A DNA stretch of 45,713 nt, from positions 1-45,713 of IMG/VR virus record IMGVR_UViG_3300031951_000309. The stretch is one strand, 5' to 3'. Every line of letters starts with the position of its first letter. Within the stretch, counting starts at the first letter, position 1. The DNA comes from a virus. The notes beneath the pieces are model-generated. The model was given only the letters and a program-made list of their open reading frames with translations, was not told the origin of the DNA and did not search any database. The translations under genes were made by a program, and so were the position numbers. This document shows, piece by piece, positions 1 to 45,713 of the stretch.

Positions 1-125
1 CGCCCATGCTCCACCGGTGTGCGGCCCAGGCCAGGATCCCGCCGGTCTCGGGCTTCGCGATCGGTGCCTCGGGCTTAGGGAAGGGGCCGTGGCCGGAGAT
101 GTCCTTGCGGACCAGGCCCTGCCAC
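1..125. repeat. Left copy of the terminal direct repeat
   Basis: Bases 1-125 match 45589-45713 except at one position (C at 104, A at 45692). The repeat lies inside the primase-helicase gene, whose reading frame is continuous when the ends are joined. This is what a circular or circularly permuted genome gives when an assembler leaves an overlap at its ends. A true short terminal repeat of the virion DNA is less likely, because it sits mid-gene. Confidence 0.95.
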
Positions 126-1072
126 TCGGAAGCGAACCGGCCGGCGGGCCAGGGCGGATCCATGTGGGCCAACATCCATCCTTCGGTCGCGGCCTTCGCC
201 TCGTCGATGGACATGTCACCCTTGCGGGCGACGTGGATGTAGTGGCCGGCCACGCGGGTGAATGCGGACCAGCGGGTCTCGCCACCCTCGGCGCCGGCGG
301 AGACGTCGGTGGTCAGGACGTCGGACATGTCTCCGCCCTCAGGGCGGAACATGGCGCCGACCTGGGCGACCTTCTCGGCCAGGGCCCAGGGGCTCGCCGG
401 CATGGCCTCGACGCGTGGCGTCTCGAGGATCGTGGTGCCGTCGACGAAGGTCTCGACGCGTACGGGTTTGCGCACGCCGTTCTTGCCGTGGATGGATCCG
501 GCCAGGCGGATGGGCTGGTGTGCCCGGCCGTACGGATTGCCGTCGACGCCGAAGCCGAACTGGATGTCGGCTCCGACCTTGCGCGCGATCATGTCTCGGA
601 TCGCGACGACCTCCTGGACCTGGAGGTTCCGGACCGGCCAGTAGGCATGGCGCTTGGCCTTGCCTTCCTCGGTCGTGCCACCGGAGAGGACGACCATCAT
701 TGGTTCGCCCAGGTGCTCGGTCGCGTAGGCGATCTTCGCGTCGGTGTCGCCGGTGTCGAAGTCGGCGCACACAGTACGGAACACGTAGCAATTCTCGGCG
801 GTGCCTCGGTCGGCCCTCAGGGTGCAAGGCACGACGAAGCTCGCGACGTCATGCTGTCCCCACCGGGACGCGTGATGGATGACCGAGCCGACGAAGGCCG
901 GCCAGCCTAGGACCTTGGGCTCGAGGAAGATGTCCTCTCTGAAGACGCCCTCGCGGGCGGTGCCTTTCTCGCCGATGCCACGAAGGCAGACGAAGCCGTC
1001 GGCGTCGGTGCCGAAGAGCAGGCGCAGGTGTAGCTCGATCGCTTTCGCGTCGACGCCGTTGGGTGCGTCCAT
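1..1072 (-). CDS. Primase-helicase, N-terminal primase part (continues at the right end of the window)
   Basis: Replication protein priming and unwinding phage DNA. The ATG at 1072-1070 overlaps the TGA of the upstream gene (TGATG), implying coupled translation. The frame is open to base 1 and, joined through the terminal repeat, continues at 45588 to give 755 residues. The N-terminal part looks like an archaeo-eukaryotic-type primase (prim-pol): ADFDTGD at residues 103-109 supplies the two metal-binding aspartates, SGG at 130-132 with RHAYW at 141-145 fits the second motif, and RLAGSIHGK at 189-197 fits the nucleotide-binding motif. The C-terminal RecA-like ATPase is described at the right end. 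Base 104 differs between the two copies, changing Lys323 to Asn. Partial only because of where the circle was cut. Confidence 0.85.
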   Translation of the reverse strand, partial: MDAPNGVDAKAIELHLRLLFGTDADGFVCLRGIGEKGTAREGVFREDIFLEPKVLGWPAFVGSVIHHASRWGQHDVASFVVPCTLRADRGTAENCYVFRTVCADFDTGDTDAKIAYATEHLGEPMMVVLSGGTTEEGKAKRHAYWPVRNLQVQEVVAIRDMIARKVGADIQFGFGVDGNPYGRAHQPIRLAGSIHGKNGVRKPVRVETFVDGTTILETPRVEAMPASPWALAEKVAQVGAMFRPEGGDMSDVLTTDVSAGAEGGETRWSAFTRVAGHYIHVARKGDMSIDEAKAATEGWMLAHMDPPWPAGRFASEWQGLVRKDISGHGPFPKPEAPIAKPETGGILAWAAHRWSMG

Positions 1073-1395
1073 CAGGCGAGGCGGATGAAGATTGGCGTGC
1101 GGGATCCGACGTAGGCGCCGGTCACGTTGAAGGACATGTGCTCGATCGCGTCCTCTTCGGTCATGCCGTCGCGGACCCGGAGGATCTCGACGCACATGTC
1201 CCAGTCGTAGACGACAGTCGGTTCGCCGGACTCGGTGATGCCGATGATCGCGGCGTCGAAGCCGTCCGCGACGAGCATCTCGCCGTCGCCCTGGTCGTCG
1301 GCGAAGTCGTCGACGATTGCACGGAGGCGCTTGCCTTCGGCCTCGAAAGGATCGGTGAACTTGATCGGCTTCTTGCTTACTCTTTTCTTAGCCAT
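1072..1395 (-). CDS. Small conserved phage protein of unknown function
   Basis: A 107-residue protein with a Lys-rich N-terminus (MAKKRVSKK), an acidic middle and the C-terminal pattern DAIEHMSFNVTGAYVG...PIF, which recurs in many phage hypothetical proteins. No enzymatic motif is seen. The ATG at 1395 is chosen because it follows a C/A-rich tract with no purine-rich SD, the pattern seen before other starts here. That tract lies inside the 3' end of the upstream nuclease gene and overlaps it by 19 bases. Its TGA overlaps the ATG of the primase-helicase, so the three genes are probably translated together. A frame extension upstream to 1767 is only a shadow of the nuclease gene. Confidence 0.75.
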   Translation of the reverse strand: MAKKRVSKKPIKFTDPFEAEGKRLRAIVDDFADDQGDGEMLVADGFDAAIIGITESGEPTVVYDWDMCVEILRVRDGMTEEDAIEHMSFNVTGAYVGSRTPIFIRLA

Positions 1396-2174
1396 GAGGG
1401 GTTGATGGATTGGGTGTTGGTGTTGGGTTGGGAAGTGGTCTTCTGCCAGCATCGCGCCTTGTAGTCGCAGAACTTGCAGTTGAAGTCGTCGGCGGATCGG
1501 CCGGCCTTGCCGAGCTCTTCGGGGTTGCCGGAGCTGACGATCCGGACGGCGCGGTCGATGTAGTCCTGGGCGTCGCGCGCGACAAGCGGGATCAGCTCGA
1601 CGTGGATGTCGCCGGTGTCGCGGTTGAGACAGGTGAACATGCAGGTCTCGAGCTCGTGGTAAGCCATGTAGATCTGGACCTGGGCGTAGTAGACCGGCTT
1701 GCTCGCCTTGATCCCTTTCTTCACCGCGTCGCTCCAGCTCTTGTCGCCGAGCGCCTTGTTCTCCCACAGCATGGGATACTTCAGGCCGGCGACGGGGCCG
1801 GAGTGGATCACGCCGTCGAGGTGTCCCTTGAACTTGCCGCCGGCGTCGGACATGCCGATCTGCTTGCCGTCGGGTGCGTGGGTCTGGAGCTCGAAGCCGG
1901 CGAGCTTGAGGTAGTCGGCGACGCGCTCTTCGCCGTCGTGGCCCATGTCGAAGATCCGGAGGGTCTTGCCTTTGAAGTCGGCGCCCTCGTCCTTCTCGAC
2001 CATGTGGTACTCGTAGCCGAGAGCGCGCTCGCAGTGGTGTCCGATCCGGGAGGCGCCGAGGTACTGGCGCCTGGCCTGGGACTTGTTCTTGGAGAGCATC
2101 GCCGCGTCGATGGACGCGACGATCGCTTGCTCCGTTGTCGTGGCCTCGCGGCCTTCGTTGGGTGAGAAGATCAT
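1377..2174 (-). CDS. Cas4/RecB-like PD-(D/E)XK nuclease with Fe-S cysteines
   Basis: A 265-residue nuclease, probably the exonuclease of the recombination module. GHLDG near residues 115-119 and WENKA near 137-141 form the D...ExK active site. A cysteine at position 48 (HHCER) and the C-terminal CKFCDYKARC near 231-240 give the four cysteines that hold an iron-sulphur cluster in Cas4/AddB-type enzymes. Its ATG overlaps the helicase stop (ATGA). The last residues, rich in Gln, Pro, Asn and Thr, coincide with the C/A-rich leader of the next gene, so this end may be shaped by RNA rather than protein function. It sits with the SSB, Sak4-like ATPase and helicase, a common phage recombination set. 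Confidence 0.88.
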   Translation of the reverse strand: MIFSPNEGREATTTEQAIVASIDAAMLSKNKSQARRQYLGASRIGHHCERALGYEYHMVEKDEGADFKGKTLRIFDMGHDGEERVADYLKLAGFELQTHAPDGKQIGMSDAGGKFKGHLDGVIHSGPVAGLKYPMLWENKALGDKSWSDAVKKGIKASKPVYYAQVQIYMAYHELETCMFTCLNRDTGDIHVELIPLVARDAQDYIDRAVRIVSSGNPEELGKAGRSADDFNCKFCDYKARCWQKTTSQPNTNTQSINPSWLRKE

Positions 2175-3832
2175 ACGGAAAGAACCTTAGCTCTGATGAG
2201 TTTCTCCTTGAACGTCCACGTCAAAAGACAGGACGCGCGGTATTTCGTCATCGAAAAATCGTTTGCCTGGCCGGACAGATAACGAAGCTGATCGTCGCTG
2301 GCCGGCTCGTTGATCCACCTCTTGGTCTTCCGGGCGGCGTCCCTGTCGCCGTGTTCCCGGAGGTAGTCGTCCGCGGAAGCCAGGGCCTGGAGCCGGTCGG
2401 TGGTCTTTGCCACCAGGTGCACGCCACGCTCGGCGTCCTTGCCGCAGACGACCCAGTGGACCCCGCCGTGCAGGATGATCGCGGCCCAGGCCGACATGGC
2501 GTTGGCCATGGTGACGACGCCCCAGAAGGTCTCCCACTGGAAGGGGCTGAGCTTCATGATCTCGACCTCGGTCATGACGAAGTCGGCCAGGGCCTGGCGC
2601 TCCTTCACTTCCTGTGCCCGGCGCTCGACGGCGTCGAAGATGTGACCGCAGGAGGGGCAGGTGCCACAGCCGGCGGGGATCTCCATCTCGCAGGACGGGC
2701 AGTCCTTGGTCATGCCCTTGCCCTTGACCGGCTCGAGGACCGGGTCGGTCTCCAGGCCTCCGTGAGTAAGCAGTGAATAACCGAAGTCCAGGACGACGCA
2801 GTCGGTCTTGATCACGCCGGGGTGTTTCTCCGGGTCGACCTTGCGTAGGCCTCGGCCGACCATTTGGATCATGGTCGACTTGTAAGAACAGGGCCGGAGC
2901 AGGACGACGCAGGCGATGGTCTGGCAGTCGTACCCCTCAGTCGCGATCGCGACGTTGACCAGGACCTGGTACTTGTCCTTCTCGAAGTCGACTAGGGCGC
3001 GACGCCTCTCGGTGTCGGTCATCTCGCCATGGATCTCGGTGGCCTTGACGCCTGCGTCGGCGAAGGCCTGTGTGATGTGTCTGGCGTGCTCGATCGTCGA
3101 GCAGAAGACGATGGTCTTGCGGTCGCCGGCCAGCCGGCGCCACTCCTCGATCACCTTCTCGGTGACCGCGGACTTGTCCATGATCGCCTCGACCTCGGCC
3201 ATGTCGAACTCGGAGATCGTGCGCTTCACGCCGGCGAGCTCCTCGCGCAGTCCGCAGTCGATGACGTAGGTGCGTGGCCTGACCAGGTGGCCGGCCTCGA
3301 TCAGCTCGCGGATCGAGATCACGTCGGCGACATTGTTGAACGCGTCCTTCAGCGCGGCCTTGTCACCTCGCTCCGGGGTGGCGGTGACGCCCAGGATCCG
3401 GACGTCCTTGTTCAGGAACCTGGCGCGCTCCAGGATCTTCTTGTAGCTGGACGCGGCGACATGGTGAGCCTCGTCGATCACGACCAGGTCCATGGCAGGC
3501 ATGGTGTCCAGGTTGTCCGGCCGGCTGAGGGTCTGGACCATGGCGTAGGTCACCCCGTCGGACCACTTCTTGCGGTCCGCGGCGTAGATGTCAGAGGCCA
3601 GGTCCGGGTCGACGCGTCTGAGCGTGGCCCGGTTCTGGTTGACGAGCTCATCCCGGTGCTGGATCACGAGCGCGCGGAAGGGCTTGTCCTTCTTGCGCGA
3701 CTGGGCGATCGCCGAGCTGAGCATGACTGTCTTGCCGGCGCCGGTCGGCGCCACGCCAAGGGTGTTACCCTTGTCGGCGAGCGCGGTCAGCACCCGGCTG
3801 ACGAAGTCCGCCTGTCTTGGGCGGAGCTTCAT
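2171..3832 (-). CDS. DEAD/DEAH-box superfamily 2 helicase
   Basis: A 553-residue ATP-dependent helicase. From the N-terminus: a Q-like region (RPRQADF, 4-10), Walker A GAGKT (31-35), DEAH (about 119-122), TATP (about 151-154), a helicase C domain with FCSTIEHA, and motif VI MVGRGLRK near 324. A CPSC...CPSC zinc ribbon lies near residues 380-397, followed by an alpha-helical C-terminal extension. The ATG at 3832 is chosen because the helicase homology begins there; the frame stays open to 3967 but encodes unrelated sequence. The start overlaps a TGA (ATGA) ending a short zinc-ribbon-like frame from the upstream gap. Its stop overlaps the nuclease start. Confidence 0.93.
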   Translation of the reverse strand: MKLRPRQADFVSRVLTALADKGNTLGVAPTGAGKTVMLSSAIAQSRKKDKPFRALVIQHRDELVNQNRATLRRVDPDLASDIYAADRKKWSDGVTYAMVQTLSRPDNLDTMPAMDLVVIDEAHHVAASSYKKILERARFLNKDVRILGVTATPERGDKAALKDAFNNVADVISIRELIEAGHLVRPRTYVIDCGLREELAGVKRTISEFDMAEVEAIMDKSAVTEKVIEEWRRLAGDRKTIVFCSTIEHARHITQAFADAGVKATEIHGEMTDTERRRALVDFEKDKYQVLVNVAIATEGYDCQTIACVVLLRPCSYKSTMIQMVGRGLRKVDPEKHPGVIKTDCVVLDFGYSLLTHGGLETDPVLEPVKGKGMTKDCPSCEMEIPAGCGTCPSCGHIFDAVERRAQEVKERQALADFVMTEVEIMKLSPFQWETFWGVVTMANAMSAWAAIILHGGVHWVVCGKDAERGVHLVAKTTDRLQALASADDYLREHGDRDAARKTKRWINEPASDDQLRYLSGQANDFSMTKYRASCLLTWTFKEKLIRAKVLSV

Positions 3833-4396
3833 CGGGAGCAGGGATTGCACCAGCCCGACAGGGACATGCGTCCACAGAGGGGGCAGATGAAATAATTGAT
3901 AAGGGATCGGCGGCGGCCTACCGGAGGGGCTACCTCGTAGCGGCCGAACCTGCCGCATCCCAACCACCCTGCTTCCGCAGGCCGCGTCGCGCTACGCACT
4001 TCGCGGAAAGACGAGACTCCGCCCGAGAGAAACCATCGTCGAGAGGGCCGGGCGGAGCGACCGGGGTACCCAGTCCAAAGAGAAGACTCCCCTGTGCCTT
4101 TCGGTAGGGAGGGGAGCCGTTGTAGTTCCTGTTGCTTGCGCGTACAGGAAAAGTGGGGGGCCGGGGAGAGAGGCGACCCCAACAGTCGCGTCATCCCAGC
4201 GCAGGTTTCCACAAGGTAATAGCCCACCGACGGGGGCGCCTTGATCTCCTGCTCGGCCCTTGGTTTTGAAAGATCAGGAACGCCGGCACCGGTGGTGCGT
4301 CGAACCTCGAGCTCACATGTTGGCAGGCTTTTGGAAAAAGTCACCATGTTTGTAAGATCTGGTTCGACGCGTTGGGCGGTGCCGGTCCTGGACCCT
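3833..4396 (-). other. 564-base structured gap with a zinc-ribbon-like coding end; candidate intron or structured RNA
   Basis: No confident gene lies between the SSB-like gene and the helicase. Read on the minus strand, the gap can fold into many strong hairpins: a 9-pair stem CTCCGCCCG/CGGGCGGAG, TTCCTGT/ACAGGAA, CTCCCCT/AGGGGAG enclosing CC-GAAA-GG, CCTGC-GGAA-GCAGG, GCGGC/GCCGC and CTAC-GAG-GTAG. Two of the loops are GNRA tetraloops. The far 3' end, in frame, reads CPLCGRMSLSGWCNPC, a CxxC...CxxC zinc ribbon, and its TGA overlaps the helicase ATG. A frame starting MVTFSKSLPTCEL at 4347 opens the 5' side. One reading is a small zinc-ribbon gene interrupted by a self-splicing intron. I could not find convincing group I or II core segments, so this is a candidate only. 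Confidence 0.4.
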
Positions 4397-5002
4397 TTAG
4401 AAGGGGTTGTTAGACGGACCCTTGACGATCCAGCCGGGACCCTGGCCAACGACCGGGGCGGGAGCCTGAGGGGCGAACGCCTGGGAGCGCGCCTGGTTGG
4501 AGGCCTGCTGACCACCGGTCAGGGCGTTGTAGTCGCGCGAGCCTGCGCTCTTCGGGTTAGGGCTGAGCCACTCGCCGACCTTGTTCTTGTCGGCGTAGGC
4601 CGGATCCTTGGACGCCTCGATCTTGATCTTGATGGCGACGCGCAGGCCGTCCATCGCGTTCATGAGGGCGAGAGTCTCCTTGCCGGCGAAGGCGGAGTAG
4701 GTCTCCGGCTTGAGCGGGTTGAAGACGCCGGCGGACTCGAAGATCCGGGTGATGGAGCTCTTGCCCATCTCGCGCCACTTCGGGTTGTTGCGCTCGTCGT
4801 TGATGTCCGGGAGCATGTCGAAGACCTTGCGACCTTCGTAGCCGTTCTCGACGAGGGTCAGCGTCACCGGGTAGTAGGTGCCGCCGGTCGTGCCGGACTG
4901 GCGCGCGGCCTGGATCGTGATGATCGCCCAGGAGAGCGTGCCGTTGGGGATGAGCTCGGGCGCCTTGGCGGCGCCGGAGTCGGGGGAGAACATGTTGTTC
5001 AT
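4397..5002 (-). CDS. Single-stranded DNA-binding (DUF669-like) protein
   Basis: A 201-residue protein with an OB-fold-like pattern: LPNGTLSWAIITIQAA, then GTYYPVTLTLVENGYEGRKVFD, followed by NDERNNPKW, which resembles the DUF669/SSB-like family found beside Sak4-type recombinases. The C-terminal third is a low-complexity Gln/Ala/Pro tail that ends in PSNNPF. It thus ends in Pro-Phe, as SSBs do to recruit partners, though the acidic residues are missing. The ATG at 5002 follows a C/A-rich leader with two copies of CCCAGATACCAA and no SD. It is the third gene from the HTH-ATPase end of the early operon. Assignment rests on pattern and neighbourhood. Confidence 0.75.
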   Translation of the reverse strand: MNNMFSPDSGAAKAPELIPNGTLSWAIITIQAARQSGTTGGTYYPVTLTLVENGYEGRKVFDMLPDINDERNNPKWREMGKSSITRIFESAGVFNPLKPETYSAFAGKETLALMNAMDGLRVAIKIKIEASKDPAYADKNKVGEWLSPNPKSAGSRDYNALTGGQQASNQARSQAFAPQAPAPVVGQGPGWIVKGPSNNPF

Positions 5003-5035
5003 GGTTTGGGTTGGTATCTGGGTTGGTATCTGGGT
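5003..5035 (-). promoter_or_regulatory. C/A-rich leader with a 12-base tandem repeat
   Basis: Immediately upstream of the SSB-like start the minus strand reads CCCAGATACCAA twice and then CCCAAACC before the ATG. There is no purine-rich SD. It matches the C/A-rich leaders elsewhere in the genome and is the only one that is itself tandemly repeated. Confidence 0.5.
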
Positions 5036-5043
5036 GGGAAAGA

Positions 5044-5895
5044 TCAGGCCTTGGCCGGCATGGTCGTGATGAGGTTGGTGTCGAGGCGCTTGCCTTCGCG
5101 GATCTTGACCATCAGCTCGCCCAGGTGCGGGGCCTCGAGGAGCTCGAGACGGCCGGAGCGATCCTTCGCGGGATAGCCCCAGGGGTTCTGTTGCTGACAG
5201 CAGAGACCGCGGTACATCTGGCCGTCCTCGGTCTTGAAGTTCTGGAGGGTGATCACCTGGTCGAAGATGCCCGGGAGCTCGCGACCGGTCTTCGCGCCTT
5301 CGATCTGGGGGACCCAGGTCACGCGCTTGAGGTCATCTTCCTCGCGGTTCAGGATGCCGACCACGACGATCGACTTGTTGCTGTGCTGGAGGTGGGTCAG
5401 CCAGCGCATCATCTCGCGACCGAGCAGGCCGTAGGCTCCGCGGGTGTCCGGCTTGCCGTCCTTGTTCATGGCCTCCGGCTGTTTCTCCGCCCACTTGAGG
5501 CAGTCACGGGACGCGACAGTGATCGAGTCGACGAAGACAGTCTTGTACTTGGCGAGAGGGATCTCCTTGAAGGCTTCGCAGACGGCGTCGTACACCGGCT
5601 TCGAGTAGGCCCCGTTCAGATCGGACGGATCGTGTCCGCCGATGTACAGGGCGAGCGCGCGGGCGATCTCCCACGGCTGTTTGCCGAAGGCCTGGGCGGC
5701 GGCGCGGACGTCGAGCACGTCGCCGGGCCAGTCCTGGATGGCCAGCGTGCCGGCCTCGAGGTCCACGAAGAGCGTGGTCTCGGGGTCGAGCGTGCGGGCG
5801 AGGGTGGTCTTGCCTACTCCGGACGGGCCGAAGAGGGCGATGTTGACCTTGGGCACGAGCTTCAGGCGCTCGTCTGCCTTGATGATTTTGATCAT
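5044..5895 (-). CDS. Sak4-like RecA-fold recombination ATPase (AAA_24 type)
   Basis: A 283-residue P-loop ATPase. Walker A GPSGVGKT lies at residues 23-30, DLEAGT follows near 46-51, and VFVDSIT near 122-128 is the Walker B strand. Proteins of this type (Sak4) are compact RecA-like single-strand annealing or pairing proteins that depend on their partner SSB. The adjacent SSB-like gene and the nearby Cas4-like nuclease support this. The ATG at 5895 follows CCCCCAACACC. The gene lies 41 bases upstream of the SSB gene and 14 bases downstream of a conserved partner gene, so a single transcript is likely. Confidence 0.83.
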   Translation of the reverse strand: MIKIIKADERLKLVPKVNIALFGPSGVGKTTLARTLDPETTLFVDLEAGTLAIQDWPGDVLDVRAAAQAFGKQPWEIARALALYIGGHDPSDLNGAYSKPVYDAVCEAFKEIPLAKYKTVFVDSITVASRDCLKWAEKQPEAMNKDGKPDTRGAYGLLGREMMRWLTHLQHSNKSIVVVGILNREEDDLKRVTWVPQIEGAKTGRELPGIFDQVITLQNFKTEDGQMYRGLCCQQQNPWGYPAKDRSGRLELLEAPHLGELMVKIREGKRLDTNLITTMPAKA

Positions 5896-5909
5896 GGTGT
5901 TGGGGGAGA

Positions 5910-6341
5910 TTAGGAGAAGGAGACGGAAGGGTTGCCGTACTTGACAGTCCGGGCGTCCATGAGGCGATCCTTGAGCTCGTTGTCTTCGAGCGCCTTGAAG
6001 TTCTTCTCGGGCACGGAGAACTCGATCTTCATGATCCGGCGGACCTGCTCCCAGGGGAGCGTGTTCGCGATGGACTCGAGGACGTTGCTGTCCCAGTCGA
6101 CGCGCTGGCTGATCTTGAACGTCAGCTTGACGCCGTCGATCTCGGTCGAGTGCTGGCCGTGGGTCAGGCCGGTTTCCTTGAGGTGCTTCTCGAACAGGGC
6201 GCCGTGCTCGGCGATGATGCCGGCCTCGGCCTCCGCGATCTTCGCCTTGGCGGCGTCGATCAGGGCCTTGTTCGCCGCGATGATCTCGCGGAGTTCGGTG
6301 AGCGTCGGCTTAGCCGGCGCGGTCTTGCTGGTTTTTTTCAT
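5910..6341 (-). CDS. Conserved phage protein next to the Sak4-like ATPase
   Basis: A 143-residue protein. Residues about 1-55 form an Ala/Lys/Glu-rich helix, likely coiled coil. The C-terminal half carries the pattern RVDWDSNVLESIANTLPWEQ, then IMKIEFSVPEKNFKAL and LMDARTVKYG, which I associate with a conserved phage family usually encoded beside AAA_24 ATPases; its biochemical role is unknown to me. The ATG at 6341 follows CTTTCCCCCCACCGAC, a pyrimidine/C-rich leader with no SD. The gene overlaps the 3' end of the HTH regulator by 32 bases. Confidence 0.7.
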   Translation of the reverse strand: MKKTSKTAPAKPTLTELREIIAANKALIDAAKAKIAEAEAGIIAEHGALFEKHLKETGLTHGQHSTEIDGVKLTFKISQRVDWDSNVLESIANTLPWEQVRRIMKIEFSVPEKNFKALEDNELKDRLMDARTVKYGNPSVSFS

Positions 6342-6597
6342 GTCGGTGGGGGGAAAGTTTATTCTCCGGAGTTGGGCGCAGGAGAAAGCCGTAAAGGTCA
6401 ATGGGATGCCCTTCGGAAATGCCAAGCTCAAAGAGCTGGATGATCCGCTTGCCGGGGATGCTGTCGCGCTCGATCCACTTCTCGATCGCCTTGAGCGAGA
6501 CCGCGTATCCCTTCGCGTTCATGCGCCGGCAGAGCTCGCCCTGCCCGCCGAAGCGTGCGACGAGTTTCCTGACGTCGATGTTGGTGGAAGTGGTCAC
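6310..6597 (-). CDS. Small helix-turn-helix regulator (Cro/repressor-like)
   Basis: A 95-residue protein. LVARFGGQGELCRRM, followed by GYAVSLKAIEKWIERDSIP, reads as a Cro/CI-type HTH with recognition helix around SLKAIEKWIER. The C-terminal 30 residues are basic and probably disordered. The start is GTG at 6597, preceded by ACCCAACGCC. It is the first gene of the early minus-strand operon and is divergent from the integrase across about 107 bases, the usual place for a lysogeny/early switch regulator. Whether it is a repressor, Cro-like or an activator cannot be told. Confidence 0.7.
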   Translation of the reverse strand: MTTSTNIDVRKLVARFGGQGELCRRMNAKGYAVSLKAIEKWIERDSIPGKRIIQLFELGISEGHPIDLYGFLLRPTPENKLSPHRHEKNQQDRAG

Positions 6598-6704
6598 GGC
6601 GTTGGGTCCGATGTGATCACTCTGCCTCGTGCGTGCGGTTGGTCAATGGGAAAAAACACGAACTTGACTTCCCTACATTCTGTCGGTTTTGTTACTGCCC
6701 CAAC
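6598..6704. promoter_or_regulatory. Divergent control region between the HTH regulator and the integrase
   Basis: A 107-base AT-richer gap between two divergent genes must hold promoters for both. On the plus strand TTGACT at 6664-6669 could be a -35 box. Seventeen bases later TTTTGT is only a weak -10. Operator repeats are not obvious. Functional assignment is by position. Confidence 0.4.
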
Positions 6705-7718
6705 ATGAATAATAACGACGCAAGAATTGTTAAGAACGATGCCGGCATCTACGAGATCCGCTTCGGTGGAAAGCGTAGCAAACGCAAGTCGACCGGTTGC
6801 ACGGATCTCCGCGACGCCTACGGCTTCTACGGCCGGTGGATGATGGAGCAGGCCAAGGCCAAGGTCGTCGACGTGTCGAAGATCCTGGACGACTACATGG
6901 CCGAGCACGTCGCACAGCGCGTCGTCTCGACCGAGCGCCAGGAGGACTGCGTCGCGGTGCTCAAGGCCGGCCTGGGCGCAAAGCTCGTCACCGAGCTCGA
7001 CAGCCAGGTGATGCTCAAGTACCGCGAGGCCAGGAAGGCCGGCAAGATCAACGGGCGCGAGGTCGGCGAAGGCACCCTGCGCCGGGAGCTCAACTGCCTG
7101 ATCGCCGCGATCAATCACGCCGTGCGCCAGCGCCGGCTGTCTTCCGCCGACGTGCCGCACATCGACCTGCCGGCCGCGCCGACTCCGAAGGATCTGTGGC
7201 TGACCGGCGAACAGCTCGACCACCTGATCGCGACGAGCGTGTCGACGTATGGGGACATGTCGCGGATCCACCGGTTCATGGTGATCGCCTCCGAGACGGC
7301 CGCGCGCAAGACGTCGGTGGTCGAGCTTCGCTGGTCTCAGGTGGATCTCGATCGCGGCCTGATCAATTTCCAGAACGACGGCAAGGCCAGGACGAAGAAG
7401 CGACGCGTGCCGGTGCCCATGTCATCCAAGCTCAAGGCTTTCCTCGAGCGCGCCTGGTCGGCACGCACCCAGGACGAGTGGGTGCTCGATACGCCCTACT
7501 CGATCCAGCATCACTTCGAGGCTGTCGTAGAGAAGTCCGGCCTGGAAGACGTGACTCCGCATACCCTTCGCCACACCTGGGCGACTCTCGCGGCCCAGGC
7601 CGGCGTCGAGCTCTTCCAGATCGCCGGCGTGCTAGGCGACTGCCTGGCCACAGTGATGCGTGTCTACGCTCACCATTGCCCGGATCACCTGAGGGGCGCG
7701 GTCAACTTCAGAGCTTAG
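6705..7718 (+). CDS. int: Tyrosine recombinase integrase
   Basis: A 337-residue site-specific recombinase that would integrate and possibly excise the phage. The catalytic domain shows ETAARKTSVVELRW (first Arg), NDGKARTKKRRVPVP (Lys), HTLRHTWAT (His-x-x-Arg) and RVYAHHCPDHL (nucleophilic Tyr). At the position where most family members have His or Trp (LGH), this protein reads VLGD, an unusual substitution. I choose the ATG at 6705, which follows CTGCCCCAAC, rather than the in-frame ATG at 6633, because the leader matches other starts and the extra 24 residues look unrelated. It is the only plus-strand gene in the left half and converges on the holin gene with an 11-base overlap. No attachment site was identified. 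Confidence 0.93.
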   Translation: MNNNDARIVKNDAGIYEIRFGGKRSKRKSTGCTDLRDAYGFYGRWMMEQAKAKVVDVSKILDDYMAEHVAQRVVSTERQEDCVAVLKAGLGAKLVTELDSQVMLKYREARKAGKINGREVGEGTLRRELNCLIAAINHAVRQRRLSSADVPHIDLPAAPTPKDLWLTGEQLDHLIATSVSTYGDMSRIHRFMVIASETAARKTSVVELRWSQVDLDRGLINFQNDGKARTKKRRVPVPMSSKLKAFLERAWSARTQDEWVLDTPYSIQHHFEAVVEKSGLEDVTPHTLRHTWATLAAQAGVELFQIAGVLGDCLATVMRVYAHHCPDHLRGAVNFRA

Positions 7719-8010
7719 AGACCTCTGTCTTCCCGCGCTTCTTCACCGCGATGATCGCGATCACCAGGATCTCCGGCGCCGCGTAGGCTGACAGGCCTAC
7801 CACGCCGAGCCACAGTCCTTCGGACTGGATGAAGTCGCGCGTCGCGAAGCCGACCATGATCCCGACGAACGTGGCGATCGCGGCCGAGATCGCGAACGCG
7901 GCGAGCGTGTACTTCTCTCCGAGCGCCAGGCGCCGGACAACACCGGCCGCGAGTGAGATCGAAAGCAACGTGGCCGCGTCGGTCCAAGCTGATGGTTGTT
8001 GGTCGTTCAT
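7708..8010 (-). CDS. Holin-like membrane protein (LydA type)
   Basis: A 100-residue protein with three hydrophobic stretches: AATLLSISLAAGVVRRL, the helix AAFAISAAIATFVGIMVGF, and LGVVGLSAYAAPEILVIAIIAV, with a basic C-terminus (KKRGK). The pattern of Gly/Ala-rich helices ending in SAYAAPEIL resembles LydA-family phage holins, which form lesions in the inner membrane. ATG at 8010 overlaps the stop of the upstream metalloprotein gene (ATGA). It is the last gene of the late operon and of a lysis cassette. Confidence 0.75.
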   Translation of the reverse strand: MNDQQPSAWTDAATLLSISLAAGVVRRLALGEKYTLAAFAISAAIATFVGIMVGFATRDFIQSEGLWLGVVGLSAYAAPEILVIAIIAVKKRGKTEVSKL

Positions 8011-8252
8011 TTGATCTTCCTGTACCCTTGGGCCCACAGTACTTCGGCGATGTACTTCGCCCGGAACTTTACCTTGCGCTCTGTCATCTTCCAATCCGCA
8101 AGGTGCAAGGCCTCGTGGACCATGACCTCGAGCGCGGCCCGCTCGCTCGCGATCTGAGGGTCGATCTCAATCGTATTGTCCGCCTTGCAAGCCAGGCCGC
8201 AGATGTCTCCCGGCAGGTCGCGCACGATCACCTTAGGCAGTTTCTTTTTCAC
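8007..8252 (-). CDS. Small HExxH putative zinc metalloprotein in the lysis cassette
   Basis: An 81-residue protein with VHEALHLADW near residues 45-54, an HExxH zinc site followed by Asp, as in small ImmA/IrrE- or SprT-like metallopeptidase folds. It is too short to assign a substrate. No signal peptide is visible. Its stop overlaps the holin ATG and its start overlaps the lipoprotein gene by 20 bases, so it is co-expressed with lysis genes. It could act on host protein or peptidoglycan cross-links; both are guesses. Confidence 0.65.
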   Translation of the reverse strand: MKKKLPKVIVRDLPGDICGLACKADNTIEIDPQIASERAALEVMVHEALHLADWKMTERKVKFRAKYIAEVLWAQGYRKIK

Positions 8253-8982
8253 GGCGCAGGTATCTCCAGGTTTTCACCACGGCGACGACGGCCAGGTTGA
8301 GGGCCAGGAACGCGAGCGTCCCGATCAGGACGTACTCTGACTTCTCTCCGCCGAAGAAGTCGATCAGGGGGCGTGCCGTAGCGGCGACCAAGACGCCGGC
8401 CCCGATCGTCAGGCCGGCGACCCACTTCTGGATCCCGATCAGATGACCGAACAGCAGGGCCGCGACGCCGGCGGCGATAGCCCAGGTCCCGTAACGGGTG
8501 AGCAGGCTGGCCGACTCGGCCAGGCTTGCCAGACGATCGGCATCGGCCTTGTCCTTGCGGGCCTGCTCGGCTTCAGCCTGGGCCTTGATCCGCGCGATCT
8601 CCTCGGCCTTGACCTTGGTCTCGAGCTCGTTGGTCCGCTTGTCCAGGGCGAGCTTCTCCGCCCTCAGTGAGGCGAGCGCCTTGTCGTCCGGCTTGGCGAT
8701 CCACCCCTTGAATTGGTCGACGGCCTTGGCCGTGGGATCCCCGGAAAGGGAGGCCAGCCCCTGCGTCGCGGAGTCATACAGGTTCAGCGCAGGAGCGGGA
8801 CCGGACAGCGAGGGGCGGATGGCCGTGTAGATGGCCAGGTTCTCGGCGACCTCGTCCTGCCAGACCTGGAGCAGGGTGGTCTGTTGGATCGGGGCCGGCG
8901 CCGGGACCGGTGGCAACGGCTTCTCGGCCGGCCTGGACGTGCATCCAGCCAGCGCGAGGAAAGCCACCGCCAGGAGCCTCAC
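8233..8982 (-). CDS. Lipoprotein with coiled coil and C-terminal membrane helices; spanin-like candidate
   Basis: A 249-residue protein. The N-terminus LLAVAFLALAGCTS has a signal peptide and lipobox (LAGC). A Pro-rich stretch follows, then a long Lys/Glu/Ala coiled coil (about residues 100-155), then hydrophobic helices (GTWAIAAGVAALLFGHLIG, a VAGLTIGAGVLVAAT stretch and YVLIGTLAFLALNLAVVAVV) and a basic tail. A lipoprotein anchored in the outer membrane and also spanning the inner membrane is the layout of unimolecular spanins, although several membrane helices instead of one is atypical. The GTG start at 8982 overlaps the stop of the preceding small membrane gene (GTGA). Position in the lysis cassette supports the idea. 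Confidence 0.6.
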   Translation of the reverse strand: MRLLAVAFLALAGCTSRPAEKPLPPVPAPAPIQQTTLLQVWQDEVAENLAIYTAIRPSLSGPAPALNLYDSATQGLASLSGDPTAKAVDQFKGWIAKPDDKALASLRAEKLALDKRTNELETKVKAEEIARIKAQAEAEQARKDKADADRLASLAESASLLTRYGTWAIAAGVAALLFGHLIGIQKWVAGLTIGAGVLVAATARPLIDFFGGEKSEYVLIGTLAFLALNLAVVAVVKTWRYLRREKETA

Positions 8983-9116
8983 TTGCCGAACTCGTCGGCT
9001 AGGGATTTGGCCTTGGCCTCGATGGCCTTGGCCTTCTCGGCGTTCTTGCGATACGCGAGGGCGCCTACCGCCACGCCGGCCAGGAAGAAGACGGCGAGAA
9101 AGATGAAAGTCGTCAT
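8979..9116 (-). CDS. 45-residue single-pass membrane protein
   Basis: The short frame MTTFIFLAVFFLAGVAVGAL, then AYRKNAEKAKAIEAKAKSLADEFGK, is one hydrophobic N-terminal helix and a charged coiled coil. Its TGA overlaps the GTG of the lipoprotein gene, which makes a real coupled gene likely despite the size. It could be the inner-membrane half of a two-component spanin, a pinholin or an antiholin; i-spanins are usually longer. The ATG at 9116 is the only start giving the hydrophobic N-terminus. Confidence 0.65.
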   Translation of the reverse strand: MTTFIFLAVFFLAGVAVGALAYRKNAEKAKAIEAKAKSLADEFGK

Positions 9117-9132
9117 GACTATTACAGCCTGT

Positions 9133-9435
9133 TCATCGCCGGCCAAGGGTCAAACGTTTCAGCCACCTGTAGACCTTGCCGATCTGCTCGAAGCTTGCGT
9201 CGTGCTTGATCGTGTTTGCCATACGGCTGATCACGACGACATTTCCTGGCACATACCCCAGGGCCGGGTCGATCCTGTCCAGGCTGGGGGCGTGCGGGTG
9301 CGGGATGTGATCCTTGCCGGTCTCATAGGGGACGCCAAGGACCGGGCACATGGTGCCGATCTTAAAGTCTTTCTCGGTGATCGAGAAAGGGATACCGCTC
9401 TTCTTAGCCCGTTGACGGGCCAGGGAGAGGAGCAC
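9133..9435 (-). CDS. HNH/His-Me finger endonuclease-like protein; true start probably upstream
   Basis: A 100-residue protein as called from GTG at 9435. RAKKSGIPFSITEKDF, CPVLGVPY, then PSLDRIDPALGYVPGNVVVIS and AN.IKHDAS match a phage HNH-like endonuclease family with its DRID.A.GYVPGNV active-site region. Only one cysteine is present. Family members carry a basic N-terminal helix, and the in-frame codons upstream (9436-9507) encode just that: RRDWIRRYRKDNPAR. No ATG, GTG or TTG lies there, and the frame runs back without interruption to the TGA of the upstream gene at 9508-9510. Either a non-canonical start is used or the TGA is read through. Confidence 0.7.
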   Translation of the reverse strand: MLLSLARQRAKKSGIPFSITEKDFKIGTMCPVLGVPYETGKDHIPHPHAPSLDRIDPALGYVPGNVVVISRMANTIKHDASFEQIGKVYRWLKRLTLGRR

Positions 9436-9507
9436 CCTTGCAGGATTGTCCTTACGATAGCGCCGGATCCAGTCCCGGCGCTGTTGTCGGGTCTTGGCCG
9501 TATCAGG

Positions 9508-9837
9508 TCAGCGCCACTTGCCGCTCCGCAGGAGCAGGCCGATCACGCCGTAGTTCGCGAGATCCGCCCAGGAGTCTTCGACGCTCTCGTGGTTCACGGC
9601 CGTGTCGCCCTTCATCTCCTTGGTCAGGAGGTTGCGGAGGCGACTGACCTTGTCCTGCGATCGCACCATGACACCCAGCTCGCCGTTGAGGGTGATGTTG
9701 CTCGACCCGTAGTCCTGCTGTTTGCGGTCCATCAGCAGGGCCAGGGGGAGGATGGCGCGGAGGTACTCGCGACCCATCTCGGTCTTGAGGCCGAGCTCTT
9801 CGTGGAGTTTGTCGGCCAGGGCGTCGGTGTTGGTCAT
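9508..9837 (-). CDS. MazG/DUF1599-like nucleotide-metabolism protein
   Basis: A 109-residue helical protein. MDRKQQDYGSSNITLNG, then GVMVRSQDKVSRLRNLL and ESVEDSWADLANYGVIGLLL, match the DUF1599 (nucleotide modification associated domain 1) family, related to MazG-type nucleotide pyrophosphohydrolases, with the acidic metal-binding residues in ESVEDSWADL. It may clean or reshape the nucleotide pool. The ATG at 9837, directly after GCCCAAC, is preferred to the ATG at 9846. It ends in KWR-TGA, in the same frame as the downstream HNH gene. Confidence 0.72.
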   Translation of the reverse strand: MTNTDALADKLHEELGLKTEMGREYLRAILPLALLMDRKQQDYGSSNITLNGELGVMVRSQDKVSRLRNLLTKEMKGDTAVNHESVEDSWADLANYGVIGLLLRSGKWR

Positions 9838-9887
9838 GTTGGGCATGGACCATCAGCATGGCCCAGGCCCAACATGTGTCAACAGGT

Positions 9888-12800
9888 TCAGCGCCCGTCC
9901 GAGCGTCCTGAGCTCCGGCCGCTTTCGCGGGATCCGGTCCTGGGGTCCGAAGAGGCCTTCTTCTTTTCCTTCTCCTTGCCGGCGACAGTGTCGACGACCA
10001 GCTCATTGAAGGCCTTAGAGGCCAGGGCCTGGTCTACCACGGCGGCGATCGGCGCCGGGGCGTAGGTGCTGACGACCGCCTGGGTGCCAGGAACAGCCAC
10101 GGATCGCGTGAGGCTCTTGGTGATCGCACGCTCCTTGCCGTTCGACTTGGTGGCCTCGCGCTCGAAGTTCTTACCGAGGCGCACGCCTTCGTCGATGATC
10201 GGAGGGAGCTGGCCACGTCGGGCACGCTGGACCGCTTCGGTCTTTCCGCCGGTCAGGCCGGTGTAGCTAAGGCCGTCGATCATGTGGTTGAGCAGTGTCT
10301 TCTTCTTGAGCTCCTCCTTGTCCTCTTCGTCGCCCAGGGCGAGCACTCGGAGAGCCAGGAAGGCGGCGGCGGACACGGCCATGGCCGGGATCGCGCTGGC
10401 GCGGGCGATCATGCGGGCACGCTCGGCCGGGCTGAAGAAGGTCGCCTGGCCTCCCTCGGACTCGGAGCCGCGGAAGCCGGACGCGATGTCGCGGGCCATG
10501 GGCTTTGCGATCTGCTCGCGGAACGCGGCAGGGTAGTTAAGGAAACTCATGACGGCCTTGCCCCAGAAGTTGTCCTGAGAGATCGCCTTGTTTCGTTCGC
10601 CGCCTGGCTTCATGGCTCGGTTGGAGCTGACCATGGCGCGGGCGGACTCCATGCGGATAGCCTTTCGGGCCATCGCGGCCATTGGGTCAGTGGTATCCGC
10701 GAGCATCTCGTTGAACTTTCCGCTAGCCCGGGCCTTTTCCCACCAGGTTCCGAAGGCGATCATGTTGGCGTCGTTAACGCCGGCACGGCGCAGGCGCATG
10801 ATAGCCTCGTTCCGGGTCGTCATCGCGTCACCCTTGTATCCGACCTTCTTGAGGGCGCGGGCCAGGATGTTGTCGCGGAGGAACTCAGAGACATGCTGAT
10901 CCAGACGGCCGGCGGCGTAGCGTGCGCCCATGGCGCGCTTGGCATTTTCAGAGGCCTCGATGCCGTAGGCCTGGGCCATACGACCGGTGGCATTGGAGAT
11001 CTTGCGCGCGGCCCGGTCGGTTCGGCTGTCCTCGCGGAAGTCGGCCTTATTGTCCAGGGCGTAGGCGCTGTTCTCCATGATGTTGTGCACGCCGGCGGAG
11101 TCCATCAGGCCGGTGATCCGAGCGAGCTCCATGTTGCCGGTCTCGCTGTTGAGATCGACGCGGAGGAACTGCTTAAGCAAGGCTCGCTGGCGCGGGCTTA
11201 GCTCGGCCAAGATCGCGGCAAACTCTTTGAGCATGACGACCGGTGCGGTGATCGCGCTGAACAGGTTCCCGGGGATTGCCTGGGCCTGTGCCTCCAGGAA
11301 GTTGGTAAGGAACGTCGACTTGAGCTTCGACATGTTGCTCAATCCGAGGAGCGCATTGGCCATGGCGTGAGACCCCTGGGCCGCAGGAGTGAGGGCTCCC
11401 ATGGCGTCGAGCACCATCTCCTTGATCCGGGTGATGTCGACCTCCTTGACGCCCTCCTTGCGCATCTGCTCGACCATGCTGTTCCAGGTCTGCCCATCGG
11501 CGCCGAAGCGCCGGGAGAACTCGGCAAGGGTAGTGGCACGGGCGATGTAGTTATTCCATGCGTGGCGCGGGTCGTTGTGGAAGTACTCGCGGAGCATGGC
11601 CCGGGCGGAGTGCTCGAACACACGGCTCTTCAGGAAGTCAGCCCTGTTCTGGTTGCGCGGGTTCGACGCCAGGATAAGGCCCTGGCTCTGGTCGCCGCCT
11701 TCGGCGCCGGAAAGGATCGCGGCGGCCAGGTCCTCAGCCTGCTGGCGGGGGTTGGCGACCTGGAGTTTCTTGATCTCCTCGAGCATGGCGTTCTTCCGGT
11801 CGGACATCTCCTGGGTGAAGCCGCCGTTCTGGGCCGCTTCCTGGTCGATCTGCTGGATGTACTTTTGGAGGCTCCGGATCCGCTTCGGGTTATTGTCGAT
11901 GTAGGCCTGCTCGGCCGTGTCGATGAATGCCTGCTCGTCCTTTGCGACGGCTTCGGCGTTGAACGAGTGAGGGATCGCGTAGCCCTGGGCGTAGTTAAGT
12001 TCAAGGCCTGACTGGCGCAGGTAGGTGTACAGCTCGTCGGACAGGGCCTGGAGGTTCTGCACAACCTGGCCGACCGGGCCGGACGGCATCGGGATCTCGC
12101 CGGCCAGGGCGCGGGCGATCGTGATGTCGAGCGCGCGGATCTGGTCCTGGCTGAGCTTGGCCAGGGGCTCAAAGGCGTCGGCCAGCTTGTTGCGGAAGAT
12201 GCGGCGATTGGCGTCGCGCTCCTCGTGGTAGGTCTCCTGGGCTCCGGCGTCGATGTTGCCGCCGAGGCGGTTAAACATCTCGGCCACGCGCTTCATTGTC
12301 TTGGACCGGGTGTCGTTCGCCAGCAGGTGCATGTTGGCGGCGATCGGGTTCAGGCCCTTGAGCAGTCGGTCGGACGAGGTGAATGCGATACCGCTGGCGA
12401 CGCTGATCAGGTCGCCCATGGCGACGCCGGCGATCGTAGCTCCCGCGGCCTTGGCGGCTCCGGTCGCGGCCTCGACAGTGGTCGGGGCAAGGGCCAGGGC
12501 GCCGGCGGCGAGGCCGGCCTTGCGCGCGGTGGATCCGGTCGACGGGACGTCCTCGTCGCGGGCGGACTGGATGCTTTCTCCGGTCGGGTTCCATCCGAAC
12601 TCCTGGATGCTGTTACCTTCAGTGAAAAGATCGCCGGCGCGAACCTGGCGCTCAATGATGTCAAACCCGTTCTGGAAACGTTCGCCGTGCTCGGCGGCGT
12701 AATCGCGGGAAGGAGTGACCCAGTTACCTGGGGTGATCTCGGTGGCTACACCCTTAGGTACAGCTCGGTAAACAGTCACCATGGCGTCCGGTTTGCCGCG

Positions 12801-15800
12801 GACAGACTGGATCAGCTTGTGGATCTTGACGTCGTCAGCTCGACGCGCGCCATAGTACCTGGCTCCGTTCGGACCATAGATGTCCTCGGGGTAGGTCCTA
12901 TCCATCGCATCCAAAGAGCCCTCTCCGTTGGTACCATCCGGAGCTCGGTGTGATCCGCGATAGTCACCATCCTCGTCGCGGGCGCTGAGGATCTGCGTGT
13001 CGTTATCCTGGACGCTTTTGTCGAACTGGGCCTTGAGCTGTCGGGCCTTGGCCTTGTCTCCGGCGGCGTTAGCGGCCTGGATCTCGTTGATAAGACGGCG
13101 CTGTTCTGGCGTGTACTGAGGAATGTTACCCTGGATCTCGCGGCGATCACGGAACTTTTGTCCACGTTCGTAGAAGTCTACTCCGTCGCGTTCCGCCATC
13201 TCGACTAGATCGTCATCGCTTCCTTCGTAGCCAAACTGATCGTACTCGTCAGTTGCCTCGGTGGTAGACTCAAGGATGTCCACGTTCTTCTTGCCGAGGA
13301 GCTTTTGCATGCTCTTCAGCGGTCGTGCTTTCGGGTCAAGAACAGTGGAGACGGCGGTGTCAACCGGAGGGTTTGCACGTTTCCCGAGCTCATAGACTTC
13401 AGCCTGTAGGATCGTGGAGAGGCCTCGACCCTGGAACTTCGGATCGACGTCGATCATGTCGAGACTTACCAATCCCTTCCCATCCTCGTACACCTCGGAG
13501 GTCATGTCGAGATTTGCTACCGGCTTGCCGTCGTACTTGATCTGGGCGGCGTAGCCGCCTGATCGTTCGTCAGGAGCGAAGGCAAAGCTGTAACGCGAGC
13601 GCTCGTTTTCAGGGATCCGGAGAGCTTCGCGGGTCATGAAGCCGCCATTGGCCAGGGCCTTGTCGCCGTGGTTAGTGAGCTCGCCACCTGGCGTGGTGAA
13701 CTCGAGGCCGGCCTGATCTTCGTCACGCGCGCTCAAGGCGGTATCCTGGTCGACCGATCCAGGCTTCTTGCCGACGACGAACTCCTCGTATGCTCCACGC
13801 AAGCCGACGTTCATGGCGATGACGTCGTCGACCGGGATCTCGCGGCGCTCGATGTTGCTTCCGTACTCCCTTGCGCCGGCCTCAGTTGAGTGCCAGTTCT
13901 GCGTCGCCTTCTGCTTCTGCTTGCCATGCGCCCGGTAGAGCACGATGGTGTCGCCGAACTGCCGGCGGAGAGCTTCGCGGGTCCTGTCGAAAGCGGAGTA
14001 CAGATCGGACGGGGAGACGTTCGCGTTCTCTCCGTTCATGATCACGTCGACCGCGGTATCCTGGTTGATGCGCACACCCAGGGAAGCCTCGGTGAGTGCG
14101 TCGAAAGCCGCCCGGCTGGAGGCGAGCTCATCGGACGCGATCTTCACGATCTCAGAAGGGATCGCGCTACCGCGCTCCTGCATCGGCTTAATAAGCTCGA
14201 GCTTCAGGCCTCGGCCGGCGCGCATCTCGAACCGGTGCGTCTCGAGCTCCATGCCGAGCTTGGAGTAACGTGCACCTTCCTCGCGGCTGAGGTTGCCCTT
14301 GCTGGCGAGCGGAAGGATCTCGCGCTTGATCTCCTCGATCCTGGCCTTGCGTTGCTCGACGGACATGGGAGCCTTGGCAGGCTCCTCGTCGCGGGCGCTG
14401 TAGACCTGGTCGCGGCGGATGCCGTAGGCGGCTTCGCCTTGCTCGGCCTCTGCGTAGTCTGGCGTCTTCTGCTTGAATACGATGTTAAGCGCGTCGATCT
14501 CATCGTTGACCTGGATGTCTTCATCGCCCTCAAGCTGTTTAATAACTTCGCCAACGGCTTCGCGGTGATCCCATCCCTTGAACGGGAGGAGGACCATGGT
14601 GGCGCCGGCCATCTTTGCGCGCTCGACGGCTTCTGCCGCGACTGCGACCTGTGCTCGAGGATTGTCGCCGGTGATCATCTCAACGGTCATGGCCCAGCCC
14701 TCTTCGAGCTTAGGCTGTTTGCGCTGGATCTTACCATCAATGTACTTCGGTCGCTTCGTAAAGACGCGATCCTTGTCCATGACCAGCTGTGCTTCCGCTA
14801 GGATCTCCCCGTCTTTTCCGATCACGGTCATGGAGTAACCGGTCGGGTCTCCATAACTGTCTGCGTCGTAGTACTCTTCGTCCAGGGACTCGGACGTGAT
14901 CCTTGCTCCGTTCGGAAGGTTCTTCTTCGCCGTCGGGCTGTAAAGGCTGTCGACACTTCCTTCCACTTCAAGGAACAGTCGGTCGGTATCCAGGAACTGC
15001 TTTCCGGCAGGCTCCTCGTCGCGTGCGCTGTACGCCGTCTTCTTGTCGATCTTGTACCCGTTGTACCCATCTCCGCCGACAGCGTTGAACGTGATGTCAG
15101 GTTCAGTCCTGGCTACGTGACCAAACAGGCCAAGCTCTTTCTCGTCGATCTCGCCGGCATAGTCGTGACTGACGAAAATGTCAGTGATGCCGGCTTGGCG
15201 GGCGCGCTCAAACAGCTCAGAGATCAGTCCGATCTTGGCGCTCTCCGGAGTTTTGTTGTTCATGCCACCCTCATCAGTGAAAAGGACGGTCAAGGCGCCG
15301 GCCGCAGATCCTGGGCCGCGAGGCTCAAAGCGGAACTGGATACGATACTCATGGACAGGCGATCCGCTTGCCGGCATGAGCTCCTTTGAGACTACTCGGA
15401 ACTCGCGACTTTCATTCCTTCCCTGCGGGCCCGAGTCACTCCCCTGCTGGACCAGGTGGTAACCGGCCAGGTTCTTTCTGGCCGTCTGACTAGCAGGAGC
15501 CAGGGTCGTGAAACGCTTCAGGTTGTACGGGTAAGGCATGCCTTCCGGCTTCGGGATCTCGCGGCCTGTTACCATCTCATCAAAGGCCTTGAAGGATCCG
15601 GCGCGCGACGGCTTAGGGATAGATGGACCTTCCTCATCGCGGGCGCTGAAGACCTCCGGTCCGGTGAACGGGCCGGCGTCGGTGAAGTCGTAGCCGCGCA
15701 TGGAGTCGACGCCTTCGCCCATGTATTCTGCGAGCTTCTCCTTTATGTAGTTGCGGGTCTCGGCCTTGATCGCCGGCGAAGACTGGTTCTTCTGGAGCAG

Positions 15801-18800
15801 GGAGATCCTTACGACGTCACCGGTCGCGTCGATGCGTCCATGGGCCGGACCGCTCAGCAGGCCAGACAGGCCACCCTGCTCTTCCCAGTCGAGGTGGGTG
15901 GGCATGCGGACCCAGCCTGAGGACATGCCGTCTTCATCGCCGTCAGTATTGACGCCGATGCCCTTGTCTTCGAGCTCCTGGACGGAGGTTACCTGTAGCT
16001 GTCCCTGACGGTCGACGGCCCACAGGAACTGCTTCGACTTGTCGGCGTCGACGTCATGGCCGACGTCGGTCCACCACTTGATCTGTTTCGGCTCAGGCGC
16101 GCCGGCGCCCTGCTTCGCCTTGAAGAAGGCGTCGCGGTAGCCGCCCGGGATCGGGGTGTTCTCGCCGTCGTCGCGGGCGGAGCGCGTGCGCGGGATCGGC
16201 TTGTTCGGCTCGAGCTTGTCGATGTTGTCGACGCGGGTCTGGCGATCCTGGTCGGCGTCGCCGAAGCGCGAAGCGCGGTAGTCGGCGGTCCGCTGATCGT
16301 CCATGACCGGGTTCTGTCCGCCGGTCCTGTCGTAGCCGTGGAGCTTGTCGCGCTTGAAGTCGGAGGTGTAGGCGCCTTCCTGGAACTTGTCCCAGATGGC
16401 CTCGACCTTGTCCTTGCCGAAGACGTCCATGAGCGCCTTCTTGATCTGCGACATGAGCTCCTTGAGCTTGGCGAAGACAGTCGGCATGTTCTGGCTGTTG
16501 ACGCGCGCGTCGTCCCGGGCCTTGGCCAGGTCGGCGATCGTGTCGGCGAAGTACTCCGAGAAGTTGGTCAGGCGGTAGGTCTCGTCCGTGCGGGCCAGTC
16601 GCCAGCGGCCGGTGTTCGTGTCGCGGCGGAACAGGCGCGAGACCTGCGACATGTCGATGTCGTTCTTCTTGGCGAAGTCGATCAGCTGGGCGTGGGAGAA
16701 GCTCTTGTCGAGCCAGTTGCCCTCGCCCAGGAGCTCGCGAAGTCCCTTCTTGTCCTTGAGCCACTTGGCCCGGTCGCGGAGGAACTGCTGGCGCGCGGCC
16801 TCGAGATCCTTGGCCGGGACCATGCGCTCGAGGTGGTGGGCGACCTCGTGGGCGAACGTGTGCTTGAAGACGCCGGGGCGGTTCGTGTTGCGTACGAACA
16901 GTTTGACCAGCTCGGCGGCGGCGTTGTACTCGCCGCGCACGCCGGCGCCAGGCTCGGCCTGGCTGACGCTGACGGCCAGGTTGTCGAGGTAGCCGTTCTC
17001 CATCAGCTTCTCGACGAGACGGAGGGCGGCGGTGGCCTCCTCGTGCGTCAGGCTTCCGCCTCGGCGGAGCTCGTTGATCAGCTTCTGGGCGATCTGCTCG
17101 TTTCCGCGCCGGCGCTGGGCCGGGTCGGTGTTGCCGGCCTGAGCCTGGGCGCGCGCGGCGCGCCGGCGGTCGAGCTCAGCGGCTTTGCGCTCGAGCTCGT
17201 TCCAGGTGGCTTCGTCGCGTTCGGACCTTACCTGAGGTCCTTGGGGACCTCGTCCAGTTGCTCCTTGGTCAGGCTCGACTCCATCACGCCCCAGTTGAGT
17301 GCGATCCAGTTGTCCCTGGTCCTGTCCAGACCCAGCTCCCTGAGCGCCCTGTCCGTCGGGTCGGAACCAGGTCGGACGGCCGTAGGCTCCATACGATCGG
17401 GCAGTCGCGATCCGGCGATCGGCTTCGGCTCGGTCGATCTTCCGTTCGGCATGGAGGGCCTCGATGAACTCGATCCGGGCGCGAAGGACTTCGGCCTCGA
17501 GCTGGGATCGGGCTGTTGCGATGTCGATCTTACCATCTCGGTAGGAGCTCCAGATGGATTTGATCTTGGTGATGTTCTGTTCATTGGATTTGTAGGTGGC
17601 AGGGAAGAGTCCTCGGACGGCTTCCCACGTGATCGACTGCATCTCTCGAGGCAGAACCCCGCGGGCCTTGGCCGCTTGACCATAGGCGTGGGCGTAGATC
17701 GGGTAAAGCCCGGAAAGGCCGGTCATGTCGGTGCCGCCGGCTCCGCCCAGGTTGTCCTTGACTTCGGGGTCCTCGCCGGACAGGGGCTCCATCAGGGCCG
17801 CGGCGACCGCGTGGGTGTCGATCGTGACCTGGCCGTCGCGAGCTTCGGGGTCAATGATGTTGTTGTAGAAGTTGCGGACCTTGTGCTCGCCGCCGAGCTG
17901 GGAGCTGATGTTCTCCATGCTCTGGTCGCGGACGATCGCGAAGCACTTTTCGATCGTGCCGAAGCCCCCCCAGGCTACGTCGGCGTCTTCGCCGTCCAGG
18001 CTGGTGAACGGGCCGTCCTTGCCGCCCTCGGGGGTGATGACGTCGTAGGAGCGCGGGTTGTAGGCCTCGTCGTACGCGCGGAGCGCGATGGCCTGGAGGC
18101 GGGCGACCTTGATCTCTCCGATCTTCTGACCGGCCAGTCCGAGGGCGTCGACGGCGTCGCGCGCTTTCTTGCGGATAGCGTTGGCGCGCTTAGACTTGTC
18201 CTTGTCGTCAGGGTACTTGGTCCGCTTCTCCTTTGGGATGCCGGCCTTGGTTTCCTGGAGGTCGAGCGCGATCTTCGCGATCGCGTTGCGGGCCTTCATC
18301 GCGTCGATCATCTTCTGATCGACCGCGTGACCGGACTTGTTCAGGATGATGTCGAGGGCGCGCTCCGCGAGGGAGACGTTCTTGTACCAGTCCATCTGAG
18401 GCGACAGGACGGCGAGCACGCCGGCCGCGGCCTCATGGGAGATGCCGTGCTCCTCGGAGAGACGCTTCGCGATGAGGTTGGCGCCGACGTACCAGAGCTT
18501 GCTTCGGCCTCGGATTTCGGGCGGCACGCTGTCGAACATGTGCAACAGGTTGCCCTCGACGTGCTTCATGAACGCGTCGATGACCTGGCGGTCCGACATG
18601 GACGGGTCGTGCTTGAAGCCGGCGATCTTCTTGAGGCGCTTCGCGAAGTCGCGCATCTTCGTCGGGTTTGAGTAGACAGTGGCGATGTCGGACTGGAGGT
18701 TGTAGGCGCCGGCGTCCTCGGTCGCGGAGACCGCGCTGGGGAAGCGGGTGCTGGCCAGCTTGGAACCCTTCTCGAAAGCCTTCGACACGGGCAGTCCGTC

Positions 18801-21215
18801 CAGGGAGTCCGCGATCTGGAAGATGGAGTCCTTGGCGTTGATCGCCTGCGTGGCGACCCTCTTGTTGTCCTTGAACTTCTCGAGGATCTCGGACCACGCC
18901 TGCTCGCGGGTCGCGCCCTCGAACTGCCTGGCCGTGATGTAGAGCGCGGCGCCGGACTCGAAGCCGCCCGTGAGTTTATCCTGGGTCTCTCCGCCTTCGT
19001 CGCGCCCGGACGCGACGGCGCCGGTCGCCCGAGGGAGACCGGAGTCGCGGAGCATCTGCTCGGCCGCGAACTTCATGTCAGCGACCTGGGTGCGCTCGTT
19101 CTGGTTGAGCGGCTTGACGGACTGGGCCGGCGCCAGGGAGATCGGCGCGCGGGCCTGGGCCTGGGGCTGGAAGGCGGACGCGACGCCGCCGGACTGCGGG
19201 GCGGGCTGGGCCTGGTTCTGATCAGGAGCGAAGCGCGCCATGCCGGCGGCTTCCTCGTCGCTGACGTCGACGCCGACCTGGCTGAGGCCGGCCTGCTGGG
19301 CGGCGAGAAGGCGGTGACGGCCGTCGCCGATCGCGACGCTACCATCCGGGCGGAGACCGACGCGGCTGGCTTCGAGCTGGCCGCGGTTGTTCTGATCGCC
19401 GAGGAAGGCGCCCGCCTGAGCGAGGCGCGGACCTCGGTTGTTGGAAAGCTGGTTCTGCGGGTCGCGGATGTCGAAGCCAGGGTCCCCCTGGCCGGCGGAG
19501 TCGAGGACCTTCTTCGGGTCCACCATGACGATCCGGCGACCCTGTTGCGGGGCGCGGTAGTCGGACGCGGCGGTCCCGGATCGGCCCTGCGTCTGCTGGG
19601 TCTGGGGAGCCTGTGCCTGCGTCTGGGGCGGCGTGAACAGGGAAGAGACCGGGGGGGCCTGCTGAGCCTGGGGCTGGACCGGGGTCCTGGCCTGCGCCTG
19701 AGGAGCGGCCTGGGGACCGGCCTGGGGGGCCTGGGAGGTCTGAGCGGCGGGCGCACCGGTGCTGGCCTGGGGAGCGCCAAGAGGGATGACGTCCGGGAGC
19801 TCCGCGCCGGCGGCGGGAGCTTCCTGGGCGCTGGTCCCGACCGGGGCCAAGGTGTCCGTGTTGACGCGGAGCTGGGGCGTGACCTGGGGTTGAGCCTGAG
19901 GCGCGGCCTGGGCGACAGGGGATCCGATCGGCGAGAGGGTGTTCAGATCCACGGCCATCTGGCCGGGATTGCCTCTCGGCGCCATCGGCGTGAGCGTGCT
20001 GGCGTCTACCTGCATGCTTGGCTTGAACGCGTCGGCGATAGCACCTCCGGCCTTACCTACACCAGCCATGATCGGCCCCTGGGTGCCGACGCCGGCGATG
20101 GCGCCGACACCAGCCTTGAACGCGTCCGCCGGGGAAAGCAGACCTTTGCTTTCCGCCGCATTGACCGCCTGGGCAGTGACGACTTCTTCGCTGACCTCTC
20201 CGGCCAGCTCGCTGGCGATCTTACCGGTCAGTGTCTTACCGCCGGGAATAAGCTTGGTGAGACCGCCCATCGCGGCCGTAGCTCCGCCTTCGGCGATGCC
20301 AACCTTGATGGCAAGTTTCTGAGCTTCGCGGTAAGCCTTTTCGTAGTCGGCCGGGTTCTTCTTGTAGGCTTCGACATACCCCTTCGGATCCTTGATGACC
20401 TCAGGGTTCTTTTTGATCAGCTCTTCAAGGAGCTTGCCGTCATAGGAGTCCATGCCGGTCAAGAGACCGGTAGCTCCCAGGCCCGCCGCGCCGGCTAGGA
20501 GTGCACCTCCGCCGGTGGCAACAGTGGCCGCAGTTGCGGCCATGCCTGCGCCAGCCGCCTTGGCTGAGCCCCAGGAGCTTTCCGCGGCGAGCTGGGAAAG
20601 AACATCGAGCGGATTGTTCGCGACGGCTCGCAAAGAAGATCCAAACCCCTGGGCCTTGTCGAACTGAGCCTTTCCGTAAGTCGTACCCTGGTGTCGGGCA
20701 AGGGTGTCGTTCACCTCTTTGAGCTCCGCCGTCTTCGCTTCCAGATCGGCGTTGAGCTGTGCAAGCATGGCGTCGCGGTTCTGGCGCGCGCGTAGTTCGC
20801 CGATGCGAGCCTGCGCCTGGAACGACGGGCTGTTGAAGTTCATGTACGGACCGCTCGGCATGACCGGGGTCGGCGTAGACGTCGTGAGTTTCGACAGCTC
20901 GAGTGTCTCGTCCAGGGAGAGTGGCTGTAGCTTCGAGATCTGCTCTCGCTTGCTCAGGATTGCCGCAAGTTCGCCGGCGAGATCCGCCTGAGTCTCGCCC
21001 TGCCAAGAACGCACAAAGGCGTCGCCGAGCGCGGTGCCGAAGTCGGTGACGTTTGCGTCTGCTCCGGTGCGAGCGGGACGACGAGACGCCAGGCCTCCAA
21101 TAGGCACACGCACAGTCATGCCGGTATCCGGGTCAAAGACCTCTCTGTAGTCTTTGCTCAGGTCCGCGGAGGGCCCGAGAGGAATGATGTCAGGTAGATC
21201 GTCGTTTCCGGCCAT
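9888..21215 (-). CDS. Giant polyvalent internal virion protein (3775 residues)
   Basis: One uninterrupted frame fills a quarter of the genome. In order: a Gly/Ala hydrophobic segment near 225-260; a Gln/Pro/Ala-rich linker to about 555; a ParB-like module with GDGRHRLLAAQQAG near 635; a 740-1330 region with SPQMDWYKN near 942 and TIDTHA near 1133 that I do not recognise for certain; a zinc metallopeptidase with HEVAHH near 1457 and a downstream EYFAD; several unassigned modules; an ADP-ribosyltransferase-like module (YRAHG, WHST, YEEFVVG, about 2380-2480); a GNAT-like module (VDPKFQGRGLS near 2590); a second ART-like module (VYRAVP, NWVTPS, about 2790-2870); and a helical C-terminal third with a hydrophobic helix near 3620. 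SARD[E/D] motifs (S1679, 1857, 2063, 2273, 2495, 2744, 2884) mark boundaries. Probably ejected with the DNA to act in the host. Confidence 0.88.
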   Translation of the reverse strand: MAGNDDLPDIIPLGPSADLSKDYREVFDPDTGMTVRVPIGGLASRRPARTGADANVTDFGTALGDAFVRSWQGETQADLAGELAAILSKREQISKLQPLSLDETLELSKLTTSTPTPVMPSGPYMNFNSPSFQAQARIGELRARQNRDAMLAQLNADLEAKTAELKEVNDTLARHQGTTYGKAQFDKAQGFGSSLRAVANNPLDVLSQLAAESSWGSAKAAGAGMAATAATVATGGGALLAGAAGLGATGLLTGMDSYDGKLLEELIKKNPEVIKDPKGYVEAYKKNPADYEKAYREAQKLAIKVGIAEGGATAAMGGLTKLIPGGKTLTGKIASELAGEVSEEVVTAQAVNAAESKGLLSPADAFKAGVGAIAGVGTQGPIMAGVGKAGGAIADAFKPSMQVDASTLTPMAPRGNPGQMAVDLNTLSPIGSPVAQAAPQAQPQVTPQLRVNTDTLAPVGTSAQEAPAAGAELPDVIPLGAPQASTGAPAAQTSQAPQAGPQAAPQAQARTPVQPQAQQAPPVSSLFTPPQTQAQAPQTQQTQGRSGTAASDYRAPQQGRRIVMVDPKKVLDSAGQGDPGFDIRDPQNQLSNNRGPRLAQAGAFLGDQNNRGQLEASRVGLRPDGSVAIGDGRHRLLAAQQAGLSQVGVDVSDEEAAGMARFAPDQNQAQPAPQSGGVASAFQPQAQARAPISLAPAQSVKPLNQNERTQVADMKFAAEQMLRDSGLPRATGAVASGRDEGGETQDKLTGGFESGAALYITARQFEGATREQAWSEILEKFKDNKRVATQAINAKDSIFQIADSLDGLPVSKAFEKGSKLASTRFPSAVSATEDAGAYNLQSDIATVYSNPTKMRDFAKRLKKIAGFKHDPSMSDRQVIDAFMKHVEGNLLHMFDSVPPEIRGRSKLWYVGANLIAKRLSEEHGISHEAAAGVLAVLSPQMDWYKNVSLAERALDIILNKSGHAVDQKMIDAMKARNAIAKIALDLQETKAGIPKEKRTKYPDDKDKSKRANAIRKKARDAVDALGLAGQKIGEIKVARLQAIALRAYDEAYNPRSYDVITPEGGKDGPFTSLDGEDADVAWGGFGTIEKCFAIVRDQSMENISSQLGGEHKVRNFYNNIIDPEARDGQVTIDTHAVAAALMEPLSGEDPEVKDNLGGAGGTDMTGLSGLYPIYAHAYGQAAKARGVLPREMQSITWEAVRGLFPATYKSNEQNITKIKSIWSSYRDGKIDIATARSQLEAEVLRARIEFIEALHAERKIDRAEADRRIATARSYGAYGRPTWFRPDGQGAQGAGSGQDQGQLDRTQLGRDGVEPDQGATGRGPQGPQVRSERDEATWNELERKAAELDRRRAARAQAQAGNTDPAQRRRGNEQIAQKLINELRRGGSLTHEEATAALRLVEKLMENGYLDNLAVSVSQAEPGAGVRGEYNAAAELVKLFVRNTNRPGVFKHTFAHEVAHHLERMVPAKDLEAARQQFLRDRAKWLKDKKGLRELLGEGNWLDKSFSHAQLIDFAKKNDIDMSQVSRLFRRDTNTGRWRLARTDETYRLTNFSEYFADTIADLAKARDDARVNSQNMPTVFAKLKELMSQIKKALMDVFGKDKVEAIWDKFQEGAYTSDFKRDKLHGYDRTGGQNPVMDDQRTADYRASRFGDADQDRQTRVDNIDKLEPNKPIPRTRSARDDGENTPIPGGYRDAFFKAKQGAGAPEPKQIKWWTDVGHDVDADKSKQFLWAVDRQGQLQVTSVQELEDKGIGVNTDGDEDGMSSGWVRMPTHLDWEEQGGLSGLLSGPAHGRIDATGDVVRISLLQKNQSSPAIKAETRNYIKEKLAEYMGEGVDSMRGYDFTDAGPFTGPEVFSARDEEGPSIPKPSRAGSFKAFDEMVTGREIPKPEGMPYPYNLKRFTTLAPASQTARKNLAGYHLVQQGSDSGPQGRNESREFRVVSKELMPASGSPVHEYRIQFRFEPRGPGSAAGALTVLFTDEGGMNNKTPESAKIGLISELFERARQAGITDIFVSHDYAGEIDEKELGLFGHVARTEPDITFNAVGGDGYNGYKIDKKTAYSARDEEPAGKQFLDTDRLFLEVEGSVDSLYSPTAKKNLPNGARITSESLDEEYYDADSYGDPTGYSMTVIGKDGEILAEAQLVMDKDRVFTKRPKYIDGKIQRKQPKLEEGWAMTVEMITGDNPRAQVAVAAEAVERAKMAGATMVLLPFKGWDHREAVGEVIKQLEGDEDIQVNDEIDALNIVFKQKTPDYAEAEQGEAAYGIRRDQVYSARDEEPAKAPMSVEQRKARIEEIKREILPLASKGNLSREEGARYSKLGMELETHRFEMRAGRGLKLELIKPMQERGSAIPSEIVKIASDELASSRAAFDALTEASLGVRINQDTAVDVIMNGENANVSPSDLYSAFDRTREALRRQFGDTIVLYRAHGKQKQKATQNWHSTEAGAREYGSNIERREIPVDDVIAMNVGLRGAYEEFVVGKKPGSVDQDTALSARDEDQAGLEFTTPGGELTNHGDKALANGGFMTREALRIPENERSRYSFAFAPDERSGGYAAQIKYDGKPVANLDMTSEVYEDGKGLVSLDMIDVDPKFQGRGLSTILQAEVYELGKRANPPVDTAVSTVLDPKARPLKSMQKLLGKKNVDILESTTEATDEYDQFGYEGSDDDLVEMAERDGVDFYERGQKFRDRREIQGNIPQYTPEQRRLINEIQAANAAGDKAKARQLKAQFDKSVQDNDTQILSARDEDGDYRGSHRAPDGTNGEGSLDAMDRTYPEDIYGPNGARYYGARRADDVKIHKLIQSVRGKPDAMVTVYRAVPKGVATEITPGNWVTPSRDYAAEHGERFQNGFDIIERQVRAGDLFTEGNSIQEFGWNPTGESIQSARDEDVPSTGSTARKAGLAAGALALAPTTVEAATGAAKAAGATIAGVAMGDLISVASGIAFTSSDRLLKGLNPIAANMHLLANDTRSKTMKRVAEMFNRLGGNIDAGAQETYHEERDANRRIFRNKLADAFEPLAKLSQDQIRALDITIARALAGEIPMPSGPVGQVVQNLQALSDELYTYLRQSGLELNYAQGYAIPHSFNAEAVAKDEQAFIDTAEQAYIDNNPKRIRSLQKYIQQIDQEAAQNGGFTQEMSDRKNAMLEEIKKLQVANPRQQAEDLAAAILSGAEGGDQSQGLILASNPRNQNRADFLKSRVFEHSARAMLREYFHNDPRHAWNNYIARATTLAEFSRRFGADGQTWNSMVEQMRKEGVKEVDITRIKEMVLDAMGALTPAAQGSHAMANALLGLSNMSKLKSTFLTNFLEAQAQAIPGNLFSAITAPVVMLKEFAAILAELSPRQRALLKQFLRVDLNSETGNMELARITGLMDSAGVHNIMENSAYALDNKADFREDSRTDRAARKISNATGRMAQAYGIEASENAKRAMGARYAAGRLDQHVSEFLRDNILARALKKVGYKGDAMTTRNEAIMRLRRAGVNDANMIAFGTWWEKARASGKFNEMLADTTDPMAAMARKAIRMESARAMVSSNRAMKPGGERNKAISQDNFWGKAVMSFLNYPAAFREQIAKPMARDIASGFRGSESEGGQATFFSPAERARMIARASAIPAMAVSAAAFLALRVLALGDEEDKEELKKKTLLNHMIDGLSYTGLTGGKTEAVQRARRGQLPPIIDEGVRLGKNFEREATKSNGKERAITKSLTRSVAVPGTQAVVSTYAPAPIAAVVDQALASKAFNELVVDTVAGKEKEKKKASSDPRTGSRESGRSSGRSDGR

Positions 21216-21263
21216 GCAATAGAACTAACGCCGGCCAGGCGGAAGTCCAGCAATCAGGCCGGC

Positions 21264-22337
21264 TTACCTAACAGCCTTCAAGGCGAACGACCCATCCTGC
21301 ATCTGGACCTTTTCATAGACGCGGTTGCCCAGCTTAAACAGGCTACCAACCTCGGCCTGATCGCGGATCTGAGGAAGCATGTCTCGGGCGGACTCAAGCG
21401 GGATCTCGACAAACCCCCGGGTCTCTAGCGCGGGGTCTCCGGGGACCAACTCAGTGGGCTCGATTGCGGCGGCTTGTTTGGGGGTGATCTTAGTGACCTT
21501 GGTCACCGGATCTTCAAGCAAGCCACCTTCTGTGGTCTCAGTCGTCGTGTCGAAGCGGTTAGCGGCTTCGGTGTTATTAATCAGGCCGAGGGCGGCCAGG
21601 GCATCGTTCAGTGACGATGATCGGGTCGACAGGCCGGTAGAGATCAGGGTCTGCTGGGTGTCGATGATCTTGCGGATCATGCCCTCGTCGAGGGTAGTGT
21701 AGTCGCCGGTGTCCTTCGAGCCGGCGTGGTAGAGATCGACGATCGCCTGGCGCACTGGGCCTTTGACCTGTTCAGGAGTAAAGGCGTAGGTCTCATCCTT
21801 ATTGCCACCCGGGTTGGACTTAGCCTTGGCGTTTGCACGAGACGTGACGCCCTGCTGGGTGATCGTCGCGGTTTTCTCGGCCTTAGCCAGTTCTGCGGCG
21901 ATTTGTTGAGCGCGGATGGTATTGGCCTCCTCCGAGGTGAAGGCGGAGTCAGCATTCGTGGCACCGGTTACGTTTAGCAGTAGGCTACCCTTACGCCTGT
22001 CTCCTCCTTCACGGACGACCTCCTGAGTGCCAAGGTCGGTGCGTACGCCGCTGAATAGGTCGGCAAGGCCGTTCTCGGCTCCGGTCATGCGGAACGCCAG
22101 GATCTGGCGAGGCGTGTAGCCGGCCGCGAGAAGCGCGGCGTCGTCTGCGAGGAACTTGCGGCGATCCTCAAGGGCTCCGGTCTTGGCCTTGTGATACCCT
22201 GTCTCGGCGTCAAAGTTACGCGTGCGCGCCTGCATGGCCGCGCCTTCTGCGGCGGCACGAGGATCAAAAAGTGCGCCGATGTTAGCGAGACCGGCCGCAA
22301 TCGAAGGATCTCCGGCGAAATTGATTTTATCTCCCAT
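21264..22337 (-). CDS. Putative internal virion protein, 357 residues
   Basis: A soluble, Ala/Thr/Glu-rich, largely helical protein with no recognised catalytic motif. It begins MGDKINFAGDPSIAAGLANIGALFDPRAAAEG and has a helical central section (QQIAAELAKAEKTATITQ). It lies directly upstream of the giant virion protein and downstream of three Met-Cys proteins, the place where podoviruses encode internal core proteins. The ATG at 22337 follows the stop of the upstream gene by two bases, so coupling is likely. Function is inferred only from position and composition. Confidence 0.65.
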   Translation of the reverse strand: MGDKINFAGDPSIAAGLANIGALFDPRAAAEGAAMQARTRNFDAETGYHKAKTGALEDRRKFLADDAALLAAGYTPRQILAFRMTGAENGLADLFSGVRTDLGTQEVVREGGDRRKGSLLLNVTGATNADSAFTSEEANTIRAQQIAAELAKAEKTATITQQGVTSRANAKAKSNPGGNKDETYAFTPEQVKGPVRQAIVDLYHAGSKDTGDYTTLDEGMIRKIIDTQQTLISTGLSTRSSSLNDALAALGLINNTEAANRFDTTTETTEGGLLEDPVTKVTKITPKQAAAIEPTELVPGDPALETRGFVEIPLESARDMLPQIRDQAEVGSLFKLGNRVYEKVQMQDGSFALKAVR

Positions 22338-22339
22338 TT

Positions 22340-23137
22340 TTATCGCATCACGTAGTTTTTAGGAGACGACTTTAGAATGTCTCCAATACTGAAAGGCTTC
22401 GGAAGACTAGAAATAGGCGTCGTCGTCCATCCTGGAACATATGGACCAGCGCCAATCCCCAAGCTCGGGAACGATGTTCCGGATGAATTAAATCCTGCGG
22501 CAATACCGGTCGCAGGGGTTCCTGTTCCCCACCACCCTGATCCGACGCCAACGCCGGCTACAGTGCCGGCGGTTGATAGAATTGAACCAAGCGTACGAAG
22601 CCCCTGGCCTTTCTGAGCCGCGGCTTCGAGCTCAACGGGTAGCACGTCTGCGGAACCCTTGGCAAAGTTGGCGATACGAGCGATGTCCTGATTGGTGCGG
22701 GCGTTGTTGATCGCGTTCTCAAATCCGACGTCGTTGAATGAAGAAAGTTTAGCTTTCGCGGCTCCCTGCTGGAGCGCGTAGCCCAGACTCCGAGCGGCCT
22801 GGGATGCGTTCTCGGTATTGATCACCTTCGCGGCCGAACTGTCGCCGGCCAGGTTCGCACCGGTAGCCTCGATCGGCGCGCGGACGTCAGCCACGGCGGC
22901 ATCGGCCGCGCTCTTGCGATCAGACTCAGCCTTTGCCATTCCGGCATCAGTCGCGTCCTTTCCGGTCTTTCCAAAGTTTTCGGATGCCCTGGCGTCCGCT
23001 TCATCCTGGAAACCCTTCTGGCGCCAGCGTTCGGCTTCGCGAGCGCCGGCCTGGGCCTTCTGAGCCTTTCGCGCGCCAGCGGCGCTGGCGGCTGTTCCGG
23101 CGGCGGTTAGAGCAAGGGCGATCAGCGGGGTGCACAT
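22340..23137 (-). CDS. Met-Cys internal virion-type protein, 265 residues
   Basis: It starts MCTPLIALALTAAGTAASAAG, a hydrophobic N-terminus, then a long charged helical stretch (ARKAQKAQAGAREAERWRQ) and a Gly/Ser-rich C-terminal quarter. This make-up resembles podoviral internal virion proteins that enter the cell envelope at ejection. The start follows directly on the TAA of the preceding gene. The second-position Cys is shared with the next two genes upstream in transcription. No enzymatic motif was seen. Confidence 0.65.
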   Translation of the reverse strand: MCTPLIALALTAAGTAASAAGARKAQKAQAGAREAERWRQKGFQDEADARASENFGKTGKDATDAGMAKAESDRKSAADAAVADVRAPIEATGANLAGDSSAAKVINTENASQAARSLGYALQQGAAKAKLSSFNDVGFENAINNARTNQDIARIANFAKGSADVLPVELEAAAQKGQGLRTLGSILSTAGTVAGVGVGSGWWGTGTPATGIAAGFNSSGTSFPSLGIGAGPYVPGWTTTPISSLPKPFSIGDILKSSPKNYVMR

Positions 23138-23758
23138 TTACGTAAAGAGTCTTGGCTTGTTGCTGTTCGGACCACCGAAGCCGAACATCTCCTTGAAGGG
23201 GCGGATGCCTGGTCCTCCGGAGTATGCACCAGCATTATTCGCCGCGGCCAGTACTCCGGTCGTGTTCTGGAACAGGTTGCCGAGCGGGCTGAACTGGTTC
23301 TGCATGGCTAGGATCCCAGCCTGGCGTAGTGCGTTCTGTCCGGCCAGGCCGGCGTCGCTGGTCATGTTGACCTGGGAGATAAGGTTGTTGCGCTGTTCCT
23401 CTACTGCCTGGCGGCTTTTCTGGATCTCGGACAGGGCCCCCTCGGCAATAGCCTGACGAGCGGCCGCGTTGTCACGCATCAAGATGCCCTGCTGGCGAGC
23501 GGACTCACTGGATTGGTCAAGGCCTGACCGGGCAAGGCTGTAGGCAAGCTGATTGCCGACCTGCCTGTACTGATCGTTGACCTGGGGGGTCACGAAGCCT
23601 CGATATGCGTTTGCGCGATCGTTGTAGAAACTGTCGTCAAAACGGCCAAACTCCTTGTTGATCCTGCTGGTGCCTTCCTTGACGCGCGCCTGGCGCGCCA
23701 TCTCGTCGGCGCGAGCCTGGGCCGCACCTCCGTCGCCACCTCCTCCGCCGAAGCACAT
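23138..23758 (-). CDS. Met-Cys virion-type protein, 206 residues
   Basis: It starts MCFGGGGGDGG, followed by a long amphipathic helical region (ARQARVKEGTSRINKEFGRF...ARQAIAEGALSEIQKSRQAVEEQRN) and a Gly/Asn-rich C-terminus. The layout, with a Gly-rich head, helical rod and flexible tail, is typical of internal virion or tail-adaptor proteins in podoviruses; no family is named with confidence. The upstream stop and this start share a base (TAATG). Confidence 0.65.
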   Translation of the reverse strand: MCFGGGGGDGGAAQARADEMARQARVKEGTSRINKEFGRFDDSFYNDRANAYRGFVTPQVNDQYRQVGNQLAYSLARSGLDQSSESARQQGILMRDNAAARQAIAEGALSEIQKSRQAVEEQRNNLISQVNMTSDAGLAGQNALRQAGILAMQNQFSPLGNLFQNTTGVLAAANNAGAYSGGPGIRPFKEMFGFGGPNSNKPRLFT

Positions 23759-24075
23759 TAGGAGATGACCCTCCCGGTCTTGTTGGAATAATTCATTCTG
23801 ATGGGTCCGTTCGCGAAAGTATCTGGGTTGGCCTTGTTCATAGCCATAGGAGCCATTGCGTATGCCAATGGGCTTGTCTGATTTACTGGGGTCACGCCGG
23901 CGTTGGGCGTGTATTGAGTCTGCGGACCGGCTGGAGATGCGTTGTTTAGACTGCGCTTGATGGGGTTAGAAGTAGGACTTCCACCTTGCCTGATGTCACC
24001 AAGGACAGACCCAACTAGGCCGCCCCTTTTGAGCGCCCTTCCTCCCGCCTGAGCTGTGTTTGGTGCAAAGCACAT
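23758..24075 (-). CDS. Met-Cys small virion-type protein, about 105 residues
   Basis: The frame encodes MCFAPNTAQAGGRALKRGG, then a Pro/Asn/Ser/Thr-rich low-complexity sequence. A TTG two codons upstream (24081) could also start it; the ATG at 24075 gives the same Met-Cys-Phe start as the next gene. No domain is recognised. The tight packing, two bases after the gp13-like gene and one-base overlap with the next, argues for a real structural gene. Confidence 0.6.
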   Translation of the reverse strand: MCFAPNTAQAGGRALKRGGLVGSVLGDIRQGGSPTSNPIKRSLNNASPAGPQTQYTPNAGVTPVNQTSPLAYAMAPMAMNKANPDTFANGPIRMNYSNKTGRVIS

Positions 24076-24077
24076 CT

Positions 24078-24563
24078 TCAAATGGATTGTGTCTTAGCCG
24101 GAGGCTTTGTCCAGCAATACACCATGAAAGCCTCCCCGTTCTTCCCGTAGTTGGCTGTTTCTGACTCTTTGTATGCCCCCAGCACCTCCAGCCACCGGTG
24201 CGCGATCTCGTGTGTCGCAAGGCTCCTGCACTCAAGCCTGTGCCAGCCGGCGGCATCAAGGGACGGAAAGAACACCCGCCTGCCAAACTTGTGGACGGAC
24301 ATGGCGATCTCATCAAACCGGTCGGTGGCGAACATCCAGACAGACCACACCCCAGCCCAGACCGGCACGGCTCCACAGCATACGACAGGCTCGCCGTCGT
24401 CGGCGTGAAGCACGAAGCCGAAGTCTCCGGAAAGAAGGACCTGGTTGGAGAATGAGGTCGGATCGTCGTTCCATTGGGTCGCGTAGATCTCCTCCTTGTC
24501 CTTGGCCCGCATGTTGTGCACGACGTGCCGGACACCCTCCTGATAAAGCTCAGTCACTTTCAT
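24078..24563 (-). CDS. T7 gp13-like (DUF2833) protein
   Basis: A 161-residue protein. MRAKDKEEIYAT, then VLHADDGEPVVCCGAVPVWAG, VWSVWMFATDRF and a late LATHEIAHRWLEVLGA helix give the acetyltransferase-like fold pattern of T7 gp13-type proteins, which are needed for virion morphogenesis though not known as active acetyltransferases. The ATG at 24563 overlaps the 3' end of the tail tubular B gene by 14 bases. The frame is open further upstream, but that part is a shadow. Its place between the tail nozzle and internal virion genes matches T7 gene order. Confidence 0.72.
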   Translation of the reverse strand: MKVTELYQEGVRHVVHNMRAKDKEEIYATQWNDDPTSFSNQVLLSGDFGFVLHADDGEPVVCCGAVPVWAGVWSVWMFATDRFDEIAMSVHKFGRRVFFPSLDAAGWHRLECRSLATHEIAHRWLEVLGAYKESETANYGKNGEAFMVYCWTKPPAKTQSI

Positions 24564-27231
24564 TGAACTCGAAGTGACAGATGAGGTTGGCCAGGCGGGC
24601 GTAGCCAGGCGAGTCATTGACCAGGCGTACACCCACATGGGTTCCGGACCCATTTGCCTGGATGCGACCCAGAGTAAATGTAGGCTGGCTGACAGTGGCG
24701 ACCAGATCTCGGGCGCCAGGGCTGACAGGATCCATTCCGATCTCGACCGCCCACTCACCCTCACAGGTCATATCAAGACCCATAAGGGTTTTCGTGTGCG
24801 CCGGCTTTCCGCCATCGAGATAAGGCAGAACAACCTCGACATTGGAGTCGTCGTAAGTGTCTCCATTGGGACCGCCATACACGTAGACGTTTTGGCCTTC
24901 CTTCGCATACACCTTTCCGTCCTTGGTAGTGAAGTCAGTGAAAGTCCGGCCAGGCTCATAGGTCGACCAGGCCGCGACCTGACTGCTGGGGAAGTATGAA
25001 AAGACGTAGATCTTATTACCGATGGCAATCCAGTAGCGTCCGTCGATAGGTTCAATGACGGCTGGGCATGCGGTTTTCTGGGCTTCAGACATGGTCGACA
25101 GGTCCTGCAAGATCAGGTTGTCGATCGGCGTCCCGACGTCGTTGACAACCGCGGCGTTAGAGCTGTCGCGCGCGCGCAAGGATCTGACTCCGGAGTCTGA
25201 AAGGTAGAATACGTCGATGTCACCTACGGACACGATGCTCTTTTGCCCGAGCGCGCCGGTATTAGAAAGCACCTGGCCTTGGCGGTTGTTGGCAGGGTCG
25301 GTGTCAATGGACCAGATCTGAACAGCTCGACGAGCAAAAGAAGCCACATTCCCCTGATAAAGAGCTACGCCGGTCAGCACCTCGTTGCCTCCGTTGTTAT
25401 TGGACATGTTGATGAAACCGGATCCAATCCCGTTGAGCGTCCAATTTGTGGGCTGGTTTACCCCCGAGAAGAACAGGCTAGATCCGCTTGTCACATGTGC
25501 CTTTGTCTTGTAGGTAAGAGCAGACGTAGGGGAAGTGCCCACGACACGCGCGCTACCCCAGTAGATCGGATTGGCTGGGTCGTCTTTAAGGGTCGCGATA
25601 AGCTGAACCTTAAATCCAGGCTGGAAGTATCCTCCGTTCTCGCCGAACGTATATCGAACAACCTGCTGTTGCGCCGGCGTGGTGTTTTTTCCGCCCGAGA
25701 ACGTGCTGTAGTTCGCGGTGGTGACATTGCCGGCCGTAGTGACAGCGATTGTTCGACCATTTGCCGAAGCACCTGATCCTGCGGGAGCTGTAAGAATGAC
25801 ACGGCCGTCCTCCACAGACGCCACGTAATCAGGGTTCGCGGTGAAGGAGTTAATCCTCTCTACCAGCTTGCTCATCGTGTCCGCATTTGAGAAGGCCCAT
25901 TTCACGTGGCTTGCGATCATCTCTACCCCATTGACCTTGACCGAGGTGATCTTGTTGCTGGTACCGCCAAGCATGGTTCCGAACTTGGCGATGAAGCGAC
26001 CAGGAGTGTAAGGGCTGGGCGCAATGGTCGCCGTGTCGATGAACTCGTGAATATGACTCACGCTTCCAGGGTCTGCCGCAAACTCGATCTCCACCAAACG
26101 GCCATTCAGTTCCGCGTGGTCATCAAGGTAATCTCCGTTGGTGTTCGGGACGAAGAGATAAAGATCGCATGCGTCCGTGCCAGACAACTGTCTGATCGTG
26201 AATGAAGCGGCGCCAACCGGCGTGTTGTTGAAGCCGGGCCTGTTTCGCGCGAAGTTTGTCAGGTAAAAGTTCAGGTTGAAACCAAGCCTGGGGCCGATGT
26301 TCCAGTTGGTGGGGGCGGCGGGGTTACTAGTGTCGGTGAAGCCTGCCCAGTTCCCAGGTTCGTCGATGGCTTTTTCTCCGTTGAAGTACACATTCATCAC
26401 GGCCGGCATCGGCTGGATGTCGCGAACCGACCTGGATGCCGTAGCCGGCGTACCGGCTGTACCGCCTGAGATCGCGAACCCACCCTTGGCCGGCGTCTCT
26501 GGGGTTCCGGTGATGAACGGAGTCACAGTAGCCGCCGAAACAGTCAATGGCCATTCTGCCGTCGCGCTACCCGTGAACTCGGTGCCAACAGGTCCGGTGA
26601 CGTCGATATACGCTCCGTTCGCAGTGTATCCTGTCGTGGCGTTCCATCCTGTCGTGGATGCACCAGAGGTGCCGCCCTTGATGTACCATGCAAGCGTGCT
26701 GGCAAAGTTATACCAGGATCCCTGCATCGTTGAACCATAGGACCAGCTCTTTGAAAGACCGATGACGAAGTCAGGAATGAACTCTCCATCCAAATATGGG
26801 ATGACATCTCCATTACTCCACTTGGCCAGCACGAACGTCTTGCCTCCGTATAGGGTGCTGTAGACGATGCCGGTAAGACTGGGTCCACCTCCAAGAGTGG
26901 GTCCAGGTCCGCCGAAGATTACGGACGGATGCTTCAGGTATCGAACAAAGAGTCCTCCGCCTGCCGAGAGCTCATTGTTGCCGGTGGAAGAGTTCCAGTC
27001 GTCCGTGAACGTATAGATCTTGTCGGACGTCGCCTGCAACCCATGGAGCGGACGATAGAAGACATTGGTGTTCAGCGGACCGATCGACACGAAAGCTTTT
27101 CGCTTCTCGATCTCTCCGCCGCGAGAGATGTGGGCGTTCTTCAGACTCTGAAGCGTGCCGGGACGCGCGGTCAGCGGATGACGCCTCGTGTCGAGGCCCG
27201 CGCTGAAGTTCTCGACGACAAGGTATGCCAT
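24550..27231 (-). CDS. Tail tubular protein B (gp12-like tail nozzle)
   Basis: An 893-residue structural protein. The N-terminus MAYLVVENFSAGLDTRRHP, then GTLQSLKNAHISRGGEIEKRKAF, is the signature start of podoviral tail nozzle proteins. The rest is beta-rich with many Gly/Ser/Thr/Asn residues, and the middle region (about 640-760) has VGDIDVFYLSDSGVRSLR, typical of the beta-propeller of this family. It follows tail tubular A by three bases and precedes the gp13-like gene. Builds the lower part of the short tail. Confidence 0.87.
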   Translation of the reverse strand: MAYLVVENFSAGLDTRRHPLTARPGTLQSLKNAHISRGGEIEKRKAFVSIGPLNTNVFYRPLHGLQATSDKIYTFTDDWNSSTGNNELSAGGGLFVRYLKHPSVIFGGPGPTLGGGPSLTGIVYSTLYGGKTFVLAKWSNGDVIPYLDGEFIPDFVIGLSKSWSYGSTMQGSWYNFASTLAWYIKGGTSGASTTGWNATTGYTANGAYIDVTGPVGTEFTGSATAEWPLTVSAATVTPFITGTPETPAKGGFAISGGTAGTPATASRSVRDIQPMPAVMNVYFNGEKAIDEPGNWAGFTDTSNPAAPTNWNIGPRLGFNLNFYLTNFARNRPGFNNTPVGAASFTIRQLSGTDACDLYLFVPNTNGDYLDDHAELNGRLVEIEFAADPGSVSHIHEFIDTATIAPSPYTPGRFIAKFGTMLGGTSNKITSVKVNGVEMIASHVKWAFSNADTMSKLVERINSFTANPDYVASVEDGRVILTAPAGSGASANGRTIAVTTAGNVTTANYSTFSGGKNTTPAQQQVVRYTFGENGGYFQPGFKVQLIATLKDDPANPIYWGSARVVGTSPTSALTYKTKAHVTSGSSLFFSGVNQPTNWTLNGIGSGFINMSNNNGGNEVLTGVALYQGNVASFARRAVQIWSIDTDPANNRQGQVLSNTGALGQKSIVSVGDIDVFYLSDSGVRSLRARDSSNAAVVNDVGTPIDNLILQDLSTMSEAQKTACPAVIEPIDGRYWIAIGNKIYVFSYFPSSQVAAWSTYEPGRTFTDFTTKDGKVYAKEGQNVYVYGGPNGDTYDDSNVEVVLPYLDGGKPAHTKTLMGLDMTCEGEWAVEIGMDPVSPGARDLVATVSQPTFTLGRIQANGSGTHVGVRLVNDSPGYARLANLICHFEFNESD

Positions 27232-27234
27232 GGA

Positions 27235-27933
27235 TCAGACTCGGTCGCTAGGGAGGATGCGGGCGCCGTTCATGCCACGTTCCTCGTAGGAGGGCATGCC
27301 CCCGCCGAGGGGGAACACGTCGGTCTTGATGCCCTGGCCCTTGAGCTTGACGTAAAGGGCCTGAGCCGCCTGAAGCTTGGCGCCGGCGTCTTCGGCCTTG
27401 GCCTTGGCCAGGAGCTCGGCCGCGGCGAACAGGACGATCAGGTTGTCGTCCAGGAGCGCGACGTCGGAGTCGGAGATCATCTTCGGGAGCCGGCGGATCG
27501 CCTTGAACCGAAGCACACACTCGTCGCTTGCCGGCATAGGCCAGACCTCGAACTGATTGCCCTCGTAGTGACGCCAGCGGGTGGGGGGATCTTCCTTCTC
27601 GCCATCCGTAGGATCGGAGGAGTTGTACTGCTCGACGCCGATGCCGTATTCCATAGGGCGCCAGGTGTCGCTGTACCGGACGTGCGTGCACGTGATCCGG
27701 TTGAAGTCGATGTCGTTGTCGAAGCCGTAGTAGCGTTGGCCGTTCAGGAGCGCCTCGTCGCGCTCGATGAAGGCGAACGGCCAGTCGAAGTCATTCCACA
27801 GTCGCTCCTGGGTCCGGTTGAGGATCTGCTTTAGCTGGGGCAGGGCGTTGACGCCCATACCGACGTTCGTGGAGGCGCCGATCTCGGCCCGTAGGGCGTC
27901 GACCAGCGCGGAGAGCTGGGTGCCTCGGGCCAT
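27235..27933 (-). CDS. Tail tubular protein A (gp11-like adaptor)
   Basis: A 232-residue protein. LPQLKQILNRTQERLWNDFDWPF near the N-terminus and RRLPKMISDSDVALLDDNLIVLFAAAELLAKAK near the C-terminus are characteristic of gp11/gp4-type adaptors that form the ring between portal and nozzle. Gene order (capsid, small protein, TTA, TTB) agrees. The ATG at 27933 follows the TAA of the upstream gene by three bases. Confidence 0.85.
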   Translation of the reverse strand: MARGTQLSALVDALRAEIGASTNVGMGVNALPQLKQILNRTQERLWNDFDWPFAFIERDEALLNGQRYYGFDNDIDFNRITCTHVRYSDTWRPMEYGIGVEQYNSSDPTDGEKEDPPTRWRHYEGNQFEVWPMPASDECVLRFKAIRRLPKMISDSDVALLDDNLIVLFAAAELLAKAKAEDAGAKLQAAQALYVKLKGQGIKTDVFPLGGGMPSYEERGMNGARILPSDRV

Positions 27934-27936
27934 CGG

Positions 27937-28236
27937 TTACTTCTTCTTGGAGGTTTCCACGGCCGGCTCTTCGACGCCGACTTCGGCCAGGCTGGTCGGG
28001 AGCTTGCTGACGACGCCCGGGAAGAGCTTGTCGATCAGGGGCGCGGTGTAGATCTGCTCCAGGCGGTCGCGCTCGACCTTGAGGTCGACCGGCGTGGTGC
28101 GTGTCTTCTTGATGTTGATCACCGCGTCATGTCCGTGGACGGACTTGATGACGGGGATCTCGGGGGCGCTGACTTCCTTGATCACAGTGTTTTCAAGGGA
28201 ACCGGCGAGTCGGATTTCAACGTTGGCGTATTCCAT
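27937..28236 (-). CDS. Conserved small protein between capsid and tail genes
   Basis: A 99-residue protein: VEIRLAGSLENTVIKEVSAPEIPVIKSVHG, with an HGHDAVINIK motif, then a DRLEQIYTAPLIDKLFPG helix and a Glu/Lys tail. The pattern 'API..I..vHG.DAV' recurs in small podophage genes at this location, but its function is unknown to me. It is the first gene after the capsid terminator. The ATG at 28236 follows GGACACCC and no SD, so it may have its own promoter in the gap or depend on terminator read-through. Confidence 0.65.
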   Translation of the reverse strand: MEYANVEIRLAGSLENTVIKEVSAPEIPVIKSVHGHDAVINIKKTRTTPVDLKVERDRLEQIYTAPLIDKLFPGVVSKLPTSLAEVGVEEPAVETSKKK

Positions 28237-28278
28237 GGGTGTCCGATCATCGTGCCCCAGGGCGCATTTGTTGCAAGC

Positions 28279-28310
28279 AAAAGGGGGTGGCTCCTTGCGG
28301 AACCACCCCC
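28279..28310 (-). terminator. Rho-independent terminator downstream of the capsid gene
   Basis: On the minus strand GGGGGTGG pairs with CCACCCCC (outer 8 pairs, 28303-28310 with 28283-28290) around a short GC-rich loop containing GCAA, followed by TTTT. It lies just past the capsid stop, in the only sizeable gap within the late operon. It probably reduces transcription of tail genes relative to capsid. Confidence 0.85.
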
Positions 28311-28330
28311 GAGGGAAGCCTCAGCTTCGG

Positions 28331-29374
28331 TTAGGCGGCTTCGTAGACGCCCGAGCCGTTGAACTGGGTGCCGACGAGACCGCCGGTCCAGGTCATGGCG
28401 CGGTAGAGCACGTACTGGTCGTGCGGGCGCGCCGGGCTGTGGGTCTTGTTCTCCTCGCCGTCCATGACGTAGAGGTTGATCTTCGACTCGTCGATGAAGT
28501 AAGCGCGGTTGGTGTAACCGAGGTCATCGAGGGTCGGATCGTAGACGAACTCACCGACGCCCTGCATGGTGATGCCGGCGAGACCGATGTCGGTCATGCC
28601 CTTGGCGAAGCCCTGCTGGGTGTAGGTACCCTTCGAGGTGATCTCGAGGTCGAGCTTCTCGAGGAAGCCGGAGCCGCAGAGGACCAGGGAGGGCTTGCCA
28701 CCGAAGCGGGTCAGCTGGCGGATCTCCTTGCGGAGGTACTCGCTGATCTTCTGCTGGCCGGAGACGTAGGCGATGGCGTTGGCGCCGACGGCGGCGCGGT
28801 TGCGCCACTTGGCGTTGGTCGCGCGGTCGATGCCGCCGACAGTGCCGGTGGTGGGATCGTCCGTGATCATCGACAGGATGCCGGGCACCTTCTTGGCGTC
28901 GGAGACGCCGTCGCGCCAGAGCATGTCGTTGAAGGAGCGAGCCCAGCCTTCGTTCATGTCCTTGAGCTTCTCGTCGAGCAGGCCGGTCAGGACAGTGACG
29001 TCGCGTTCGGAGTGCTTGGAGACGGACTCACCGGACGTGCTGTCGACGACGGACAGGCCGTCGTGCTTGAGCTCGGTCAGCGTCAGCGAGATACCAGCGT
29101 GGATTTCCTTCCACTGGTAAGAGGCGCGCTTGGTGTTGGCGGGATTGGCGTACGACACAGTGTCATTGTGCGTGAAGCCGGCGATGGCCGTCGTGTAGTC
29201 AAACACGACCGGCACAGTGATGTTACCCTTACCACCGGGGAAAGTCTTCTTCTTCTTGGACAGGGCCTTGAGAAGGGGCTTTTCCTGGATGGACTGGGCG
29301 AGCGCGCCACCCTTGATGTTGTAATCAAGAGCGGAGGCCGTGATGTTAGCGAGTTCCTGGGCGGTGAATGCCAT
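28331..29374 (-). CDS. Major capsid protein
   Basis: A 347-residue protein that would adopt the HK97 fold and form the icosahedral shell. KGNITVPVVFDYTTAIAGF, the E-loop-like YQWKEIHAGISLTLTELK segment, and C-terminal TNRAYFIDESKINLYVMDGEENKTHSPARPHDQYVLYRAMTW fit phage major capsid proteins, and it sits between scaffold and tail genes. The ATG at 29374 follows AACATACTCCC, an A/C-rich leader. A strong terminator immediately downstream is common for capsid genes. Confidence 0.88.
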   Translation of the reverse strand: MAFTAQELANITASALDYNIKGGALAQSIQEKPLLKALSKKKKTFPGGKGNITVPVVFDYTTAIAGFTHNDTVSYANPANTKRASYQWKEIHAGISLTLTELKHDGLSVVDSTSGESVSKHSERDVTVLTGLLDEKLKDMNEGWARSFNDMLWRDGVSDAKKVPGILSMITDDPTTGTVGGIDRATNAKWRNRAAVGANAIAYVSGQQKISEYLRKEIRQLTRFGGKPSLVLCGSGFLEKLDLEITSKGTYTQQGFAKGMTDIGLAGITMQGVGEFVYDPTLDDLGYTNRAYFIDESKINLYVMDGEENKTHSPARPHDQYVLYRAMTWTGGLVGTQFNGSGVYEAA

Positions 29375-29401
29375 GGGAGTATGTTCTGTTTTTTAGGTTT
29401 T

Positions 29402-30439
29402 TTAGCGGGATGCCAGCATGCCGCGCAGGACCGCTTCTTTCAGCGAGCTGGGCACGACAGTGGCGTTGGCGGACGACGTAGAGCTGGCGACATTGGACAC
29501 GGGCTGGCGCCGAGGCGCGAACCGAGCAAGACGTTCCCTGATAATGGAGTGGGCGCGCTCAACGAGCGCAAGAGCCTGCTCCGGGGTCGACGGCTGTTCG
29601 GCTGACAACATCAGCTTCACCTGGTCAGTCACCATCTCTTGTTTGGCGGACCAATCGGGATCCTTGATCTTCATCTGCTGTTCCCAACCAACCACCGCGG
29701 CATGGATCCCCTGGCGGGCCTGGAGGGCCTGCTGTTGGACGGCCTGGGCCTGTCGCTCTTCGGCCAGCTTCTGCTGGGCCTTGAGAGCGGCCAGCTCCTT
29801 GGCGGTGCCCTCGTCGATGAAGCCATCGCGGACCTTTTCGGAAATGTCCTCGGGCAACACCTCTCCTACGAGAGCGTCGAGCCTTGCCTTGTATTCGCTG
29901 ATCTTCTTGTGGGCCTCCGCCGGGTTGGTCTTCATTAGGGCCATGATCTGGAACCCCTCTGCTACCTCATCGGTGTTTAGCCCATTCGTCGACATGAAGT
30001 TGGTGATCTTCCGGTATTCTCCGGCGTCCAGGCGGTATGCATCCCGCTCTGCGACCACTTCCTTCCAGCGTGGGTGATTGTGGAACGGCAGTTTCTGATC
30101 TGCATCGGCGCCGGCCTTGTCCTTAGCCTTGTCGTCCAGACTGGGCTGAGGGGGCTTGGCTCCCGATGCGGAAGCTCCGTTGGTCTCCACGGGGGACGAA
30201 GCCGCGTCAGCCGCGGTCTTCTTCACGGCGCTTTTTACGGCGTCGAGTAGAGACGTTGGCTTCTTGTTAGCGTCCTGGTCGCCAGCCCCCGACGAAATGG
30301 GCGTGCTATCTTGTTTAGCGTCGGCCACCGCCGGCGTTTCGGCCGGGGTAGAAATGGGTTCGCTCGCCGGCGCGGAGGCCTGCGGCGTGTCGGAGATCGC
30401 TTCGGGTGCGACCTGGTCGTTGGTGTCGGTATCGGACAT
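29402..30439 (-). CDS. Scaffolding protein
   Basis: A 345-residue hydrophilic protein. The first 115 residues are Ala/Pro/Ser/Asp-rich and disordered; LPFHNHPRWKEVVAERDAYR follows, then helical coiled-coil sequence (AALKAQQKLAEERQAQAVQQQ) and a short basic C-terminus (RLARFAPRRQP). This composition and its place between portal and capsid identify a phage assembly scaffold. The ATG at 30439 follows CAATAACAACCG. Confidence 0.82.
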   Translation of the reverse strand: MSDTDTNDQVAPEAISDTPQASAPASEPISTPAETPAVADAKQDSTPISSGAGDQDANKKPTSLLDAVKSAVKKTAADAASSPVETNGASASGAKPPQPSLDDKAKDKAGADADQKLPFHNHPRWKEVVAERDAYRLDAGEYRKITNFMSTNGLNTDEVAEGFQIMALMKTNPAEAHKKISEYKARLDALVGEVLPEDISEKVRDGFIDEGTAKELAALKAQQKLAEERQAQAVQQQALQARQGIHAAVVGWEQQMKIKDPDWSAKQEMVTDQVKLMLSAEQPSTPEQALALVERAHSIIRERLARFAPRRQPVSNVASSTSSANATVVPSSLKEAVLRGMLASR

Positions 30440-30472
30440 CGGTTGTTATTGTATGTTAGGTGTTACTGAAAA

Positions 30473-32614
30473 TCAAACGTTTGCGCCAGGCACGCCGTTC
30501 GCGCGGATCTGGGCCGGCGAAGGAGGAGCGGTGGGGCCGTCGGTACCGGGAGGCACGCCGGGCGCCGGAGCGTTCATCGCGCCGGCTCCGCCCTGGAGGG
30601 ACGGATCGGACGCCGGATCGCCCATGCCGGACTGGGCCACTGACTTGGCGCTGTTCATGGCGACGATCGACTGGAGGCCGGATCCGATCGCTTCCTTGAC
30701 GTCCATGCCGTCGTCCAGGCGGCGGATCGCTTCGCGGGCCAGCCACTCAGGCGAGATACCAGGGATCTGGAGGAGGGTGGGCGCCAGGCGCTCGAAGTTC
30801 TGGATCTGGATCGCCTTGTTCGGGCGCCCGTTCGAGCCGGCTTCGACCTCAAGGTAGAGCTCCTGGGCGATCTCGCTTCCGGTAAGCTGGGGCCAGACAG
30901 CGCCAGGGCCGGCGATCTTCTTCACAGTCATCTCGTCCATCTCCAGGAGCAAGACCTGGCCGGTCGCTCGCGCGAGCTCGGAAAGGAAGTCTTCGATGTC
31001 GTCGACGTTCGACGAGAGACTGGACATTCGCGAGCCCTCGGCCACGGAGACCTCGGTCGCGGTAGATCCGCCGGTGCCGCCAAGGTTGGCCTCCTGGGAT
31101 CCGACAAGGCGCATCATGTCGTCCAGGAGCATGGACGTGTCGTAGAGCGCGGCGTCGATCGGGGAGTGCTGGATCGGCTGGAGGATCGAGTTGACCGCCT
31201 GGCCAGGGTTCAGGTTGTTAAGCCTGATCACCGCGTTGGCCGGGTGTGACTGGAGATTGATGATGTCCTTCTCAGACAGCGCGCCGTCGTACGTGGCGTA
31301 GGCCGGCCGGTTAGCGAAGCGGTGCTCTCGCAGGGACTGACGGGCGCGGTTATACTCGCGCTGTACGGGCATCAGCAGGCGTACGTCGGACGGGGGATAG
31401 ATGTCCTTGTCGGACTCGACCTCGTTGAAGATCAGCGTGAAGAAAGGCCAGAAACGCTCGAGCTCCAAGGCCGGCGCCGCGGGCTCCTTGAGGAACTCAT
31501 GGTATCCGTCTGCCACGACGTACACTAGTCCGTCCTTCTTCGAGTAGATCTCCCAGACGACGACGCTCTTGCGGTCATCGTCGCCGGCTCCGCCGTTCGG
31601 ATCCTGGTAGGCGGTGAAGGCCTTGCCGAGGTCGATCTTGTAGATCTCCTTCACCTCCTCGACGTCCAGGATGAACTCCTGGGCAACCCACTCGGCGCCG
31701 ACGAAGCCGTTCAGCTGACGGCACTTGGTGTCAGGGATGATGGTTGGCGAAAGGGGGAAGTCAAAAACGACGCCCTCGCGGACGATCACGTCCTGCTTTG
31801 ACTGAAGCTCCTTGAGCATCAGTCGTAGCTGTTCGACCTTCTTGTCGTCGTCGCCGTAGATCGCGTCCTGCTTGTCCGCGGCCAGGCGCTCGAGAAGGGT
31901 CAGCTGTTCGGTGATGTCGGTGATCTTCTCTACGTCCTCCGGACGCTTCTGCATCACGCGGTTATAGCCGAGCTTGAGGAAGCCGACGCCGGTCACGCAC
32001 GTGCGCCGGACCAGCTGTTTCATCTGGCCCTTGAAAGTGGGTTGCTGTTCCTGGATCTGGTGGTGCGCGACGATCTCCATGGTCTTCGCGACCTTGTCCA
32101 ACATCATGCGCTTGTCATATCCCTGCTTGATGTCCTGGACGAGCTGGAGCGCCATGGGATCCGGAGGCATGCCTACCTGTTCGGCGGCGGTCATGGCTGT
32201 CTGCACGCTCTGGACGGAAGACATCTCGCCGTCCCAGATCGCGAAGTCCAGGGTGTCGCGGCGCTTGGCCGTGAACTTGGGGTTCTTCGCGTACATCTGC
32301 GACACGCGTTGTGCGACGTGGCGCTGGATGATGTTGGCGACGTACCGGTCGTCAGTGTCGGAGCTCGACCACTGCTTGCCCATGTAGAAGTCCATGTCCT
32401 CGCGCATGCGATCGAACGGCTTCTTCCAGTGTTTCTTCGCGCGCAGTACCTTGTCGATCCAGTCCTTGACCAGGGCCGCGCGGGAAGGCTCCGGCTTCTC
32501 GACGTCGCGCTTGATCGTGGATCCCTGCTCTACAGGCATGCCCATGGCAGGTTGCATGGGGACTCCCGTCGGGGCCCCCGTCATCGGATCCATGCCGGCG
32601 AAGTCGCTTTCCAT
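30473..32614 (-). CDS. Portal protein
   Basis: A 713-residue protein that forms the dodecameric DNA channel at one capsid vertex. WKKPFDRMREDMDFYMGKQW, then YVANIIQRHVAQRVSQMYAKNP near residues 90-110 are typical of the P22/podoviral portal group; a long middle helix (KKVEQLRLMLKELQSKQD) and the DALYDTSMLLDDMMRLVG segment precede a Pro/Gly-rich disordered C-terminal 80 residues. It lies between the large terminase (15 bases upstream) and the scaffold. Confidence 0.88.
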   Translation of the reverse strand: MESDFAGMDPMTGAPTGVPMQPAMGMPVEQGSTIKRDVEKPEPSRAALVKDWIDKVLRAKKHWKKPFDRMREDMDFYMGKQWSSSDTDDRYVANIIQRHVAQRVSQMYAKNPKFTAKRRDTLDFAIWDGEMSSVQSVQTAMTAAEQVGMPPDPMALQLVQDIKQGYDKRMMLDKVAKTMEIVAHHQIQEQQPTFKGQMKQLVRRTCVTGVGFLKLGYNRVMQKRPEDVEKITDITEQLTLLERLAADKQDAIYGDDDKKVEQLRLMLKELQSKQDVIVREGVVFDFPLSPTIIPDTKCRQLNGFVGAEWVAQEFILDVEEVKEIYKIDLGKAFTAYQDPNGGAGDDDRKSVVVWEIYSKKDGLVYVVADGYHEFLKEPAAPALELERFWPFFTLIFNEVESDKDIYPPSDVRLLMPVQREYNRARQSLREHRFANRPAYATYDGALSEKDIINLQSHPANAVIRLNNLNPGQAVNSILQPIQHSPIDAALYDTSMLLDDMMRLVGSQEANLGGTGGSTATEVSVAEGSRMSSLSSNVDDIEDFLSELARATGQVLLLEMDEMTVKKIAGPGAVWPQLTGSEIAQELYLEVEAGSNGRPNKAIQIQNFERLAPTLLQIPGISPEWLAREAIRRLDDGMDVKEAIGSGLQSIVAMNSAKSVAQSGMGDPASDPSLQGGAGAMNAPAPGVPPGTDGPTAPPSPAQIRANGVPGANV

Positions 32615-32629
32615 TTCAGTCTTTTTTGT

Positions 32630-34222
32630 TCAGAAGCCACCCATCCGCAAGAGATTGCGCTGGGTCTCCTCCCACTTGGATGAAAGCTTGACCCATCCGA
32701 GCGTGCCGGTCTTCGGCATGGTGGGCTCCTTGATCACGGCCGGCGAAGCTCCGATCGCGCGTCCGAGGCCCATGCCCACGTGGGCCAGGGCGTCGACGAA
32801 GTCGTCGTGCCTGGCCGAGGGGAACTTGAGTAGCTCGGCCTCGGCTTCACCCCACCAGGGGGCGAACTTGGGGAAGTAGACCTTGCCCATGGCCATGCGG
32901 CCGCGGATCGCCTGGGCGCGGGTCTGCTTGTCCTTCACCGGCGTGACCTCCTCGACCACTGTGTAGACCCCTCGCTCCTGCTGGACCTTGCGCAGGAAAG
33001 GGCCGATCGACTTCGAGATGTGGCCGCGCTCGGCCCACCATACGGCCGGCCGGCGCCTTTCCATCAGCTCGACCATCCCCTCGATCACCTGGTCTGTCTC
33101 GGCCTTGCGCCACCAGACGTCCGGAAGGACCCAGATGTTGTCCTCCTCGTCCAGGCCGACCGGGAGCAGGCACGTCTTGTCCGCCTGCTGTGACGTCGAG
33201 ACGGCGTGGTCGCTCGCGACGTAGATCCGGAGGTTCTTCGGAAGCTCGTTAGGCTGGTAGAACTTGAGCCAGTCGCGCTTGAAGAAGTCGCCGTCGTCCG
33301 GCGTCGGGTTGCCTTGGTAGAGCGCGGAGAAGCCGGTCGGATCCTGGAGCTTGGCCTCGTTCAGGAACTCCAGGTCGAAACGCTCAGGCCATAGGGCCTC
33401 GCCAGGCTTGCGACCCATCGGGTCGTCGTGCACGGCGATCGCCGGCAGAGAGAGCACGCGCCACTTCTTCGCGAGCTCTTCGCGGTAGCACGGGTTCGTC
33501 GGATCCGTCAGCCGGCCGACCAGGTCGTCTTCGTGCCAGCGCGTCATGATGATGACGACGCGACCTCCAGGCATCAGGCGGGAGAATGCTTCCTGGGTGA
33601 ACCAGCTCCAGAGCTTGTCGCGCGCGGACTGAGAGTCGGCTTCCTCGCGTCCCTTGATCGGGTCGTCGATGATCATGAGGTCCGCACCTTTGCCGGTCAG
33701 ACCACCACCCACGCCGACGAACTGTCCGAGGCCACCTTCTTCGGTCTCGATCCGGTTCGCCGACGCGGAGCCCTGGCGGAGCTTGCAATTTGGGAACACC
33801 TGCTGGAAAGACGGGAGACGCATGATCTCGCGCACCTTGCGGCCGAAGCTCTCGGCGAGCTCGGCGTTGTACGTCGCGAACAGCACCTGGCGGTAAGGAT
33901 CTCGGCCCAGGAACCACGCCGGGAACCGGCGCGACGCGAGCTCTGACTTCCCGTGACGCGGAGGCATCGAGATGATCAGTCGCTGGTAGTGGCCTTTTTC
34001 CACCTCCTCGAGCGCCGCGCAGATCGTCTCGTGGTGCCGGACCGGCTCGTACATCGACTTCGTCGGATCGTCCGGATCTTTCGGATCCGGCATGGTCACC
34101 GACGTGAAGCCGAGCATTGACTCGCGCGCCTTCTTGATCGCGAGCAGTCGCCTGGCCGCGGTGAGCATGCGCTCCTGCTCGGCCAGATCTGCTTGCTCGG
34201 CGTTGGGTGCCTTGCGCGCCAT
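32630..34222 (-). CDS. terL: Terminase large subunit
   Basis: A 530-residue DNA packaging motor. The ATPase domain has Walker A PPRHGKSE near 86-93 and Walker B LMIIDDP near 183-189, with TRWHEDD as the coupling region. The nuclease domain has YVASDHAVS near 335-343 and ARHDDFVDALAHV near 471-483 with the metal-binding aspartates. The ATG at 34222 is chosen because it overlaps the stop of the preceding gene (TGATG) and begins the terminase homology; an upstream extension to 34567 is a shadow. The small subunit lies about 8 kb away in the early block. Confidence 0.93.
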   Translation of the reverse strand: MARKAPNAEQADLAEQERMLTAARRLLAIKKARESMLGFTSVTMPDPKDPDDPTKSMYEPVRHHETICAALEEVEKGHYQRLIISMPPRHGKSELASRRFPAWFLGRDPYRQVLFATYNAELAESFGRKVREIMRLPSFQQVFPNCKLRQGSASANRIETEEGGLGQFVGVGGGLTGKGADLMIIDDPIKGREEADSQSARDKLWSWFTQEAFSRLMPGGRVVIIMTRWHEDDLVGRLTDPTNPCYREELAKKWRVLSLPAIAVHDDPMGRKPGEALWPERFDLEFLNEAKLQDPTGFSALYQGNPTPDDGDFFKRDWLKFYQPNELPKNLRIYVASDHAVSTSQQADKTCLLPVGLDEEDNIWVLPDVWWRKAETDQVIEGMVELMERRRPAVWWAERGHISKSIGPFLRKVQQERGVYTVVEEVTPVKDKQTRAQAIRGRMAMGKVYFPKFAPWWGEAEAELLKFPSARHDDFVDALAHVGMGLGRAIGASPAVIKEPTMPKTGTLGWVKLSSKWEETQRNLLRMGGF

Positions 34223-34446
34223 CAAGAATCGGAAGGTACAACCTCCACCTTGACGAGCGGGCCGAGGTCGACGGGCATCTGCGGTTCGGAGAAGGTGACT
34301 TCGCAGACCATGCCTTCCTCCCTCTCGACGAAGCAAGCCCATTGAGAGCCGTCGAAGGACGGGAACAGGACAGGCAGAAACGGAGGAGGACATACGCTGG
34401 TGTCCATCTGCGTCATCAGGTGACGGATGCGATAGGTGATGCTCAT
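34222..34446 (-). CDS. Small protein between tail fibre and terminase, 74 residues
   Basis: It reads MSITYRIRHLMTQMDTSV, then a Pro-rich middle and GMVCEVTFSEPQMPVDLGPL. No family is recognised. It is supported by coupling on both sides: its ATG overlaps the fibre stop (ATGA) and its TGA overlaps the terminase ATG. It may be beta-rich; possibly a fibre chaperone or a packaging accessory, but nothing in the sequence decides. Confidence 0.6.
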   Translation of the reverse strand: MSITYRIRHLMTQMDTSVCPPPFLPVLFPSFDGSQWACFVEREEGMVCEVTFSEPQMPVDLGPLVKVEVVPSDS

Positions 34447-36818
34447 GCTTCGGTGCTGATGGTATGATTGCTGTAATATGCCCCCATAGGAGAACCCGTA
34501 AGGACTGCGATGTTCTCGACTTCGATGCGATGGTCTGGGGTGGAAGCACCATTCCCGACAGGGCCATTAGCAGAGGTGGCCGCCAGCGTCCCGTTCACGT
34601 AAAGCGAGACGTTGCCCGTGCCGTCGGAGATGATCACGGCGTCGAACCCTTGCAAGTGAACAGGGGTGAAGGTCGTGTCGATGGTGGTGAGCGTAGTTCC
34701 GTCGTGGACTATCAGACTCAGAACGCTCGTTCCGGTGAAATAAATGCCGATGCTTCTCGTGGTCGGAGTTCCGACTGCTCCGGTCTTTCCGAGGACGACC
34801 CTGCAAACAGAGTTCACATCAGTCGTGCCGAAGGCATAACGGATGAGCCTGAAGCCCCAGACGATTCGTTTGGAGAAATTGACTGCTCCGTTGTCCGGGT
34901 TTACGCCACGAACATTTTGCGAGATTGGATGATTACGAAGCGCAACCCCGACAGCCGATGTTGGAGCGATCACTCGTTGATTGCCGAACACATTTAATGC
35001 GGATGACCCGGTTCCAATAGAGCCGCCAACCCAAGCGGGGGAAAAATACTTGCTGACCGTCGGAGAGACGATTTCCGCTTCAAGTCCGTTGGGCGTGACC
35101 GCCAGCGTCGTCGAGGTTCCCGCCACGGCTTCCGCGTTGGTCGCCAGCTCGACGTGTCCCTTGGTCGTGGTCGAGGCGTCCGGGTTGGAGGCCGTCACGA
35201 ACGCCGTGGTCGCCAAGGCCGTCGTGTTGTCGCCCGCCGACTGCGTGACCGCCGTGGGGGTTCCGGTGAAGGCCGGGGAGTCTAGTGGGGCGTAGCCCTG
35301 GGAAGCGACCCAAGACTCCGTGGCGTAGCCCGTCGGGTCGAAGGTGACTGCCGCCGTCGTCTGGACGCTGGAGTCGGGGAAGATGATGCCAGTCGGTGTG
35401 AACGACATCCCATTTGAACCATCGTAAACGACCAGTCCGTTGCCCTGGCTAAGCGTAAGGCCCGCCACACCATCGCTCATCGCAAGCGACAGGGTGTCTA
35501 GTCTTAGGTTAATAGTTTTCTCAGTAGCAGTTACGTTATCACCGGAATATGTAACAGCCGAGAAAGTAAGTCTGCCTGTGCCTGTGTCAATGCTTGTAGA
35601 GTTGGAATAATCTACGTAGGAATTATCCCCCATCCCTTCCTCCGCGGTGTTGGAGGTTCGGTGTGAAACCGATTGGAAGTATCCAAGTTGTCCTACGTAA
35701 TAAGTTTGGTAAGTTTGGTCTGCTCCTTGAGATCCGCTGACTCCGGAAACGTTTGGGCAGATGATTTGCCCTGTGAACGTAGCCCCCGACAAAGGGGCGT
35801 AAGCCGTAAGAGCCGAGGCCGTCAGGTAACTCTGCCCCTTGACGAAGGCCGTCGTGGCAATCGAGGTGTCATTGTCCGCGAGCGAAGGAGTGACCGACCG
35901 AGGGTCGCCCGTGAAGACCGGCGAGGCGAGCGGGGCGGCACCAGAGACGTCAGCCACGCCGAGCGTGATCGCGCCGGTTCTTCCTGCCACCGATGTGACA
36001 GGAGCAGAGGTAATGTATCCTTGACCCTTCACGAAGGCCGTGGTGGCGATGGATGTGTCGTTGTCGCCGAGGGCGGGGGTGACGGCGCGAGCGTCGCCTG
36101 TGAAGACAGGGGCATTAAGCGGTGCGTAAGAAGCAAGGTTGATGCTGATGCTCTTGCTAGACTGGTCATAGGAAAGAGGCGAGGATGCGGAAATGACGCC
36201 TGAGTCTCCTTGATCGCCCTTGTCTCCTTTTTCTCCAGGAACGCCTTGAATCCCCTGCTGTCCGGCTGGTCCGGCTGGTCCAACAATCAAAGGGATGCTG
36301 TTGACGGCGTCCTGAGCCGCCTGGGCGTTGGCGATCGCGGAGTTTTTCGCCTGAAGCGCCGTGTTCGCGTAAGCCTGAGCAGAGCCGGCGTAGCCATTCG
36401 CAAGTACAGCCGAAGAGGCCGCGACATCTGCTGACGTTTCAGCCGCCTGCGCGGCGTTGATCGCGTTTTGCGCGTTCTGAGACGAAAGAATTGAGTTGAG
36501 TTGGGCGATCTTCGAGTTGCCGGCGTTGTTTACGAGGCCGACCTGCTGATTACCTGCCGCCTGGATCGCCTGGAGGGGCGCATCAGTAAGGAGCGGCTCG
36601 ACGTTTTCGGCGACAACCTGGAGATCCAGGGCGGAAATGCGGATCATCCCGTCGTCGGCCTGGATCTCGCCGAGCCTTTCTTGGGTTTGGTTGATGGCAA
36701 CCAGGACCTCATTGAGCTCCTGGTCTACTTTTTGGCCAGGAAGGGGCGCCGAAGGGTTCGACGTCTGATAATCCGTGAAATTGTACTGCCGTTCGTATGG
36801 CTCCGGAGGCTGACTCAT
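34443..36818 (-). CDS. Tail fibre protein with collagen-like stretch and repeated beta modules
   Basis: A 791-residue host-binding fibre. The N-terminus (YNFTDYQTSNPSAPLPGQ, then KVDQELNEVLVAINQTQERL) would attach to the tail. A long Ala/Asn/Gln helix follows, then a collagen-like Gly-x-y segment (GPAGPAGQQGIQGVPGEKG). Three copies of a module, PVFTGDARAVTP...DNDTSIATTAFVKGQ, occur, the third more diverged (PAFTGTPTAVTQ). The C-terminal 150 residues are beta-rich, similar in feel to a LamG-type receptor-binding head (IGIYFTGTSVLSLIVHDG). The ATG at 36818 is chosen because upstream codons lack this fibre character. It is the first gene of the late operon. Confidence 0.86.
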   Translation of the reverse strand: MSQPPEPYERQYNFTDYQTSNPSAPLPGQKVDQELNEVLVAINQTQERLGEIQADDGMIRISALDLQVVAENVEPLLTDAPLQAIQAAGNQQVGLVNNAGNSKIAQLNSILSSQNAQNAINAAQAAETSADVAASSAVLANGYAGSAQAYANTALQAKNSAIANAQAAQDAVNSIPLIVGPAGPAGQQGIQGVPGEKGDKGDQGDSGVISASSPLSYDQSSKSISINLASYAPLNAPVFTGDARAVTPALGDNDTSIATTAFVKGQGYITSAPVTSVAGRTGAITLGVADVSGAAPLASPVFTGDPRSVTPSLADNDTSIATTAFVKGQSYLTASALTAYAPLSGATFTGQIICPNVSGVSGSQGADQTYQTYYVGQLGYFQSVSHRTSNTAEEGMGDNSYVDYSNSTSIDTGTGRLTFSAVTYSGDNVTATEKTINLRLDTLSLAMSDGVAGLTLSQGNGLVVYDGSNGMSFTPTGIIFPDSSVQTTAAVTFDPTGYATESWVASQGYAPLDSPAFTGTPTAVTQSAGDNTTALATTAFVTASNPDASTTTKGHVELATNAEAVAGTSTTLAVTPNGLEAEIVSPTVSKYFSPAWVGGSIGTGSSALNVFGNQRVIAPTSAVGVALRNHPISQNVRGVNPDNGAVNFSKRIVWGFRLIRYAFGTTDVNSVCRVVLGKTGAVGTPTTRSIGIYFTGTSVLSLIVHDGTTLTTIDTTFTPVHLQGFDAVIISDGTGNVSLYVNGTLAATSANGPVGNGASTPDHRIEVENIAVLTGSPMGAYYSNHTISTEA

Positions 36819-37012
36819 GCGAACTGTTGTGCAGAATAAAGTCATAAGTGCAAGAGAACGGGATGTAGGGAAAACTTTTTCGGACCGCAGATTTTTCCGA
36901 GCGGGGGGAGATACTAAAAATACAGCGCGGGCGAGGGGGACCCGGGGGGTCCGGGCCGGCCGATCGGAGCTCGACCGGCGGGCGCGATCTAATCGCGCGG
37001 GAAAGGCGCGAT

Positions 37013-37039
37013 CTAACCGCGCGCGCGGAGTTAGCACGG
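37013..37039 (+). repeat. 27-base direct repeat, copy 1 (contains a dyad)
   Basis: It runs from CTAACCGCG to GTTAGCACGG and is identical to 37122-37148. Within it CTAAC...GTTAG flank the palindrome CCGCGCGCGCGG, so each copy could form a hairpin or bind a dimeric protein. Confidence 0.8.
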
Positions 37040-37121
37040 CACCGCCTTGGGGAGGCAGTAACACGTCGACCGGATCAACGACTTACGCAACGATCGGGTG
37101 CCGATCCGGGTGCCTCGCCCT

Positions 37122-37148
37122 CTAACCGCGCGCGCGGAGTTAGCACGG
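37122..37148 (+). repeat. 27-base direct repeat, copy 2
   Basis: Identical to the copy at 37013-37039, 109 bases downstream, with the same internal CTAAC/GTTAG dyad. Confidence 0.8.
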
Positions 37149-37306
37149 GGAGCTCGATGCCGGCGCCGATCCTGGTCGGATCCGGCCCGCCGATCCCGGC
37201 CGGCTGGAGCGCGCGCGAGGTGGCAGGCGATCGGGGGGGGATGAGACGCTTTTGAGACCGGTAGATCGGCCGGATCCTGGTGCCGATCCGTCGACCGGTC
37301 GGCAGG

Positions 37307-37401
37307 TTGGCACGGACCCTGCTTGCACGGCGCCGATCCGACTTGGCACGCCCCCCTGCTTGCACCGGCCGTTTTTGACTTGGCACGGGCCCTGCTTACG
37401 G
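37307..37401 (+). repeat. Three tandem-like repeats, TTGGCACG...CCCTGCTT
   Basis: Copies begin at 37307, 37343 and 37380, a 36-37 base period. The first two continue to TGCAC; the third ends TTACGG. Helical spacing of about 3.5 turns suggests protein-binding sites. Copies 1 and 3 also resemble a sigma-54 -24/-12 element (GG and GC twelve bases apart), but repetition makes an iteron or operator reading more likely. Confidence 0.65.
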
Positions 37402-37667
37402 CGTCGCCCTGGTGCCGATCCTGGTGCCTGGAGATCGGCCGATCCGCGCAGGATCTACGCGAAGTTCTGCGATTTTTTTGCTATTGGATTTCACTGTCAT
37501 TCAACGACTTACAGAACGGACTGAAAAATGTCGTTGAACATTTCGGATCCGTTGACCAGTGTGCCGACGTCGCTGATGCCTACGGGCTGATCCCACGGGA
37601 TCGAGATCGCCGACTGGCACCCGGGAAGACGGGCCGTTTTTTGACAGTCTAGGGATCAAGGGAACAA

Positions 37668-37728
37668 GGGCGAAACGCACCGGCACGGGCCGGGCGTCGC
37701 ACCGGTCAAGCCGGTGCCTGATGAGCCC
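37668..37728 (+). ncRNA. Type II hammerhead ribozyme, copy A
   Basis: Linear order: GGGC (3' strand of stem II), core GAAA (37672-37675), stem III hairpin (CGC, bulged A, CCGG...CCGG, GCG), UC, stem I hairpin GCACCGG-UCAAG-CCGGUGC (37699-37717), core CUGAUGA (37718-37724), then GCCC, which closes stem II with the first GGGC. All conserved hammerhead core bases are present and cleavage is predicted between 37698 and 37699. It is circularly permuted with stem II open, hence type II. Stem II differs from copies B and C (GGGC/GCCC versus GAUC/GAUC) but still pairs. It lies 44 bases before the first gene of the plus-strand block. Confidence 0.9.
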
Positions 37729-37772
37729 AGTAGGTTCAACCAACCAAACCTCCCAACACCCCCCAAAAAAAC
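37729..37772 (+). promoter_or_regulatory. C/A-rich leader without Shine-Dalgarno
   Basis: Between ribozyme A and the ATG at 37773 the RNA is rich in C and A (CAACCAACCAAAC, then CCCAACACCCCCCA) and has no purine-rich SD. Similar unstructured leaders precede most genes here. Confidence 0.55.
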
Positions 37773-38027
37773 ATGAGCAAAAACTACAGCATGACCGCAG
37801 TGATCAAACTCGCATCCAACGAGGCCCAGAGCTGGCTCCTGACGCCGTTCACCCGCTACTCCGACACGGAGAAGGGGTACGACAAGGCGGTCCAGTTCCA
37901 CCGGGATCTGATGGACTTCGAGCTCGGATCCGACGAGCACCCCGACGTCCAGCAGGCCCTCGTCGACCGCCGGTGGGAGTTCGCAGACTTCTGCGAAAAG
38001 CTCCACGGCTGGGATGTCCGATGCTAA
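37773..38027 (+). CDS. Small protein of unknown function, 84 residues, first gene of the ribozyme operon
   Basis: It begins MSKNYSMTAVIKLASNEAQ and carries an acidic C-terminal half (LMDFELGSDEHPDVQQALVD), with two likely helices. No family recognised. The ATG at 37773 is the first in frame after ribozyme A and the C/A-rich leader. Its TAA at 38025-38027 is followed within two bases by ribozyme B. Probably an early or accessory protein expressed from a promoter in the repeat region. Confidence 0.7.
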   Translation: MSKNYSMTAVIKLASNEAQSWLLTPFTRYSDTEKGYDKAVQFHRDLMDFELGSDEHPDVQQALVDRRWEFADFCEKLHGWDVRC

Positions 38028-38029
38028 CA

Positions 38030-38081
38030 GATCGAAACGCCCCACGGGGCGTCGCCGGGTAAGGCCCGGCCTGATGAGATC
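38030..38081 (+). ncRNA. Type II hammerhead ribozyme, copy B
   Basis: GAUC (stem II 3' strand), core GAAA at 38034-38037, stem III CGCCC-CACG-GGGCG, UC, stem I GCCGGG-UAAGG-CCCGGC (38054-38070), core CUGAUGA (38071-38077), then GAUC closing stem II. Predicted cleavage lies between 38053 and 38054. It begins two bases after a stop codon and its end is 37 bases before the next ATG. Stem I differs from copy C by a compensatory G-C to A-U change. Confidence 0.92.
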
Positions 38082-38118
38082 AACCCAACAACCCAACCCA
38101 ACCCAACACAACACAAGC
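38082..38118 (+). promoter_or_regulatory. C/A-rich leader without Shine-Dalgarno
   Basis: Consists almost only of A and C (repeated CAACCC and CAACACAAC units) up to the ATG at 38119. No SD. With ribozyme B it forms a defined 5' end for the next gene. Confidence 0.6.
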
Positions 38119-38676
38119 ATGAGCAAGAAACACAAGTACGTCGTCCGCCTCCCGGACGGCAACCAGGCGACCCGCACGTCGCCCCGGACCTACACCCACG
38201 CGATCGCCGTCAAGGACGCTCGAGGCTGGGGGATCCTGGGCTACGCCGGCAACCTGGACCTGGCCAACAAGGCCTTCAACCGGGCCGGCAAGATCATGGC
38301 CAAGCACCGCCTGATCCCCGCCGACTCGAGCGACTACAAACACCGCTGGACCGAGATCCGCATGATCGCGGTCGACGCGCACGCCGTGACCGAGCCCAAG
38401 CCGGCGAAAGCCGAGCCGGTGAAGCCGGAGATCCCCAAGCCGGTCATGCGCGACGAGCGGATCAGCTTCGGGATCAAGTGGTTCCTGACCGAAGAGGACG
38501 CCCAGGCTTACGCCAAGGCCCACTCCGGCGCGACCTACAACGGCGGATGGTTCCACGGCATGTCCTGCGGTCGCGACAAGTCCTGGGACATGGAAGTGAA
38601 GCTCTGCCACCACGAGCGCAACGAGATCGACCGGTCCATCCCGGTCGGCTCGAAGCTCTACGCGGTGACCGACTAA
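38119..38676 (+). CDS. Protein of unknown function, 185 residues
   Basis: It starts MSKKHKYVVRLPDGNQATR, continues with a helical region (NLDLANKAFNRAGKIMAKH), a Lys/Pro/Glu-rich hinge (TEPKPAKAEPVKPEIPKP) and a C-terminal domain with GIKWFLTEEDAQAYAKAHSG and WFHGMSCGRDKSWDMEVK. It therefore looks like two small domains joined by a flexible linker. No family recognised. The ATG at 38119 follows the C/A leader; an upstream extension to 38014 would read through ribozyme B and is rejected. Confidence 0.75.
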   Translation: MSKKHKYVVRLPDGNQATRTSPRTYTHAIAVKDARGWGILGYAGNLDLANKAFNRAGKIMAKHRLIPADSSDYKHRWTEIRMIAVDAHAVTEPKPAKAEPVKPEIPKPVMRDERISFGIKWFLTEEDAQAYAKAHSGATYNGGWFHGMSCGRDKSWDMEVKLCHHERNEIDRSIPVGSKLYAVTD

Positions 38677-38679
38677 GCA

Positions 38680-38738
38680 GATCGAAACGCGACCGGAAGG
38701 CCGGCGCGTCGCCAGGTAAGGCCTGGCCTGATGAGATC
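38680..38738 (+). ncRNA. Type II hammerhead ribozyme, copy C
   Basis: GAUC, core GAAA at 38684-38687, stem III CGCG, bulged A, CCGG-AAGG-CCGG, CGCG, then UC, stem I GCCAGG-UAAGG-CCUGGC (38711-38727), core CUGAUGA (38728-38734), and GAUC closing stem II. Predicted cleavage lies between 38710 and 38711. It starts three bases after a stop codon. Stem III is longer than in copy B and unlike it in sequence, yet fully paired, which argues for selection on structure. Confidence 0.92.
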
Positions 38739-38772
38739 AACAACCAACCCAACCCAAAACCACACCCAACAC
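38739..38772 (+). promoter_or_regulatory. C/A-rich leader without Shine-Dalgarno
   Basis: Made of CAACCAACCCAACCC and ACCACACCCAACAC ahead of the ATG at 38773, with no purine-rich SD. Same design as the two preceding leaders. Confidence 0.55.
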
Positions 38773-39141
38773 ATGAAAGACTACGACGACCACACCCACC
38801 GCACCGGCGCCTCGCTGGTGCTCAAGCCCCGCGAAGCCGGCCTCGGCTTCGACTCCCTGGTCCGCAACCTGCGGATCCTGGAGGAAGCCTCGATCAAGCT
38901 CGGCGCCTGGCTGGACTACAACGAGACCATGATCAAGGACATGCGCGTCGACGCCTGCCTGGTGCTCGAGTACGAGCGCACCAAGCGCCCCGGCCTGCGA
39001 CGCGACAAGAGCTACCGCTACTTCCGCGACGACGAGCACGCCGAGAAGGTCCTGGCCGGCAAGGTCCAGCAGATCGCCGGCTACGCGGATCACCTGGGCT
39101 TCGACGTGATCGTCGGCGCCACCTACCACGAGGAGCTCTAA
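38773..39141 (+). CDS. Protein of unknown function, 122 residues
   Basis: It begins MKDYDDHTHRTGASLVLK, has a helical middle (LRILEEASIKLGAWLDYNE) and a conserved-looking centre ACLVLEYERTKRPGLRRDK. No domain recognised; an alpha/beta fold is likely. The ATG at 38773 follows ribozyme C and its C/A leader. It is the last gene to be preceded by a ribozyme. Confidence 0.7.
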   Translation: MKDYDDHTHRTGASLVLKPREAGLGFDSLVRNLRILEEASIKLGAWLDYNETMIKDMRVDACLVLEYERTKRPGLRRDKSYRYFRDDEHAEKVLAGKVQQIAGYADHLGFDVIVGATYHEEL

Positions 39142-39145
39142 GACC

Positions 39146-39229
39146 ATGCGCCACCTCAAAGACGCCTTGACGGCGCTCGCGATCCTGGCCATCGCTTGGA
39201 TCTTCGCCGTCTTCCTTCTCAGCCTCTAA
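39146..39229 (+). CDS. 27-residue membrane peptide
   Basis: MRHLKDALTALAILAIAW then IFAVFLLSL is a short basic N-terminus and one hydrophobic helix. It fills the gap between two genes exactly, starting four bases after one stop and ending 12 bases before the next ATG. No homology can be assessed by eye for something this small. It may be a membrane-acting regulator or an inhibitor. Confidence 0.5.
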   Translation: MRHLKDALTALAILAIAWIFAVFLLSL

Positions 39230-39241
39230 CCCCCAACACAC

Positions 39242-39481
39242 ATGAGCACCAACAAGCACAAGCACAAGCTGAGCGACCTCCGCAAGTTCGCCGGCACCCT
39301 CGGCCTCGAGATCGCCAAGTACAGCCCCGGCGACGGGCGCACGCGGTACAAGCTGGTCCGGATCGGCCAGCAGTACTTCGAGACGGACGGCTACTACCGG
39401 CCGACGACCCTGAGCGAGGCGCACGCGTTCCTGGCCGGCATGGCCTTCCGCAAGCACGTCACGGAAGGGGGCCAGGTATGA
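39242..39481 (+). CDS. Small protein of unknown function, 79 residues
   Basis: MSTNKHKHKLSDLRKFAGTL then EIAKYSPGDGRTRYKLVRIG is a basic small protein, probably DNA- or RNA-binding by charge. The ATG at 39242 follows CCCCCAACACAC. Its TGA overlaps the next start (ATGA). Confidence 0.65.
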   Translation: MSTNKHKHKLSDLRKFAGTLGLEIAKYSPGDGRTRYKLVRIGQQYFETDGYYRPTTLSEAHAFLAGMAFRKHVTEGGQV

Positions 39482-39882
39482 TCCTCGCGATCACCCTGTC
39501 CAACCAGGCCGGCGAGATCGCCGAAGGTAAGGGGTCGCCTCTCGAGGCGGTCCTGATCCTCCGGGAGCTCGTCAAGGCCTGGGGCAAAGAGGACCTGCAC
39601 CTGTCCTGGCCGATCGGAGCCGGCACCGGTGGCCTGACCATCCCGGCCGGCCAGTCCTTCGACGACGCGATCCTGAGCGCCAAGGCGGAACTTGAGGACC
39701 CGGACCTGGTCTTCGACGACCCGGCCGAGGAGGACATGGCCCGCGTGATCGTGCGCGCCCTGTACATGGCCGTTCTGATCGACGGGGCCGAAGTGGTCAT
39801 CGACGAGGGCGACCACTCCGAAGACACCGGCGCCCGGTACGACCGGTACGACGAGCTCGAGGAGGGCGAAAGCTACAACTGA
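39478..39882 (+). CDS. Acidic protein of unknown function, 134 residues
   Basis: It starts MILAITLSNQAGEIAEGKG and ends in a strongly acidic tail (DGAEVVIDEGDHSEDTG...ELEEGES). The acidic C-terminus resembles DNA mimics or inhibitors in charge only. The start overlaps the previous stop (ATGA), so translation is coupled. Confidence 0.65.
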   Translation: MILAITLSNQAGEIAEGKGSPLEAVLILRELVKAWGKEDLHLSWPIGAGTGGLTIPAGQSFDDAILSAKAELEDPDLVFDDPAEEDMARVIVRALYMAVLIDGAEVVIDEGDHSEDTGARYDRYDELEEGESYN

Positions 39883-39884
39883 CC

Positions 39885-40103
39885 ATGGCCAGCAAGATCA
39901 CCCGGTACGACCTGGTCGACCTGAATGAGGGGACCCAGGAGCCTGAGGCCTGGGACATGGCGCCGGCCAAGCGCGGAGTCTACGTCGAGTACGAAGACCA
40001 CATGGCCGTCGTCCGCGAGCTCAAGCGCGAGATCGCGATCCTCAAGGGCCTCCCCACCGGCGAGGATCCGCCCGCCTCCCCTCATATGCCGGACGGCTAC
40101 TGA
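39885..40103 (+). CDS. Small protein of unknown function, 72 residues
   Basis: MASKITRYDLVDLNEGTQ, then a central helix VVRELKREIAILKGLPTGED, and a Pro-rich tail. The central heptads suggest a coiled coil. The ATG at 39885 follows the previous stop by two bases. It is the last gene before the terminator. Confidence 0.65.
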   Translation: MASKITRYDLVDLNEGTQEPEAWDMAPAKRGVYVEYEDHMAVVRELKREIAILKGLPTGEDPPASPHMPDGY

Positions 40104-40118
40104 TCCCTGGACATTACG

Positions 40119-40148
40119 AACCCACCCTTCACCGGGGTGGGTTTTTTT
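40119..40148 (+). terminator. Rho-independent terminator between convergent operons
   Basis: AACCCACCC at 40119-40127 pairs with GGGTGGGTT at 40135-40143, loop of seven bases, then a run of T (40142-40148). It ends the plus-strand block and may act weakly on the opposing RusA transcript as well. Confidence 0.88.
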
Positions 40149-40152
40149 GTGC

Positions 40153-40566
40153 CTAGTCGATCCAGTGTGGCGCCGGCCGGTGAGATCGCCGGTCCTCGTT
40201 GAGGTAGATCAGGACGCCGGGCTTGGCGCCGTAGCTCTTTTTGATCAGGAGCTGGGACACGACCGCGTCGTCGGCCAGCATGCCGGCGCGCATGAGGCAG
40301 TCCAGGATCAGCTTGGCCAGGTTGTCGGCGTCGGGCCTGGACGTGTGCGCTTCGCCCTCCTGGCGCCCTTTGCCGGCCGGGAAGGTGAAGTCTAGGCCCA
40401 CGAACAATCCCCCCTTCAGCGGGGCGTCCTGGTGCCTTGGTTCGCGTGCCTTGGCCTCGACCGCGGAGATCCACCGCTTCGCGTTAGCGTCGGCGACGCT
40501 GATCACCCGGCCACGGACGAACCTGGGGCGGGGCTGAGGCCTGGGGATCCCGTCGACCTGGAGCAT
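40153..40566 (-). CDS. rusA: RusA-like Holliday junction resolvase
   Basis: A 137-residue structure-specific nuclease that resolves branched DNA before packaging. VDGIPRPQPRPRF opens the family's conserved N-terminus. RPDADNLAKLILDCL near residues 76-90 and ADDAVVSQLLIKK near 98-110 carry the catalytic aspartates. I choose the ATG at 40566 because it follows GTGCAACCCATC and begins the RusA homology; an ATG at 40596 would add 10 residues. It is the last gene of the early minus-strand operon, downstream of the iteron-like cluster. Confidence 0.88.
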   Translation of the reverse strand: MLQVDGIPRPQPRPRFVRGRVISVADANAKRWISAVEAKAREPRHQDAPLKGGLFVGLDFTFPAGKGRQEGEAHTSRPDADNLAKLILDCLMRAGMLADDAVVSQLLIKKSYGAKPGVLIYLNEDRRSHRPAPHWID

Positions 40567-40596
40567 GATGGGTTGCACCCTGTGACGCTGTGACAT

Positions 40597-40680
40597 GTGA
40601 CACCTGGGGGCAAGAGATCCGGGGATGAGCTTGCGCTGTATGGTAACCCAAGCGGATCGGCACCCCTAGGGGCGTGCCCC
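40597..40680. other. Gap with no gene upstream of RusA
   Basis: Short GC-rich stretch with CACCCCTAGGGGCGTG, an inverted repeat CCCCTAGGGG near 40662-40671. No open frame or clear promoter is seen. It forms part of the same gene-free region as the repeat cluster next to it. Confidence 0.4.
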
Positions 40681-40923
40681 GAGGACGCTAGGTACATACT
40701 ATGTATGTCCTCGGCGTCCTCAAGCGCTTCGGATCGAGGTTAAGTCACTGTCCTTTCGTCACTTACGTTGAGGACGCGGACCCCCAAAAAACATGCGTCC
40801 TCGCGTCCTCGTTTTTCAGATCGCATTTAACTCGCTGTCATTACGTCACTTACGGAACCGGGCCCGCGTCCTCAAATGCGCGAGGACGCACGAGGACGCG
40901 ACGAGGACGCGATCCGCGTCCTC
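40681..40923. repeat. Cluster of ten GAGGACGC octamers in both orientations; iteron-like
   Basis: GAGGACGC starts on the plus strand at 40681, 40770, 40882, 40892 and 40903, and its complement GCGTCCTC starts at 40714, 40795, 40803, 40866 and 40916. Ten exact octamers in 243 bases cannot be chance. Between them lie two copies of a GTCACTTACG motif (40758-40767, 40844-40853). Such arrays are typical of replication origins or of multi-site operators. The gap is gene-free and lies inside a one-directional operon. Confidence 0.8.
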
Positions 40924-41194
40924 AATCCAGGTCTGACAGATCCATGCCGTCGGTCTTGTCGACGATCGCGTCGAGCAGGCCAGGCACGTCGTCGACGTCG
41001 ATCTCCTCTTCGGTCGACTCGGTGATCTCGTGGACCGAGATCTCGGTCTGGTCCCAGTCGATCTCCCAGTGGCCACACTCCTCGGTCCCGAACTCATGGT
41101 CGAAGCTGTCGTCCTCCCACTGGCCCTCGATCTCGAGCTCGACATGGTAGTACGCGCCGGCGTGCTCCAGGTTGAATGACTTGGTCAGGCTCAC
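40922..41194 (-). CDS. Acidic small protein, 90 residues
   Basis: GTG start at 41194 overlapping the previous stop (GTGA). SLTKSFNLEHAGAYYHVELE, then a highly acidic sequence (GQWEDDSFDHEF, TESTEEEIDVDDV, MDLSDLD). The N-terminal half looks beta-rich. The acidity suggests a DNA mimic or binder of a basic partner, but no family is recognised. Its last codons overlap the tenth iteron octamer. Confidence 0.6.
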   Translation of the reverse strand: MSLTKSFNLEHAGAYYHVELEIEGQWEDDSFDHEFGTEECGHWEIDWDQTEISVHEITESTEEEIDVDDVPGLLDAIVDKTDGMDLSDLD

Positions 41195-41337
41195 TTGATC
41201 GGCCTCCACTTGTTGCGCTCCAGGAGCGCGGTCCACATGGCCTTCATGCCGGCCTTCATCCGGTCGACGACGGCCTGCTCATGTGGCGTCAGCTTCTTCA
41301 GGCCGGGCTTCGCCCTGGCTTCGGTTGCCTTGCTCAT
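41191..41337 (-). CDS. 48-residue basic protein
   Basis: MSKATEARAKPGLKKLTPHE, then QAVVDRMKAGMKAMWTALLE and RNKWRPIK. Basic and helical. Supported by ATGA overlap with the preceding gene and GTGA overlap with the following one. Function unknown. Confidence 0.6.
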   Translation of the reverse strand: MSKATEARAKPGLKKLTPHEQAVVDRMKAGMKAMWTALLERNKWRPIK

Positions 41338-41540
41338 GCGCGGTCCTGGTCTCGGATCCCGAACGTGTCGTTCCGGATCAGCTTGAACTGGTCGGTGGTC
41401 ATGTGCCGGATCACGCCGTCCTCGTCGAGCACGATCGCGAAGACGTCGTTCGAGAAGGCGCCCCCGTCCCGGACGTAGATCAGCATGCCGTAGCCGAGGG
41501 GTGTCTCGACCGGCATGGGGTTGCGGAACTCGTGGATCAT
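41334..41540 (-). CDS. Small protein of unknown function, 68 residues
   Basis: MIHEFRNPMPVETPLGYGML, then IYVRDGGAFSNDVFAIVLDEDGVIRH. It looks like a small beta barrel (SH3-like or KOW-like spacing) but no family is certain. Coupled on both sides by ATGA overlaps. Confidence 0.65.
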   Translation of the reverse strand: MIHEFRNPMPVETPLGYGMLIYVRDGGAFSNDVFAIVLDEDGVIRHMTTDQFKLIRNDTFGIRDQDRA

Positions 41541-41782
41541 GGCCGGCCCTCCTTCAGCTTGATGGTCCGGTCATGGTACTGCCAGCCCTGGCCGGCGACG
41601 TACGCGCGGACAGTGGCGTTGGCCTCCTTGCCGTCGGACCTGATCACCAGGACGACGTCGCCCTCGTCGACGTCGAGATCAGGCCGGCCGGAGCCGGCCA
41701 TGTCCTCGATCGCGTTGACGATCATGTTGTCAGCCCAGGCCTCGAAGCCGAGGCGATTGACCATGTGGGGGTCGGGGGTCAC
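41537..41782 (-). CDS. Small protein of unknown function, 81 residues
   Basis: GTG at 41782 overlaps the previous stop (GTGA). An ATG at 41764, directly after CCCGACCCCCAC, fits the C/A leader pattern and is a good alternative. The sequence HMVNRLGFEAWADNMIVNAI, then DVDEGDVVLVIRSDGKEANATV, is unassigned. Coupled to the next gene by ATGA. Confidence 0.62.
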   Translation of the reverse strand: MTPDPHMVNRLGFEAWADNMIVNAIEDMAGSGRPDLDVDEGDVVLVIRSDGKEANATVRAYVAGQGWQYHDRTIKLKEGRP

Positions 41783-42132
41783 GGCTGCTTGCCCTCCTTG
41801 GCGGCGTTCCACGCATCGCTTTCGATATTTGGCTCATCGGAGTCCCACCTGTCGTGAAGAAAGATTAGTCGTTTCTGCATCGCATCCCCCGCCTTGCGGA
41901 GCCGCTCGACCTCGGCCTTGAGGCGGTCAATCTCAAGGTCGCCGTGTTTGCACAGTTTGTCGGTGTTCTGCGTCAGCCGCTCGACCTCGGCCTTTAGGCG
42001 GGCGTTCTCGGCGCGCAGGTCCTTCATCTCCAGGTCCCGGCACGTGATGATCAGGTTCTTCTCGCGCTCCAGGCGCTTGACGTCGTCGATCAGCACGAGC
42101 ATGCGTGCGTAGTCGGTGATACCTTCGCTCAT
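41779..42132 (-). CDS. Coiled-coil protein, 117 residues
   Basis: The middle (KRLEREKNLIITCRDLEM, DLRAENARLKAEVERL, then IDRLKAEVERLRKAG) is a long heptad-rich coiled coil with two copies of RLKAEVERL. Likely a dimeric accessory protein. ATGA overlap with the upstream gene. Very similar in layout to that gene, so the two may be related by duplication or may pair with each other. Confidence 0.68.
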   Translation of the reverse strand: MSEGITDYARMLVLIDDVKRLEREKNLIITCRDLEMKDLRAENARLKAEVERLTQNTDKLCKHGDLEIDRLKAEVERLRKAGDAMQKRLIFLHDRWDSDEPNIESDAWNAAKEGKQP

Positions 42133-42491
42133 TTGAAAGGATCCTCTTTTACGAGGTGGGCCCAGTCGGAAAGCTCGTGGCACTGGCGGTCCTGGATCCA
42201 GCACTTGCGCGGAGATCCGCGCGCGATGTACCTGGCCATGCGTTCGCCGGCTTCGGTCAGGAGCCTGACCTGTCCCCTCAGCCTGGCGTTCTCGGCCTTG
42301 ACGTCGTCGAGCTCTACGAGCTGAGCGCCGATGGTGTCTACGTCGGCGACGGCCCGGCGGATCACGGCGACGACCTCCTTGTGGAGGGCGCCGGCGAGGG
42401 CGTTGGCCCGGTCGCGTTCGCGACCGAGCTCCAGGCGAAGGCCGGTGACCTCGCCCATGTCTGGGTACTTATTTGTTGGTGGGGTGCTCAT
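42129..42491 (-). CDS. Coiled-coil protein, 120 residues
   Basis: LRLELGRERDRANALAGAL, then DDVKAENARLRGQVRLLTEAGE is coiled coil; the C-terminal WIQDRQCHELSDWAHLVKED includes two cysteines. Shares KAENARL and the long-helix layout with the next gene. The start overlaps the end of the small terminase gene by 23 bases. Function unknown. Confidence 0.65.
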   Translation of the reverse strand: MSTPPTNKYPDMGEVTGLRLELGRERDRANALAGALHKEVVAVIRRAVADVDTIGAQLVELDDVKAENARLRGQVRLLTEAGERMARYIARGSPRKCWIQDRQCHELSDWAHLVKEDPFK

Positions 42492-43095
42492 GGTTGGGAG
42501 AGTCTGGAGTCACGTCGATCACGGGCCGGCCGTCAATCTCTTGTGACTTCTCGTGCCCGCGCACGACAGTCTTCACAGTGGTCTTGACGGACTCAAAGGT
42601 GGCCTGGCCCTGGCGGATCAGCTCCTCGAGCTCATGGATCGACATCTGGGACAGGTCCTTCTTGGACTTCTGGAGCCCGAGCTGTAGGCCGGCCGCGACC
42701 GCGGAGAGACCATGGCCGGAGGCCTCGAGCACCCAGCGCGCGGCCTGGAACCTGGCCTGCGCCGGCGCGGACGGATCGTTGAGCATGTTGTACATGGTCT
42801 GCCAGGCGCGCGTCGCGCCGTCGGTCTTGATCTTCTGGTCGCGTAGCTGTTCGACGGCCAGGCGGATCTTCGGGCGCTCGAGGTTCTGCTGTGCCTGGAC
42901 GCGGGCGCAATCCTGGGAATAGCCGGCGGTGATCGCGGCCTGGGTCCCGTTGCCCCCGTTCTCGACGTAGGCCTCGACGAACTTGGCCTGCATCTCGGTG
43001 AGGTTCATGGTCGGCACGATCCGGCCGGTGTCGGTGTCGTTGACAGTGACACCGCCCTTCCAGGCGGCGCCCTGACCCGAGTTAGGGGTGTTCAT
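42469..43095 (-). CDS. terS: Terminase small subunit
   Basis: A 208-residue DNA-recognition subunit for packaging. LTEMQAKFVEAYVENGGNGT, then QAAITAGYSQDCARVQAQ, is the helix-turn-helix of terminase_2 (XtmA-like) proteins; a helical oligomerisation region and a short charged tail follow. The ATG at 43095 overlaps the stop of the muralytic gene (ATGA). It is unusual that it lies in the early block, on the far side of the genome from the large subunit's operon. Confidence 0.82.
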   Translation of the reverse strand: MNTPNSGQGAAWKGGVTVNDTDTGRIVPTMNLTEMQAKFVEAYVENGGNGTQAAITAGYSQDCARVQAQQNLERPKIRLAVEQLRDQKIKTDGATRAWQTMYNMLNDPSAPAQARFQAARWVLEASGHGLSAVAAGLQLGLQKSKKDLSQMSIHELEELIRQGQATFESVKTTVKTVVRGHEKSQEIDGRPVIDVTPDSPNHEHPTNK

Positions 43096-43532
43096 CTGAT
43101 CTTGGAAAGGTAGGCGATGTTCTTCTGGGTATGCTTCGGCATCCGGTAGAGCTTGAACCCTAGCCGGCGGAAGCCGGTGAGCCCGCGGTTGAAGCAGGCC
43201 CAGGTCTCGGCCAGGGTGGCCGGCCGGCCTAGCTCGAGGGACACACCGCGCTGGCACATGGCTATCCAGGTGCGCGCGTACTCCTTCGCGATGATCGGAT
43301 CCCTGGCCTTGCTGTAGGGGTGCACGTCCTGGCCGTGCTTCGCGCGGATCTTCGAGCACTCGATCCAGGCCACCTCCCAGAATTGGTAACGGCCGATCGC
43401 ACGGCCGGCGTCGCCGACCGCGTTGTCCGGATCCTTGTGCCCGCCGGTCTCGACGTGGGCGACGGCGTCGACCCAGGTGTCGGGGACAGTGGGCGCGCCC
43501 TGTAGCAGGGCGACCATGAGCAGGGTGTTCAT
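43092..43532 (-). CDS. Lysozyme/lytic transglycosylase-like muralytic enzyme with N-terminal signal
   Basis: A 146-residue protein. MNTLLMVALLQGAPTVP could be a signal or signal-arrest sequence. VDAVAHVETGGHKDPDNAVG, then AGRAIGRYQFWEVAWIECS, fits the catalytic Glu (residue 28) and the GRYQ substrate loop of lysozyme-like/SLT transglycosylase proteins, with AETWACFNRG as the late helix. It may be the endolysin, which would make it distant from the holin cassette, or a virion-associated enzyme. Overlaps both neighbours by ATGA. Confidence 0.75.
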   Translation of the reverse strand: MNTLLMVALLQGAPTVPDTWVDAVAHVETGGHKDPDNAVGDAGRAIGRYQFWEVAWIECSKIRAKHGQDVHPYSKARDPIIAKEYARTWIAMCQRGVSLELGRPATLAETWACFNRGLTGFRRLGFKLYRMPKHTQKNIAYLSKIR

Positions 43533-43756
43533 CGCTTGGATCCTTTCATGGCGCGCTTGAGCGCGCGGACCTGGCGCATGTAGATCCGGTGCTGTTCGCG
43601 CTTCATGACCGGCGCGACCAGGTCGTGGATCTCTTCGGCGTCGGAGATCCTGAGCATGACGAAGCTGTGCCCGGACCGCTTCGCGGTACCGAGGGCGGTA
43701 CCGAGAGCGGAAAGGCCGGTGCGCTTGCGGTCGACGAGCGTGACGAACTCAGCCAC
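43529..43756 (-). CDS. Small basic protein, 75 residues
   Basis: MAEFVTLVDRKRTGLSALGT, then a helix MLRISDAEEIHDLVAPVMKR and a strongly basic end (RQVRALKRAMKGSKR). Might bind nucleic acid. Unrecognised. Stop overlaps the muralytic start (ATGA), start overlaps the gene before it by 8 bases. Confidence 0.62.
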   Translation of the reverse strand: MAEFVTLVDRKRTGLSALGTALGTAKRSGHSFVMLRISDAEEIHDLVAPVMKREQHRIYMRQVRALKRAMKGSKR

Positions 43757-44186
43757 GGCGGGTCTTGGGTTTGCGACCCTTGCCGGACCACTTGAACGAG
43801 ACGCCGACCAGGGACGCGACAGTGCGGACGGATCCTTTGTTCAGCTTGTACTTCTTGCAGGCCTCGTCGATGGTCAGGCCTTCGGCGCTGGCCTTGCGGA
43901 CAGTCTCCTTCATCTTCTCGCCGTACTGCCGGCCGTTGACATTGTCCTCGGCGTCGCACAGCTCGCCTTCGAGCACGTCGTACTTCTGTTCCAGGCTGTC
44001 GAGCCTGGCCCTGGTGTCGGCGTGATCGAGAAGCTCCTGGGCGAGCTGGCCGGTGGTCCGGTCCAGCTTCTCGCAGGTCTCGAGGTATTTGTCAGCGAGC
44101 TGTTCGGCGGCGCTGATCAGGTAGCGGGCGTGACCCCACGGGTTGAGCCACCAGAAGGTGGGCAGTTCGTACTTGTTGTTCTTCAT
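43749..44186 (-). CDS. Coiled-coil and HTH-like protein, 145 residues
   Basis: A helical N-terminal part (AAEQLADKYLETCEKLDRTT...LDSLEQKYDVLEGEL) is a coiled coil. GLTIDEACKKYKLNKGSVRT near the C-terminus is a helix-turn-helix resembling those of recombinase-type or small terminase proteins, followed by a basic tail (KGRKPKTRRG). Probably a DNA-binding regulator or replication accessory. Confidence 0.62.
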   Translation of the reverse strand: MKNNKYELPTFWWLNPWGHARYLISAAEQLADKYLETCEKLDRTTGQLAQELLDHADTRARLDSLEQKYDVLEGELCDAEDNVNGRQYGEKMKETVRKASAEGLTIDEACKKYKLNKGSVRTVASLVGVSFKWSGKGRKPKTRRG

Positions 44187-44201
44187 GTTGGGAGGAAGGC
44201 C

Positions 44202-44396
44202 TTAGGTTTTGCCCTTACGCTTCGGTTTGGCAACCTTCTTTTTCGCTTTATTCTTATGGGACCTGCCGGTCCCTGAGATCGCGGTGAGATCCCCGTATTT
44301 GATGTAGAACGGGGCGTACTTGGAGATCAGCCTGGCGCACCTTTCGTATGCGCTCAGGTTGTCCCCCGTGTTTTCCGGGCGTAGTGGTTGGTTCAT
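44202..44396 (-). CDS. Small basic protein, 64 residues
   Basis: MNQPLRPENTGDNLSAYERC then ARLISKYAPFYIKYGDLTAI and a Lys/Arg tail. Unrecognised. The ATG at 44396 overlaps the primase-helicase stop (ATGA), so it is translated with that gene. Confidence 0.6.
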   Translation of the reverse strand: MNQPLRPENTGDNLSAYERCARLISKYAPFYIKYGDLTAISGTGRSHKNKAKKKVAKPKRKGKT

Positions 44397-45713
44397 TTGC
44401 GGGCGATCTGTTTGGTGACCTCGTCGAACTGGAAGTGATCCCAGTCCTCGGGTTGGTAGGCGCCGGCGTTGAGCTCGGCACCGGCGGAGTCGGTCGCGAT
44501 CGGGCCGTTCGGGATGTCCAGCCAGGTCTTGGACTTGGATCCCTTCGACGCCGCGACGACGACGACCTTGTTCATCAAGAGCTCCTCGACGATGCCGGCG
44601 AACTCATGAGCGCCGGTCTGCCTGAGCAGGGGCGGGAGCTCGGATCGCCGGCGGTACAGTCCGGACTTGGCGTTCTTGCCCTCGTTGCTGTACGGGTGGC
44701 CGGCACGTGCGGCCAGGGTGATCGCGGCCAGGAGCCAGGCGTGGCGCTCGGACAGGTTGACCATGGAGTACGCGTCGTTCGCGGTGACGTCGACGAGCAG
44801 GCCTGACTCGGATCTGAGCAGGGTCTTCTCGCCCTCGTACATCTCGGGGTTGTTGGCCTTGAGCACGCCGAGCTTCCAGAGGGCCCCGCGCTTGGGCTTC
44901 AGGCCCATGCCGGTCATGCGTCGGTCGTAGTCGGCGCAATGCCAGATGCCCAGGACCGCGCGGAACGCGGCCGGCAGGGCCGAGGATCCGCGGATCGCGG
45001 CCTTCATCCCGTCGATGCCCCGGATAGGTTCGTCGCCCTGCTTGCGGATGTGGTGCGTGAAGATCGTGGCCGAGCCGAGCTCGCCGGAGATCTGAGACGC
45101 GAACCGGATGAACTCATTGATGACTGTGGCGCTGTTCTCCTCCCCGTGCAGGACGGAGTTGAGGGTGTCGATGACGACGACGTCGGGCTTCACCTGGCGG
45201 AGCATGTCCATGAGCTCGACCCATTTCCTGGAGGCCTTTGCCTCGCCGGTCCGGGCGTCGTGCTCGACGACGGCGAAGGATCCGCCGGTGTTGATGGTGG
45301 GCAGGATGATCAGGTCATCGCCGGCGTCGCGACGTCGCTGGCCGTTGGGGTCCAGGTCGTTGAGTCGGATGTGGAGCTCGTCCTGGTCGTCCTCGGTCGT
45401 GATGATCACGGCCTTGCCCTTGCGGGTGATGGACTGGCCACACCATTCGTCGGCCGGCTGGGGGCTGGAGATCTTGAGGGCCAGGTCAAGGCACAGGAAC
45501 GTCTTGCCGGCTCCGCCTTCGGCGACCAGGAGGTGGTGCTTGCCGGCCAGGATCAGCTTCTCGACCAGGAACTGTCGCTTCGGGCTGGCGCCCATGCTCC
45601 ACCGGTGTGCGGCCCAGGCCAGGATCCCGCCGGTCTCGGGCTTCGCGATCGGTGCCTCGGGCTTAGGGAAGGGGCCGTGGCCGGAGATGTCATTGCGGAC
45701 CAGGCCCTGCCAC
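44393..45713 (-). CDS. Primase-helicase, C-terminal RecA-like ATPase part (continues from the left end)
   Basis: This is the 3' part of the gene that starts at 1072. AEGGAGKTFLCLDLAL carries Walker A and VVVIDTLNSVL Walker B, as in RepA/DnaB-like AAA_25 hexameric helicases; FTHHIRKQGD and GSSALPAAFRAVLGIWH are the later motifs. A winged-helix-like C-terminal region follows. The in-frame ATG at 45595 is not the real start: the frame continues upstream through the repeat into the primase domain. Base 45692 makes residue 323 Asn here instead of Lys. One gene, broken only by linearisation. Confidence 0.85.
   Translation of the reverse strand, partial: WQGLVRNDISGHGPFPKPEAPIAKPETGGILAWAAHRWSMGASPKRQFLVEKLILAGKHHLLVAEGGAGKTFLCLDLALKISSPQPADEWCGQSITRKGKAVIITTEDDQDELHIRLNDLDPNGQRRRDAGDDLIILPTINTGGSFAVVEHDARTGEAKASRKWVELMDMLRQVKPDVVVIDTLNSVLHGEENSATVINEFIRFASQISGELGSATIFTHHIRKQGDEPIRGIDGMKAAIRGSSALPAAFRAVLGIWHCADYDRRMTGMGLKPKRGALWKLGVLKANNPEMYEGEKTLLRSESGLLVDVTANDAYSMVNLSERHAWLLAAITLAARAGHPYSNEGKNAKSGLYRRRSELPPLLRQTGAHEFAGIVEELLMNKVVVVAASKGSKSKTWLDIPNGPIATDSAGAELNAGAYQPEDWDHFQFDEVTKQIARK
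45589..45713. repeat. Right copy of the terminal direct repeat
   Basis: Matches 1-125 except for A at 45692 in place of C at 104. Joining the two ends restores a 755-residue open frame (1-1072 with 44393-45588). Confidence 0.95.

Follow-up and report, generated by a model that had tools for sequence, protein, structure and literature searches.

Three type II hammerhead ribozymes, each in front of a gene, lie on the plus strand of the 45,713-base IMG/VR virus record that we refer to as the window (the whole stretch of DNA analysed), and we consider it likely, at a probability of roughly 0.78 judged from the sequence, that they are active and punctuate a polycistronic phage RNA by self-cleavage into end-capped units. 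A first-pass annotation of this DNA had placed the three copies at the positions listed in Table 1, and both inspection of the sequence and an independent scan returned the same coordinates. The circular order that it described, GAAA, stem III, UC, stem I and CUGAUGA with stem II as the open helix and a complete core, holds in 3/3 copies, and the cut sites that it named (37698/37699, 38053/38054 and 38710/38711) agree with the sequence positions, as do the distances of 74, 65 and 62 nt from cut site to ATG.

Table 1. Features of the ribozyme-bearing region of the window. Scores are bits against the Rfam family RF02276, with E values for a search of 3.4 kb.
Feature	Position	Strand	Remarks
Ribozyme 1	37668-37728	+	Stem II GGGC/GCCC; found by scan; 32.1 bits (E = 7.1e-4)
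Ribozyme 1, parts	stem III 37675-37697; C17 37698; stem I 37699-37717; CUGAUGA 37718-37724	+	
Gene 1 leader	37729-37772	+	44 nt, no SD
Gene 1	37773-38027	+	84 aa
Ribozyme 2	38030-38081	+	Stem II GAUC/GAUC; C17 38053; 35.8 bits (E = 7.9e-5); 2 nt past gene 1 stop
Gene 2 leader	38082-38118	+	37 nt, C/A-rich, SD-less
Gene 2	38119-38676	+	185 aa
Ribozyme 3	38680-38738	+	Stem II GAUC/GAUC; C17 38710; 25.0 bits (E = 0.053); 3 nt past gene 2 stop
Gene 3 leader	38739-38772	+	34 nt, C and A only
Gene 3	38773-39141	+	122 aa; predicted ferredoxin-like model
Three further genes of the putative operon	39242-39481, 39478-39882, 39885-40103	+	Ribozyme-free
Terminator-like hairpin and T run	40118-40144	+	Putative operon end; consensus match only

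Each copy begins with the 5' half of stem II and GAA; next come stem III, whose first base is A and whose last is U, then C17, the closed stem I and CUGAUGA, and the 3' half of stem II completes it. When both strands of the window were scanned for the core plus three stems, only these three copies were recovered, and a chance match was rejected because 4.57 Mb of first-order Markov sequence gave 0 matches in the same scan. The covariance-model search that had been suggested as a check gave a divided answer: RF02276, the type II model, was the best family for each copy, but all three scored below its gathering score of 37 bits, a value that is a curated cut-off and not a biochemical feature. 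For this reason a default Rfam scan lists no ribozyme.

Further evidence for the structure came from an alignment of 21 distinct copies, taken from the window and from phages related to it, in which the core is invariant except at position 7 (U/C) and H17 (C/A). Under the hammerhead structure 99.3% of the cells are paired (100% in stems I and II), a percentage that is biased upward because the copies were partly picked by a scan that requires stems; the same pairing is seen in the copies that precede homologues of gene 1 and gene 3, loci that were found via their proteins. The claim that the stems vary yet still pair was borne out by covariation, with 9/14 pairs varying on both sides and 71 doubly changed cells, where shuffles gave 20.5 ± 4.2 and slid controls 4-9. 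A covariance model built from the 21 copies (R1) assigned 67-70 bits to the three copies of the window and found no further ribozyme on either strand, the next best place scoring 13.6 bits. The three copies are thus type II hammerhead ribozymes. It is highly improbable that they are non-catalytic, hammerhead-like hairpins that serve only as mRNA-stabilising or attenuating stem-loops: each copy does contain two strong GC-rich hairpins, but CUGA(U/C)GA, GAAA, the 15.1-16.1 pair and H17 are present in 21/21 copies of the lineage, and a plain hairpin needs none of these.

The first-pass annotation had also put each ribozyme before a gene in one small operon. The placement before genes stands, but the putative operon runs on through at least three ribozyme-free genes (39242-40103). 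Its presumed end is a terminator-like site whose consensus is matched no less often in shuffled sequence, and we infer both this terminator and the single-operon status from the arrangement of the sequence. Sigma-70-like promoters were sought on the plus strand of 37000-40800, including the spaces between the operon genes, with none found, and none of the six genes has a Pfam, PHROG or PADLOC match. A structure model of the gene 3 product has a ferredoxin-like fold (pLDDT 83.8) and no Foldseek match at E <= 0.001. The region 5' of the operon includes a GC-rich stretch (window 36980-37160) with the repeated unit CTAACCGCGCGCGCGGAGTTAGCACGG, and 3' of the operon many iteron-like GAGGACGC/GCGTCCTC repeats occupy 40680-40930. 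Elsewhere in the window, the minus strand holds one open frame of 3775 codons (9888-21215), which is very long for a phage record of 45.7 kb.

A leader of the kind that follows the ribozymes, C/A-rich and SD-less, also occurs at a place that has no ribozyme (window 1395-1432, minus strand, with the ATG at 1395). Because it also precedes a ribozyme-less gene, this type of leader is probably the SD-less translation signal of the phage and not a part of the ribozyme. An SD-like motif is present in 0/16 leaders of the window lineage versus 29/35 leaders behind ribozymes of the same sub-type elsewhere (see below) and 77/91 behind other type II copies.

Comparison with related phages (loci are given by L numbers) revealed which parts of the array are stable. 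The close relative L211 (on one contig with L130; 94% for the terminase and 80% for gene 1) carries five ribozyme-gene units at this operon, and L213 and L210 carry three each, every ribozyme standing right behind the stop codon of one gene and ahead of the start of the next operon gene. Gene 1 homologues in L211 (80%) and L213 (65%) both sit behind a hammerhead as the first of the array, and the gene 3 homologues in L210, L211 and L213 all sit behind a hammerhead as the last. The middle genes (gene 2 in the window, three unrelated genes in L211, another gene in L213) are mutually unrelated by BLASTP, with the exception of a gene 2 relative in L210, and thus the first and last units are conserved and the units between them exchanged. 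Ribozyme 2 of the window and its L211 counterpart differ by one compensated pair and precede unrelated genes, which argues that cassettes are swapped while the punctuation stays. Stem I ahead of gene 3 reads GCCAGG, GCACCG, GUGGCG and GUGACG in the four phages, and it pairs every time. A tie between the ribozyme and the domain of gene 2 was considered and rejected, since the gene 2 relatives in L124 and L126-L129 are ribozyme-free and L125 has a ribozyme elsewhere. At E <= 0.5, R1 had no match in 80 bacterial loci that were fetched by terminase (best relative: a Rhizobiales contig, 55%), and no convincing ribozyme was found in the cultured terminase relatives Rhizobium phage RHph_N65 and Microcystis phage Mae-Yong1326-1.

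The exchange of middle cassettes between conserved outer units, together with the near-identity of ribozyme 2 in front of unrelated genes, could also mean that the main role of the ribozymes is that of a recombination or selfish repeat by which ribozyme-gene cassettes are swapped, cleavage being tolerated. We regard this as quite improbable, on the basis that the catalytic core is invariant and the stem changes are compensated, which points to selection on the folded RNA and not on the DNA sequence, and that the ribozymes before genes 1 and 3 keep their places.

As to how punctuation would proceed, we propose that each ribozyme folds co-transcriptionally in its stop-to-start gap and cuts after C17. 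Gene 1 would thereby be released on a unit of its own (37699-38053), as would gene 2 (38054-38710); a third unit, running from gene 3 up to the terminator, would stay polycistronic because the last three genes of the operon lack ribozymes. The earlier proposal that a polycistronic RNA is cut into units whose first elements are stem I and a C/A-rich leader is therefore retained as the best reading, but single-gene units are expected for genes 1 and 2 only. Because the open helix is stem II, both new ends would be capped by hairpins: the upstream piece would terminate in an intact hairpin III and a 2',3'-cyclic phosphate, and the downstream piece would begin with a 5'-OH and an intact hairpin I. 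Hammerhead products bear 5'-OH and 2',3'-cyclic phosphate ends, and terminal hairpins protect RNA; from this known biochemistry, stable new ends are likely. The C/A-rich leader that then heads each unit would be fixed, unstructured, SD-less and insulated from its neighbours. Cleavage in the cell, stabilised ends and insulated expression are what we infer from the arrangement. It counts against this reading that 4/18 consensus hammerheads were inactive in vitro (Perreault et al. 2011, PMC3088659), and in its favour that the 5' end of a halovirus transcript maps <=3 nt from a hammerhead cut site.

The chemistry of these ends also lends itself to a different fate, in which the excised gene units would be circularised into mRNAs by an RtcB-type ligase, in a retrozyme-like manner. 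RtcB acts on 5'-OH and 2',3'-cyclic phosphate ends, and genes 1 and 2, being flanked by ribozymes, would yield units with just such ends; moreover, HF2 haloviruses have a hammerhead as well as rtcB (PMC7230728). Such circles are nonetheless extremely unlikely in our estimation, given that Perreault et al. sought spliced or circular products and found none (PMC3088659) and that both ends of each unit would be closed in hairpins.

Folding predictions were made for the intact ribozymes and for their products. For ribozymes 2 and 3 the hammerhead fold is the MFE structure, and for ribozyme 1 the hammerhead (-35.1 kcal/mol) is set against a competing MFE structure that is 0.5 kcal/mol lower (-35.6 kcal/mol); in prefixes of the growing ribozyme 1 RNA the hammerhead hairpins are predicted to fold first. 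With longer flanks (38000-38120 and 38650-38780), the predicted MFE structure retains hairpins I and III and loses stem II. In the predicted folds of the downstream pieces hairpin I is retained, and the C/A-rich leader and the start are mostly open. A further possible hairpin, UGAGCC-CAGUA-GGUUCA at window 37722-37738, overlaps stem II of ribozyme 1 in its 3' half; the sequence AGT(A/C)GGTTC is kept before the gene 1 homologues in L211 and L213 and is absent at the other ribozymes. This hairpin might possibly be a switch or a product lock.

Hammerheads had been described in the first-pass annotation as sparsely reported in phages, which proved to be an understatement, as viral contigs hold at least 120 matches to one strict pattern, and arrays reach up to 11 copies. 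At E <= 0.01, R1 had 139 matches in 80 other viral loci, all of which had been fetched with a hammerhead pattern. In the contigs of other phages the type II hammerhead is placed between stop and start, an upstream stop lying <=5 nt away from 100/148 copies versus 84/2960 random places. From this stop to stem II the median distance is 2 nt in the window lineage, 0.5 nt for the same sub-type elsewhere and 0 nt for other type II copies, and from the end of stem II to the start codon the medians are 32, 24.5 and 23 nt, respectively. The genes behind the ribozymes are small and mostly without assigned function, with ArdA, ArdC, HU-type and GemA matches among the 107 tested. One contig (L060, IMGVR_UViG_3300017605_000570) holds up to 11 type II hammerheads between small genes, one per 250-700 bases. 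The cultured Rhodobacter phage RcWaterboi (L296, MW677528.1) carries an unannotated type II hammerhead of the pseudoknot type at 10394-10454 (RF02276, 65.8 bits), between the stop of gene 19 (HU-like) and the start of gene 20. As this phage is in culture, the general function is now testable.

What hammerheads do in bacteria and phages has been called an open question (PMC6155905). The strict order of stop, ribozyme, leader and start in many unrelated viral contigs, combined with the turnover of cassettes between fixed neighbours, favours punctuation and argues that phage hammerheads punctuate messages rather than being chance or parasitic motifs. The same adjacency might, however, serve regulation: a ribosome that ends translation at the upstream stop would cover GAAA and stem II's 5' strand, such that the active ribozymes would mainly bring about regulated and not constitutive processing, with cleavage dependent on translation of the preceding gene. 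With ribozymes 2 and 3 beginning only 2-3 nt past the stop, and type II copies in general at medians of 0-2 nt, a terminating ribosome would indeed overlap the ribozyme, and ribozyme 1, the first in the operon, has the stem II-competing hairpin, whose sequence is kept in two relatives. Yet close packing by itself explains the stop adjacency and the hairpin occurs in three related sequences only, and we think it unlikely that regulation of this kind is the main role.

The copies of the window share features that set them apart within type II. Their stem II has 4 bp and their loop I has the form U-NNN-G (UCAAG, UAAGG and UAAGG), with a stem I of 7 bp in ribozyme 1. In most type II copies a pseudoknot between loop I and the 3' tail is possible, although it does not define all of them (PMC3088659). 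We found such a pseudoknot (>=4 pairs) in 3/21 copies of the lineage (1.0 expected) and in 0/3 copies of the window. Likewise, it is present in only 3/39 copies with a U-NNN-G loop (1.8 in shuffles) versus 77/137 copies of the other type (18.5 in shuffles). Among these 39 copies stem I has 6 bp in 36 and 7 bp in 3, stem II has 4 bp in 38, and a G-C pair closes the loop in 37. We then considered a class of 55 copies set by a 6-bp stem I, a loop of 5-6 nt and a 4-bp stem II, and not by the A and U bases: an A stands directly 5' of stem II in 54/55 and a U comes first in loop I in 53/55, the A being common in the other class too (87/102). That the conserved A is a by-product of the stop codon was rejected, since A is present in 41/42 copies without a stop there. 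In the sTRSV and Schistosoma hammerheads a conserved A-U Hoogsteen pair involves a U "adjacent to residue 1.6" (PMC2553840). Taking the A next to stem II and the U of loop I as the equivalents of that pair, we suggest that this classic A-U loop contact is probably made in the sub-type as well, there with stem II open.

No hammerhead was reported at the Rfam cut-off in the sampled loci of this sub-type (L042, L044, L054, L061, L082 and L093), whereas the pseudoknot-type loci gave 30 matches at that cut-off, and a standard Rfam annotation run thus overlooks a whole group of phage ribozymes. We put at about even chances the broader proposal that a widespread and so far unmodelled phage type II sub-type, with a 6-bp stem I, a loop I of U-N3/4-G or U, a stem II of exactly 4 bp and an A-U contact instead of the pseudoknot, is the standard intergenic punctuation from stop codon to leader, capping both new ends and insulating the messages. 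Measured against Rfam and the literature examined, this sub-type is a new variant.

With the published type II family (RF02276; Perreault et al. 2011, PMC3088659) the window copies share the core, the permutation with stem II open, the closed stems I and III and the A by stem II. They differ from it in a stem II of 4 bp instead of about 2 bp, in the U-NNN-G loop I, in having no pseudoknot and in scoring below its cut-off. In its layout, with several hammerheads on one strand around individual genes of one putative operon, the array resembles the clustered hammerheads of prophages, such as the triple array around ardA in A. tumefaciens and those of A. caulinodans and C. scindens, where several hammerheads flank single small genes on one transcript and cutting into gene-length mRNAs was proposed (PMC3088659); since that report already described and proposed it, the arrangement is not new. 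For those arrays activity was demonstrated, the A. tumefaciens array cleaving in vitro and in E. coli (PMC3088659), whereas the present one is known from its sequence; here, all copies are of type II, the order of stop, ribozyme, leader and start is strict and the leaders are SD-less. Like the sTRSV (type III) and Schistosoma (type I) hammerheads (PMC2553840), the window copies have an A next to stem II and a U next to 1.6 in loop I, but with stem II open their A belongs to a single-stranded flank instead of a loop; moreover, the contact is a predicted one, and stem I of ribozyme 1 has 7 bp. Finally, RiboJ, a hammerhead-based 5' insulator, leaves a 5' hairpin and raises mRNA and protein (PMC6206723), and the cut predicted here at the 5' end of a gene would similarly leave a 5' hairpin before a fixed leader. 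RiboJ is synthetic, derived from sTRSV with an added hairpin, whereas the phage ribozymes are natural and of type II and would cap the 3' end of the upstream RNA as well.
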